This document shows positions 1 to 40,852 of a stretch of DNA of 40,852 nucleotides, one piece after another. The notes under the pieces were generated by a model, which searched no databases, was not told where the DNA came from, and saw only the letters and a list, made by a program, of their open reading frames with translations. The translations under genes and the position numbers were made by a program. The DNA is from a virus. The DNA lies in IMG/VR virus record IMGVR_UViG_3300006793_005160, positions 1-40,852 of that record, one strand, 5' to 3'. Numbering within the stretch: position 1 is the stretch's first letter; every line of letters begins with the position of its first letter.

Positions 1-186
1 AGCGTTGTGTATGTCATCATAAGGGTCAACTTCATCTGTGTTGTACTCATTAATGCGTACTCGTACTCGATCTAATGTGTCAGCGAGAACACCAAACAGT
101 GCTGCCGTCATACCAAAGAGGTATCCAACAGCATTCAATAACTGTATAGTGCCTGTGAGCGTCACTGTGCTTATACGTTTAATCAT
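1..186 (-). CDS. Small hydrophobic protein, partial at window edge
   Basis: Open frame of 62 codons running off the window start; the 3' end is not seen. The start ATG overlaps the stop of the upstream 81-residue gene as ATGA (183-186), so it is translationally coupled. After a basic start (MIKR) residues 8-36 are mostly hydrophobic (one likely membrane helix), followed by an Arg-rich then acidic tail. I do not recognise the family. The gene is supported by open frame and coupling only. Confidence 0.6.
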   Translation of the reverse strand, partial: MIKRISTVTLTGTIQLLNAVGYLFGMTAALFGVLADTLDRVRVRINEYNTDEVDPYDDIHNA

Positions 187-428
187 AGTAGTTCTTTGTG
201 GGTTATTGACTCTGAATCATCGCTACCGCGTGCCGCTTCGCGGCTCAGTGCATCTGGCGCTACCCCTTCGGGGCTGTCAGACTCTGTGCGGGTCACCACT
301 GATGCATGGAACTTGGGTCCACTTATCCAATATGATGCTGCTGCACGTAGGTTCTGTAGTGTATAGTTCTCAGGCATTTCTTCTGCTGGTACACTGAACT
401 TGAGTGTTATGTCGTGTGTTCGTTTCAT
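183..428 (-). CDS. Hypothetical 81-residue protein
   Basis: The start at 428 is chosen because its ATG overlaps the stop of the upstream membrane-peptide gene (ATGA, 425-428); the frame is also open further upstream to 524. Residues 1-50 look like a small globular domain (MKRTHDITLKFSVPAEEMP start). Residues 51-81 are a polar, Glu/Asp/Ser/Ala-rich tail encoded by the two GC-rich hairpins at 232-273. Its own stop overlaps the start of the next gene. No family recognised; the tail looks like a later insertion into a shorter gene. Confidence 0.6.
   Translation of the reverse strand: MKRTHDITLKFSVPAEEMPENYTLQNLRAAASYWISGPKFHASVVTRTESDSPEGVAPDALSREAARGSDDSESITHKELL
232..273. repeat. Pair of GC-rich triloop hairpins
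   Basis: Two perfect short palindromes lie 18 bases apart: GCCGC-TTC-GCGGC (232-244) and CCCC-TTC-GGGG (263-273). They lie inside the 81-residue gene and encode its polar tail. The local GC content is far above the surroundings, so this may be a REP-like or small inserted element rather than ancestral coding sequence. Confidence 0.45.
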
Positions 429-559
429 TGGAATGCACCCACTAGCACAAGCAGGACGCCTATCATAATGCTTGTTGTTAACACAAACTTTATCTGTTCT
501 TGCATGTCCTTTTTGCGTGTCCACAATCCCAATCCCTTGAGTGTTTTCTTAATCTTCAT
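425..559 (-). CDS. Small single-pass membrane protein, 44 aa
   Basis: A Lys/Arg-rich N terminus (MKIKKTLKGLGLWTRKKD) is followed by a hydrophobic helix at about residues 24-43 (FVLTTSIMIGVLLVLVGAF), giving an N-in single-span topology. It is first in a three-gene run joined by ATGA overlaps. The start lies only 6 bases below the -10 box of a strong promoter and has no Shine-Dalgarno sequence, so the message may be leaderless; the in-frame ATG at codon 19 is an alternative. Function unknown. Confidence 0.6.
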   Translation of the reverse strand: MKIKKTLKGLGLWTRKKDMQEQIKFVLTTSIMIGVLLVLVGAFQ

Positions 560-565
560 ATGTGT

Positions 566-595
566 ATTATATAACCCTTTTGGTGTCTCTGTCAA
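566..595 (-). promoter_or_regulatory. Sigma70-type promoter, minus strand
   Basis: On the minus strand TTGACA (590-595) is followed after 18 bases by TATAAT (566-571). It would start transcription at or next to the ATG at 559, so it drives the three small coupled genes with little or no leader. Confidence 0.7.
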
Positions 596-629
596 CTAGA
601 TTGTGGCTGGCATTTATCCAAAATAAACA

Positions 630-637
630 ATAAATAC
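630..637 (+). promoter_or_regulatory. T4-late-type promoter, ATAAATAC
   Basis: ATAAATAC lies 37 bases before the GTG of the RimK-like gene and matches the motif repeated before many genes in this window. Confidence 0.5.
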
Positions 638-674
638 ACTGTCAGAAACCCCCCGTGTATTCAAGGAGCGTAAC

Positions 675-1556
675 GTGAAAGCGTGGATCATACAGCAAAA
701 ACGCAGTGCGGCAACCCGCTACGAAACCCAACGGCTAATAGATGAGGGTGGGCCTGGCACAGAGCTTATACTGCACCCTAGTATAGACATCATAGTTAGC
801 AGGGAGGATCGTCGCAGCATACGTGTACGCAACAAGGTGGTTGAACTGCCCTCAGTTATCATACCACGCACAGGATCAGGCACGGGCTACTTTGGACTTG
901 CTATACTAAGACATCTAGAACGATTGGGCATACCCTCTGTTAATCACAGTGACGGCATAGAAGCAACACGTGATAAACTGTATGCACATCAGATATTTGC
1001 AGCAGAAGGCGTACCCACACCCAAGACCATACTGGTAAGACATCCGGTCAACGCCAACCTCGTAGAGCGTGAGCTTGGCTTCCCGGCAGTTGTTAAAATA
1101 TTTGCAGGGTCATACGGCAAGGGTGTATACTTGGTAGAAAGCAAGGAGAAGTTCAAGGACTTTGTGGAGTTTGCACACGGTATTAAAAGCGATGAAGCCA
1201 TCATTGTGCAGCGTTACATAGATCAAAAGCCAGGCCAGGATGTTAGGGTGTTTGTTGTAGGGGGTAAGGTCATAGGGGCTATGCAACGTAGCTCTATGGA
1301 CGGCAGCTTCAAGGCCAACATAACACGTGGAGGCATGGGTGAGAACTATCCCATAGATGAGGCTCTAGAAGAGATATCACTAAGGGTAACAGAAGCCCTT
1401 GACCTAGACGTAGCAGGCGTTGATCTACTGCATGGGCCTGATGGAAACTATCTAGTGTGTGAAGCCAACTCAGCACCAGGGTTTCAGGGTTTTGAGAAGG
1501 CCACAGGCGTTAACGTAGCTAAAGCCATCATAAAATACGCTCATACAAAAGTATAG
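675..1556 (+). CDS. rimK: RimK-like ATP-grasp ligase
   Basis: 293 residues, matching the RimK alpha-L-glutamate ligase family over its length. RimK enzymes add glutamates to the C terminus of a target (ribosomal protein S6 in E. coli) using ATP. Recognisable blocks are the N-terminal IPRTGSGTGYFGLAILR segment, a Lys in FPAVVKIFAGSYGKGV (ATP binding, about 140-155), QRYI (near 182), and the Mg-binding DVAGVDLL...VCEANSAPGFQGFEK near the end. The start is GTG at 675 with AAGGAG 6 bases upstream. It opens a plus-strand run of small genes. The phage target is unknown: host S6 or a virion protein are both possible. GC content is well above later genes. Confidence 0.9.
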   Translation: MKAWIIQQKRSAATRYETQRLIDEGGPGTELILHPSIDIIVSREDRRSIRVRNKVVELPSVIIPRTGSGTGYFGLAILRHLERLGIPSVNHSDGIEATRDKLYAHQIFAAEGVPTPKTILVRHPVNANLVERELGFPAVVKIFAGSYGKGVYLVESKEKFKDFVEFAHGIKSDEAIIVQRYIDQKPGQDVRVFVVGGKVIGAMQRSSMDGSFKANITRGGMGENYPIDEALEEISLRVTEALDLDVAGVDLLHGPDGNYLVCEANSAPGFQGFEKATGVNVAKAIIKYAHTKV

Positions 1557-1564
1557 CTAAATAT
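1557..1564 (+). promoter_or_regulatory. T4-late-type promoter, CTAAATAT
   Basis: CTAAATAT overlaps the very end of the RimK-like gene and lies 27 bases before the next ATG (1592). Confidence 0.4.
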
Positions 1565-1591
1565 TTGTGTAATCATACGGAGAATATACAA

Positions 1592-1840
1592 ATGTCAGAA
1601 GAGCAATACACTGACGAAGAGTACACACAAGAAGCAATAACCATTGCAGAACTCTTTGAAGAAGAACTAGACATACTATCAAAGCAGCATACAATCCTAT
1701 TACAAAAAGGCACTACTGAGGCCACACTGGCTGCACGTGATCTCAATTGCGTAATCAAATACTTTAAAGCACGACTGGGTTTAGAAGAAACTGATCTAGA
1801 AGAACTATATGGTGCTGACCCAGAAAGAATGTTACACTAG
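1592..1840 (+). CDS. Small acidic helical protein, 82 aa
   Basis: The start at 1592 (MSEEQYTDEE) is preferred over upstream in-frame codons because GGAG sits 9 bases before it. Residues 1-20 are strongly acidic and the rest is predicted helical, with no membrane segment or cysteine cluster. It follows the RimK-like ligase and has its own late-type promoter. An acidic partner protein is conceivable, but I do not recognise the family. Confidence 0.75.
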   Translation: MSEEQYTDEEYTQEAITIAELFEEELDILSKQHTILLQKGTTEATLAARDLNCVIKYFKARLGLEETDLEELYGADPERMLH

Positions 1841-1858
1841 ATAAGAAAGGAGTCTATC

Positions 1859-2269
1859 GTGAGTAATCGTTTCCATTTAGCCATTGAAGGTGGCAACCTA
1901 GAGCATACCCTGCCATTTTATACAGACATCTTGGGCTGTACCCTAGACATGGCTGAAGCCGGACGTTGGCAAGACGTTGACTTTTGGGGTAATGAGTTAA
2001 CCCTACATGAATCAATACCCAGGGTTGGTAAGGGGCCTGATAGGCATAGGCATGAAGTAGACATGGGTAAAGTGTGCGTACCACACTTAGGCATACACTT
2101 ACCCTATGATGAGTATCAACGTGTACGTGCTTCTGTAAAGGATAGCGTGGGCTTTCTAGATACACCCTATGTACGCTTTGAGGGTACTGACTATGAGCAG
2201 GAAACATTCTTTGTTGAAGACCCTAACTATAACGTATTAGAAATAAAAAGCATGGTCAAGGATGGTTGA
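1859..2269 (+). CDS. Glyoxalase/extradiol-dioxygenase-like VOC protein
   Basis: 136 residues with the vicinal-oxygen-chelate layout: two beta-alpha-beta-beta-beta modules. His6 (RFHLAIEG), His76 (VPHLGIHL) and Glu128 (NVLEIK) sit where VOC metal ligands occur, and FFVEDPNYNVLEIK is the typical closing strand. VOC proteins bind a divalent metal and act on small oxygenated or thiol substrates; the substrate here cannot be read from sequence. Start GTG at 1859 with AAGGAG 6 bases upstream. Its end overlaps the next gene by 8 bases. Confidence 0.8.
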   Translation: MSNRFHLAIEGGNLEHTLPFYTDILGCTLDMAEAGRWQDVDFWGNELTLHESIPRVGKGPDRHRHEVDMGKVCVPHLGIHLPYDEYQRVRASVKDSVGFLDTPYVRFEGTDYEQETFFVEDPNYNVLEIKSMVKDG

Positions 2270-2699
2270 CGTTAGGGAGCAGTTCAGCACCTACATAAGC
2301 GAACACGCTAACGAAGTAGGGTTTGATATGCCCACACATATATCAGACTATCTTATAGACCTATGTGCTGATAGGCTAGACAAGCCAGAGCTTATACCCG
2401 AACCCAGCTTTGGTGAACGTTGGCTTAACCTACAAGAACTAGACAGGGCCTACCTGTTCCAAGAATATGCCGATCAATGTTTGTTCTTTGTGTCCTTGAT
2501 GCCCGAGTATGGTAAGAAGAGAGGCCTGGACATAGAATACTATGCTTCACTGGGCATAAGCAGTTACTACACCGTGGGTGACAAGATACACGACAGCACC
2601 TACATACAATTAGGTAACTGGTTTTATCATTTACAAAAGTTTCTTAACAGTGCAATCAGACCAAAGCAAAGACTGATACTTTTAGATAAATATTTGTAA
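2262..2699 (+). CDS. Conserved hypothetical helical protein, 145 aa
   Basis: The start overlaps the VOC gene by 8 bases. The segment YADQCLFFVSLMPEYGKK followed by DIEYYASLGISSYYTVGD resembles a family of uncharacterised bacterial proteins with a 'yxxLGdxsLyvsGffP...vdYYixmGgsAYg' pattern, which I know only as hypothetical. The product is soluble, mostly alpha-helical and shorter than those bacterial relatives. It is a probable host-derived gene in a phage operon; function unknown. Confidence 0.75.
   Translation: MVDVREQFSTYISEHANEVGFDMPTHISDYLIDLCADRLDKPELIPEPSFGERWLNLQELDRAYLFQEYADQCLFFVSLMPEYGKKRGLDIEYYASLGISSYYTVGDKIHDSTYIQLGNWFYHLQKFLNSAIRPKQRLILLDKYL
2686..2693 (+). promoter_or_regulatory. 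T4-late-type promoter, ATAAATAT
   Basis: ATAAATAT overlaps the last codons of the preceding gene and lies 22 bases before the ATG at 2716. Confidence 0.45.
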
Positions 2700-2715
2700 C
2701 AAGGAAAACACAATC

Positions 2716-2907
2716 ATGTTAAGTAAGCAATGTAAATTACATTTGAAAGAAGTAGGAGAAACTGGACCAGAGCATATGATTAAGGCTCTTAAAGTTGCAG
2801 TTAAACTACAGTTGTTGGTGCCTGCACTACTAATACACAGTGTTGCACCACGCTTTTTTAGCAAGACATCAACAAAAGTAATGACAGACATATTGGAGAA
2901 CAGATGA
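2716..2907 (+). CDS. DUF6356-like small membrane protein
   Basis: 63 residues matching the pattern of alphaproteobacterial DUF6356 proteins: a short polar start with C-x-x-H-x-x-x-VGET-x-x-EHM, a hydrophobic helix (about 22-45), a His-x-x-x-P-x-x-F segment and a K-T-S/T tail. These are host-type inner-membrane proteins of unknown role. Its stop overlaps the next start (ATGA, 2904-2907), and it carries a late-type promoter. Confidence 0.75.
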   Translation: MLSKQCKLHLKEVGETGPEHMIKALKVAVKLQLLVPALLIHSVAPRFFSKTSTKVMTDILENR

Positions 2908-3140
2908 TTGAACAATTAGAAATGTTGGCTGAAAGTGGACCTAAGTGGGCTCAGGAAAGAGCAAGTATGGCCTGTCAGATATATGAACAGTATCAAGGTG
3001 GTGGGCTAGAAGAATTTGAATACCAAGACATTATGTTGCGTCTTATAGAAGAACCAAAGATAGATCAAGACGCAGGAGACGACTTAGATACAAAGGCACT
3101 TTTAATTACAGCAGTACATCAGGTAGGGAACATAGTATGA
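2904..3140 (+). CDS. Hypothetical 78-residue protein
   Basis: Coupled by ATGA overlaps on both sides (2904-2907 and 3137-3140), with GGAG upstream of the start. Residues 1-30 form an amphipathic helix and the C-terminal half is acidic (DQDAGDDLD). No cysteine motif or membrane segment. Family not recognised; the tight packing suggests co-expression with the DUF6356-like and downstream genes. Confidence 0.75.
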   Translation: MIEQLEMLAESGPKWAQERASMACQIYEQYQGGGLEEFEYQDIMLRLIEEPKIDQDAGDDLDTKALLITAVHQVGNIV

Positions 3141-3376
3141 AAATAGCAGAAGTATTAGATACACGTTTTGTAGAAGAACCAGCAAGTAGAGCTTTATGCA
3201 CATCTGGTAAGCCTGATAGTGCGTTAGGAGCCAGTCAACTAGCATCTTGTAAGTCACAAGGCTATCGTTCACGTGATGGTGAAAAAAGCCATAAAGTAGG
3301 ATCAGAAAGAGTAAAAGTTAGAGGTAAAAAGATTAAGGGCAAGAAGTACGGCGGCCCACTACCAGATTGGTCCTAA
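3137..3376 (+). CDS. Small basic phage protein, 79 aa
   Basis: Begins MKIAEVLDTR, the same kind of N terminus as the 49-residue protein at 26149, and ends in a Lys/Gly-rich basic tail (KIKGKKYGGPLPDWS). The central LASCKSQGYRSRDGEKSHK segment resembles a small protein I recall from marine T4-like phages. Three cysteines are present. The strong positive charge is compatible with nucleic-acid binding, but function is unknown. ATGA-coupled to the preceding gene. Confidence 0.75.
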   Translation: MKIAEVLDTRFVEEPASRALCTSGKPDSALGASQLASCKSQGYRSRDGEKSHKVGSERVKVRGKKIKGKKYGGPLPDWS

Positions 3377-3379
3377 GCC

Positions 3380-3943
3380 ATGCCAGTTAAACCCGTTAAT
3401 GGCAGTTTACTTGTTGCTCCGCCAGGTATGGTGGATTCTCGCTTTAGCCGAACAGCACTCCTAGTAACACATCATAACAAACACAACTCTTGGGCGTTAT
3501 GTGTTAACAGAATGACTCCACACAATTTAGAAAGTTTAGCAAGAGAGATTGAACTTGATGTTCAGAATCTTCGCTTCCCATTGTTCTGGGGTGGCCCTGT
3601 ACAAAAAGGTTCTGTATGGATGTTACACAGCAAAGAGTGGGAAAACGAACACACAATGTATGTTAATGAAGATTGGCGTGTTACATCAAACGAAAGCATG
3701 TTTCACTGTCTAGCAGATGGTGATGCTCCACGTTGGTTTAGAGTGTGCTATGGTTTATGCCAATGGGGTCCAGGTCAATTAGATATGGAACTTAATGGCC
3801 AGCCACCATTTGTTAAAAACAGCTCATGGCTAGTTGCCAACGATACTACTCCTGAACAATTGTTTAGTGAAGATCCTAATGAATTATGGGAATATAGTGT
3901 TAAGGCCGCAGGAAGACAATCAGTCGATACTTGGTTGGCTTAG
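3380..3943 (+). CDS. UPF0301 / YqgE (AlgH) family protein
   Basis: 187 residues, the usual size for the YqgE/AlgH family, with its landmarks in order: G-S-L-L-V-A-P-P-G-M near residue 8, R-F-S-R-T-A-L-L-V-T near 22, CVNR (42-45), FWGGPV (70-75), WMLHS (81-85), an S-rich VTSNES block, then CYGLCQWGPGQLDMEL (about 121-136). The family is host-type and of unknown molecular role; AlgH has been tied to alginate regulation. Its last 24 bases overlap the end of the convergent endonuclease VII gene. Confidence 0.88.
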   Translation: MPVKPVNGSLLVAPPGMVDSRFSRTALLVTHHNKHNSWALCVNRMTPHNLESLAREIELDVQNLRFPLFWGGPVQKGSVWMLHSKEWENEHTMYVNEDWRVTSNESMFHCLADGDAPRWFRVCYGLCQWGPGQLDMELNGQPPFVKNSSWLVANDTTPEQLFSEDPNELWEYSVKAAGRQSVDTWLA

Positions 3944-4315
3944 ATATTTAATAGCATTTTCCAATACATCAACCCTATCTTGTAACTGACCCAGTGCCCT
4001 ATTACATGTATGGCATATCCAACCTCTAAACTTTTCAGTCTTATGGTCGTGATCCAAGCACCAATGTCCGCTCTTTCGTCCGCCCATACCTTTCACTTCA
4101 GCCGCACCTTTAAGGCATATAGGGCATGTATGATCCTCAGGGGGTGGTGGTACTTCTTTACGTAGTTTGTTTCGTACACGGGTTAGGTTTGAGTTACACT
4201 TACGACATTCAGTGCGTAAGTAGTTTGCACCAGAGCTTTTACAAAATTGATCTAAAGGTTGCTCTATGCCACACTTACTACACTTCTTCAGTGTTATCGA
4301 CGTATTCAACATCAT
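3920..4315 (-). CDS. Recombination endonuclease VII family nuclease
   Basis: 131 residues, related to T4 gp49. The core has CPIC (64-67), CLDHDHKT (86-93, catalytic DHDH) and a CHTCN (101-105) zinc site followed by ALGQLQD. An extra N-terminal pair of CxxC motifs (12-15, 37-40) suggests a second zinc finger. In T4 this enzyme resolves branched DNA before packaging; related proteins also occur as free-standing HNH-type nucleases. The start overlaps the upstream gene by 38 bases, so a slightly later start is possible, but the CxxC pair requires this region. Confidence 0.88.
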   Translation of the reverse strand: MMLNTSITLKKCSKCGIEQPLDQFCKSSGANYLRTECRKCNSNLTRVRNKLRKEVPPPPEDHTCPICLKGAAEVKGMGGRKSGHWCLDHDHKTEKFRGWICHTCNRALGQLQDRVDVLENAIKYLSQPSID

Positions 4316-4556
4316 CTATATCCCAGATATCATCAAAACTACAACGGAAAGTCTTACGACTCTTTTCGTCATATAGTTCTACTAGTTTAGATTCTAAGTC
4401 TCGTACTTGGATGATGCCAAAGCTCTCATACTCTCCTGGGCCTGCCAATGGTGTGTCAGATAAACCTGGAGGCCTACCAAATGTATCTAGCATAGTTGTT
4501 ACTTTAAACTTACACCCATAGCTCTTGCCGGGTTGAATATCTTCAATCTTGTACAT
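4278..4556 (-). CDS. Hypothetical 92-residue protein
   Basis: Begins MYKIEDIQPGKSYGCKFKV and is rich in short beta-type segments, so a small beta-barrel is likely, followed by an acidic C-terminal tail (DIWDIDDVEYVDNTEEV). Overlaps the upstream gene by 14 bases and the endonuclease VII gene by 38. It belongs to a minus-strand run of small genes. Family not recognised. Confidence 0.7.
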   Translation of the reverse strand: MYKIEDIQPGKSYGCKFKVTTMLDTFGRPPGLSDTPLAGPGEYESFGIIQVRDLESKLVELYDEKSRKTFRCSFDDIWDIDDVEYVDNTEEV

Positions 4557-4839
4557 GTTCCATCTCCATCGGTTGGTAGCCTGTTGCTACTTGCATTTTT
4601 TTAATTATAACTTTAACTTGATCACTTGTCAAGTATCCTTTTACAGTATCTCCAGGATTAGTTATACCAGGCATCTCAGTCATGATACCTTCTTTAAATA
4701 CACCTATTTCAAACATGTCTTTGTCTCCGCCATAGGTATACTTGCCCTTCACAATGCTGAGTTCATAATCGCCAAACGCTAGTCTAGCCTGTATGCCTCC
4801 GTGATAGAGTGTTTCAAAATTATATTCATCAGTTATCAT
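4543..4839 (-). CDS. Conserved small phage protein, 98 aa
   Basis: The start at 4839 (MITDEYNFETLYHGG) is chosen over an upstream in-frame ATG because GGAGG lies 7 bases before it. The pattern FGDYELSIVKGKYTYGG, then EIGVF, then MPGITNPGDTVKGYLT resembles a hypothetical protein of marine T4-like phages. Predicted beta-rich and soluble. Function unknown. Confidence 0.75.
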   Translation of the reverse strand: MITDEYNFETLYHGGIQARLAFGDYELSIVKGKYTYGGDKDMFEIGVFKEGIMTEMPGITNPGDTVKGYLTSDQVKVIIKKMQVATGYQPMEMEHVQD

Positions 4840-5140
4840 CTTCTTCTTCCTCCACGCATAAACGTTCCATAGTCTTATAGTGTTCATACGCTTTTTGTAA
4901 TGCTTCGTACTTTTCCAACTTAGCAGGGTCTGGTACTAAAATGTTTAGCCTTGCTTCAATAGCTTCTAGTCGTTTGCGCATTTCGCCGCCAACTTCAGGC
5001 TCTACAGAATAAGTTGTATTGTAACTGAACTCACTACCTGTGTCGTTATAGTCACCAATATCTATAGTAAATGTTCCTGTTGCACCAGTACCTGTGTAGG
5101 CAATATCTTCTGATGGACTAATTGTGTATTCGTCACCCAT
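4829..5140 (-). CDS. Conserved small phage protein with helical C terminus
   Basis: The N-terminal half is Thr/Gly-rich beta-type sequence; the C-terminal half (RLEAIEARLNILVPDPAKL, then EALQKAYEHYKTMERL) is a helical hairpin common to a marine T4-like phage hypothetical family, ending in an acidic tail. The start at 5140 is favoured by GAGGG 6-7 bases upstream, a layout shared by the gene at 6088; the ATG at 5152, which overlaps the upstream stop as ATGA, would add 4 residues. Confidence 0.75.
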   Translation of the reverse strand: MGDEYTISPSEDIAYTGTGATGTFTIDIGDYNDTGSEFSYNTTYSVEPEVGGEMRKRLEAIEARLNILVPDPAKLEKYEALQKAYEHYKTMERLCVEEEEDDN

Positions 5141-5148
5141 ATGATCCC

Positions 5149-5385
5149 TCATTTTTTCCCTTTCGTAGCACGTTTAGCTCTCGCTTTGATTTGTGCTGGT
5201 GTTTGGCCGCCTGGACTAAGTTTGTCTATGCGACATGCAAATAAATGTTTCTTACCACTGTTTGATATTAACACAGGTTGGCCATGTTCGTCAAGCTGAA
5301 TATCAACAATCTTTATAGGGACATTCTTAAAACGTCCGACCATTGCAGTATCACCTACGTTTATATCTACAGTAAACTTCTTCAT
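5149..5385 (-). CDS. Small SH3-like phage protein, 78 aa
   Basis: Start at 5385 is set by an ATGA overlap with the upstream gene and GGAGG upstream. The pattern MVGRFKNVPIKIVDI, then DEHGQPVLISNSGKKHLF, then RIDKLSP resembles a short beta-barrel protein of T4-like phages. The C terminus is strongly basic (RAKRATKGKK). Function unknown; nucleic-acid binding is a guess from charge. Confidence 0.7.
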   Translation of the reverse strand: MKKFTVDINVGDTAMVGRFKNVPIKIVDIQLDEHGQPVLISNSGKKHLFACRIDKLSPGGQTPAQIKARAKRATKGKK

Positions 5386-5846
5386 ATGATCTGACCTCCC
5401 CACTCTTTAGTTCTTTCGTCTCCGAGGTGCCAGTTACTATCTACAGGGCCGCTACATAATGTATGCTTGAGATAAAGTTTGTATTTTGTTCGCTTACTAA
5501 CCTCAGCCATACCTAAATGCTTTTCACTTATAATACAGATACCATAATCGAAACCACAATAAACAATGCTATCAAGTCTATGCTTTCGCATGTAAGTTAC
5601 AAGGTCTTCTTGTGTCTGCATGTTCTTATATTGAGATAGATGACTAATACATTGTAAATGATCAGGAACTACTTTAGCCTTGTGCTTCATAGGTCTAAGA
5701 TAGTATTCTATCTTCTGTGCCAATCGAATTGCTTCAGCAGCCTTCCAAGGATAGAGAGTATCTTGTTCCCAACCCATAGACTGACAAGGATGCATTACTA
5801 ACCATAATGCCTTGCTTTGAAGATGTTTCGATTGAATATCTTTCAT
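5382..5846 (-). CDS. Possible isochorismatase-fold protein
   Basis: 154 residues. The opening ALWLVMHPCQSM, the WKAAEAIRLAQKIEYYL helix and LDSIVYCGFDYGICIISE near residue 95 resemble the strand-helix order of isochorismatase-like hydrolases. The canonical catalytic Asp-Lys-Cys triad is not clear, so activity cannot be claimed. Its start shares one base with the upstream stop (TAATG), and its stop overlaps the next start as ATGA. It could equally be an unrelated phage alpha/beta protein. Confidence 0.5.
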   Translation of the reverse strand: MKDIQSKHLQSKALWLVMHPCQSMGWEQDTLYPWKAAEAIRLAQKIEYYLRPMKHKAKVVPDHLQCISHLSQYKNMQTQEDLVTYMRKHRLDSIVYCGFDYGICIISEKHLGMAEVSKRTKYKLYLKHTLCSGPVDSNWHLGDERTKEWGGQII

Positions 5847-6088
5847 TAGTGCAACATACGTGATTTTGGTTCGTGATCATCTAAGAACGGCTTCACTTTG
5901 TCCGCAGTTTTCACAAGATTATCTATAACCTTTTCAAAGTCAGTGTCATGAAGACCTGTTTTGTACAACCTAAGTGCAATAGACATTAGTACTGCCGCAA
6001 CACCCATTATATCTTGTTGTGCGTCACATTCTTTTGCCGCTTCTGCAAAGATTAAGTTGTAAAACTTACTCATATCATCTTCGTTCAT
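5846..6088 (-). CDS. Hypothetical helical protein, 80 aa
   Basis: Start at 6088 is preceded by GAGGGATAAT, the same translation-start layout as the gene starting at 5140. Predicted all-helical; it contains AVLMSIALRLYKTGL and an acidic start. Stop and next start share a base (TAATG). Family not recognised. Confidence 0.7.
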   Translation of the reverse strand: MNEDDMSKFYNLIFAEAAKECDAQQDIMGVAAVLMSIALRLYKTGLHDTDFEKVIDNLVKTADKVKPFLDDHEPKSRMLH

Positions 6089-6123
6089 ATTATCCCTCGT
6101 TTTCTAAATCCCATATTACTATA

Positions 6124-7437
6124 TTAGATCTTCTCGCCTGCCTTGAAGCCTCTAAATCTGAGAAACCTCGGAAACCTAAGCGAGTAAGTACCATCTTGAT
6201 TTTGTGTAACAGCATCTGCACGTACCTCTACAATTTGCCCAGGGATAGTATCTTTACTAGCCCAAAACTCATCCCTATTAATATCAGTAAAACCGCTACC
6301 GACATTAACATTAATTTGCTTTCCGTCATCAAGTCCTTCACAAATGAATGCACCAAGTTTACCAACGTTTCGTCCTGTTCCTTCTTCGACATCTTTAACC
6401 TCCAGTGATACTTCAATGAAAGGTTTCATCTTCAACCATGAATGTGATCTCTTACATTGATAAACAGCATCAACATCTTTGATCATGATACCTTCATAAC
6501 CTGCTTCAACTGCTTTTTTATTATAGTCTTTGAACATTGTATCTCCAACCATAGTACCTAGTTCTACTTCTTCTTGTGGTACTAAATCACAAAAACATTG
6601 TTCAAATATCTTTTCAAAGGTTTTAAGCATATTACTTCTACGTCTTTGTCCTTGTATGCTTTCACCTTTCTTAAATTCTACTAACGGAATAATGTCAAAC
6701 ACTGCAAGTCTTGCATCTTGTGCTTTCACATCACTCTTTCGATGTACTTGTTTCATTAAGTCTTGGAAACTATTAGAAACAACTTCACCATCAATTACAT
6801 ATGAACGACCAATCTCTTCCATAAAGCCATGCAATGCTTCTGTGATGTGTGCAAAGTTTTCTAATACTTTACCGTTACGTGTGTATTGTGTAACTGACTT
6901 TGCTTCGTAGTCTACAATAGTAACACAACGTACACCATCTAACTTAGGCTCAAGTAGTTTCTTACCAACTAACTTTTTCTCATGATTGGCACTGTCATGT
7001 GCTAACATACACTCGAACACAGGAATTTTATATTGTGGAAACTTCTTAGCGACTTTGTTTACAGTCTTTTCACTTACACCACAACGCAGGTCTTTAATAA
7101 GAATACGTCTATAAAACTTATTCCATTGTTCAGCAGTTGCTACTTCACTTGCAAGTTTGATTGCATCTTGTGCGGCATTACCTGTAAGTTTACGTTTATA
7201 TAGTGCATCAGCAAGTTCTAAGAACTTATCCCATGCTAGTCCTTGTCCGTTCCACTCAGGATCTACTTCTGGAACTTGCTTCACACCAAATGTGTAAAGT
7301 TTATCAAGTGCCATACGGCAACCAGCAAAGAACTCATCTAGTCCTTCTTCCATTGCTTCTAATATTACTTGCTCTTTTGCTAGACGTGAATTGTCTGCTT
7401 CAAGTTTGTCTATAATTACTTCAGGTTGTGTTCTCAT
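6124..7437 (-). CDS. ATP-dependent DNA ligase (T4 gp30-like)
   Basis: 437 residues; seals nicks during phage replication and recombination. Motif I is EPKLDGVR with the adenylated Lys at 165; downstream are VIDGEVV (motif III), GYEGIMIKD (motif IV) and WLKMKP (motif V). An N-terminal helical DNA-binding domain (1-140) and a C-terminal OB fold (about 340-437) complete the T4-type layout. The C terminus (RFPRFLRFRG) is typical of ATP ligases. It has a near-perfect sigma70-type promoter at 7471-7499 and GAGAGG upstream of its ATG, so it is probably expressed early. An intact gene. Confidence 0.93.
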   Translation of the reverse strand: MRTQPEVIIDKLEADNSRLAKEQVILEAMEEGLDEFFAGCRMALDKLYTFGVKQVPEVDPEWNGQGLAWDKFLELADALYKRKLTGNAAQDAIKLASEVATAEQWNKFYRRILIKDLRCGVSEKTVNKVAKKFPQYKIPVFECMLAHDSANHEKKLVGKKLLEPKLDGVRCVTIVDYEAKSVTQYTRNGKVLENFAHITEALHGFMEEIGRSYVIDGEVVSNSFQDLMKQVHRKSDVKAQDARLAVFDIIPLVEFKKGESIQGQRRRSNMLKTFEKIFEQCFCDLVPQEEVELGTMVGDTMFKDYNKKAVEAGYEGIMIKDVDAVYQCKRSHSWLKMKPFIEVSLEVKDVEEGTGRNVGKLGAFICEGLDDGKQINVNVGSGFTDINRDEFWASKDTIPGQIVEVRADAVTQNQDGTYSLRFPRFLRFRGFKAGEKI

Positions 7438-7470
7438 TTATGCCTCTCTGTTTGCCTAATTATTATATAC

Positions 7471-7499
7471 ATTATAGCAAATTAATCGGTTTTTGTCAA
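7471..7499 (-). promoter_or_regulatory. Consensus sigma70-type promoter for the ligase operon
   Basis: On the minus strand TTGACA (7494-7499) and TATAAT (7471-7476) are exactly 17 bases apart. The -35 box lies inside the last codons of the upstream gene. A leader of about 27 bases would precede the ligase ATG. Confidence 0.85.
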
Positions 7500-7868
7500 C
7501 TCATTTATTACATTTTCTATGTTATGCACGTTGATTTCTTGTCCAATTTCGTACACATGAAAATGGTAATCTTTAATTGTTTCTGCAATCTTATTTAATA
7601 TCGTTTCCTCTGGTTCTGCTATCCATTCTGAGTAGCCTCTACCTTCTAGCATAATAGCATATCCAAACGTATCTTTGAGTACGCTTTCTAGTTTGCTAAT
7701 TGGATTTGCTTTACCATACCATAAGTGATTAAACGTAGCATAATGACTGCGAGCAGAATAGCTGTTCTGGTAAACACCCAATCTAGCCTTAGCACTATTC
7801 ATGCTAGTGATTCCAATCTTACAGTCACCACTGCCTAGAGGGTCTTTCATTAAGTATAAGAATTTCAT
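7482..7868 (-). CDS. GIY-YIG-like (T5orf172/MUG113) domain protein
   Basis: The start at 7868 (MKFLYLMKDP) is chosen over an upstream ATG because it directly follows the stop of the upstream gene (TAG, one base, then ATG) with GGTGG upstream. KFLYLMKDP, CKIGIT, R-x-x-x-Y and the GYSEWI block (about residue 80) match the MUG113/T5orf172 branch of the GIY-YIG nuclease fold. Such domains occur as nucleases or as appended domains in phage proteins. Role unknown. 128 residues; the ligase promoter overlaps its 3' end. Confidence 0.7.
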   Translation of the reverse strand: MKFLYLMKDPLGSGDCKIGITSMNSAKARLGVYQNSYSARSHYATFNHLWYGKANPISKLESVLKDTFGYAIMLEGRGYSEWIAEPEETILNKIAETIKDYHFHVYEIGQEINVHNIENVINELTKTD

Positions 7869-7869
7869 G

Positions 7870-8973
7870 CTACCACCTACACTGTGCTGTTGGAAGTGTG
7901 ATACGTCCAATCTTATCGTTATATAGATTTACAATAGCATCATACACACGCCACTGATCATGGTCTCTTGGATTAGTAAATCCTTTGGTGTGGAGAGCAT
8001 TCTCATAGTTTTCCTTCAGTCCTAGTTGTACTGATGTAGGATCTCCCCAAGTTTTAATAAACAGTTTGCCTAGTTCTTTATCGAAGTCTGCATCTAATGC
8101 AAAGCCTTCAACCTCTGCCATCTTATATAATAGTGCCATAGGCCTCCATATCTCTAACTCTGCCGCTGCCTTCTTCCAATGTGTGTTATGGAATTGCAAT
8201 GCACGTTTAAAGTATTTGCCTGTTACACCGTAATCGTCTGCCATTTCAAATATAGTTTGTCCACTTTTGATCTGACTGAATGCATTCGGTGTGTTAGCAT
8301 TACGCTTAGGTGTGAACCCTGTAGCAGTTAAAATGTTATTCATTTGTACAGTTGCACTATCTTTTGTTTCTAGTAGAATCATAAACTCATCATAGGCATG
8401 AAGTTTACGTTTGTTACGACTGTTAATACGTATCATGTTTTGTCCTGCTAACCAAACAGCATACTCAACTTTGTCAGTAAAGCCTGCTTCAGTAACAGTT
8501 TCATCAGTAATCATATTTGTATCAATATACCACATAGGGTAGGTAGTATACTTTTGTCTAAACATTTCTTGTGATGTATGATGTCCGTCCCACAGCATGT
8601 ACATACCGTCTACTAGTATAGCAGTTGGCAACAGTACCGCAGTGTGTTCGTAGTCTTGTTCAATCTTATACATATGGTTAGGTGCAACATCTCGTTGGAA
8701 CCTAGGCCACAAATACATATCTTCCCAATCAATCCAACCAAACTTTACAATACCTTCTTTAGGATCATATGGGTCTTGGACATCGGGCTTCTTGTCAGGA
8801 CCAAGTACAACATCAATTGCTTCTGCAATATCATTAAGTGGAATAATACCACGGTCGTAGTTGTCAGACATAGTACGCAAATCAATTGCGTCATCTTTCA
8901 TTTCAAAGGGAATTTTAAATTTAGCCAGATACTTGTTGATCTCCGTCTGGCGATTATACGGAACTTTCTTCAT
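7870..8973 (-). CDS. ParB/Srx-like domain phage protein
   Basis: 367 residues. Residues 85-150 resemble the ParB N-terminal nuclease-like fold: PRFQRDV, then TAILVDGMYMLWDGHHTSQEMF with the DGHH signature at 129-132 and a following PMWYID strand. The middle and C-terminal parts are helical and may bind DNA (NAFSQIKSGQTIFEMADDYG resembles a helix-turn-helix). Phage ParB-like proteins vary in role, from nuclease to modification or regulation. It is the first gene below a strong minus-strand promoter at 9073-9101, suggesting early expression with the downstream genes. Confidence 0.65.
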   Translation of the reverse strand: MKKVPYNRQTEINKYLAKFKIPFEMKDDAIDLRTMSDNYDRGIIPLNDIAEAIDVVLGPDKKPDVQDPYDPKEGIVKFGWIDWEDMYLWPRFQRDVAPNHMYKIEQDYEHTAVLLPTAILVDGMYMLWDGHHTSQEMFRQKYTTYPMWYIDTNMITDETVTEAGFTDKVEYAVWLAGQNMIRINSRNKRKLHAYDEFMILLETKDSATVQMNNILTATGFTPKRNANTPNAFSQIKSGQTIFEMADDYGVTGKYFKRALQFHNTHWKKAAAELEIWRPMALLYKMAEVEGFALDADFDKELGKLFIKTWGDPTSVQLGLKENYENALHTKGFTNPRDHDQWRVYDAIVNLYNDKIGRITLPTAQCRW

Positions 8974-9072
8974 GTTTTTAACTCCTTATAACATGTGCAA
9001 CGAATTGCTAGTGTTACTTTGTGCCTGGGTGCGTAACGAATTACTGGCCCATAGCGTTAAACTATACTGTAT

Positions 9073-9101
9073 AATATATACTCACGATTACCACTTGTCA
9101 A
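9073..9101 (-). promoter_or_regulatory. Sigma70-type promoter, minus strand
   Basis: TTGACA (9096-9101) and TATATT (9073-9078) are 17 bases apart on the minus strand, about 100 bases upstream of the ParB-like gene. The leader (8974-9070) holds an SD-like AAGGAG close to the start; nothing else is recognised in it. Confidence 0.7.
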
Positions 9102-9125
9102 CCCCTAAGAGCAATAATTATATGT

Positions 9126-10052
9126 ATGAAGATATTAATCATTGGTGCAGCAGGCTTTTTTGGACGAAACTTATCGTATGTTTATAAAGACTTACATGAT
9201 ATTAGTTGTATTGACCTACCTCTAGATCTTTTTGGAGATAAAAAAGACTTCTATGACGAGTTCGATGTAGCAGGTATAGACATACAAGACGACCTATGGC
9301 AAGTTAAACAGCGCATGATGGATTGTGATGTTGTTATACATTTGGCTAACAAGACTAGGATAAGTCCTAGTTGGCAAGACTACGAACAGTATTACAGCAT
9401 GAACATAGGAACTTCTCAAAAGATATATGCTCTATCACAAACACTAGGTGTTAAGAAGTTTATCTATTTCAGTTCTAGTTCTGTGTATGGTAACAATGGT
9501 TGGACACCTAACAAAGAAACTGATCCACTAAATCCTACAAGTCCATATGCTATTAGTAAGATGGCTGCTGAAGCTGCTCTAACAGCACAGAACACTCGCT
9601 TACCAACAACAGAACTTATTATAGTAAGGCCGTTTACAATGTATGGTCCGTTCATGGAGATGGGAAAGTATTCATTAGTAATATCAAAATTTATTGAAGC
9701 AGCACAAAATGGTGATCCGTTATTGCTTGATGCAACAGGATCACAGACTAGAGACTTTATACATGTTAGTGATGCTATATCTGCACTTAGCCTAATTATA
9801 GAACACGGAAAGAGTGGAGACATATATAATATAGGATCAGGCGAGTCAGTATCTATTAGAGAGTTAGCAGACATTGTTAGTAGCAAACAAGTTCATACAC
9901 CTCCACGCATAGGACACATTGAACATACACTAGCTGATATGAGTAAACTCAAAGACTTAGGTTGGAAAGCAACAATTGATGTAAAATCATGGTTGACAAA
10001 TTTAGTTGCAGACCTTAATATAACGAGTAATATTAAACAAGAGGAAAAATAA
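9126..10052 (+). CDS. NAD-dependent sugar-nucleotide epimerase/dehydratase
   Basis: 308 residues of the extended short-chain dehydrogenase family. It has the Rossmann motif GAAGFFG (7-13), Asp30 for the NAD ribose, SSSSVYG (116-122) and the catalytic Y141-x-x-x-K145 (SPYAISK), plus RPFTMYGP and RDFIHVSD landmarks. It likely converts a UDP- or dTDP-sugar, acting on host surface glycan or phage glycan supply. It heads a run with clpP and a cupin; clpP starts on the next base after its stop. No strong Shine-Dalgarno; an AT-rich weak -10 (TTATAT) abuts the start. Confidence 0.9.
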   Translation: MKILIIGAAGFFGRNLSYVYKDLHDISCIDLPLDLFGDKKDFYDEFDVAGIDIQDDLWQVKQRMMDCDVVIHLANKTRISPSWQDYEQYYSMNIGTSQKIYALSQTLGVKKFIYFSSSSVYGNNGWTPNKETDPLNPTSPYAISKMAAEAALTAQNTRLPTTELIIVRPFTMYGPFMEMGKYSLVISKFIEAAQNGDPLLLDATGSQTRDFIHVSDAISALSLIIEHGKSGDIYNIGSGESVSIRELADIVSSKQVHTPPRIGHIEHTLADMSKLKDLGWKATIDVKSWLTNLVADLNITSNIKQEEK

Positions 10053-10643
10053 ATGGCATTAGTACCAATGGTAGTTGAATCAACAAGCAAGGGCGAACGA
10101 GCTTTTGACATCTACAGTAGATTATTAAGGGACAGAGTTATTATGCTCAATGGTCCTGTCGAAGATATGAGTGCAAATCTTATTGTTGCACAGTTGTTAT
10201 ATTTAGAATCAGAAGATTCAGACAAAGATGTATCGTTGTTTATTAATAGTCCAGGTGGAGTTGTTACTGCTGGTATGAGTATCTATGACACAATGCAATT
10301 TATTAAACCTGACATCTCTACATACGTAATAGGACAAGCATGTTCAATGGGTAGCCTATTAGCACAGTCAGGCACTCCGGGTAAAAGATATATGCTGCCA
10401 AATGCAAGGCATATGATTCATCAACCTAGTGGTGGTGCAAGAGGACAAGCAACAGATATGCAAATTCAAGTAGAAGAGATTCTAAAGATTAAGAAAGAAC
10501 TTACTGCTATCTATGAAAAGCATAACTCTAAAGGCAAAACATTTGATGAGCTAAGTGCTGATATGGAACGTGATAACTTCATGACTGCACAAGAAGCATT
10601 AGACTACGGGCTAGTTGATCAAATTATTGATAAACGTCCATGA
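10053..10643 (+). CDS. clpP: ATP-dependent Clp protease proteolytic subunit
   Basis: 196 residues, full length for ClpP. The catalytic triad is present: Ser98 (GQACSMGS), His123 ([10 protein letters not shown]) and Asp174 (MERDNF). The IDSPGG-type loop is INSPGGVV, and the oxyanion region is intact. Bacterial ClpP forms a 14-mer barrel and degrades unfolded proteins delivered by ClpA/ClpX. No Clp ATPase is in the window, so it may use host ones, or serve in virion protein processing. Start abuts the epimerase stop; its end overlaps the cupin start as ATGA. Confidence 0.95.
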
Positions 10644-11023
10644 AGATAGTACCACAAGGACAAAGGCCAACTGCTTGGGGAATGGAACTCAATTGGGCTT
10701 CTAATGAATCCTACACAGGAAAACTATTAGTATTTGAAAAGCCTCACAAGAAAACTGCTATGATGATTCATAAGAGCAGACGTAAGAGTTGGTTTGTTAA
10801 TGCAGGCAAGTTTAAGATTACATTTATTGATATTAAAACAGGCATGGCAAGAGAACAAGTTATCCAAGAAGGTAGCACAATTGACATTGCTGAAATGACT
10901 CCACATCAATTAGAATCACTAGACCATAATTCAATTATATTTGAAGCAGGAACTCCTGACTATGAAGAAGATCAGTTTAAGATTAATCCTGGTGACGAGC
11001 AAACACAGCCTTCAGAGCAATAA
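10640..11023 (+). CDS. Cupin-domain protein (mannose-6-P isomerase-like)
   Basis: 127 residues forming one beta-barrel cupin. [12 protein letters not shown], then [21 protein letters not shown], then [13 protein letters not shown] match the start of the cupin barrel of type-II mannose-6-phosphate isomerase / GDP-mannose pyrophosphorylase proteins. Metal-binding His are only partly retained. Together with the epimerase, it suggests sugar-nucleotide modification. ATGA-coupled to clpP; its last 41 bases overlap the end of convergent hemA. Confidence 0.7.
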
Positions 11024-12188
11024 CTAAATCCTCAATCATTTTATCATCATGATACGGAGTAGGTGCAAACCTTAAACGTTCTGTACCTTCTGCTACTGTA
11101 GGATAGTTAATTGGCTGTACATAGATATCATATTCATCAATAAGCATATCGCTCATTGACTTACACTTCTTAGCATCGCCTACAAGTACAGGAACAATAT
11201 GCGTAGTTGCACATTCCATAACCTGTATGTCGTTTGCTGTTAATCTTTCTTTTAATTTTTTTGCTTGTGCTTGATGTTGATCTCGAACTTCGTTGTGATC
11301 TTTTAAGTATTTTATAGCAGCCATTGCTCCAGCACATGCAACAGGACTCATACTAGTCGTGAAGATAAAACCAGAAGCCACTGAACGGATAGCATCAATA
11401 ACATCAGCATCGGCAGCAATGTAACCACCTTGAACTCCAAAGGCCTTTCCAAGTGTGCCATTGATTATATCAATTCGGTTTTGAAGTCCTAGTTTCTCCG
11501 TCCAGCCGCCTCCGTGTTCGCCATAAAGGCCAACAGCGTGTACTTCGTCAATGTATGTTATTGCATTATACTTGTCTGCAATATTACATATTTCTTCCAT
11601 TGGCGAAATGTCTCCGTCCATAGAGTAAACACTTTCAAATACTATACAAGGAACTTGATTGGCAAGTACAGCGTTAGCACATAGTTCTTCTAGTTGATCC
11701 ATGTCGTTGTGATGCCACACTTGCTTTTCTGCTTTACTATGTCTAATACCTTGTATCAATGAAGCGTGATTCTTACTATCGCTTAAGAATACAATGTTAG
11801 GGAATATTCTTTTTAATGAAATAAGTGTCCATTCGTTTGCAACGTATGCAGATGTAAACAGCAAGGACTTTGCTTTGTTGTGTAACGTACTAATCTCATG
11901 TTCCAACGCAACGTGGTAATGGCTTGTGCCACCTATGTTACGTGTACCTCCCGAGCCTGATCCTGTTTGGTCTAGGGCAGTATGCATAGCGTCTATGACA
12001 ACCTTGTGCTGTCCCATGCCTAAGTAATCGTTACTACACCAATTGGTAATGTTTTTAATATTATAAGGTCCGTACCAGATAGCTCTAGGGAACTCGCCTC
12101 TTTCCCTAAGTATGTCGTTGAAAACCCTATAGTTGCCGCTATCTTTTAGGCTTTTTAGTAGTTTGTTTATTGGTTCTTTGTTTATCAT
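10983..12188 (-). CDS. hemA: 5-aminolevulinate synthase (C4 Shemin pathway)
   Basis: 401 residues, full length for alphaproteobacterial ALAS, which condenses glycine and succinyl-CoA to 5-aminolevulinate, the first committed step of heme synthesis. It is a PLP enzyme: [12 protein letters not shown] start, [10 protein letters not shown] (50-59), [13 protein letters not shown] glycine loop, SVYSMDGD (187-193), [12 protein letters not shown] (PLP Asp at 214), and the PLP lysine at 248 in GTLGKAFG. The C terminus keeps [10 protein letters not shown] and GTERLR. The start has no clear Shine-Dalgarno and overlaps a possible 55-residue ORF, so it may be coupled to it. It is separate from the hemF-C-E-B operon but on the same strand. 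Confidence 0.95.
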
Positions 12189-12306
12189 GATAGAATAGTG
12201 TTCCCATTGAGTGATGGCATTGATACCAACCGTCTTTTCTTAGCTCGTCCATTAGGCTATTATATTCATTAGCCCAAGTTTTAAAGAATTTAATTATGTT
12301 GTACAT
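12139..12306 (-). CDS. Possible 55-residue ORF leading the hemA unit
   Basis: Starts [17 protein letters not shown] and contains [16 protein letters not shown]; the tail is Lys/Thr-rich. It overlaps the start of hemA by 50 bases. The evidence for a real gene is position: the motif TTAAATAC stands 4 bases before its ATG, exactly as before hemF, and no other start explains how hemA is translated without a Shine-Dalgarno. Residue content is protein-like, but no family is recognised. Confidence 0.45.
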
Positions 12307-12310
12307 ACAT

Positions 12311-12318
12311 GTATTTAA
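12311..12318 (-). promoter_or_regulatory. Late-type motif TTAAATAC before the hemA unit
   Basis: TTAAATAC on the minus strand ends 4 bases before the ATG at 12306. It stands back to back with a plus-strand ATAAATAA (12320-12327), giving a compact divergent promoter pair. Confidence 0.45.
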
Positions 12319-12319
12319 C

Positions 12320-12327
12320 ATAAATAA
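12320..12327 (+). promoter_or_regulatory. T4-late-type promoter, ATAAATAA
   Basis: ATAAATAA lies 19 bases before the ATG at 12347, with GGAGAG in between. Confidence 0.5.
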
Positions 12328-12346
12328 CAATATAGGAGAGCGAACA

Positions 12347-12610
12347 ATGGCAGCGAACGGTATATCAACTTTATCACTTAAAAAAACTAGACAAGATACT
12401 AAATTAGCCAAAGCAGAAGCAAAACGTCAAGGCAAATCAGTTGCAGATGATGGAACTATTTCTGGTAGTGTTGATACTAATGCTGTATCATATAGAGCTC
12501 TTAACACATTAAATCTTGGCAGATTGCCTACAAGATACAATGCTTCAGACAATAATGGAGCACTCACAGACAACGCTGGTGTTCCAGTTGCCAGTCGTCC
12601 TTGGTCATAA
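12347..12610 (+). CDS. Conserved small phage protein, 87 aa
   Basis: Start at 12347 (MAANGISTLSLKKTRQDTKLA) is set by GGAGAG upstream; the ORF is open further back. The AANGIST start, the K-x-x-RQ-x-x-KL-x-x-A pattern and the C-terminal RPWS resemble a small protein I recall from marine T4-like phages. It has its own late-type promoter, so a virion or assembly role is plausible, but this is inference. Soluble and polar. Confidence 0.8.
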   Translation: MAANGISTLSLKKTRQDTKLAKAEAKRQGKSVADDGTISGSVDTNAVSYRALNTLNLGRLPTRYNASDNNGALTDNAGVPVASRPWS

Positions 12611-12625
12611 ACCTATCCTTTTTTA

Positions 12626-12633
12626 ATAAATAC
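12626..12633 (+). promoter_or_regulatory. T4-late-type promoter, ATAAATAC
   Basis: ATAAATAC lies 29 bases before the thermonuclease ATG, with AGGAGCG between. Confidence 0.55.
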
Positions 12634-12662
12634 GTATATAACTAATTAGGAGCGAAAACGTT

Positions 12663-13091
12663 ATGTACGAGTACAGAGCCACTGTCGTAAAGATAGTAGA
12701 TGGCGATACTGTTGATGTAGATATTGATCTAGGTTTTGGTATTGTCTTAAAAGATGAAAGGGTACGTGTTATGGGTATTGATACTCCAGAAAGCAGAACA
12801 CGAGACAAGGTAGAAAAGAAGTTTGGACTTGCTGCAAAGGCAAGGCTTAAAGAACTATTAGGTAAAACAACAGTTCTAAAAACCCAAATTAATAAAAACG
12901 GCGAAGACATGAAAGGCAAGTTCGGTCGTATCTTGGGTGACTTTTCTACAGAGGACGGACGCATGATAACTGATATCATGGTTGAAGAAGGACATGCTGT
13001 AGCATACTTTGGTGGAAGCAAAGAGGAAATCCAACTGAAGCATATGGCTAACAGAGAAAAACTACTCCGCGAAGGAGTCGTTGTTTTATAG
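12663..13091 (+). CDS. Thermonuclease (SNase-like nuclease)
   Basis: 142 residues of the staphylococcal nuclease fold. VVKIVDGDTVDVDIDLGFG (8-26), RVRVMGIDTPESR (33-45) and KGKFGRILGDF (about 84-94) hold the metal-binding Asp and catalytic Arg/Glu positions, and a TDIMVEEGHAVAY segment closes the OB fold. It hydrolyses DNA or RNA with calcium. No signal peptide, so it acts in the cytoplasm or in the virion. SD AGGAGCG and a late-type promoter precede it. Confidence 0.9.
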   Translation: MYEYRATVVKIVDGDTVDVDIDLGFGIVLKDERVRVMGIDTPESRTRDKVEKKFGLAAKARLKELLGKTTVLKTQINKNGEDMKGKFGRILGDFSTEDGRMITDIMVEEGHAVAYFGGSKEEIQLKHMANREKLLREGVVVL

Positions 13092-13101
13092 GGAGAAGTA
13101 A

Positions 13102-13527
13102 ATGTTTAGATTAATTGCATTACTAACACTAGTATTCGGATTATGGATAGTACCAGCGTCTGCTACGGGAGGAGTTATTGGAGCTCTTAATACTACAACT
13201 ACTGACGAACCTGCACCGACACCAACACCAGGCCTTCCAAATATTCCACCACAAGGACAATATCAAACTTTGCCTATAATGATCGATTGTGGTCGTTATT
13301 CAGATGTAATAAGTATCATTCTTAAAGCAGGCGAGCAACCTTTCGCAGCAGGTAAGATATTATTTAAAATTCCAGATGGTAGAGCAATAGAAGCAGTATT
13401 AGAAATGTGGGCCAATCCGGAAACAAGAACTTTTACGAGCGTTCTTAAAGTAACTGATGAATATGCCTGTTTAGTATTTCCAGGAAAAGAATTTATGGGT
13501 GCACCAAAACAGGGATTAACATTATAA
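13102..13527 (+). CDS. Exported protein with signal peptide, 141 aa
   Basis: Residues 1-21 form a signal peptide (hydrophobic IALLTLVFGLWIV, then PASA before a Thr/Gly start), with likely cleavage after ASA near residue 21. A Thr/Pro linker (about 31-48) leads to a beta-rich domain with two cysteines (CGRYS and YACLVF) that could form a disulfide in the periplasm. Family not recognised. GGGAGAAG upstream; it follows the thermonuclease by 10 bases. Confidence 0.8.
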   Translation: MFRLIALLTLVFGLWIVPASATGGVIGALNTTTTDEPAPTPTPGLPNIPPQGQYQTLPIMIDCGRYSDVISIILKAGEQPFAAGKILFKIPDGRAIEAVLEMWANPETRTFTSVLKVTDEYACLVFPGKEFMGAPKQGLTL

Positions 13528-13530
13528 ATA
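13523..13530 (+). promoter_or_regulatory. T4-late-type promoter, TATAAATA (perfect)
   Basis: A perfect TATAAATA overlaps the stop of the exported-protein gene and lies 17 bases before the lipase ATG. Confidence 0.6.
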
Positions 13531-13547
13531 AAAAATAGGAGCGAAAT

Positions 13548-14351
13548 ATGTTATCAGAAAAATTAAAGAAAGGAATAGCAGAACTTACTTTCAATCAAAG
13601 AAGTTTATTATTTGCTGAACTATCAGCAATTGCATACTTAGATACAAAAGATGCAACAACACAAGCAAAAGAGCTAGGCTTTACAACAGTAGAGTTTTAT
13701 GATATCGACGGTGCCCAGGCTTATCGCTTTATGAATAAAAACGATATGGTTATTGCATGTCGTGGAACACAGCCAACAGAATACAACGATATTAAAGCAG
13801 ACTTAAACGCTCTTCCTATTATTTCTGAAACAGTTTCTAGAGTACACAGAGGATTCAAAACAGAAGTAGACGAACTTTGGCCACATGTGAAAGAGGATAT
13901 GGACCGTAAAGTTAATCTAAAGAAACAACATTGGTTCTGTGGACATTCATTAGGTGCTGCAATGGCAACTATAATGGCTTCAAGATGTAAGCATAGTCCA
14001 GAACTAAGTGATCCTGTTGAACTTTATACATATGGTTCACCTAGAGTTGGATGGTCAGCATACTGCAACAGTTTAAATGTTGAACATCACAGATTTGTAA
14101 ACAATAACGACATTGTTACTACAGTACCACTATCAATAATGGGTTTCAAGCATCATGGCACTTGCCATTACTTTAATTCATGGGGTAACCTACGTAAACT
14201 TTCGTTCTGGCAAAGAACAAAAGATAAGTTCCGTGGAATGTGGAGAGGACTAAAAGCATTTAAAATAGATAACTTCTCGGATCATTCTATGGCTGAGTAC
14301 ATTGCACATTGTGATAAATTAGTAAAAGGAATGGAAACACCGCAAGTTTAA
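13548..14351 (+). CDS. Class 3 lipase family alpha/beta hydrolase
   Basis: 267 residues with the lipase-3 signature: IACRGTQP (69-76), oxyanion region RVHRGF (98-103), nucleophile Ser134 in the GHSLGAA elbow, YTYGSPRVG (160-168), Asp188 (NNNDIVTTVP) and His246 (SDHSMAEYI). The triad is complete, so an acyl-ester hydrolase is likely, acting on lipids or glycerophospholipids. No signal peptide is seen, so it would act inside the cell or in the virion, perhaps in envelope disruption. SD TAGGAGCG; perfect late-type promoter. Confidence 0.88.
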   Translation: MLSEKLKKGIAELTFNQRSLLFAELSAIAYLDTKDATTQAKELGFTTVEFYDIDGAQAYRFMNKNDMVIACRGTQPTEYNDIKADLNALPIISETVSRVHRGFKTEVDELWPHVKEDMDRKVNLKKQHWFCGHSLGAAMATIMASRCKHSPELSDPVELYTYGSPRVGWSAYCNSLNVEHHRFVNNNDIVTTVPLSIMGFKHHGTCHYFNSWGNLRKLSFWQRTKDKFRGMWRGLKAFKIDNFSDHSMAEYIAHCDKLVKGMETPQV

Positions 14352-14364
14352 CAAAAGGAGTTGG

Positions 14365-15015
14365 ATGTCGTTCTTAGTCCACAACTTACCGCCGCAAGAA
14401 GTATTTGTTAAAAAGGAATACTTATATGATCTACAAAAAGGTCATGGGGAACTCACGCCTGGGGTATGGATTTCAATTAGAAGTATAATGGGCAAAGCAC
14501 TATACTTTGAAACACTTCTAACTGAGTACGGTGCATTGTACGATAAACTTCCTATATCAGCATTTGTTTGGAAAGAAGATTACGATAAAGATAATCAACT
14601 TCCTTTAGACACATTACAGATATGGGATTGCTTTGATTATGATATCACACTAATTAAAAAGCCTATGCTATCTAACTGCGAGTTTTTTGGCAAAGATAAG
14701 AAAATGCACAAAGGCGATTACATGTTTACACTTGATACATGTCATGCACAACACTCAACACTTGATATTAATTTTAGCGAACACGATCCTGAACATAAAA
14801 CATTTAACGTTATTAAGTTAGACAACGGACAGTTTGCAGCACAACCAAACAACAGAGTAATATTTACAGATCAAAGTCTAGTTCATCCAGAACGCAAAAT
14901 GCCAGACTTCAAAGTGTGTACACAAAACTACACAGTTGAGAACACACCTAAGTGGTCAGTAGGACATACTGACGAATGGCAATACAAAACGAAAGACGAA
15001 GAAAGTGGAAGATGA
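14365..15015 (+). CDS. Conserved T4-like phage protein, 216 aa
   Basis: NLPPQEVFVKKEYLYDLQKGHGE at the start, LPISAFVWK, QIWDCFDYD, then FTLDTCHAQHSTLD and KLDNGQFAAQPNNR resemble a conserved protein of unknown function that I recall from marine T4-like phages. Soluble, beta-rich. AAAGGAG precedes the ATG. Its 3' end overlaps the next small gene by 11 bases. Confidence 0.8.
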   Translation: MSFLVHNLPPQEVFVKKEYLYDLQKGHGELTPGVWISIRSIMGKALYFETLLTEYGALYDKLPISAFVWKEDYDKDNQLPLDTLQIWDCFDYDITLIKKPMLSNCEFFGKDKKMHKGDYMFTLDTCHAQHSTLDINFSEHDPEHKTFNVIKLDNGQFAAQPNNRVIFTDQSLVHPERKMPDFKVCTQNYTVENTPKWSVGHTDEWQYKTKDEESGR

Positions 15016-15187
15016 AGAGAAAGAAGCCTATAGGCTTTTTTGGTTAGTCAAAGGACACCTAAATACATCACACGAAACTATAATGTCATCATATGATGGT
15101 TACTTTAAGAGACTATGGGGTAACTGTGAACGTGCTGAATACGGTATGGAAGGCTTCGAAGAAGCATATAAAGAGAAAAGGGGTTGA
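15005..15187 (+). CDS. Small conserved protein, 60 aa
   Basis: GTG start at 15005 overlapping the previous gene by 11 bases; reads MEDEEKEAYRLFWLVKGHL and is helical throughout, acidic at the start. Its last codons overlap the -35 box of the next promoter. Family not recognised; supported by coupling and protein-like composition. Confidence 0.6.
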   Translation: MEDEEKEAYRLFWLVKGHLNTSHETIMSSYDGYFKRLWGNCERAEYGMEGFEEAYKEKRG

Positions 15188-15212
15188 CTTCTTTTTAAAT
15201 TGGTGCTATAAT
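15184..15212 (+). promoter_or_regulatory. Sigma70-type promoter for the HAD gene
   Basis: TTGACT (15184-15189), 17-base spacer, TATAAT (15207-15212). Followed by AAGGAG and the ATG at 15238. Confidence 0.8.
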
Positions 15213-15237
15213 ATAGGTACAATAGAAAAGGAGTTAT

Positions 15238-15834
15238 ATGAAATTGCGAGATAATAAAGTAATCTTAGTAGATGCAGACGGTGTCTTACTCGATTGGGAA
15301 TGGGCATTTAATGTATGGATGGGCGAACAAGGTTTCGAAAGAATTGAAGGGTCGCAGTTCATTTATGATATAGGTGAGCGATACGGTATTCCAACAACAC
15401 AATCAAAAAAACTTGTTAACATATTTAATAACAGTGCATGGATTGGATTTCTTCCAGGACTGAGAGATGCACAGTTTTATGTTAAGAAACTACACGAAGA
15501 ATATGGATTCACATTCCATTTAATTACTTCACTTTCCTTAGATAAGAATGCACAGAAACTAAGAACAATGAACATTGATAAATTGTTTGGAACAACAGCA
15601 TTTACAAAATATGTATACTTAGGAACTGGTGCAGACAAAGACGATGCATTAGAAAAATACAAAGGTACTGGACTGTATTGGGTTGAAGATAAACCTAAGA
15701 ACTGTGAAGCAGGATTAGCACAAGGGCTTAAACCTTTATTAATCGAACACGGTCATAACATGGATTATAGGCATGAAGGTATTACTACAGTTAAGAACTG
15801 GAGACACATACACGATTTAGTTACTCATCCATAA
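15238..15834 (+). CDS. HAD-superfamily phosphatase-like protein
   Basis: 198 residues. Motif I is VDADGVLLDW with Asp12 and Asp14 (nucleophile and acid/base); LITSLS (motif II, about 99-104) and a VEDKPKNC block (about 144-151, motif IV) follow. The cap region and size are like 5'(3')-deoxyribonucleotidases, so a nucleotide phosphatase is plausible, but substrate is not certain. A strong early-type promoter and AAGGAG precede it. Confidence 0.8.
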   Translation: MKLRDNKVILVDADGVLLDWEWAFNVWMGEQGFERIEGSQFIYDIGERYGIPTTQSKKLVNIFNNSAWIGFLPGLRDAQFYVKKLHEEYGFTFHLITSLSLDKNAQKLRTMNIDKLFGTTAFTKYVYLGTGADKDDALEKYKGTGLYWVEDKPKNCEAGLAQGLKPLLIEHGHNMDYRHEGITTVKNWRHIHDLVTHP

Positions 15835-15887
15835 GAACGTAGTAATATAACAATATTCTTATAAGCCCCCACAAAAACATCTAGTTC

Positions 15888-15895
15888 TATAAATA
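15888..15895 (+). promoter_or_regulatory. T4-late-type promoter, TATAAATA
   Basis: Perfect TATAAATA about 90 bases before the AlkB-like start; it is followed by the palindromic promoter at 15904-15935, so this unit may have both early and late expression. Confidence 0.5.
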
Positions 15896-15903
15896 ATATT
15901 AAG

Positions 15904-15935
15904 CACTTGACATTTAGTGTGTCAAGTGTTACTAT
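15904..15935 (+). promoter_or_regulatory. Promoter with -35 box inside a palindrome
   Basis: CACTTGACA (15904-15912) and TGTCAAGTG (15920-15928) form a perfect 9-base inverted repeat with a 7-base loop. The left arm holds TTGACA (15907-15912); 17 bases on is TACTAT (15930-15935). A dimeric repressor or activator could bind here; as RNA it would be a hairpin without a U-tract, so it is not an ordinary terminator. Confidence 0.6.
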
Positions 15936-15984
15936 GTTAATACATTGTGTGATTAATAACCGCCGATAAGGCAGGAGGCATACA

Positions 15985-16089
15985 ATGAATAAACTTCTCG
16001 TAAACATAAGGTACTTCATTGCGCCATTGTTGATACTTGTTACACTCGCTGGAGTGTTAGTAGGTGGAGCGGGGCATGGACAGGTGTAG
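15985..16089 (+). CDS. N-terminal part of AlkB-like oxygenase (frame 1)
   Basis: Strong start: AGGAGG 6 bases before the ATG. Encodes MNKLLVNIRYFIAPLLILVT, then LAGVLVGGAG, a typical first membrane helix of an AlkB-type monooxygenase, then runs into TAG at 16087. The natural continuation (AWTGVGLLGVGIILD) lies in the -1 frame immediately downstream of GGGG at 16071-16074. One extra G would give a single 354-residue protein. Sequencing error, recoding, or true loss are all possible. Confidence 0.7.
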   Translation: MNKLLVNIRYFIAPLLILVTLAGVLVGGAGHGQV

Positions 16090-16094
16090 GCTTA

Positions 16095-17048
16095 TTGGGA
16101 GTAGGCATTATACTTGACACTCTTATCAATGTTCAAACTCGTGGAGCAGTTGATGAGAACGGAGAGACCTTGGGAATCCCCTGGTTACAGAATACAGTAA
16201 TGTATTTGATGTTACCGGTCTTTGTTGCACTTCAGTTGGCACTAGCATATCAGATCTATAATGGTATGGCAGGTGCAGAACTTTTAGGTGCTACACTTTC
16301 AACAGGTATATTTGCAGGCATAGGCATAATCTATGGGCATGAACTATCTCACACCAAAGGCATTGCATTTGTAATAAGTCGTTGGATGATGGGACTATCA
16401 GGTTCAGCACATTTCTGTTATGCTCATGTGTACAATCATCACTTGGAATTAGCAAGTGAAGACGATCCTGCAACAGCACCTAGAGGACGTGATATCTATT
16501 CACACTATATCAAATCACACTTAGGACAATCTAAGTTCTTGTTTGAAATGGAGAGAGGTAGATTGAAACGTTTAGGCAAACCTTTCTTGTCCGTAAGTAA
16601 TAGATGGATAAGAGGTTACATGATGAGTGTACCTACACTTGCATTGTTCTTCTTTGCAGGTGGTTGGTTAGGTGTCGCATGTATCGGACTTGTTTGGTTA
16701 ATATCAAACTTCGAACTTGAAGCACTTAACTATCTAGAACACTATGGTTTGATTCGTGTTAAAAGCGAACCAATAGACTATAGACATTCCTGGGATAACT
16801 CAACATTATTCACAAGCTGGTTCTTCATTGAGATTGGTCGCCAGGCTGATCATCATGACAGAGGTGAGACACACTTCTGGGAACTAGATGAAGTAGGTGC
16901 ACCTAACACTGGTGTAGGTTACTTTACACTCTTTGCGTTAGCATTGATACCTCCTGTGTTTAATCGCTTTATGAAAAAGCATTTAGACAATTGGGATAAA
17001 AACTTTGCAACCGAAGCAGAAAGAGAAATAGCAAAAACATTTGCATAA
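16095..17048 (+). CDS. AlkB-like integral membrane non-heme diiron oxygenase (body)
   Basis: This frame lacks its own good start, and the true N terminus is the fragment at 15985. In the joined numbering it has HELSH (119-123), HVYNHH (148-153), SEDDPATAP, the AlkB hallmark NYLEHYGL (249-256), a RHSWDNS block, and QADHH (287-291), with several membrane helices. The family hydroxylates alkanes or other hydrophobic chains with O2 using a His-bound diiron site. The third His box is HSDHH in AlkB and QADHH here, so one metal ligand is changed. Substrate unknown. A terminator follows at 17057. Confidence 0.75.
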   Translation: MGVGIILDTLINVQTRGAVDENGETLGIPWLQNTVMYLMLPVFVALQLALAYQIYNGMAGAELLGATLSTGIFAGIGIIYGHELSHTKGIAFVISRWMMGLSGSAHFCYAHVYNHHLELASEDDPATAPRGRDIYSHYIKSHLGQSKFLFEMERGRLKRLGKPFLSVSNRWIRGYMMSVPTLALFFFAGGWLGVACIGLVWLISNFELEALNYLEHYGLIRVKSEPIDYRHSWDNSTLFTSWFFIEIGRQADHHDRGETHFWELDEVGAPNTGVGYFTLFALALIPPVFNRFMKKHLDNWDKNFATEAEREIAKTFA

Positions 17049-17056
17049 TCACTTGG

Positions 17057-17079
17057 GGGGTCGGAAACGGCCCCTTTTT
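17057..17079 (+). terminator. Rho-independent terminator after the AlkB-like gene
   Basis: GGGGTC-GGAAAC-GGCCCC stem-loop (one G-U pair) followed by five T. Confidence 0.8.
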
Positions 17080-17110
17080 GCCTTGACATCGTACACATCT
17101 GATGTTACTC

Positions 17111-17118
17111 TATAAATA
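17111..17118 (+). promoter_or_regulatory. T4-late-type promoter, TATAAATA
   Basis: Perfect TATAAATA 31 bases before the ATG of the PiT-like gene. A TTGACA at 17083-17088 lies upstream but its best -10 partner is poor, so the late-type box is preferred. Confidence 0.6.
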
Positions 17119-17149
17119 AAGTCGAACAATGCTTGGAAAGAGATAATAA

Positions 17150-18109
17150 ATGGACGCACTCACCCTATGGATGGCTGTAGGTTTCCTATTCGCAGGTTAC
17201 GCAGTTATTGCAAATGATTCAGTACAAACGTTAGGCACTTGGATCGCATCAAACAACGACAAATTCAATTGGAAAGTTATGTGGGGAGCGGCTTCGGCTG
17301 TTCTACTGTATACGCTCTGGTATGGTTGGTACACTAACGGTGGCGACATCAGTTACGGACGACTAAACAAAATACCGTTCCAAGAGATACAATGGTACCA
17401 TGCAATGGCACCAGGACTACTATTAATACTTACAAGGATAGGAGTACCAGTTAGTACTTCTTTTTTAGTATTAAGTGCATTCGCTAGTACATTTGTGCTA
17501 GAGAAGATGCTTGTTAAAAGCATGATGGGGTATGCGGTGGCAGCAGTCGCGGCATATGTTATTTGGATAGGAGTAACTAAAATCCTAAACGAAGCAAACC
17601 CAGTCAAAGAAGAACATAAACGATGGTGGAGAATAGGACAGTGGGTAACCACAGGCTTCTTATGGTTCACTTGGCTAAGCCATGACATGGCAAACATTGC
17701 CGTGTTCCTACCTAGACAGATACCTTGGGATCTAATGATAATGATTTCACTTGTGTTTATTGTAGGCTTAGGCTTTATGTTTAAAGAGGGTGGAGGTAAG
17801 ATACAAAATATTATTATTGAAAAGCACAACACAAGATATGTTCGTAGTGCTACAATAATTGATGCAGTATACTTTCTTATACTTTTGTTCTTCAAAGAAC
17901 TAAACGATATACCAATGTCTACAACGTGGGTGTTTGTAGGATTGTTATGTGGACGTGAACTTGCTATGGCTACAATGACTGGCAAGGAAAAGTTCAAAAC
18001 AGTGTTTCCGTTGATTACCAAAGACTTCATTAAAATGATGATAGGACTAGGTGCATCAGTAGGTGTAGTGTTAATGATACACTATGTTATTGTACCAAAC
18101 GGATACTAG
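17150..18109 (+). CDS. PiT-like inorganic-ion permease, multispan membrane protein
   Basis: 319 residues with about 9-10 hydrophobic segments. Two half-repeats carry signatures like those of PiT/Pho-4 phosphate permeases: ANDSVQTLGT (21-30) and GVPVSTSFLVL (98-108) in the first half, and SHDMANIAVFLPR (177-189) in the second. PiT proteins use GANDVAN-x-FGT and G-(L/V)-PVSTT(H). It probably moves phosphate or another anion, or a metal-phosphate complex, across the host inner membrane. The loop after residue 145 is basic. Own late-type promoter and terminator, so it is a stand-alone unit. GGAAAGAGA lies before the ATG. Confidence 0.7.
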   Translation: MDALTLWMAVGFLFAGYAVIANDSVQTLGTWIASNNDKFNWKVMWGAASAVLLYTLWYGWYTNGGDISYGRLNKIPFQEIQWYHAMAPGLLLILTRIGVPVSTSFLVLSAFASTFVLEKMLVKSMMGYAVAAVAAYVIWIGVTKILNEANPVKEEHKRWWRIGQWVTTGFLWFTWLSHDMANIAVFLPRQIPWDLMIMISLVFIVGLGFMFKEGGGKIQNIIIEKHNTRYVRSATIIDAVYFLILLFFKELNDIPMSTTWVFVGLLCGRELAMATMTGKEKFKTVFPLITKDFIKMMIGLGASVGVVLMIHYVIVPNGY

Positions 18110-18118
18110 AATGGATAG

Positions 18119-18145
18119 AGCAGTGTTCGACAGCACTGCTTTTTT
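18119..18145 (+). terminator. Rho-independent terminator after the PiT-like gene
   Basis: AGCAGTG / CACTGCT stem of 7 pairs with an 8-base loop, followed by six T. Confidence 0.85.
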
Positions 18146-18146
18146 C

Positions 18147-18175
18147 TTGACTTAAAGAAGATTTTGTAATATTAT
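18147..18175 (+). promoter_or_regulatory. Sigma70-type promoter for PRPP synthetase
   Basis: TTGACT (18147-18152), 17-base spacer, TATTAT (18170-18175). It starts directly after the upstream terminator. Confidence 0.75.
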
Positions 18176-18208
18176 ATAAGTACAATATCAAACAAGGAAG
18201 GACTACAT

Positions 18209-19168
18209 TTGAAGATGAAAATCATTACAGGAAATGCTAATCCTAAATTAGCACAAGAGATCGCAGAACACTGTTTTAGTGATCTTGTTCCGGCTAAAGT
18301 TTCCACATTTGCAGATGGAGAATCTAGCGTAGAATTTTTAGAAAACGTTAGAGGCGAAGATGTTTTTATTATCCAAAGCACAAGTCAACCAGTTAATGAC
18401 AGTCTTATGGAACTAATGGTAATGATTGATGCGGCACGTAGATCAAGTGCTAGTCGTATTACAGCAGTTATTCCTTATTACGGGTACGCAAGACAAGATC
18501 GTAAGAGTGCAAGTCGTACACCTATCACAGCAAAACTAGTTGCTAATCTATTAACAACGTCTGGTGCAGATAGAATCTTAACTATGGATCTACATGCAGG
18601 ACAGATACAAGGCTTCTTTGATATTCCTGTTGATGACTTAACAAGTAGAATTGCATTTGCTAAAGACATTAAACGTACAATAGGTATTATTGACGACCCT
18701 GAAGTTAATCAACAAGGTACAGTGTTTGTATCTCCAGATGCAGGTGGAGCAGTAAGAGCTCGTAAGTTTGCTGACATGTTTACAGGTGACATTGCTATTG
18801 TAGATAAAATGCGTCCTGAAGCAGGCAAGTCAGAAGTAATGAACTTGATTGGTGATGTTAAAGGACGACATGCTATCCTAGTAGATGATATTATTGATAG
18901 TGGCGGAACACTTTGTAATGCAGCCAAAGCAATTATGGATGCTGGTGCATTGTCAGTTCGTGCTTATATTACACATGGAGTATTGTCAGGTGATGCTTGT
19001 TTAAAGATTGAAAAAAGTGTGCTTGATGAATTAGTTGTTACAGATACTATTGCTAATCGTTGTCCTAAGAACTGTAAGAAAACACGTCAAGTAAGTGTAG
19101 CACCTTTGTTCGGTGAAGCAATGCGTAGAATAACTAACGAAGAATCAGTTAGCAGCCTGTTTATATAA
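18209..19168 (+). CDS. prs: Ribose-phosphate pyrophosphokinase (PRPP synthetase)
   Basis: 319 residues, full length. Makes PRPP from ribose 5-phosphate and ATP for nucleotide and NAD synthesis. Landmarks: FADGESSVEF, ATP loop RQDRKSASRTPITAKL, the metal-binding DLHAGQIQGFFDIPVD, the flexible-loop DKMRPEAGKSE, and the PRPP-binding VDDIIDSGGTL; the end ESVSSLF is typical. The TTG at 18209 has GAAGGA six bases upstream and is preferred; the ATG at 18215 would shorten it by two residues. It complements the ribonucleotide reductase by supplying nucleotide precursors. Its end overlaps convergent hemB by 24 bases. Confidence 0.95.
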   Translation: MKMKIITGNANPKLAQEIAEHCFSDLVPAKVSTFADGESSVEFLENVRGEDVFIIQSTSQPVNDSLMELMVMIDAARRSSASRITAVIPYYGYARQDRKSASRTPITAKLVANLLTTSGADRILTMDLHAGQIQGFFDIPVDDLTSRIAFAKDIKRTIGIIDDPEVNQQGTVFVSPDAGGAVRARKFADMFTGDIAIVDKMRPEAGKSEVMNLIGDVKGRHAILVDDIIDSGGTLCNAAKAIMDAGALSVRAYITHGVLSGDACLKIEKSVLDELVVTDTIANRCPKNCKKTRQVSVAPLFGEAMRRITNEESVSSLFI

Positions 19169-19996
19169 TTCCCTAGCACCGTAAGTAATCATAAAGTCAG
19201 CACCAGCACGTTTAAAAACATCATGTGTTTCTTTTAACATCTCTGGAACTAGCCAAGTATTTCTTTGTAAGCCAATGTATTCGCCGCTTGTTTGATATAC
19301 TCCAACAGGTGCTTGATACTTAGTTGCTTCTTTAATAGGCATAATAAGATCAATACTAGTCATTCCAGGCTTAACCATTAAACTAGTAGCACCGTCATTA
19401 AAATACTTTACACTTCTAGCAATAGCAAGTTCTCTATCATTTACATCTAATTGATAACTTCTATGTATACCTTTTTCAACTCCAATAGTTTGTCTAAAGC
19501 CATCATAGAATTGTGATCTAAACTTAGTTGAATAGCTCATTACATCTACTTTAATATGTTCTTTAATATTCTTTACAGTATTATCTTGACAGTCACTAGG
19601 TGCTAATACATCTGCTCCAGCTTCGTATACAACACTTGCTTGTTCGAATAGTTGTTCGTCTGTCTTTGCTGCATCAGTAGGGTAACAACAGTGTCCATCT
19701 AGCGTAGTAGAACACAAGCATATATCAACATGCAGGTTTACTTTATCTCCGTATGCTGCTTTGATTTCGCTAACAACACGTTTATTCAAATCCCAATCTG
19801 GCATTTCAGATCTTTCAGGCATAACAAATACTAAAATATCTTTAACCCCAAGAACAATATCTCTACCGATAGTATCTATTGCGCCCTTAACTGACCACGG
19901 GTGATTGTCGTTACCAAGGACAGACTGTTTAGATGCAAGTACCCAATCATCTCCGTTACCTTGATTACTAATAAAGTATGGTTGTATTAGTTTCAT
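19145..19996 (-). CDS. hemB: Porphobilinogen synthase (ALA dehydratase)
   Basis: Condenses two 5-aminolevulinate molecules to porphobilinogen. 283 residues, about 40-50 shorter than usual; the missing part is the N-terminal arm. Both Schiff-base lysines are there: Lys158 (YSTKFRSQFY) and Lys209 (VKPGMTSIDLI). The zinc triad C93-x-C95-x7-C103 (DICLCSTTLDGHC) is present, so it is the Zn type. VYQTSGEY and TYGAREL also match. The lost arm normally helps octamer assembly, so a changed oligomer is possible. Last gene of hemF-peptide-hemC-hemE-hemB; its start overlaps the hemE stop as ATGA. Confidence 0.93.
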   Translation of the reverse strand: MKLIQPYFISNQGNGDDWVLASKQSVLGNDNHPWSVKGAIDTIGRDIVLGVKDILVFVMPERSEMPDWDLNKRVVSEIKAAYGDKVNLHVDICLCSTTLDGHCCYPTDAAKTDEQLFEQASVVYEAGADVLAPSDCQDNTVKNIKEHIKVDVMSYSTKFRSQFYDGFRQTIGVEKGIHRSYQLDVNDRELAIARSVKYFNDGATSLMVKPGMTSIDLIMPIKEATKYQAPVGVYQTSGEYIGLQRNTWLVPEMLKETHDVFKRAGADFMITYGARELYKQAAN

Positions 19997-20970
19997 GAAT
20001 ATCTTTCCCTAACCATATCCACAAATAATTTTACGTTGGCTTCCGGAGTTTCTTTATGTATTCCGTGTCCTAGTCCGCATACCCAACCAGTTCTATCAAC
20101 ATGCTCCATGCTATCAAGCCATTCAGTAATTTCTTTTTCTAGATAAGGCTTAGGAGTCATCATTAATTTTTCATCGAAGTTACCTTGTATAAAGCCGTCT
20201 TGATATTTTTTAAATGTTCGTTGCATATCAACTGTATGGTCAACGCCTATACCAGACCATCCCATTCTGTACAGTGTAGGCAAACACTTATGATTTAGAT
20301 GTTGCGTATAATATCCTGTATCAGTTTGTATTAGTGGCTGTAATATATTAACGTAATTTGTTTTGAAGAATGCTTCGCTCATATTACCTACACCACTATC
20401 AAGTATCATAACTTTCTCTGCACCTGCTTCTAGTTGTAGATGTATGTTGCGTGTTAACACAGGAACAATAACTTCTTCCATATACGCTGCCTTCCATTTT
20501 AAATCCATGTTAGGCTTCTTACCTGTAGCGTAGTTTAGTAATGTCCACGGTCCACCAACAAAGCCTATTAGACTTTTTGATTTATGCAGTTTCTCTCTAG
20601 TTGCAGCAACCGCAACCTTTTGAAACTCCATGTGTTCTACTGCACGTGAAATATCTTTATGTTCTCTATAGTTTTCCTCATTGATATAATAATCAAACTG
20701 TGGACCTGGTGCAAACTTTAAAGGCACACCTAATCCTTCAATAGGAAATAGTATGTCGCTAAACAGTATCGCAATATCAAAGTCAAATTGATCAATTGGA
20801 AGCATTGCTACATCAGCAGCAACTCTTGGAAGTTTACACATTTGCTCAAATGTAAAACGCTCTTTCATCTCCATATAGGGTTGCTGATATCTTCCAGCCT
20901 GTCTCATCATCCAAATCGGAGGACAAGACTGTTCTACCCTATTGCAGGCATTCGTAAATTTTTCATTCAT
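19993..20970 (-). CDS. hemE: Uroporphyrinogen decarboxylase
   Basis: 325 residues, close to the family's usual 340-355. Removes four acetate carboxyl groups from uroporphyrinogen III to give coproporphyrinogen III. Landmarks: PPIWMMRQAGRYQ (17-29) with Arg23 and Arg27, LFSDILFP (69-75) with the catalytic Asp72, FVGGPWTLLNY, and GLGHGIHKETPEANV near the end. ATGA overlaps both neighbours (19993-19996 and 20967-20970). An intact gene. Confidence 0.95.
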   Translation of the reverse strand: MNEKFTNACNRVEQSCPPIWMMRQAGRYQQPYMEMKERFTFEQMCKLPRVAADVAMLPIDQFDFDIAILFSDILFPIEGLGVPLKFAPGPQFDYYINEENYREHKDISRAVEHMEFQKVAVAATREKLHKSKSLIGFVGGPWTLLNYATGKKPNMDLKWKAAYMEEVIVPVLTRNIHLQLEAGAEKVMILDSGVGNMSEAFFKTNYVNILQPLIQTDTGYYTQHLNHKCLPTLYRMGWSGIGVDHTVDMQRTFKKYQDGFIQGNFDEKLMMTPKPYLEKEITEWLDSMEHVDRTGWVCGLGHGIHKETPEANVKLFVDMVRERYS

Positions 20971-21788
20971 ATAAGTTTTGTTCCTAGTTGCTCACCTAAT
21001 TCGATATAGTTTTCTTTCTTACCGATTACTTCACTATACTTATCAGTTTCGAAGTTGTGAGCTTCCATCATTAAATAGTCGCCAACAATACTAGATATGC
21101 AACCAACAGCAGTATGGCAGTCACCATTTATAACTTCTAGCATCTTGCGTTCAGCCATTGCACATTTATATGTGTCTGGGTCTGAAGATGTAGATAATAA
21201 ATTACTTGCAGAACTTTTCTTTCTTGTTTGTAATGCAATAACTCCTTGCCCAACAGCAGGAAACATTTCTCTAATTGTAAATGTTTTTGTTATCTTATCT
21301 TGTAACCCTAATGCTTCAAGACCTGCAACAGCAAGTACAATAGCATCATACTGTCCGCTTTCTACTTTAGAAATACGTGTATCAATGTTTCCTCTAATAG
21401 GAACAATTTCTGCTTGTGAATATAATTTTTTTAGTTGTGCAATTCTACGAGGACTACCTGTTCCTATTTTTGCCCCTGGCTTATCAGGATTACCAATTAC
21501 ACAATCTCTAGGATCGTTACGTTTTAATACTGCCGATATCTCAAGTACATCATCTGAATCTCTTGTTAAGTCTTTTAAACTGTGAACAGCAATATCAATT
21601 TCTTTGTCTATTAACTTTTGTTCGATGGCTTTACAGAATACTCCTTTGCCACCCATTTCTAATATAGGAGTGTCTGGATTTATTTCCGCTTCAGTTGTTA
21701 CTGTAACTATCTCAGCATTGTTAATTAGAGCTGCTGCCCTACTTGCATACTCCAATGCTAGTTTACTTCCTCTGACACCTATCTTCAT
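20967..21788 (-). CDS. hemC: Hydroxymethylbilane synthase (porphobilinogen deaminase)
   Basis: 273 residues, a little shorter than the usual 300-315 because the C-terminal domain is trimmed. Polymerises four porphobilinogens. Landmarks: VRGSKLAL (5-12), GGKGVFCKAIE (46-56), AVHSLKD with Asp73 (catalytic), GTGSPRR, IRGNIDTR (131-138), FPAVGQG (176-182), and the dipyrromethane-cofactor Cys224 in GDCHTAVG. AAGGAAGG lies before the ATG, which also overlaps the stop of the 25-residue peptide as ATGA. HemD, which normally closes the ring into the III isomer, is not in the window. Confidence 0.95.
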   Translation of the reverse strand: MKIGVRGSKLALEYASRAAALINNAEIVTVTTEAEINPDTPILEMGGKGVFCKAIEQKLIDKEIDIAVHSLKDLTRDSDDVLEISAVLKRNDPRDCVIGNPDKPGAKIGTGSPRRIAQLKKLYSQAEIVPIRGNIDTRISKVESGQYDAIVLAVAGLEALGLQDKITKTFTIREMFPAVGQGVIALQTRKKSSASNLLSTSSDPDTYKCAMAERKMLEVINGDCHTAVGCISSIVGDYLMMEAHNFETDKYSEVIGKKENYIELGEQLGTKLI

Positions 21789-21862
21789 TTTCTAACCTTC
21801 CTTATGACCCAAGCAATGAATGCTAAGATAGCAGCAGTTAATGCACCTATCCCAATGTTCAC
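21785..21862 (-). CDS. 25-residue membrane peptide inside the heme operon
   Basis: GTG start that overlaps the hemF stop as GTGA, and TGA stop that overlaps the hemC start as ATGA, so it is exactly bounded on both sides. Encodes a single hydrophobic span (NIGIGALTAAILAFIAWVI) ending in Arg/Lys (RKVRK), an N-out or membrane-anchored peptide. It is too short for a catalytic domain. It could recruit or regulate the heme enzymes at the membrane. Not recognised; unusual in heme operons as far as I know. Confidence 0.7.
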   Translation of the reverse strand: MNIGIGALTAAILAFIAWVIRKVRK

Positions 21863-22677
21863 GGCCAACTCACATCTGGCGGTAAGCTCATTAATATTGC
21901 TTCCATGTTGCCGCCTGTTTTAAAACCAAACTTAGTACCACGATCATATAATAAGTTAAACTCTACATATCGCCCACGTTTGATCTTTTGTATATCTTTA
22001 TGTTCGTCTGTGTAGTTGTTGTTCATATAGTTAATTGCAGTTGTTCTCACAACATCTGCAAACTTTATACCCAAACGTTCTACAAATTTAAAGTCCATGT
22101 CTTTAGGATCGTAATATTCAAAGAACAATCCTCCAATGCCTCTTGTTTCTTTTCTATGTGGCAAATAAAAGTATTCATCACAGGCTTTACTAAACTTGTC
22201 GTACCAAGTTGCATCATACAAATCACAGACCTTTTTAAGCTCTCTATGATACCCAATCTTGAATGTTTCATTATCCAAGCAGGGTGTTAGATCCATACCA
22301 CCACCAAACCATTCTTTCTCGTGTGTTTTAAGATATCTTGTATTAAAGTGCATTGCAGGTACCCAAGGATTTGTAGGGTGTAATACTACACTTATACCTG
22401 TGGCATAATACTGTCTATTATCATCAGTTGTACCAGGAATCTCTTTTGCAAATCTAGGATCAAACTCTCCTGTTACACAAGAATAATTTACTGTACCTTT
22501 TTCAAATACATTTCCACGTATAACTTTGTGTGTTTGTGTCCAGCCTTCTCTGCTAGAATGTCCACCTTCTTCCATTTTAATAGGATCGTTGGGTGTGAAT
22601 CTTGCTTCTACTTCATTTATGTTATCTTCTATGATTTGTGCAAGTTGTGCAAACCATTCAGTATACATTGTATTCAT
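21859..22677 (-). CDS. hemF: Aerobic coproporphyrinogen-III oxidase
   Basis: 272 residues from the ATG at 22677 (MNTMYTEWFAQLAQII), against about 300 in E. coli. The frame stays open to 22740, but that stretch holds a hairpin and matches no family sequence. O2-dependent decarboxylation of coproporphyrinogen III to protoporphyrinogen IX. Landmarks: GTVNYSCVTGEF, FATGIS-type YATGISVVLHPTNPWVP, HFNTRYL, EWFGGGMDLTP, DEYFYLPHRKETRGIGG, and RGRYVEFNLLYDRGTKFGF with KTGGNMEAILMSLPP. First gene of the operon; TTAAATAC is 4 bases before this ATG and there is no Shine-Dalgarno. Its stop overlaps the peptide start. Confidence 0.93.
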   Translation of the reverse strand: MNTMYTEWFAQLAQIIEDNINEVEARFTPNDPIKMEEGGHSSREGWTQTHKVIRGNVFEKGTVNYSCVTGEFDPRFAKEIPGTTDDNRQYYATGISVVLHPTNPWVPAMHFNTRYLKTHEKEWFGGGMDLTPCLDNETFKIGYHRELKKVCDLYDATWYDKFSKACDEYFYLPHRKETRGIGGLFFEYYDPKDMDFKFVERLGIKFADVVRTTAINYMNNNYTDEHKDIQKIKRGRYVEFNLLYDRGTKFGFKTGGNMEAILMSLPPDVSWP

Positions 22678-22681
22678 GGCA

Positions 22682-22689
22682 GTATTTAA
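22682..22689 (-). promoter_or_regulatory. Late-type motif TTAAATAC before hemF
   Basis: On the minus strand TTAAATAC ends 4 bases before the ATG at 22677. The same spacing occurs before the hemA unit (12311-12318). Confidence 0.45.
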
Positions 22690-22703
22690 GTTGCACTCAA
22701 AAG

Positions 22704-22729
22704 AAAAGGTAGCAACCTGGCTACCCTTT
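22704..22729 (-). terminator. Likely terminator upstream of hemF (minus strand)
   Basis: Minus strand AAAGGGTAGC-CAGGTT-GCTACCTTTT forms a 10-pair stem (one G-U) with a 6-base loop and a T-rich run after it. It would end transcripts from the gene at 22832-23101 before hemF begins. Confidence 0.6.
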
Positions 22730-22831
22730 CTCCACTTCAAATGTAATGTTCCTATTATCTGTGGCTATGCCGTTCTATATATAATCTTCATCCCATAATT
22801 AGGAAATTATTCTGTTGTGTGCATTAATTTT

Positions 22832-23101
22832 CTATTTTGAAGTCCCTGTTACGAATTTGTAAAACTCCTCGGCTGTTTCTAAAACTTCTTTAGAACCTGG
22901 AATTTCTGGCATATCGACTTTGTTAAGTACTTGTCCAGTTTTTTCGTCACGCTTTGCAGATACTTCCCAACCCATCCACTTGTTTGAATATTCAAACTCT
23001 GTAAATGCTTTGGCCATGTCTAGCACTTCTGTGCGAATTTCGTAACCGTTTTTATTGAATTGCACTTTAGGTAGTGCATCTTTGATTTTGTCTAATGACA
23101 T
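22832..23101 (-). CDS. Conserved small phage protein, 89 aa
   Basis: MSLDKIKDALPKVQFNKNGYE, EVLDMAKAF, KWMGWEVSAKRDEKTGQVL and IPGSKEVLETAEEFYKFV resemble a small protein I recall from marine T4-like phages. Soluble, helical. AAGGAG precedes the ATG, and a sigma70-type promoter lies at 23144-23172. Single-gene unit ended by the hairpin at 22704-22729. Function unknown. Confidence 0.8.
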   Translation of the reverse strand: MSLDKIKDALPKVQFNKNGYEIRTEVLDMAKAFTEFEYSNKWMGWEVSAKRDEKTGQVLNKVDMPEIPGSKEVLETAEEFYKFVTGTSK

Positions 23102-23143
23102 TTTACTTCTCCTTGTGTGTGTTGTGTGTTATGCTACATTAAT

Positions 23144-23172
23144 AATGTAACACTATTATTTACCTTTGTCAA
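23144..23172 (-). promoter_or_regulatory. Sigma70-type promoter, minus strand
   Basis: TTGACA (23167-23172), 17-base spacer, TACATT (23144-23149) on the minus strand, serving the gene at 22832-23101. Confidence 0.7.
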
Positions 23173-23258
23173 CGCACTTAATGATTTTTCTTTTCCAAAC
23201 ACCTGCGTTGTAGGTGCCGCAAACCATTTATGGTGTTTTTACTCTGATCTCCATGCAC

Positions 23259-23266
23259 CTAAATAT
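23259..23266 (+). promoter_or_regulatory. T4-late-type promoter, CTAAATAT
   Basis: CTAAATAT 54 bases before the ATG at 23321. Between 23173 and 23258 I see no other feature except a possible 23-codon minus ORF that I do not accept. Confidence 0.4.
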
Positions 23267-23320
23267 TACACTGACTTCAACGCTTGAGTGTTGTCAGGAA
23301 ACAAGAAGGAGATAACCAAT

Positions 23321-23554
23321 ATGGAAATCTTAAATAAAGTAAAGGGTTGGGCGAGTGCAATTACCGAAGTAGGTGTTTCACTTATTTCATTAGCAATCGT
23401 TCTTGAAATCCTATTCAACGGACAGAACATTCCGTTCTGGCCAAACATCAGCGTAGTAGACAACATCACTGGAATGATAACAGCGTTATCAGCACAGGGC
23501 TTAGTTGGGTTAGTAGCTGTATGGGTGTTATATCATATCTATAATCGCAAATAA
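23321..23554 (+). CDS. Small two-span membrane protein, holin-like
   Basis: Start at 23321 (MEILNKVKGWASAITEVG) is set by AAGGAGA upstream; the frame is open further back. 77 residues with two hydrophobic segments (about 13-31 and 55-72) and a basic C-terminal tail (YNRK). Size and topology suit a holin or similar small phage membrane protein; a related protein is known to me from marine T4-like phages. It has a late-type promoter and a strong terminator. The holin role is inference. Confidence 0.7.
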   Translation: MEILNKVKGWASAITEVGVSLISLAIVLEILFNGQNIPFWPNISVVDNITGMITALSAQGLVGLVAVWVLYHIYNRK

Positions 23555-23579
23555 AAATATTTCATAACACAAAGAAGTT

Positions 23580-23618
23580 ATGGCAGAGCCGTCTTGGCGG
23601 ACAGCTCTGTCATTTTTT
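23580..23618 (+). terminator. Rho-independent terminator
   Basis: ATGGCAGAGC / GCTCTGTCAT stem (10 pairs, one G-T) with a 14-base loop, followed by six T. It ends the gene at 23321-23554. Confidence 0.8.
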
Positions 23619-23817
23619 ATTTTACTTTCAAATTCGATGGATTATATTGTTCACCATTATAACCTGGATATGTTTTATCTTCAACTCCAAAGTTACAACT
23701 AGCAACAATTAATAAAAATGCAATAGCGGTATAAGTTGTACGTTTCGACCACAGTATGAAATTAGCAAACGCTTTCTCAGCCTGTGCTTGAGCCGTCGCC
23801 CTTACATCACTTTCCAT
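23617..23817 (-). CDS. Small membrane-anchored protein, 66 aa
   Basis: Polar N terminus (MESDVRATAQAQAEKAF), then a helix at about 29-42 ending in SCN; the VASC could be read as a lipobox, but it sits far from the N terminus, so a simple anchor is more likely. C-terminal part is polar with PGYNGEQYNPSN. Last gene of the minus-strand DUF1127 cluster; start overlaps the 15-codon micro-ORF. Confidence 0.65.
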   Translation of the reverse strand: MESDVRATAQAQAEKAFANFILWSKRTTYTAIAFLLIVASCNFGVEDKTYPGYNGEQYNPSNLKVK

Positions 23818-23854
23818 TAATCCATTCAGCTTCGTCTTCGGTGTACGGCCACAT
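23807..23854 (-). CDS. 15-residue micro-ORF
   Basis: Encodes MWPYTEDEAEWINGK. Its start shares one base with the upstream stop (TAATG) and its stop lies inside the start region of the next gene (overlap 11 bases), exactly filling the gap between two coupled genes. Translation is plausible from this packing alone; no function is known. It is acidic and Trp-containing. Confidence 0.45.
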   Translation of the reverse strand: MWPYTEDEAEWINGK

Positions 23855-24102
23855 TATGCATGTCCTTTCCAAAATGCTACAGACTTTCCTCTAAAGTAAT
23901 GATCACCAGGCTCGTAATTTGATTTGGCTTTTCTTACTCTTTCTAGTCTTTCGATTGCTTTACGCTTGACAGTTTGTAGATGTCTTTGCTCTTTAAGTAA
24001 GTCCGCTGATAGATCTGGTCTACCTTGCAGACGCATTAAGTTTGCTGCTCTACCGTATCCAGCAATTTCTAAATTGTTATACAGTTTTCTTAGCAGTAAC
24101 AT
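23854..24102 (-). CDS. Small basic helical protein, DUF1127-cluster member
   Basis: 82 residues; ATG at 24102 is chosen for GGAG 8 bases upstream (a GTG at 24105 adds one residue). Contains a YGRAANLMRLQGRPDLSADLL segment that is like the RARAANELARMGYYDQAKKLM segment of the gene just upstream, so the two may be related. Middle is Lys/Arg-rich (VKRKAIERLERVRKAK). Function unknown; part of a five-gene coupled run. Confidence 0.65.
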   Translation of the reverse strand: MLLLRKLYNNLEIAGYGRAANLMRLQGRPDLSADLLKEQRHLQTVKRKAIERLERVRKAKSNYEPGDHYFRGKSVAFWKGHA

Positions 24103-24292
24103 CACTTCTCTCCGTCATTAGTTTTTTAGCCTGATCGTAGTATCCCATACGAGCAAGTTCATTAGCAGCTCTAGCACGACCTGCTGTTTCGCCAAAGGCA
24201 ATTGTACCAATCCAAAATGCAAACAAAGCATTTCTGATAATGGTACAAAGTTTACATGTAAAGTTCCATGTAGTTTGTGTTATCGCAGTCAT
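24077..24292 (-). CDS. Small membrane protein with GRARAANELARMG motif
   Basis: Start at 24292 shares a base with the upstream stop (TAATG). 71 residues: N-terminal helix segment (about 10-35, WNFTCKLCTIIRNALFAFWIG), then GRARAANELARMGYYDQAKKLM, which resembles the short helical unit that accompanies DUF1127-type proteins in alphaproteobacteria. Overlaps the next gene by 26 bases. Family assignment is tentative. Confidence 0.6.
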   Translation of the reverse strand: MTAITQTTWNFTCKLCTIIRNALFAFWIGTIAFGETAGRARAANELARMGYYDQAKKLMTERSDVTAKKTV

Positions 24293-24552
24293 TATACCCA
24301 TCCTCTTAAATTCTTATTTGTAGTTGCAGTCATTCTCTTATCTCGGAATGTACCTCTAGCAATACTTTCGATGTCGCTACGGTAAATCCCTAAATCTTTT
24401 AGTTCATGATCTGTAAGGTTGCGTAATTCTCTACGAGTTCTTGCAATCATAGCCTTGCGGGCTCTGTTGCGTCTCCATTGTCTAACTAAATCCACAAGTC
24501 CTTCTAAAGCATCTTGTAGCAAGTGTGATACTGTCATAATTGCTTGTGTCAT
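24292..24552 (-). CDS. DUF1127 family protein
   Basis: 86 residues. Residues about 38-70 match DUF1127 (YjiS-like): RTRRELRNLTDHELKDLGIYRSDIE follows the family pattern L-x-x-L-(S/T)-D-x-E-L-x-D-L-G-I-x-R-S-D-I, written here with the hallmark DLG-x-x-R-SDI. In alphaproteobacteria short DUF1127 proteins are small Arg-rich regulators, some linked to RNA turnover and phosphate or stress responses. A phage copy could reprogram host RNA metabolism. Start shares a base with the upstream stop (TAATG). Confidence 0.8.
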   Translation of the reverse strand: MTQAIMTVSHLLQDALEGLVDLVRQWRRNRARKAMIARTRRELRNLTDHELKDLGIYRSDIESIARGTFRDKRMTATTNKNLRGWV

Positions 24553-24731
24553 TAGTTCTTCACTCCCATTCTAGGACCGCGTCCTTCGTGGGTCATCATA
24601 TAGTGATAAGCATATTGCCAATCACTTCCGTACTCAGTTTTGGCGTAAGTGAGCATCTCTTTTTCGAAAGCCCTAGTTGGGCTTGGGTTTCCAAGTAAAC
24701 TCACAAGGCCGTTGAATAGCATTGTTGCCAT
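24552..24731 (-). CDS. Small protein leading the DUF1127 cluster, 59 aa
   Basis: MATMLFNGLVSLLGNPSP, then AFEKEMLTYAKTEYGSDWQY and a HEGRGPRM tail. AAGGAG 8 bases before the ATG, so this is the first, well-started gene of a minus-strand run of six coupled genes (24731 down to 23617) joined by TAATG and similar overlaps. EYGSDWQYAYHYM suggests a compact helical protein. Family not recognised. Confidence 0.65.
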   Translation of the reverse strand: MATMLFNGLVSLLGNPSPTRAFEKEMLTYAKTEYGSDWQYAYHYMMTHEGRGPRMGVKN

Positions 24732-24734
24732 TTT

Positions 24735-24926
24735 TCTTCTCCTTGGTTAAGTTTTGTGGATGCTTGAGGAAAGCAATACCCCGGAACTTCCCCGGCGGTG
24801 CGTGAACCTTTGGTCCCCGTCAATCACTTGTAAGGCATGGACAATGCCCCAGTCTTTCCTGGTGTCTGTATGTATATTTTGACAACTTTGAGGGTTTCGA
24901 TCGCCACCCTGCGCTTTTGTCACCTG
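24735..24926 (-). promoter_or_regulatory. Long structured leader of the DUF1127 cluster
   Basis: About 190 bases without a gene, transcribed from the late-type box at 24927-24934. Paired elements: AGGAAAG (24767-24773) with CTTTCCT (24854-24860), hairpin GGCAT/ATGCC (24834-24848), hairpin GGACC-AAA-GGTTC on the minus strand (24804-24816), AGGGT with ACCCT (24891-24895 with 24906-24910), and TGACAA with TTGTCA (24880-24885 with 24917-24922). One helix pairs by G-U only on the minus strand, which fits transcription in that direction. It matches no riboswitch or tmRNA I can name. Confidence 0.5.
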
Positions 24927-24934
24927 TATTTATA
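24927..24934 (-). promoter_or_regulatory. Late-type promoter TATAAATA, minus strand
   Basis: Perfect TATAAATA on the minus strand, followed by CAGG, about 195 bases before the ATG at 24731. The stretch 24935-25037 holds a GC-rich inverted segment with a TTTTTGC/GCAAAAA pair (about 24994-25019) and nothing else I can identify. Confidence 0.55.
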
Positions 24935-25037
24935 TAATAGTACAGTATTACTGCCCTAATTAGAGCGGATTTTCATGCAAGGCTGTCATGCTATTTTTGC
25001 AACAGTCCGCCGCAAAAAAGTTGACAGATTAAAGTTC

Positions 25038-25066
25038 TTGACACTCGCAAATCATTGTTGTATAAT
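25038..25066 (+). promoter_or_regulatory. Consensus sigma70-type promoter
   Basis: TTGACA (25038-25043), 17-base spacer, TATAAT (25061-25066): a perfect early-type promoter, followed by the late-type GTAAATAC at 25082. Another TTGACA lies at 25021. Confidence 0.85.
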
Positions 25067-25081
25067 TTGTTACATAAAAGG

Positions 25082-25089
25082 GTAAATAC
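25082..25089 (+). promoter_or_regulatory. T4-late-type promoter, GTAAATAC
   Basis: GTAAATAC 24 bases before the ATG at 25114. Confidence 0.5.
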
Positions 25090-25113
25090 AGTTAGTAATT
25101 TTAGGAAAACACG

Positions 25114-25374
25114 ATGAAAATTAAAACAAGGTCTATTTTACAAGAATTAAACGAAATTGCAGATCGCAGAGATACAGAATCTCTGATCCAAAGTCGTGCA
25201 ACTAATATTATTAACTCAGCAATTAATTTAATAGAATCTATGCATAAGCATTACGATCAAACAACAGCTATTGAGCTGGAGCGTAGATTTATCAATTCTA
25301 TAAAAGGCGCGGATTCTTCTAAGTTCGATAGAGGAATTAAACGGGTCGTTGAATCAAAGAAACGAGAACGCTAA
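25114..25374 (+). CDS. Conserved small T4-like phage protein, 86 aa
   Basis: MKIKTRSILQELNEIADRRD start, then NIINSAINLIESM and LERRFINSIKG, ending in a KFDRGIKRVVESKKRER basic tail; the pattern resembles a helical protein I recall from marine T4-like phages. The basic tail suggests nucleic-acid or virion contact. Both a sigma70-type and a late-type promoter precede it. Confidence 0.8.
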   Translation: MKIKTRSILQELNEIADRRDTESLIQSRATNIINSAINLIESMHKHYDQTTAIELERRFINSIKGADSSKFDRGIKRVVESKKRER

Positions 25375-25375
25375 C

Positions 25376-26152
25376 ATGACACTACTTTTAGAAGGTGGCA
25401 ACATATTTAAAGATGCGGAAGGTAAGCCAGTAACCGTAAGGGTTGCAAAGAGCGATGTATTACCAACTGTACAATGGTTAGAAGGAATAACAAACTTAGA
25501 ACTCACAGACAATATGTTAGGTACAACTGGTAAGAAAGATACCAGTGGCGATTTAGATCTTGCAGTAGATGTTTCAAGTACAACAAAAGCAGACTTAGAG
25601 GCTACGCTTCTTGCTTGGGTACAAGATAACATCGGCGGCGAGGTAAACGCTAAAGAGTGGATACGTAAGTCAGGCATCAACGTACACTTTAAAACTCCAA
25701 TCAAAGGGGATGATTCAAACGGCTTTGTGCAAACAGACTTTATGTTTGGTGATCCAGATTGGATGAAGTTCAGCCTGCAGGGAAGTGGACCAAACTCACC
25801 TTATAAAGGTATGCATCGACACATCCTCCTTTCCAGCATAGCAAAAACCAAGGGTATGAAATGGTCAGCAAATGAAGGGCTAAAAGATAGAGAAACTAAC
25901 GAATTGGTATCACAAGACCCCAACCAAATCGCTAAAGTCCTATTAGGGCAAACAGCAACACCATCAACACTTGAATCAGTAGAGTCAATTGTTAACTTTA
26001 TTAAGAAGTTACCAAACTACGATGAACTTGTTGCAGACGCTGTTGAAGCCTTTGCAAGAGACGGTTTAGAATTACCGGACAATAAGCAAGTCGAAACTTA
26101 CCAAGCGGATCACAATGCTTGGATGCGTAAAATGATAGACATCGTAAAATGA
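25376..26152 (+). CDS. Nucleotidyltransferase-fold phage protein
   Basis: Start at 25376 (MTLLLEGGNIF), one base after the previous stop, is preferred over an upstream codon inside that gene. LGTTGKKDTSGDLDLAVDVSS (about 52-72) looks like the GS-x-(K)-x-SGDLD-x-A/D loop of polymerase-beta-type nucleotidyltransferases, and QTDFMF (about 118-123) could be the third acidic residue. The fold transfers nucleotides to RNA, protein or small molecules; target unknown. The C-terminal part is helical. Coupled to the next gene by ATGA. Confidence 0.65.
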   Translation: MTLLLEGGNIFKDAEGKPVTVRVAKSDVLPTVQWLEGITNLELTDNMLGTTGKKDTSGDLDLAVDVSSTTKADLEATLLAWVQDNIGGEVNAKEWIRKSGINVHFKTPIKGDDSNGFVQTDFMFGDPDWMKFSLQGSGPNSPYKGMHRHILLSSIAKTKGMKWSANEGLKDRETNELVSQDPNQIAKVLLGQTATPSTLESVESIVNFIKKLPNYDELVADAVEAFARDGLELPDNKQVETYQADHNAWMRKMIDIVK

Positions 26153-26298
26153 AAATAAGCGAGGTTGTAGACATACGCTATTCGATAGCTGACAAACTTT
26201 CTAAGATGCATAAAGTAGGTCCTGTGTATGGCAAGAAGAACTTAAATGTGCCACACGCAACATACGTAGATAAAACTAAGAAGAAGAAAAAAGCATGA
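26149..26298 (+). CDS. Small basic phage protein, 49 aa
   Basis: Encodes MKISEVVDIRYSIADKLSKM, then HKVGPVYGKKNLNVPHATYV and a KTKKKKKA end. Start and stop overlap both neighbours as ATGA (26149-26152 and 26295-26298). Its N terminus mirrors the gene at 3137 (MKIAEVLDTR) and its Lys-rich tail suggests DNA or capsid-interior contact. Family recognised only as a small T4-like phage protein. Confidence 0.75.
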   Translation: MKISEVVDIRYSIADKLSKMHKVGPVYGKKNLNVPHATYVDKTKKKKKA

Positions 26299-27407
26299 GA
26301 GCATTTGAATTTTTAACAGAAGCTGTATTAGTAGAAGCCGTAGGTAGAGAGTTTAATCACTTAGAAGACCTAGTGTTTACTAATCCATCTGATGGTGCTA
26401 AACGTGCAGTTGATATCTTAAAGAGCATGGAGCAAGATGCTAGTGATGTTGCAGTTAAATGGGACGGTAATCCAACAGTGTATTGGGGACGTGAAGATGA
26501 CGGCCAGTTTAGATTAGTTGGAAAAAATAATTGGGGTAAGGAAGAAGGTAAGTCTAACTCAGCTGATGAATTAGAAAAGTTTATCAACAGTAGAGGTAAA
26601 GGTGAAGAATGGAGACCTAAGTTTGCAAAAGATATGGCAAGCCTATGGCCAATATTTGAAGCAGCGACTCCACCGGACTTCAAAGGTTACATGTATGGCG
26701 ACTTACTATACCATCCAGGTAAACCATATCAAGGCAGTGACGGAGCAATAAGTTTTACTCCTAATCAAACTACATACAATGTTAAAGCACAAAGTGACAT
26801 TGGACGTAAAGTAGGCAAAAGTAAAGTTGGTGTTGCAGCACATTCAGCATATGAATACTTTGGCGATAAGTCAGGCACACCTATTGAAGATGTAAAACAA
26901 TTTAATGGCACAGCAGATCTTTTAGTTTTAGGACAACAGTATGTAAGCAAGGCGCCGCCAGTAAATGCAGACAACTTAGGCAACATAGAAAAGGTAGCAA
27001 ATCAAGAACAAGCAAACATTGCTAAGTTCTTTGAGAAGCGTCCTGGACTAAGTGATATCAGCGATATCATGTACACATTTGTAAATCAAATGAGTAGAGC
27101 TAAAAAATTAGATGACTTAAAAGTAGAAAGTTTCCTCAATTGGCTTCAAAATTCAAAGGTTTCCGCCAATAAACAAGCAAAGATTATAAGTATTATAGAC
27201 AGTAGTAAGCAAACTGCAACAAACATATTTTTCCTTGTTACAGAGCTTATGAAAGCCAAGAATGAAGTAATTGCAGAGCTTGATAAAGCAGAAGGTGATG
27301 TAGTTGCTACAACAGGTGGCAAGCCAGGAGGCGAAGGCTTTGTTAAGACTAGAGACAAAGTTAAGTTAGTTCCACGTGATAGATGGACGCCTTTTAGAGC
27401 AGATTAA
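26295..27407 (+). CDS. Divergent ligase-like adenylyltransferase (DUF6267-like)
   Basis: 370 residues. KWDGNPTVYWGR (Lys55) resembles ligase motif I (K-x-D-G), and at the far end GEGFVKTRDKVKLV (346-359) resembles motifs IV and V (EG-h-V-h-K ... h-K-h-V). Between them GDLLYHPGK and FTPNQTTYNVKA sit where motifs III and IIIa would lie. So it is probably a covalent nucleotidyltransferase of the RNA/DNA ligase superfamily with unknown substrate. The N terminus MRAFEFLTEA is like a T4 capsid-targeting sequence, so it may be packed in the head. ATGA-coupled upstream. Confidence 0.65.
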   Translation: MRAFEFLTEAVLVEAVGREFNHLEDLVFTNPSDGAKRAVDILKSMEQDASDVAVKWDGNPTVYWGREDDGQFRLVGKNNWGKEEGKSNSADELEKFINSRGKGEEWRPKFAKDMASLWPIFEAATPPDFKGYMYGDLLYHPGKPYQGSDGAISFTPNQTTYNVKAQSDIGRKVGKSKVGVAAHSAYEYFGDKSGTPIEDVKQFNGTADLLVLGQQYVSKAPPVNADNLGNIEKVANQEQANIAKFFEKRPGLSDISDIMYTFVNQMSRAKKLDDLKVESFLNWLQNSKVSANKQAKIISIIDSSKQTATNIFFLVTELMKAKNEVIAELDKAEGDVVATTGGKPGGEGFVKTRDKVKLVPRDRWTPFRAD

Positions 27408-27457
27408 GCGTTTTTAGTCAAAAATCCCCCCAAAACCCATAAGTTTTTACCCAAAAG

Positions 27458-27465
27458 ATAAATAA
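27458..27465 (+). promoter_or_regulatory. T4-late-type promoter, ATAAATAA
   Basis: ATAAATAA 60 bases before the ATG at 27526. Confidence 0.5.
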
Positions 27466-27483
27466 GAGTGTAAGAAAAAAGCC

Positions 27484-27500
27484 GGTCCCTGAGCGGGATC
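27484..27500 (+). promoter_or_regulatory. 5' leader hairpin
   Basis: GGTCCC-TGAGC-GGGATC forms a 6-pair hairpin (one G-U) between the late-type promoter and the AGGAG of the next gene; it could stabilise the message. Confidence 0.45.
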
Positions 27501-27525
27501 ATTTAATAATCGAGGAGATAATATT

Positions 27526-27900
27526 ATGGCAGATCTATCAAACGGAAGCTCAGTATTCCAAACTTATAACAACGCCGGAACAGGTGTTGCAGAACTAGGT
27601 GATAACAAATTACCAGCAAACGGTGATACTAACGGTATTGCAGGTTTAACTAGAGTTATCAAATTAGCTAAATCATCTATTACAGATGCAGAAATCCAAG
27701 CAGCTTTAGACTACATCCAAGCTGGTGACGTTTCAGGAACTAACGACGCAAACACAGTTGTTGGTTTAGACAAAAACACTAACGATGCATTCGTAGTTGT
27801 ACAAGGAACAGGCGTAATGACAGCAGGTTCTAACTACGGTACAGGTTCAACTGGTGTTACTATGTCAATTGAAGCTACAATTCCAGGAATTTCTGGCTAA
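27526..27900 (+). CDS. Probable abundant virion protein, 124 aa
   Basis: Ala/Gly/Thr/Asn-rich, beta-type and without Lys clusters (MADLSNGSSVFQTYNNAG, then GDTNGIAGLTRVIKLAKSS and ATIPGISG at the end). Regular codon choice, a 60-base leader with a hairpin, a strong AGGAG site and an excellent terminator point to high late expression, so a capsid-decoration or tail protein is likely. No family recognised, so this is inference. It is the only gene of its transcription unit. Confidence 0.7.
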   Translation: MADLSNGSSVFQTYNNAGTGVAELGDNKLPANGDTNGIAGLTRVIKLAKSSITDAEIQAALDYIQAGDVSGTNDANTVVGLDKNTNDAFVVVQGTGVMTAGSNYGTGSTGVTMSIEATIPGISG

Positions 27901-27918
27901 TAGTTTTTAAACTGATGA

Positions 27919-27949
27919 AAGGGTGTCAGTTCGCTGGCACCCTTTTTTT
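27919..27949 (+). terminator. Strong rho-independent terminator (TTCG tetraloop)
   Basis: GGGTGTCAG-TTCG-CTGGCACCC, nine pairs (one G-U) capped by a UUCG loop, flanked by AA and followed by seven T. Confidence 0.95.
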
Positions 27950-27956
27950 ATGGTTA

Positions 27957-27964
27957 CTAAATAT
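27957..27964 (+). promoter_or_regulatory. T4-late-type motif CTAAATAT next to the start
   Basis: CTAAATAT ends 5 bases before the ATG at 27970; no usable Shine-Dalgarno lies between, so a leaderless message is likely. Confidence 0.45.
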
Positions 27965-27969
27965 GAGTA

Positions 27970-28347
27970 ATGATCAGATACAAAGTAGAAACGACAGTAG
28001 ACATTACTCGCGCCAATCCAGATAGGGACGACACCAACTCTCTCCGACACGGTCAGCAATCAAACTTCAACGCCCTTGTCCAAGGGATAGAGTTAAGAGC
28101 TTTATGTACTTGGGAAGAAGAACCTGTTATGATAGAGTACAAGGATGTTGACACCAAATGGTACTGGTCATTTTATGTAGAAAGACAAGATGTTTTTTTA
28201 AAAGGTGACGATCGAGTTGGTTTGCTTAAAGATGATTTACAAAGTATTCCAATTATTAGTAACCTAAATAATAATGTTAAATTTAAGCAAAACTGTTTTA
28301 TAACAAGTGGACCTAATTGTAACATATGGCTTAACACTGCCGATTAA
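27970..28347 (+). CDS. Conserved T4-like phage protein, 125 aa
   Basis: MIRYKVETTVDITRANPDR, QSNFNALVQGIELR, then WYWSFYVERQDVF and LLKDDLQSIPII resemble a conserved marine T4-like phage protein of unknown function. Soluble, beta-rich. Expressed from the CTAAATAT motif directly before the ATG. Confidence 0.8.
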   Translation: MIRYKVETTVDITRANPDRDDTNSLRHGQQSNFNALVQGIELRALCTWEEEPVMIEYKDVDTKWYWSFYVERQDVFLKGDDRVGLLKDDLQSIPIISNLNNNVKFKQNCFITSGPNCNIWLNTAD

Positions 28348-28377
28348 GTGTAGACTGAATTCTCAGCCAACCAGCGA

Positions 28378-28385
28378 GTAAATAG
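28378..28385 (+). promoter_or_regulatory. T4-late-type motif GTAAATAG next to the start
   Basis: GTAAATAG ends 4 bases before the ATG at 28390, again with no Shine-Dalgarno. Confidence 0.4.
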
Positions 28386-28389
28386 TAGT

Positions 28390-28674
28390 ATGAAAGATCA
28401 CCATTGGAATATAATTATGTTTGGTACGAGCTCATTTATGTTTATGGGTTTCTTACTATCTCTTCTTGGAGTGTACACTGATAAAGATAATCTTGCTTAC
28501 ATAGGGATAGTTATCATGTCTTCAGTGTGCTTTACATGGTGGATTTGGGTTATGTTAGTAATAAAAGATATGATCCTACGTACAACTAAAGCACAGGACG
28601 GTTTAGGCATGGTTAGAGAAGAATTAGGGCTCATAAAAAAGATGATTAGAGCTCTAACTTCTAGAGGAAAATGA
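28390..28674 (+). CDS. Two-span membrane phage protein, 94 aa
   Basis: MKDHHWNIIMFGTSSFMFMG, then LLSLLGVYTDKDNLAYIGIV and IMSSVCFTWWIWVMLVIK: two membrane helices with a short loop, then a cytoplasmic helical tail. Pattern resembles a membrane protein from marine T4-like phages. Possibly lysis- or envelope-related, but not proven. Leaderless start. Confidence 0.8.
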   Translation: MKDHHWNIIMFGTSSFMFMGFLLSLLGVYTDKDNLAYIGIVIMSSVCFTWWIWVMLVIKDMILRTTKAQDGLGMVREELGLIKKMIRALTSRGK

Positions 28675-28681
28675 TAAATAC
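28674..28681 (+). promoter_or_regulatory. T4-late-type promoter, ATAAATAC
   Basis: ATAAATAC overlaps the stop of the previous gene. The next ATG is 121 bases on, so this is an unusually long late leader (28682-28802), AT-rich, with no ORF and no clear hairpin. Confidence 0.5.
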
Positions 28682-28802
28682 TTTTGTTGAAAGTAAAAGG
28701 CAAACACTAAAAGCATAGGACAGATAACAGCTAATACAAGGCACATTCAAAAGGCAATACCCAGAGAGTTATTAAATTAACGGTATTCGGAGAGAATGTA
28801 AA

Positions 28803-29030
28803 ATGGCAACTAGCCTAGAAAAGAAAAATTTAGAAGCCCATGTTGACTTGTGCCAAGAAAGGTACGAGCAATTAGAAGGCCGCCTCGACAATCTAGAAAA
28901 GAAAGTAGAGCATATTCATAGAGATATCACAGATGGTCAAAAGAGCTTAACCAAAGTTATCATTGGTACAGCTGGTACAATAATTGCAGCAGTTCTTTCC
29001 ATAGTAGTTACTATACTACTCAAGATGTAG
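28803..29030 (+). CDS. Coiled-coil plus membrane-anchor protein, 75 aa
   Basis: Residues 5-45 form a heptad coiled coil (LEKKNLEAHVDLCQERYEQ), and 49-74 form one membrane helix (KVIIGTAGTIIAAVLSIVV). The layout is like XhlA-type phage lysis-associated proteins, and a similar small protein is known from T4-like phages. GGAGAG precedes the ATG. A spanin or holin-accessory role is possible but unproven. Confidence 0.75.
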   Translation: MATSLEKKNLEAHVDLCQERYEQLEGRLDNLEKKVEHIHRDITDGQKSLTKVIIGTAGTIIAAVLSIVVTILLKM

Positions 29031-29050
29031 CCCACCAAATTAATTAAGTT

Positions 29051-29058
29051 GTAAATAC
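29051..29058 (+). promoter_or_regulatory. T4-late-type promoter, GTAAATAC
   Basis: GTAAATAC 24 bases before the ATG at 29083. It directly abuts the terminator-like hairpin at 29061-29082. Confidence 0.5.
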
Positions 29059-29060
29059 AG

Positions 29061-29082
29061 AGGACGAAAGGTCCTTTTTTTT
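29061..29082 (+). terminator. Terminator hairpin inside a promoter-to-start gap
   Basis: AGGAC-GAAAG-GTCCT stem-loop followed by eight T, ending one base before the next ATG (29083). It can stop transcripts from upstream and sequesters the only purine-rich ribosome site of the next gene. Confidence 0.7.
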
Positions 29083-29523
29083 ATGACGAATATTTCTAAA
29101 CGTTTTGAACAGCTAGTAACTAAGACTTACAAGCAGTTTCTTGACCAAGGAACCATACTTCCAACCAAGTCAGATAAAGGCATTCATGTTGGTGATGTTC
29201 TAATACAATCAGACGGTCCTTTCAAAAATATCATAAAAAAGGATAAATTAATATATGAGAACATAAGTTTGAATGCTGTAGCAATACGCATAGCAAACCT
29301 GTTAGCATGGAACGAAAATAAAGCACTACAAGACAAGTTATTTGCAGCAGACGTATATTATAGCCGTTTTTATACAGATAGTAATATATTTTTAGATAGA
29401 TATCATAGAGCTTGTAATGCAAAAGATGAGCTAAAAGCTGAAATTATGTGGACTAGGTATGAAGATGCTAAATTTAGAGCAATAAATGCTAAGTCGGAAG
29501 CAGAGCATTTGGCCGCCTTTTGA
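29083..29523 (+). CDS. Conserved T4-like phage protein, 146 aa
   Basis: ISKRFEQLVTKTYKQFLDQGT, GIHVGDVLI, IYENISLNAVAIRIANLLA, DVYYSRFYTDSNIFLD and MWTRYEDAKFRAINAKSEAE match the pattern of a widespread T4-like phage protein of unknown function. Predicted helical in the C-terminal half. Start begins right after the U-tract of a terminator. Confidence 0.8.
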   Translation: MTNISKRFEQLVTKTYKQFLDQGTILPTKSDKGIHVGDVLIQSDGPFKNIIKKDKLIYENISLNAVAIRIANLLAWNENKALQDKLFAADVYYSRFYTDSNIFLDRYHRACNAKDELKAEIMWTRYEDAKFRAINAKSEAEHLAAF

Positions 29524-29531
29524 ATAAATAC
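29524..29531 (+). promoter_or_regulatory. T4-late-type promoter, ATAAATAC
   Basis: ATAAATAC overlapping the previous stop region, 28 bases before the ATG at 29560. Confidence 0.55.
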
Positions 29532-29559
29532 ATATAACAACTTTTGGGGATTGTATAAA

Positions 29560-30363
29560 ATGAAACATAACGAATTATTTAGAACAAAGGCTGCGAAGCT
29601 GAACGAGTCTATGCACAAGACGTTTGGTAAAAAACTAAACCTTGAGGCATTTGATGTAGCTAAACTAGAAGATGCACGTAATAAGTTACGTACACAAATC
29701 CATGATGCAAAATCAAATTCAAAATTTAATGAGGATTTGACTGATGACACATTGCAAACAGCACAGGCTATGCTTGATGTCATTAACACAGAGATTCTAG
29801 AACGTGAAGAAGCAGCAATTGATTCATTAGAAGTTGCAACAGAAGCTCCCCAAGCTGAAGCAACAGAAGAAGCAGGAGATGAGATGAAAGTAAACGAAGG
29901 TGAGATCCAACAAGCAAGTGCAATTGTAACTGCTAAAACTATGGTAGATAGAGTTGGACGTTGGATTGAAGAACTTTCCGGAATGGAAAATGAAACACTT
30001 CTTCAACTTGGCGATTCAATTAGAGATGAAATGGGCCAAGAGCAATCAAAAGCATTTATTGAAGCGTCGGCTCCAGCAATTCAACAAGCATTAGAAAATC
30101 TTAAAACAACACGTGAAACACTAGCAAGTTCTATTAGACAACTTACTGGCGAAGAAGCACAAACAGGTATGTTAGGTGCAGAACCAGAAGAAGGTGGAAT
30201 GGACGACATGGCAGCACCAGCAGACGCTGAGGCACCAGCTGAAGAACCAGCAGATGATTTTGCAACAGCAGAACCAGCAGCAGGCGGAATGGAAACAGCA
30301 GGCCGTGAAAAGCGTGAATCAATTAACTTTGAATCAAGACTACTTAAAACACTAGCAGGATAA
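29560..30363 (+). CDS. Probable virion/prohead-associated protein, acidic
   Basis: 267 residues from ATG at 29560 (MKHNELFRTKAAKLNESMH); a TTG at 29551 would add three. Helical first half with a KLNLEAFDVAKLEDARNKL segment like a T4-like phage structural protein; the second half is very acidic and Ala/Pro-rich (about 195-250), then a basic end (FESRLLKTLAG). Length, charge and N-terminal M-x-x-x-E-L-F are compatible with a scaffold or head-interior protein. Two small genes with M-R-x-x-E-F starts follow. Confidence 0.75.
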   Translation: MKHNELFRTKAAKLNESMHKTFGKKLNLEAFDVAKLEDARNKLRTQIHDAKSNSKFNEDLTDDTLQTAQAMLDVINTEILEREEAAIDSLEVATEAPQAEATEEAGDEMKVNEGEIQQASAIVTAKTMVDRVGRWIEELSGMENETLLQLGDSIRDEMGQEQSKAFIEASAPAIQQALENLKTTRETLASSIRQLTGEEAQTGMLGAEPEEGGMDDMAAPADAEAPAEEPADDFATAEPAAGGMETAGREKRESINFESRLLKTLAG

Positions 30364-30366
30364 TAC

Positions 30367-30720
30367 ATGAGACTGCATGAGTTCATCAAAGATGCAGACG
30401 ACCAAGAAGTTACTGAACTCATAGGTGCAGTAGCTAGAGGTATCGGCGGCGCTGTTAAAGGTGCAGCCAAACTTGGTGTTGGCGCAGCTAAACTAGGATA
30501 CAAAGGTGCAGCAGGTCTTGCAGGTGTAATGGATCCTAATGTTGGCGCAGCAATGAAAGGCAAAGGTCCAGTAGCCGGAGGCAGTGCAGTAGCAAACGCT
30601 CTAGCAAAAACAGAAAAAGATCCTGCAGAAAAAGCAGCTGAAAGAAAAGAACTTGCAGACAAAATACAAGAACTCGAAGCACAGGTTAGAGAACTTAGAA
30701 AAGCACAAACAGAGGTTTAA
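30367..30720 (+). CDS. Gly/Ala-rich protein with capsid-targeting-like start
   Basis: 117 residues: MRLHEFIKDADDQEV start, a Gly/Ala repeat region with repeated KLG/KGA (about 25-60), then a C-terminal coiled coil (KAAERKELADKIQELEAQV). The start resembles T4 internal head proteins (M-K-T-Y-Q-E-F-I). It follows the acidic protein by 3 bases, so they are co-expressed. Confidence 0.7.
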   Translation: MRLHEFIKDADDQEVTELIGAVARGIGGAVKGAAKLGVGAAKLGYKGAAGLAGVMDPNVGAAMKGKGPVAGGSAVANALAKTEKDPAEKAAERKELADKIQELEAQVRELRKAQTEV

Positions 30721-30722
30721 CC

Positions 30723-31091
30723 ATGAGGTTCTTTGAATTCACAGGTACTGATGAAACTATTGACAAGTATGTAATCTTGTTAAAAAATATTATCGGTCGT
30801 GCAGAAATGAAAAAGTCTCCTGCTAAAATGAATTGGGCAGGACTTTCAAACTTAGCATTAAAAAATAAAATCCAATTAGCAGCAGACTACGAAACGTTCA
30901 AAGCAATTTACGACAGCAGTCCTGCAATCCAAAGTCTTGTAAAAAACTTTAATGCCGATGGCATTGAATTGGATGTCCCAGGAGCACCTGATGCAGATCC
31001 CCAATCTCCACAGAGTGATCAAAGCAGCCAAGATGCTGTAGATCAAACAGCAGCAAGTGCAGCACCTCAGCAATTATCCCAAGAAACATAA
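30723..31091 (+). CDS. Head-associated-like small protein, 122 aa
   Basis: MRFFEFTGTDETIDKYVILLKNIIG start again gives M-R-x-F-E-F; a helical middle with NWAGLSNLALKNKIQLAADYE, and a low-complexity Pro/Gln/Ser/Asp tail (about 85-122). Two bases after the previous stop. Third member in a row of the M-R-(F/H)-EF type. No recognised domain. Confidence 0.7.
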   Translation: MRFFEFTGTDETIDKYVILLKNIIGRAEMKKSPAKMNWAGLSNLALKNKIQLAADYETFKAIYDSSPAIQSLVKNFNADGIELDVPGAPDADPQSPQSDQSSQDAVDQTAASAAPQQLSQET

Positions 31092-31098
31092 TTCACTC

Positions 31099-31127
31099 TT
31101 GACAAACTACTAGAAAGGTAGTACTAT
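31099..31127 (+). promoter_or_regulatory. Sigma70-type promoter, leaderless nuclease gene
   Basis: TTGACA (31099-31104), 17-base spacer, TACTAT (31122-31127). The ATG is 7 bases past the -10 box, so transcription would begin at or just before it. Confidence 0.7.
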
Positions 31128-31134
31128 ATACAGT

Positions 31135-31845
31135 ATGACTGATCAAACTATTGAGATAACACCGCCACCATTTGTTGAACGTTTTGAGTATAAATCTTTA
31201 AAACAGATAAATGATCCTGTAACACGCAAACGTGTTTACCTAACTCCAGATGATGAGAAGTTACCAAGTGTAACAACTATCCTTAGTTCAACTAAAGATA
31301 TGACTCACCTTATTGAATGGCGTAAACGAGTTGGCGAAGAAAATGCTAGACGTATTACAACTGAAGCAGCAGGTGTTGGTACAGCAATGCACAACAACTT
31401 AGAAAGATTTGTTGTAGGCGAAAAAAGACAGCCAGGTAATAATCCTGTGCATGTACAAGCAAACAAGATGGCAGATGTTATTATCGAAAACGGTTTGAAG
31501 CATGTAGATGAAATATGGTCAATAGAACAAGCATTATATTTTCCAGGTTTGTATTCAGGTACAACTGACTTGTGTGGTATGTACAAAGGACAACCTGCGA
31601 TTATGGACCATAAGCAAACTAATAAACCTAAGAAAGCAGAGTGGGTTGAAGATTACTATCTACAATTAGTGGCCTATGCTATGGCACACAATGAAGTATA
31701 TGGTACTGACATCAAGGAAGGACATATCTTTATGTGTAGCAGAGACCTACAATATCAACAGTTTAGTGTTACGCCAGATACTTGGAACGAATATCAAGAT
31801 AAATGGCTTTCTAAAGTAGAAGAATACTACGCATCAAAAGCATAA
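31135..31845 (+). CDS. RecB/Cas4-like PD-(D/E)xK nuclease
   Basis: 236 residues. GVGTAMHN (80-87, motif I His), GTTDLCG with Asp145 (motif II), IMDHKQT with Asp158-His-Lys160 (motif III) and LQLVAYAMA with Gln177 (motif IV) give the full PD-(D/E)xK signature of RecB-type exonucleases. Acts on DNA ends, in phage recombination or host-DNA breakdown. Single gene with an early-type promoter and no leader; the tailspike with a late promoter comes next. Confidence 0.85.
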   Translation: MTDQTIEITPPPFVERFEYKSLKQINDPVTRKRVYLTPDDEKLPSVTTILSSTKDMTHLIEWRKRVGEENARRITTEAAGVGTAMHNNLERFVVGEKRQPGNNPVHVQANKMADVIIENGLKHVDEIWSIEQALYFPGLYSGTTDLCGMYKGQPAIMDHKQTNKPKKAEWVEDYYLQLVAYAMAHNEVYGTDIKEGHIFMCSRDLQYQQFSVTPDTWNEYQDKWLSKVEEYYASKA

Positions 31846-31862
31846 TAGTGCTATACAAGCAA

Positions 31863-31881
31863 CTGTAGCAAGGTTCTACAG
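31863..31881 (+). other. Small hairpin downstream of the nuclease gene
   Basis: CTGTAG-CAAGGTT-CTACAG, 6-pair stem with a 7-base loop, without a T-tract; it may stabilise the nuclease message end. Confidence 0.35.
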
Positions 31882-31908
31882 GCTATCCTTACTTGCGAAC
31901 TGATTGAC

Positions 31909-31916
31909 ATAAATAC
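31909..31916 (+). promoter_or_regulatory. T4-late-type promoter, ATAAATAC
   Basis: ATAAATAC 25 bases before the GTG of the tailspike, with CAGGAGC between. Confidence 0.6.
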
Positions 31917-31941
31917 TAATAACAATTTCAGGAGCAAATAA

Positions 31942-33513
31942 GTGGCTGTAGTTCAAATATCAAAGATTCAGATCAGAAGAGGTAAAAAGAACTCTTCTAG
32001 TGGTGTACCGCAATTAAGTTCAGCAGAATTAGCATGGGCAGTAGACACACAAGAACTGTATATTGGTAATGGTTCAACTACAGAAGGTGCTCCCTACGTA
32101 GGTAATACAAAAGTATTAACCGAACATGATAATATTTTAGAACTAGCATCTAGTTACAAATTTGCATCTGATAATCCATCTATTACACAAAGTCAATCAC
32201 GTACACTATTAGGTAAGATTGATGAAATGGCAGTCAGTGTTGCAGACTTTGGAGCAGTAGGTGACGGTTCAACAGACAACGTTACAGCATTTGAAAATGC
32301 TTTTACACAATTATTTAGAAATGCAGACCCCGACTTTAAAAAAGTACTAACTGTACCTAATGGTGAATATTTGTTTACAGGAGAACTTGAGATTCCTAGC
32401 AATGCAATCATTAGAGGTGAAACAGCAGAGGGCGCAATACTAAACTTAGACACAAGAAACATACAGCTCATTAGTTCACAAGGAACTACACTTGCATCAT
32501 TTACAAGTAGCGACAGACCAACGAACATACATATTAGTAACCTTACTATTAAACGTTCTTCGGGCTCACTTGTTCTTACAGGTGCTAAAGATGTAGAGCT
32601 AGAAGGAATTATATTCGATGGAGAATATAGCTTAGGTGCACCAGTTACAAACTATGCTACAGAGAGTGCATCTGTATTATGGAACAACGATTTGGCAGGT
32701 CTTAAAGTAGACGATATCAAAATTAAACATTGTAAGTTCAAAAATAACTCCATCAGTATAAAGTGCAACCAAACAGTAAACACAGCAACTAAAGTTGAAA
32801 TCACTAACAGTGACTTTAATGTTAATGATACATCAGTTTACATTGCAGGAGTAACAGGGCAAGGTAACAATTGGATTATTAATGACTGTAACTTTACTGA
32901 GATTGCCAAACAAGCATTCAATGCAAACTATGGATACGGTACAAAAATTAGTAGATGTGATTTTGTAAGTTGTGGTAACAACACAGGATCATCTGCAAAC
33001 CCAACTTCAACTATTGTTGAGTTTGGAGAAAGTAGAAATAACGTAGTTCGTGAGTGTACGAGTGATAGACAACAAGACGCAGGAGTCGTAAACACAGAGA
33101 CTGTAGCAGCCATTGCAGAAGTGCAAGGTAGTGACTTTGTTAGCTTTACAGACAAAAACTATTCAGAAGTTTATACAACTGACAGTTTTAGACCTGTTGC
33201 AGTGTTTTCAGCACTTAACGCATTTATGAAAGTTAATTATACACTAAGACTTGCAAACCATATTCGTAGAGGTTCAGTTAACATCACAATCGGTGATGAC
33301 GTCTCGAAACTATCTTTATCAGATAATTACGAATACTCCGACACAACTACAACATCTCCGGGTGGTGTAATTATGACAGGGTTTGAATTTTCCGCTGCTC
33401 TGCGTGACAACGACACAGACAGTGGTACCGATACCGTGGTGTTGTCTTACAAGAATCCTATTGCTACAGGTGCTACAGGATCTCTGTCGTTCGACATACA
33501 GTACGGAGTTTAG
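31942..33513 (+). CDS. Tailspike / tail-fibre protein with beta-helix domain
   Basis: 523 residues from GTG at 31942. Residues 1-60 resemble phage tropism-determinant N-terminal domains (SKIQIRRGKKNSS, then AELAWAVDTQELYIGNGST). VADFGAVGDGSTDNVTAFENAF (about 97-118) is the signature start of a pectate-lyase-3-type right-handed beta-helix, which runs to about 400 with repeated I-x-N/D-x-x-F rungs; the last 120 residues are a separate beta-rich domain. It probably binds and cleaves host surface glycan. Late-type promoter, AGGAGC before the start. Confidence 0.85.
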   Translation: MAVVQISKIQIRRGKKNSSSGVPQLSSAELAWAVDTQELYIGNGSTTEGAPYVGNTKVLTEHDNILELASSYKFASDNPSITQSQSRTLLGKIDEMAVSVADFGAVGDGSTDNVTAFENAFTQLFRNADPDFKKVLTVPNGEYLFTGELEIPSNAIIRGETAEGAILNLDTRNIQLISSQGTTLASFTSSDRPTNIHISNLTIKRSSGSLVLTGAKDVELEGIIFDGEYSLGAPVTNYATESASVLWNNDLAGLKVDDIKIKHCKFKNNSISIKCNQTVNTATKVEITNSDFNVNDTSVYIAGVTGQGNNWIINDCNFTEIAKQAFNANYGYGTKISRCDFVSCGNNTGSSANPTSTIVEFGESRNNVVRECTSDRQQDAGVVNTETVAAIAEVQGSDFVSFTDKNYSEVYTTDSFRPVAVFSALNAFMKVNYTLRLANHIRRGSVNITIGDDVSKLSLSDNYEYSDTTTTSPGGVIMTGFEFSAALRDNDTDSGTDTVVLSYKNPIATGATGSLSFDIQYGV

Positions 33514-33519
33514 TTAGAA

Positions 33520-33621
33520 ATGGCAAAGAAAAAGTTATTTTCTTCTTGCTCAACACACGTTCTGACTGTACAATTAAACAAATACTATAAAAAGTTCACT
33601 GGTATAAATTTTAGCCACTAA
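33520..33621 (+). CDS. Possible 33-residue basic ORF
   Basis: Encodes MAKKKLFSSCSTHVLTVQLN then KYYKKFTGINFSH. It starts 6 bases after the tailspike stop. A weak GGAG precedes it. A hairpin CCTGC-ATTC-GCAGG follows at 33625-33638. Basic and plausible but not certain; no family recognised. Confidence 0.35.
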   Translation: MAKKKLFSSCSTHVLTVQLNKYYKKFTGINFSH

Positions 33622-33646
33622 GATCCTGCATTCGCAGGTACTAAAA

Positions 33647-33654
33647 CTAAATAC
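33647..33654 (+). promoter_or_regulatory. T4-late-type promoter, CTAAATAC
   Basis: CTAAATAC 30 bases before the nrdA ATG. Confidence 0.5.
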
Positions 33655-33684
33655 CTCTGTACACAAAATTAAAATGAGAGAGAC

Positions 33685-36009
33685 ATGAGCAAAGATATAC
33701 ACATCACAAAAAGAAACGGTAGCAGAGAGCTTTTAGATTTAGATAAAATGCACTTTGTTGTTGAAGAAGCTTGTGCTGGTCTTGCTGGAGTGAGTAGTTC
33801 ACAGATCGAGATGAACGCTGATTTACAGTTTTACGACGGCATGACATCAGACGAAATTCAAGAGATTCTAATTAAGAGCGCAAACGATCTTATATCGTTA
33901 GAAAATCCTAATTATCAATATGCAGCAGCAAGGTTGTTGTTGTACGGTCTACATAAAAAAGTTTATACAAAATACGAACATGATTCTCTCGGCACTATAA
34001 TTGATCGTAATATTGAACGCGGTGTGTATGATTCTGCAATCAAAGAAAAGTATTCAGATGTAGAATTAAAGAAAATGAATACTTGGTTAAAGCATGACCG
34101 TAACGAAGAATTTACTTATGCAGGTTTACGTCAAGTTGTAGATAAGTATTTGTGTCAGGATAGAAGCAACGGCGACATCTATGAAACTCCTCAGTTCATG
34201 TATATGATGATTGCCGCTACGTTGTTTGCAAACTATCCTAAAGAAACCAGATTAAGTTATGTAAAGAAATATTATGACGCGACCTCGCTTTTTAAAATCA
34301 ACATACCAACCCCAGTCATGGCTGGCGTTCGTACTCCAATCCGTCAGTTTGCTAGTTGTGTACTGGTCGATGTTGACGATACTTTGCCTAGTATTTTTAG
34401 TAGCAACTCCGCTATTGGTTATTATATCGCTCAGCGAGCTGGTATCGGAATCAATTCGGGTCGTACGAGAGCGATTAACTCGAAGATCAGGGGCGGGGAA
34501 GTAGCACACACTGGTGTTATCCCATTTCTAAAAGTTTATGAATCAACAGTAAGAAGCTGTACACAGAACGGTGTACGTGGCGGGTCAGCAACAACTCATT
34601 TTCCTATTTGGCATTATGAAATTGATGACATCCTTGTATTAAAAAATAATAAAGGTACTGAAGATAATCGTGTACGTAGATTAGATTATTCTATTCAAAT
34701 TAATAAATTATTTTACGAAAGGTTATTGTCTGGTCAAGACATTACTCTTTTCTCGCCACACGAAGTCCCAGAAGTATATGATGCTTTCTACTCAGGCGAC
34801 AATGATTTATTTAAAGATGTATATGAAAAAGCAGAACGTAAAACATCTATTAGAAAGAAAACAGTAAGTGCAAAAGAACTGTTTGGTAACATGTTAAAAG
34901 AACGTGCTGAAACAGGACGTATCTATATTATGAATGTTGATCACAGTAACTCACACAGTTCTTTCAAAGATCCTGTGTACATGAGTAACTTGTGTCAAGA
35001 GATTACACTACCAACTAAACCAATTCAACACATTGATGATGAAGAAGGCGAAATTGCATTATGTATTCTTAGTGCTATTAATGTAGGATTAATTAATAAA
35101 CTAGAAGAACTAGAACCTTTATGTGATCTTGCTGTTAGAGCATTAGAAGAAATTATTGACTATCAAGGTTATCCTGTTAAGGCAGCAGAGATTAGTACTA
35201 AAGCAAGACGTTCACTAGGTGTAGGCTACATTGGACTTGCACACTATCTTGCAAAGAATAAAGTTAAGTATGATGATCCACAAGCGTGGGTTAAAGTACA
35301 CGAACTTACAGAAGCATTCCAATACTATTTGTTGGTTGCAAGTAATGAACTTGCTGAAGAACGTGGTGCTTGTGAATACTTCGATCGTACTAAATATGCA
35401 GACGGTATATTACCAATTGATACATACAAAAAAGATATTGACGGAGTTGTAAAAGCAAAACTACAATATGATTGGGCTGCTCTACGCAAGGACATACAAA
35501 AACATGGTTTACGGCACAGCACATTGTCCGCACAAATGCCTTCAGAGAGTAGTTCCGTTGTGTCGAACGCAACAAACGGAATTGAACCACCTAGAGGATA
35601 CTTGTCCGTTAAGAAGTCCAAGAAAGGGCCTCTTAAACAAGTTGTTCCGCAGTATAGTCAGTTAAAGAACTTCTATACTTTACTTTGGGATATGCCTAGC
35701 AACGATGGCTACATTAACATTGTAGCAGTGATGCAAAAGTTCTTTGATCAATCCATTAGTGGTAATTGGTCATATAACCCTACGCAGTTTGAGAACAACG
35801 AAGTTCCATTAAGCGTAATGATGAAAGACATGTTAACAACTTACAAGTTAGGTTGGAAAACAAGTTATTATCAAAACACATACGACTTCAAAGGAGACGA
35901 TGAAGTTAAAGAACCAGAAGTTGAAATGAATGGACATTCACACATGAACGGTGATCTACAACCAGTAGAAGAACTTGAAGGTGAAGAATGCGAAGCGTGT
36001 AATATATAA
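33685..36009 (+). CDS. nrdA: Class Ia ribonucleotide reductase alpha subunit
   Basis: 774 residues, full length. Makes dNDPs from NDPs. An N-terminal ATP-cone (ITKRNGSRELLDLDKMHF) precedes the barrel. Active-site residues align with E. coli numbering: Cys225 (FASC), Asn435-x-Cys437-x-Glu439 (NLCQE), Cys460 (LCILSAINVG) and a tyrosine pair in SYYQNTY near the end. The C-terminal tail has the CxxC pair (CEAC) that is re-reduced by glutaredoxin, which is encoded just downstream. Intact; heads the nrdA-nrdB-grx block with a late-type promoter. Confidence 0.97.
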   Translation: MSKDIHITKRNGSRELLDLDKMHFVVEEACAGLAGVSSSQIEMNADLQFYDGMTSDEIQEILIKSANDLISLENPNYQYAAARLLLYGLHKKVYTKYEHDSLGTIIDRNIERGVYDSAIKEKYSDVELKKMNTWLKHDRNEEFTYAGLRQVVDKYLCQDRSNGDIYETPQFMYMMIAATLFANYPKETRLSYVKKYYDATSLFKINIPTPVMAGVRTPIRQFASCVLVDVDDTLPSIFSSNSAIGYYIAQRAGIGINSGRTRAINSKIRGGEVAHTGVIPFLKVYESTVRSCTQNGVRGGSATTHFPIWHYEIDDILVLKNNKGTEDNRVRRLDYSIQINKLFYERLLSGQDITLFSPHEVPEVYDAFYSGDNDLFKDVYEKAERKTSIRKKTVSAKELFGNMLKERAETGRIYIMNVDHSNSHSSFKDPVYMSNLCQEITLPTKPIQHIDDEEGEIALCILSAINVGLINKLEELEPLCDLAVRALEEIIDYQGYPVKAAEISTKARRSLGVGYIGLAHYLAKNKVKYDDPQAWVKVHELTEAFQYYLLVASNELAEERGACEYFDRTKYADGILPIDTYKKDIDGVVKAKLQYDWAALRKDIQKHGLRHSTLSAQMPSESSSVVSNATNGIEPPRGYLSVKKSKKGPLKQVVPQYSQLKNFYTLLWDMPSNDGYINIVAVMQKFFDQSISGNWSYNPTQFENNEVPLSVMMKDMLTTYKLGWKTSYYQNTYDFKGDDEVKEPEVEMNGHSHMNGDLQPVEELEGEECEACNI

Positions 36010-36026
36010 AAGAGGAAACACACACA

Positions 36027-37130
36027 GTGACCAAGACAGTTTTTAATCGTAATAAAGTAGACTTCACAAAGCAGTATATGTTCTTTGGTGAAGATCAAAA
36101 CACTCAACGTTATGACGTATTCCGTTATCCGGAGTATGACAAACTTAACCAAACTATGTTAGGTTATTTTTGGAGACCTGAAGAAGTCTCCTTACAGAAA
36201 GATAGAGGTGACTATGCAGAATTTACAGATGCACAGAAACATATCTTTACTTCAAACTTAAAATATCAAACCCTACTTGATAGTGTACAAGGACGTGGAC
36301 CGTGTTTAAATTTTTTACCTTACTGTTCTAATCCAGAATTAGAAAGTTGTATTGTAGCATGGGACTTCCAAGAAACTATCCACAGTCGTTCTTATACACA
36401 CATTGTAAAAAATGTATATGCTGACCCAGCAGAAGTGTTTGATACTATTTTAGATGATGAGCAAATTATTGCAAGAGCAGAAAGTGTATCTGCAGAATAC
36501 GACAAGTTTCATCAAGTTGTAACAGATTACATGTACAAAGGTAAAGGTACTGAGTACGAAGTTAAAAAGCAATTGTATAAAGCAATGATGGTAGTGAATA
36601 TTTTAGAAGGTTTACGTTTTTATGTTTCGTTTGCATGTACATTTGCATTTGGCGAATTAAAGAAGATGGAAGGGTCTGCAAAGATTATTTCTCTTATTGC
36701 TCGTGACGAAGCAACGCACTTAAATTTATCTACACACATTCTAAAGCATTGGGCAAAAGGAGACGACGATCCAGACTTTGTTAAAATTGCAAAAGAATGT
36801 AAAGAAGAATCATATGAAATGTGGCGTACTTGTGTTGAGGAAGAAAAGCGTTGGGCAGATTACTTGTTTGAAAAAGGTTCTATTGTAGGACTTAATGCAA
36901 ACTTACTACATGCTTATGTAGAGTTTATTGCTAACAAGAGACTCAAAGCATTAGGACTTGATACAATTTATGATCGTCCTTTGACAACAAATCCTTTACC
37001 GTGGACACAACATTGGTTAAGTAGCTCAGGGCTACAAGTTGCTCCACAGGAGACTGAAATCGAAAGTTATATTATTGGCGGTGTTAAACAAGATGTTGAT
37101 GATAAAACGTTCGAAGGTTTCGAACTTTAG
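36027..37130 (+). CDS. nrdB: Class Ia ribonucleotide reductase beta subunit
   Basis: 367 residues. Diiron-tyrosyl subunit with Asp85, Glu116, His119 and radical Tyr123 (SYTH) in the first half (E. coli D84, E115, H118, Y122), and LEGLRFY and ARDEATHL further on. GTG start with AGAGGAAA upstream. Ends FEGFEL. Needs iron and O2, like the AlkB and Rieske-type oxygenases of this window. Confidence 0.97.
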   Translation: MTKTVFNRNKVDFTKQYMFFGEDQNTQRYDVFRYPEYDKLNQTMLGYFWRPEEVSLQKDRGDYAEFTDAQKHIFTSNLKYQTLLDSVQGRGPCLNFLPYCSNPELESCIVAWDFQETIHSRSYTHIVKNVYADPAEVFDTILDDEQIIARAESVSAEYDKFHQVVTDYMYKGKGTEYEVKKQLYKAMMVVNILEGLRFYVSFACTFAFGELKKMEGSAKIISLIARDEATHLNLSTHILKHWAKGDDDPDFVKIAKECKEESYEMWRTCVEEEKRWADYLFEKGSIVGLNANLLHAYVEFIANKRLKALGLDTIYDRPLTTNPLPWTQHWLSSSGLQVAPQETEIESYIIGGVKQDVDDKTFEGFEL

Positions 37131-37138
37131 ATAAGTAA
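37131..37138 (+). promoter_or_regulatory. Late-type variant ATAAGTAA next to the start
   Basis: ATAAGTAA ends 4 bases before the ATG at 37143. The same layout (ATAAGTAC, then TAGT, then ATG) occurs at 37867. Confidence 0.4.
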
Positions 37139-37142
37139 TAGT

Positions 37143-37310
37143 ATGTTCAGAGTTCAATTTAGAAGACATTCCCCTTTCGAAGTGTGGACAACTTACGGTA
37201 CTTACGGTACTGAAGCCACAGCTATCAATGCGGCAATATCCAAGAAGAACGCTGGTGCTATCATGGTTAAGGTAATTAATAAAAAGAAAGAAACTATTTA
37301 CGTAGGATAA
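37143..37310 (+). CDS. Small conserved-looking protein, 55 aa
   Basis: MFRVQFRRHSPFEVWTTYGT, YGTEATAINAAISKKNAGAI, then MVKVINKKKETIYVG. Beta-rich, basic, with a local 9-base tandem repeat (TACGGTACT, encoding TYG twice). Starts without a Shine-Dalgarno next to a late-type motif; ends 3 bases before glutaredoxin. Probably a small phage protein; function unknown. Confidence 0.6.
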   Translation: MFRVQFRRHSPFEVWTTYGTYGTEATAINAAISKKNAGAIMVKVINKKKETIYVG

Positions 37311-37313
37311 AAC

Positions 37314-37568
37314 ATGATAGAAATATACGGAAAACCAGCATGTCCGTTCTGTGACAGGGCTAAGAAGTTTTGTGAATCGAACCAGTTTGAATTTGTCTAC
37401 AAACAATTAGACGAAGACTTTACTCGTGAGCAACTCTTTGAAAAGTTCCCAACAGCACGAACATTCCCTCAAATCACAGTACGCGGAGAAAAGATCGGTG
37501 GTTACAACGAATTAATCAAATACGTTGAAGACACAGGTTATAACGGTACTGGACACTCACTAGGATAA
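37314..37568 (+). CDS. Glutaredoxin
   Basis: 84 residues; CPFC active site at 10-13 (PACPFCDR), cis-Pro in TFPQI and GGYNELI at the GSH-binding end. It is the expected electron donor for the ribonucleotide reductase encoded directly upstream (T4 has the same nrdA/nrdB/nrdC-grx logic). AAAACATG start follows the small gene. Confidence 0.93.
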   Translation: MIEIYGKPACPFCDRAKKFCESNQFEFVYKQLDEDFTREQLFEKFPTARTFPQITVRGEKIGGYNELIKYVEDTGYNGTGHSLG

Positions 37569-37572
37569 AAAT

Positions 37573-37866
37573 ATGTTAATTGAAACACCATACAAAGTAG
37601 GCGATAATGTCTCCTTTAAACTTGCGTCAGGCGAAGAAATCGTAGGACGTCTAGAAGAAGAAACTGATACACACTATACATTGCACAAGCCAATGGTACT
37701 TATTGCACAGCAAAAAGGATTAGGTCTTGCACCATTTATGTTTAGTGTATCACCAGATGGCAAATTTATGCTTAAAGCAAACGCAGTAAGTTGTGTTGCT
37801 AAAACAGAAGATAACATCAGCAAACAATATACACAGACTACAACAGGTATAGCACTATCAAAGTAG
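37573..37866 (+). CDS. Sm-like conserved phage protein, 97 aa
   Basis: IETPYKVGDNVSFKLASGEE, VGRLEEETDTHYTLHKPMVL and LGLAPFMFSVSP give a small beta-barrel of Sm-like type found in T4-like phages; ends TTTGIALSK. Function unknown. Four bases after glutaredoxin. Confidence 0.8.
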   Translation: MLIETPYKVGDNVSFKLASGEEIVGRLEEETDTHYTLHKPMVLIAQQKGLGLAPFMFSVSPDGKFMLKANAVSCVAKTEDNISKQYTQTTTGIALSK

Positions 37867-37874
37867 ATAAGTAC
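37867..37874 (+). promoter_or_regulatory. Late-type variant ATAAGTAC next to the start
   Basis: ATAAGTAC ends 4 bases before the ATG of the PAAR gene, with TAGT in between, as at 37131. Confidence 0.4.
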
Positions 37875-37878
37875 TAGT

Positions 37879-38916
37879 ATGCCAGAAGTAGTAAGAACAA
37901 ATGTAGACAAGCACAAAGGACATGCAAGTCCTACGCCCAACCCATTTCACCAAGAAGCATACGCAGTTGGTTCTCCAAATGTGTTTACAAACAACGAACA
38001 AACTGTACGCATAGGCGATACTACTAAATGTGGTGATCCTGCTGAAGGTGGTTCATTAAGTGTTTGGATTAATAATATTCCTGTTCATCGTAAGGGTGAC
38101 GCAACTAGCGGACACGGAAGTTGGGTTGCTAATGAAGCAGAAACTGGCTCACCTAATGTTTGGGCTAACGAAGGCTATGTACCACCTATTATACTTTCGC
38201 CGGCACAGGCAGCAGCAATCAATGCAGTTATACAAGAAGCAATTGAAAACCCACCAGATGTAGGTGCAACAGGTGGTGCCCAGGCTAACGGCACTATTGC
38301 AGAAAATCAAGTACCACAAAGATACGAAGGTGCACCAGCAGCAGGTGTTGATGACTTAGGAACAAACGAACAAGCCTTAGTTGATGCAAGTGCTGCCAAT
38401 TCAACAGCAGCAGCAGATGGTATACCAGGTTTCTTAACACAACTATTAGACGAAGCGGCAGCAAACAAATGGGACGAAACTGTTGATCCTAGTAATGGAA
38501 ACATTATAGGTATATGGAAAGAACTAGGTTTCCCAGACACATCATATTGGAAAACAGATCAAACACCTTGGTGTGCTGGATTTGTAAATTGGGTATTAAA
38601 AAGAACAGGCTACAAGTATATGCAAAGTGCTAGAGCATATGACTTTAGAGATAAAACAAGTTTATATGGTGGTGTTCCTGTACCACTATCAGATGGTCAA
38701 CCAGGTGACATTGTAGTTTGGAGTTACAGTCACGTTAACTTTATATACACTTCACCGTCGCCAGGTGTGTATACTTTCGTCGGCGGCAACCAAAGTGATA
38801 AGGCAAGTGCTACTAACAACAATCCAAGTGGCGGTACAATTACTAATAGTTGGAAGGGAGGCTGGCAACAGTCAAATGGACGTATATCGGGTATCTTCCG
38901 TCCAGTCAGATCCTAG
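37879..38916 (+). CDS. PAAR-tipped cell-wall peptidase (tail tip)
   Basis: 345 residues. Residues about 10-95 form a PAAR domain: repeated GSPNV-(F/W)-(T/A)-N motifs with His24, Cys51 and His79-type positions for a metal-bound spike tip. An Ala/Gly-rich linker (95-180) follows. Residues 186-345 are a TIGR02594/NlpC-like peptidase: catalytic Cys232 (TPWCAGFVNWVL), His285 (YSHVNF) and Asn304-Gln305 (GGNQSD). The combination caps the tail spike and opens the cell wall during injection. A late-type motif abuts the start. Confidence 0.85.
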   Translation: MPEVVRTNVDKHKGHASPTPNPFHQEAYAVGSPNVFTNNEQTVRIGDTTKCGDPAEGGSLSVWINNIPVHRKGDATSGHGSWVANEAETGSPNVWANEGYVPPIILSPAQAAAINAVIQEAIENPPDVGATGGAQANGTIAENQVPQRYEGAPAAGVDDLGTNEQALVDASAANSTAAADGIPGFLTQLLDEAAANKWDETVDPSNGNIIGIWKELGFPDTSYWKTDQTPWCAGFVNWVLKRTGYKYMQSARAYDFRDKTSLYGGVPVPLSDGQPGDIVVWSYSHVNFIYTSPSPGVYTFVGGNQSDKASATNNNPSGGTITNSWKGGWQQSNGRISGIFRPVRS

Positions 38917-38945
38917 TTGACAGAAAGCATTGCACACTATATAAT
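38917..38945 (+). promoter_or_regulatory. Consensus sigma70-type promoter
   Basis: TTGACA (38917-38922), 17-base spacer, TATAAT (38940-38945); AAGGTGG then precedes the ATG at 38965. Confidence 0.85.
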
Positions 38946-38964
38946 ATAACAAGGTGGTACATTA

Positions 38965-39384
38965 ATGAATCAAATAAAAAGATATATGTACATGGGTATT
39001 GGTTTCCTTTGTGTAGGTTTAGCCTACATTGGAATCGTTACTCCAGGTATTCCATTCAGCATATTTTTAGTAATTGCTGCATGGGCCTTTGCTAAGAGTT
39101 CACCTAAAATGGAGGCATGGTTATACAATCATCCTTGGTTTGGTAAGTTCTTAACAAATTGGAATAAAAAACGTGTTTTCCCTACAAAGGGGAAGTACTT
39201 AATGATATTGGTAATGGCATCAACTATTATCTTTACATGGTTTGCTACAGAGAATCTGAAAGCAATTATGTGGAGTGGTGGTGCAATGGTGCTAGTAGCA
39301 ATCTGGGCTTGGCGATATCCTGGCTCAGAAGAGGAACACGCTCGACGTGTTAAAGAAGGAAAGCGAGTAGCTTGGTTAAAGTAA
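38965..39384 (+). CDS. DUF454 family membrane protein (YbaN-like)
   Basis: 139 residues with the DUF454 pattern: hydrophobic start, GIVTPGIPFSIFLVIAAWAFAKSSP (about 23-47, key AW-x-F-A-x-SSP), WLYNHPWFGKFLTNWN (53-68), then two more helices and a basic tail. YbaN-type proteins are inner-membrane proteins of unknown role in proteobacteria. Early-type promoter, so it is expressed from infection onset. Followed one base on by the next gene. Confidence 0.88.
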   Translation: MNQIKRYMYMGIGFLCVGLAYIGIVTPGIPFSIFLVIAAWAFAKSSPKMEAWLYNHPWFGKFLTNWNKKRVFPTKGKYLMILVMASTIIFTWFATENLKAIMWSGGAMVLVAIWAWRYPGSEEEHARRVKEGKRVAWLK

Positions 39385-39385
39385 T

Positions 39386-39703
39386 ATGAAGTGCGAACAA
39401 GGTGATTTAGCAAAAGTAATACACTCAGTTAGACCTGAGAATATTGGCAAGATTGTCCTTGTTAAAGAATACATTGGAAAGTACAAGCAGAATGATACTT
39501 TTGATTTCAGAGGTGTCTCATGCATGTGTCCTGTGACAGATCATTACTGGTGGATTGAAGCAACTGGATTGAAAAATCAGTTTGGAGATTCACCTAAAGC
39601 ATACATAGCGGACTCATGGTTGGAGCCTATCCGACCAGAAACAGGCAAGAAGTCGGCTACCCATGTCGTGAAAGACAAAGAAGTAGAAAGACAGGCGGCA
39701 TAA
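39386..39703 (+). CDS. Small SH3-like protein, 105 aa
   Basis: GDLAKVIHSVRPENIGKIVLVKEY, then WWIEATG and AYIADSWLEPIRPETG resemble short phage or prophage proteins with a GDLA-x-V-x-x-(x)n-G-K-I-V pattern. Two cysteines (CMC) occur. Start lies one base after the DUF454 stop. Function unknown. Confidence 0.7.
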   Translation: MKCEQGDLAKVIHSVRPENIGKIVLVKEYIGKYKQNDTFDFRGVSCMCPVTDHYWWIEATGLKNQFGDSPKAYIADSWLEPIRPETGKKSATHVVKDKEVERQAA

Positions 39704-39723
39704 TTAATAACTAAGGAAATAAA

Positions 39724-39927
39724 ATGGCAACAGGAAAAGTAAAATGGTTTAATGCAGACAAAGGTTTTGGCTTTATTACTCCAGACGACGGCGGAAAAGA
39801 TGTATTCGCTCATTTCTCAGCTATTTCAGGCGATGGCTATAAAACTCTACAAGAGAATCAAGCCGTTACTTACGAAATGGCAGAGGGACCTAAAGGTCCT
39901 CAAGCATCAGATATTCGACCTTCATAA
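39724..39927 (+). CDS. Cold shock domain protein (CspA-like)
   Basis: 67 residues; the typical size and motifs of single-stranded nucleic-acid-binding cold-shock proteins: [15 protein letters not shown] (RNP1 KGFGFI) and DVFAHFSAI (RNP2). AAGGAAAT precedes the ATG, and a strong UUCG terminator follows. It may act as an RNA chaperone for phage or host messages. Confidence 0.95.
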
Positions 39928-39940
39928 GTAGAATATTTTA

Positions 39941-39968
39941 AAATAGGCTCTTCGGAGCCTATTTTTTT
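39941..39968 (+). terminator. Strong rho-independent terminator (TTCG tetraloop)
   Basis: AAATAGGCTC-TTCG-GAGCCTATTT stem of 10 pairs capped by UUCG, followed by a T run. It ends the DUF454/csp unit. Confidence 0.95.
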
Positions 39969-40027
39969 GACTATTAGTTCATAGTTACAGTCTATTAGAC
40001 AACAGTCTTTTTACATGTTAAAATATT

Positions 40028-40035
40028 TTAAATAC
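40028..40035 (+). promoter_or_regulatory. T4-late-type promoter, TTAAATAC
   Basis: TTAAATAC 17 bases before the oxygenase-like ATG, with AAGGAG between. Confidence 0.5.
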
Positions 40036-40052
40036 ATCGTAAGGAGAACTAG

Positions 40053-40852
40053 ATGCCACCACGTAATCACGCCAACTGGTTAAAGAAGCCAGTAGTAGAA
40101 TCAATTAGTAGCACAGCCTACAACTGCCCAGAAATATTTGCACAAGAACAAGAACATATCTTTAAAAAGGTATGGGTACCTATGTGTCATATAAGTGAAA
40201 TGTATTACAAAGGACATTTCAGAACAACACAGATAGCAGGACAGAATGTTATCGCATGGAACACAGGTGATAGAGTAAAAGCATATTTAAATCATGGTCC
40301 ACAACAACCTTCTGGTAAAGTATGGAACGATGATACTTTTGGCAAAGAGTTGCATTGTGAAGTAAAGCACGGAGGTATGGTATGGGTAACACTAGATCCT
40401 AATCCTACTATGAATGTAGAGCAATGGACAGCAGGAGCATTTGATTGTATAGCAGATGCTATTGACACAGAAGAAATGGAAGTGTTTCATTATCACAAAG
40501 CAATTATAGATACCAACTACAAACTGTGGCATGATACAAACAGTGAATTCTATCACGACTTCATGCATTACTTCAATCGTGTAAGTGGATTCAATGATGA
40601 ATACTTTGCACGTAAGAACATACCGTTTGACAACGGACATGTAAATGTAAGTTCATTCACTGTCAACTACGAAGAGTATGAAGGCTTCGAAGATAGAGGC
40701 GAACTGTCCTTTCCTAATTTACCACCCAACCAATGGTATATGGTAGACTTGTTTCCAGGCTTCAACTTTAACCTACGTGGTAGTGCTTATCGTTCAGATA
40801 GTGTTACTCCATTAGGATGTAATCAAGTGCTTATTGAATTTAGGGGATATGG
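40053..40852 (+). CDS. Rieske-type ring-hydroxylase homologue lacking its Fe-S site (partial)
   Basis: 266 codons to the window end, no stop. AAGGAG sits 6 bases before the ATG. The N terminus has the Rieske-oxygenase alpha-subunit pattern (EIFAQEQEHIFKKVWVPMCH, then TTQIAGQNVIAWNTGD and VKAYLNHG), and NYKLWHDTNSEFYHDFMH (about 150-167) resembles the catalytic domain helix with N, E, H and H. But between AYLN and GGMVWVTLDPNP only about 30 residues remain, and no C-x-H plus C-x-x-H pair is present, so the [2Fe-2S] cluster site seems lost. A truncated or changed-function homologue. Confidence 0.6.
   Translation, partial: MPPRNHANWLKKPVVESISSTAYNCPEIFAQEQEHIFKKVWVPMCHISEMYYKGHFRTTQIAGQNVIAWNTGDRVKAYLNHGPQQPSGKVWNDDTFGKELHCEVKHGGMVWVTLDPNPTMNVEQWTAGAFDCIADAIDTEEMEVFHYHKAIIDTNYKLWHDTNSEFYHDFMHYFNRVSGFNDEYFARKNIPFDNGHVNVSSFTVNYEEYEGFEDRGELSFPNLPPNQWYMVDLFPGFNFNLRGSAYRSDSVTPLGCNQVLIEFRGY

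Follow-up and report, generated by a model that had tools for sequence, protein, structure and literature searches.

The window, that is, the whole 40,852-nucleotide stretch of viral DNA analysed here (IMG/VR record IMGVR_UViG_3300006793_005160), carries five genes of the tetrapyrrole (heme) pathway whose frames are all open and whose products all pass their Pfam gathering scores, in agreement with a preliminary description that had recognised HemA, HemB, HemC, HemE and HemF in a phage (Table 1). The same description spoke of a five-gene block; hemF-hemC-hemE-hemB do form a single operon, but hemA stands outside it, about 7 kb away with other genes between. Within the operon, the start of hemE overlaps the end of hemC and the start of hemB overlaps the end of hemE, each by 4 bases, while prs runs 24 bases into the end of hemB and constitutes the downstream limit of the operon. 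The short first gene of the operon precedes hemF in 11/11 related contigs carrying HemC. The promoter-like site ahead of it is kept in all eight aligned records, with G017 and G019 showing one change in the second hexamer; since such sites are not enriched as a class (41 found versus 53.7 expected), this one rests on its own conservation. The T4-type late promoter TATAAATA gives 4 matches versus 4.25 expected, and an Rfam scan of the window returns zero matches.

Table 1. Features of the hem loci and their surroundings in the window.
Feature	Position	Strand	Basis
hemA, 5-aminolevulinate synthase (ALAS), 401 aa	10983-12188	-	ORF, NCBIfam, residues
prs (ribose-phosphate diphosphokinase), convergent to the operon	18209-19168	+	ORF, NCBIfam
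hemB, ALAD/porphobilinogen synthase family, 283 aa, without N-terminal arm	19145-19996	-	ORF, Pfam
hemE, uroporphyrinogen decarboxylase family, 325 aa	19993-20970	-	ORF, Pfam
hemC, hydroxymethylbilane synthase, 273 aa	20967-21788	-	ORF, NCBIfam, residues
hemF, oxygen-dependent coproporphyrinogen oxidase family, 272 aa counted from ATG	21859-22677	-	ORF, Pfam
89-aa ORF, first gene of the operon	22832-23101	-	no PHROG, no Pfam family
Promoter-like site TTGACA-17-TACATT, ahead of the operon	23144-23172	-	conservation

Genes of phage families, including a T4-like NrdA and virion genes, are found in the window; in PHROGs, each of the five hem products has zero matches. Among the best 20 records, the window NrdA is 68-73% identical to those of cyanophages and pelagiphages; curli genes CsgG/CsgF are present in the relative G008 and, by match to G008, in G019, in a region that lies outside the window. 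Judged by its sequence, the source is a marine T4-like phage of the pelagimyophage type. The order of the operon among phage genes is kept in all 11 related HemC contigs, and three more distant contigs keep it minus hemB; with independent records spanning the junctions, an assembly chimera of phage and bacterial DNA, a danger raised in the preliminary description, is ruled out. G+C is even along the window, at 38% for the phage. All five hem genes are present in one 25.7 kb and one 107 kb relative; the more distant clade has ALAS, HemC, HemE and HemF, with hemB not found there, and three contigs carry hemE without the other hem genes. The hem set is thus not indispensable. Between the window and G005 and G008, dN/dS is 0.06-0.19 for the five hem genes and 0.05-0.09 for nrdA, nrdB, clpP, prs and galE, so that purifying selection acts on all five about as it does on genes of the phage itself. 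HemC compared with the distant clade gives 0.28-0.29. Deposited phage records related to HemC, HemB, HemE, HemF and ALAS number 10, 9, 12, 2 and 19, respectively, every one less than 60% identical, and many of them, going by their names and lengths, resemble stretches of host DNA or enzymes of another kind.

The key residues listed in the preliminary description are retained throughout. In ALAS, the PLP lysine Lys248 aligns with Lys248 of R. capsulatus and is present in 81/81 viral rows; in HemB, Lys158 and Lys209 align with the Schiff-base lysines Lys195 and Lys247 of E. coli and Cys93, Cys95 and Cys103 with its zinc cysteines Cys120, Cys122 and Cys130; in HemC, the cofactor residue Cys224 and the catalytic Asp73 occur in 8/8 phage rows; in HemE, the alignment retains the catalytic Asp72. 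The conserved blocks of HemF hold as well, 66 of the 82 columns that are invariant or nearly so among 30 bacteria being identical in all three phage rows compared. Two products also exceed the NCBI equivalog cut-off: ALAS (578.7 bits against TIGR01821, cut-off 338.55; Pfam family PF00155) and HemC (263.4 bits against TIGR00212, cut-off 164; PF01379).

The other three pass their Pfam cut-offs and stay under the equivalog ones. HemB scores 170.9 bits against PF00490 (cut-off 24.6) and 163.6 against NF006762 (cut-off 297), as befits an ALAD family member and putative equivalent of porphobilinogen synthase. Its N-terminal arm, which in ALAD plays a role in oligomers, is gone: the match starts at profile position 26-30 and leaves a gap against E. 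coli HemB. An AlphaFold model of HemB built from four sequences reached a mean pLDDT of 53.4 and was set aside. HemE scores 215.3 bits against PF01208 (cut-off 23.9) and 214.9 against TIGR01464 (cut-off 302.95), the latter far above the 31.2 that is the best score from models of related methyltransferases. Of the residues that we take to be key in uroporphyrinogen decarboxylase (Arg37, Arg41, Arg50, Asp86, Tyr164, Ser219 and His339, human numbering), six are found in 6/6 phage rows, the seventh, Arg50, being replaced by Lys in all. HemF scores 270 bits against PF01218 (cut-off 31.8) and, scanned as a longer 293-aa frame, 295.8 against NF003727, narrowly under the cut-off of 297.

The nearest bacterial HemC found is that of the Pelagibacteraceae (SAR11), 43-46% identical to phage HemC; the two form one group in the tree with support of 96/97, the phage sequences sitting on a long stem of 1.09 changes per column. 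A comparison with alphaproteobacterial hosts had been proposed at the outset; it places phage HemC with SAR11 and leaves the choice between two SAR11 groups undecided (p-AU 0.479 versus 0.123). Position 176 (E. coli numbering), presumably an important cleft arginine, is Ala or Thr in 8/8 phage rows. Because Arg176 is also lost in 20/31 SAR11 rows, it is not diagnostic, and the idea that its loss leaves HemC inactive was dropped. While hemF-hemC-hemE-hemB share one operon in the phage, the hem genes of the SAR11-family genome G436 are dispersed, except for hemE, hemH and hemJ. In the ALAS tree, the 81 viral rows lie together on one side of a branch. His342 and Cys400, named in passages of PMC11480375 as heme-feedback residues and not family-defining, are missing: His342 from 81/81 viral and 11/11 SAR11 rows, and Cys400 from 9/9 phage rows and 11/11 SAR11 tails. 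As SAR11 ALAS lacks both residues as well, their loss is not phage-specific, and lost feedback as a phage adaptation was likewise abandoned.

That phage-borne genes of the Shemin pathway had been reported before, as the preliminary description stated, is correct for ALAS: passages of PMC11480375 describe the gene of another phage complementing an E. coli mutant, and viral ALAS (valaS) in aquatic phages, either by itself or accompanied by hemO and pcyA/X. The ALAS of the window clusters with these, and G008 likewise has HemO and PcyX; in comparison, the main text of PMC11480375 does not contain HemB, HemC or HemF as gene names, and the phage described here adds HemB, HemC, HemE and HemF. A single sentence of PMC7029224 lists coproporphyrinogen oxidase, porphobilinogen deaminase and GMP reductase in pelagimyophage PMP-MAVG-4, also a T4-like marine phage; G008 shares CsgG/CsgF and an IMPDH/GMP reductase-family gene with pelagimyophages. 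Compared by description, that account leaves ALAS, HemB and HemE unnamed in the portion concerned, where function is not discussed past the one sentence. Pelagiphage Mosig carries a HemO-PcyX cassette whose bilin reductase is 51.1% identical to that of G008, and has zero matches to HemB, HemC, HemE, HemF and ALAS. Phage ALAS, HemO and PcyX are thus already published, mostly placing the phage tetrapyrrole genes found in print at the pathway's entry or exit (ALAS; HemO and bilin reductases); no literature report of phage HemB, phage HemE or the five-gene set was found.

The preliminary description saw a route from glycine to protoporphyrinogen IX. Its five family members stand, but the route is interrupted: HemD was not found in 12 records, nor ferrochelatase (HemH) in 12, HemJ in 13 or a HemY-type protoporphyrinogen oxidase in 16, all of these records being fragments, which leaves gaps for the host to fill. 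The retention of the five genes in relatives as well makes it probable that the phage steers or boosts the tetrapyrrole pathway of the infected cell. The reading that we moderately favour is that the five are auxiliary metabolic genes through which a T4-like marine phage of the pelagimyophage type would enlarge a phage-controlled heme flow, mainly for respiration, as host gene expression drops. Host HemD would close the ring, phage HemE and HemF would yield coproporphyrinogen III and protoporphyrinogen IX, and host protoporphyrinogen oxidase and ferrochelatase would complete heme. Retention of five trunk steps by a phage lineage, four from a single operon, points to a limit on the infected cell that lies in trunk flux as well as in ALA supply. 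Counted against the favoured explanation are the steps not found, the equivalog scores of HemB, HemE and HemF, the lost arm of HemB, Lys50 of HemE, the patchy occurrence of hemB and hemE among the contigs, and the higher dN/dS of HemC against the distant clade.

The longest relatives hold a further module, overlooked in the preliminary description. In the 107 kb relative the five hem genes are joined by a heme oxygenase and by a bilin reductase of the PcyX type, and the product may therefore be heme or phycoerythrobilin; in such relatives the heme flow could also serve bilin or iron. The hem set might even exist chiefly to feed HemO and PcyX, with phycoerythrobilin made or heme iron freed and heme as an intermediate. 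HemO adjoins the bilin reductase in both G008 and G019, and the G008 enzyme is PcyX-like by score (264.9 bits against PcyX, 5owg; 59.1 against the best PcyA). This reading is nevertheless unlikely: 9 of the 11 HemO-bearing records among the 62 tabulated are without HemC, so the modules are not tied; no HemO-PcyX is seen in the window, itself a fragment; and ferrochelatase would still be required from the host.

Quite unlikely, too, is that phage ALAS fills a step missing in a SAR11-type host equipped from HemB onward, the other four genes raising capacity. Among 41 genomes from the family to which a SAR11 single-cell genome belongs, 39 have HemC and 12 have ALAS, although many of the 41 are incomplete by size; the single-contig G436 has HemB, HemC, HemE, HemF, HemH and HemJ and no ALAS, GtrR or HemL. 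Arg176 is kept in 11/11 rows of one SAR11 group and lost in 20/20 of the other, as in the phage, and ALAS occurs in 8/11 genomes of the former versus 0/19 searched of the latter. Against this, the p-AU values given above favour neither group decisively, passages of PMC11480375 have the Pelagibacteraceae use the Shemin route alone, and the phage G+C departs from that of SAR11 (27.6-35.9%) and of pelagimyophages (about 33% in print); SAR11 is a candidate host. An inactive or accidental set, whether a chimera or host genes in roleless transit, is hardly credible: three of five products under equivalog cut-offs and a shortened HemB speak for it, but open frames, low dN/dS, even G+C and the shared order in independent contigs, close and distant, already contradict it.

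A heme flow enlarged by the phage thus remains the preferred reading, and opens to testing whether a phage runs its own cofactor pathway. Decidedly speculative is a bolder version, in which ALAS, HemB, HemC, HemE, HemF, HemO and PcyX would open a near-complete route from glycine to phycoerythrobilin in a SAR11-type host that retains HemB onward and lacks an ALA-forming enzyme of its own; were it true, the running of the pathway would depend on infection and not on the cell. The locus also draws attention to members of the SAR11 family in which an ALA source is not apparent; many genomes of that family are without ALAS.

All five tetrapyrrole-pathway proteins exceed the Pfam gathering score, each in its own family, and ALAS and HemC also exceed the equivalog cut-offs of NCBIfam; HemB, HemE and HemF score below theirs, HemF by about 1 bit. 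Searches of the PDB returned the named enzyme in every match of HemB (24/24), HemE (20/20), HemC (17/17) and HemF (9/9); for ALAS, the best 5 of 57 matches are ALAS and the remainder are mostly related acyltransferases. The catalytic residues named in the preliminary description are correctly placed (Lys248 in ALAS; Lys158/209 and Cys93/95/103 in HemB; Asp73 and Cys224 in HemC; Asp72 in HemE). There are also deviations. HemB is without some 28 N-terminal residues; Arg50 of HemE, present in 8/8 bacterial rows, is Lys in 6/6 phage rows; and of the 82 HemF columns that are invariant or nearly so in 30 bacteria, 16 show a different residue in one or more of the three phage rows. Arg176 of HemC is replaced by Ala or Thr in all eight phage rows, kept in 27/27 non-SAR11 rows and lost in 20 of 31 SAR11 rows. 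His342 of ALAS is absent from 81/81 viral rows and, because it is also absent from 11/11 SAR11 rows, its loss is unreadable as a phage adaptation.

Positions of the hem genes and other features in the window
Feature	Position	Strand	Remark
hemA (ALAS)	10983-12188	-	ORF
hemF	21859-22677	-	ORF; first hem gene of the operon in transcription order
hemC	20967-21788	-	ORF; second hem gene of the operon
hemE	19993-20970	-	ORF; third hem gene of the operon
hemB	19145-19996	-	ORF; last hem gene of the operon
89-aa ORF	22832-23101		first in operon; no Pfam or PHROG family
AlgH-like protein	3380-3943	+	DUF179
Lipase	13548-14351	+	class 3
Membrane hydroxylase	15985-17048	+	FA_desaturase
DUF1127 protein	24292-24552	-	PF06568, 40.8 bits
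Rieske-type oxygenase	40053-40852	+	start only; cut by window end

The operon has 4-base overlaps at hemC/hemE and hemE/hemB; prs, opposite in direction, overlaps the end of hemB, and hemA lies about 7 kb from hemB. A TTGACA-17-TACATT site precedes the 89-aa ORF, and its hexamers and spacing are conserved in 8 aligned records; G017 and G019, of a more distant phage clade, show one change in the second hexamer, and their first operon ORF is only 46% identical to that of the window. Pairwise dN/dS (Nei-Gojobori, own script) between the window and the related contigs G005 and G008 is 0.06-0.19 across the five hem genes, with HemB at the top of this range; the values of nrdA, nrdB, clpP, prs and galE are 0.05-0.09 (nrdA and nrdB against G008 only). 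For HemC it reaches 0.28-0.29 against G017 and G019, at about one synonymous change per site.

Phage-family proteins mark the window (40,852 bases, one IMG/VR virus record) as phage DNA, and the recurrence of its operon contradicts a chimera of phage and bacterial DNA. These proteins include an exonuclease (phrog_298), a baseplate hub/tail lysozyme (phrog_1259), a tail spike (phrog_2234), a virion protein (phrog_14154) and a ligase (phrog_114); NrdA is 72.6% identical to that of cyanophage S-BM3 and 72.1% to that of pelagiphage Mosig. Scans of viral_contigs matched HemC in 11 contigs, HemB in 10, HemF in 11 and HemE in 13, and ALAS in 449 stretches, the best 80 of which were used. The order 89-aa ORF, hemF, hemC, hemE, hemB, prs is common to all 11 HemC contigs, two of which (G001 and G002) share 99.6-100% identity with it in every protein that they and the window have in common. 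The full set of five hem genes shares one contig in three cases, namely G005 (25.7 kb), G008 (107 kb) and the window itself; the remaining HemC contigs stop short of the hemA position. The clade G017-G019 carries hemF-hemC-hemE and hemA (NrdA 88% and HemC 60% identical where compared), and hemB was not found in these fragments. HemC is present in 16 of 62 records, namely 12/12 comprising the window and the HemC-scan records, by construction, and 4/50 others (47 ALAS and 3 HemE loci); of the best 80 of 449 ALAS loci, 47 enter this count, 2 more lie within G005 and G008 and 31 were left out. In three contigs, HemE was the sole window protein with a match. One viral contig, G012, carries a phage HemE (5576-6547) without other hem genes, flanked by KDO-8-phosphate synthase and KdsB homologues.

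In the ALAS tree, which includes one bacterium only besides SAR11, the 81 viral rows (the window and 80 loci) fall on one side of a branch with SH-aLRT 99, and 11 SAR11 rows on another branch. The phage HemC rows form one clade (100/100) on a long stem, inside a group with 31 SAR11 rows (96/97); they may belong with either SAR11 group, p-AU being 0.479 for placement with the Arg176-less one and 0.123 with the other. HemE is 28-33% identical to the bacterial genomes matched (8/10 matched), and the best HemF identity among 349 genomes is 52%, over partial length. From these trees of ALAS and HemC and these identities, the hem genes were not recently copied from any host sampled.

In the family of a SAR11 single-cell genome, HemC occurs in 39/41 genomes, ALAS in 12/41 and HemC without ALAS in 27/41, many of the 41 being incomplete by size. 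The SAR11 group keeping Arg176 (11/11) has ALAS in 8/11 genomes, and the group without it (20/20) in 0/19 searched. G436, a SAR11-family genome in one contig (1,320,649 bases, no N), has HemB, C, E, F, H and J; ALAS was not found in it with 11 SAR11 queries, nor were GtrR (nearest match, shikimate dehydrogenase) or HemL (two nearest proteins, ArgD and AptA). HemD was not found by an E. coli query (E 0.53) either, a negative of little weight given the fast divergence of HemD. The ALAS-less genomes disagree with a passage of PMC11480375 in which the family is said to use the Shemin route only; passages of other papers describe heme auxotrophy of AEGEAN-169 (PMC10308909) and ALA made from glycine in Fonsibacter (PMC7527133). 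The G+C content of the phage is 38%; in print, SAR11 ranges over 27.6-35.9% and four pelagimyophages lie at about 33%. The DUF1127 protein, of a family common in alphaproteobacteria, is a possible host hint.

The preliminary description is confirmed as to five hem genes in a phage; its interpretation is partly supported. Most likely, the module would increase or take control of the flow toward heme while the host supplies HemD and the final steps, a function that we infer from sequence. HemD and ferrochelatase were not found in 12 records, all fragments (longest with the set, 107 kb), nor HemJ in 13 fragmentary records, with a model that passed its cut-off in only 2/14 control genomes, nor amino-oxidase-type PPO in 16, also fragments. 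The module possibly also feeds HemO-PcyX: heme oxygenase occurs in 11/62 records, G008 and G019 among them, and adjoins a bilin reductase in both, of PcyX type in G008.

No report of phage HemB, phage HemE or the five-gene set was found among the papers listed, with most subscription papers, preprints and supplements outside the literature search. Passages of published work mention viral AhbD (PMC9301287), viral 'heme biosynthesis' genes, individually unnamed there (PMC13184970), and one pelagimyophage stated to carry GMP reductase, coproporphyrinogen oxidase and porphobilinogen deaminase (PMC7029224). Near its heme oxygenase region, G008 has CsgG, CsgF and an IMPDH/GMP reductase-family gene; the curli genes, with a curlin-repeat protein, lie at 49.5-51.8 kb, as in pelagimyophages described in passages in print.

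Several ORFs of G008 (about 7-32 kb) resemble radical SAM enzymes by eye, and one of two tested matches Radical_SAM. Its homologue of the Rieske-type oxygenase scores just above the PF00848 threshold. Close to the start of the membrane hydroxylase gene, a length difference absent from 4/4 other records compared disrupts the frame in the window, either an assembly error or a private mutation; the G008 homologue matches alkane 1-monooxygenase AlkB structures.
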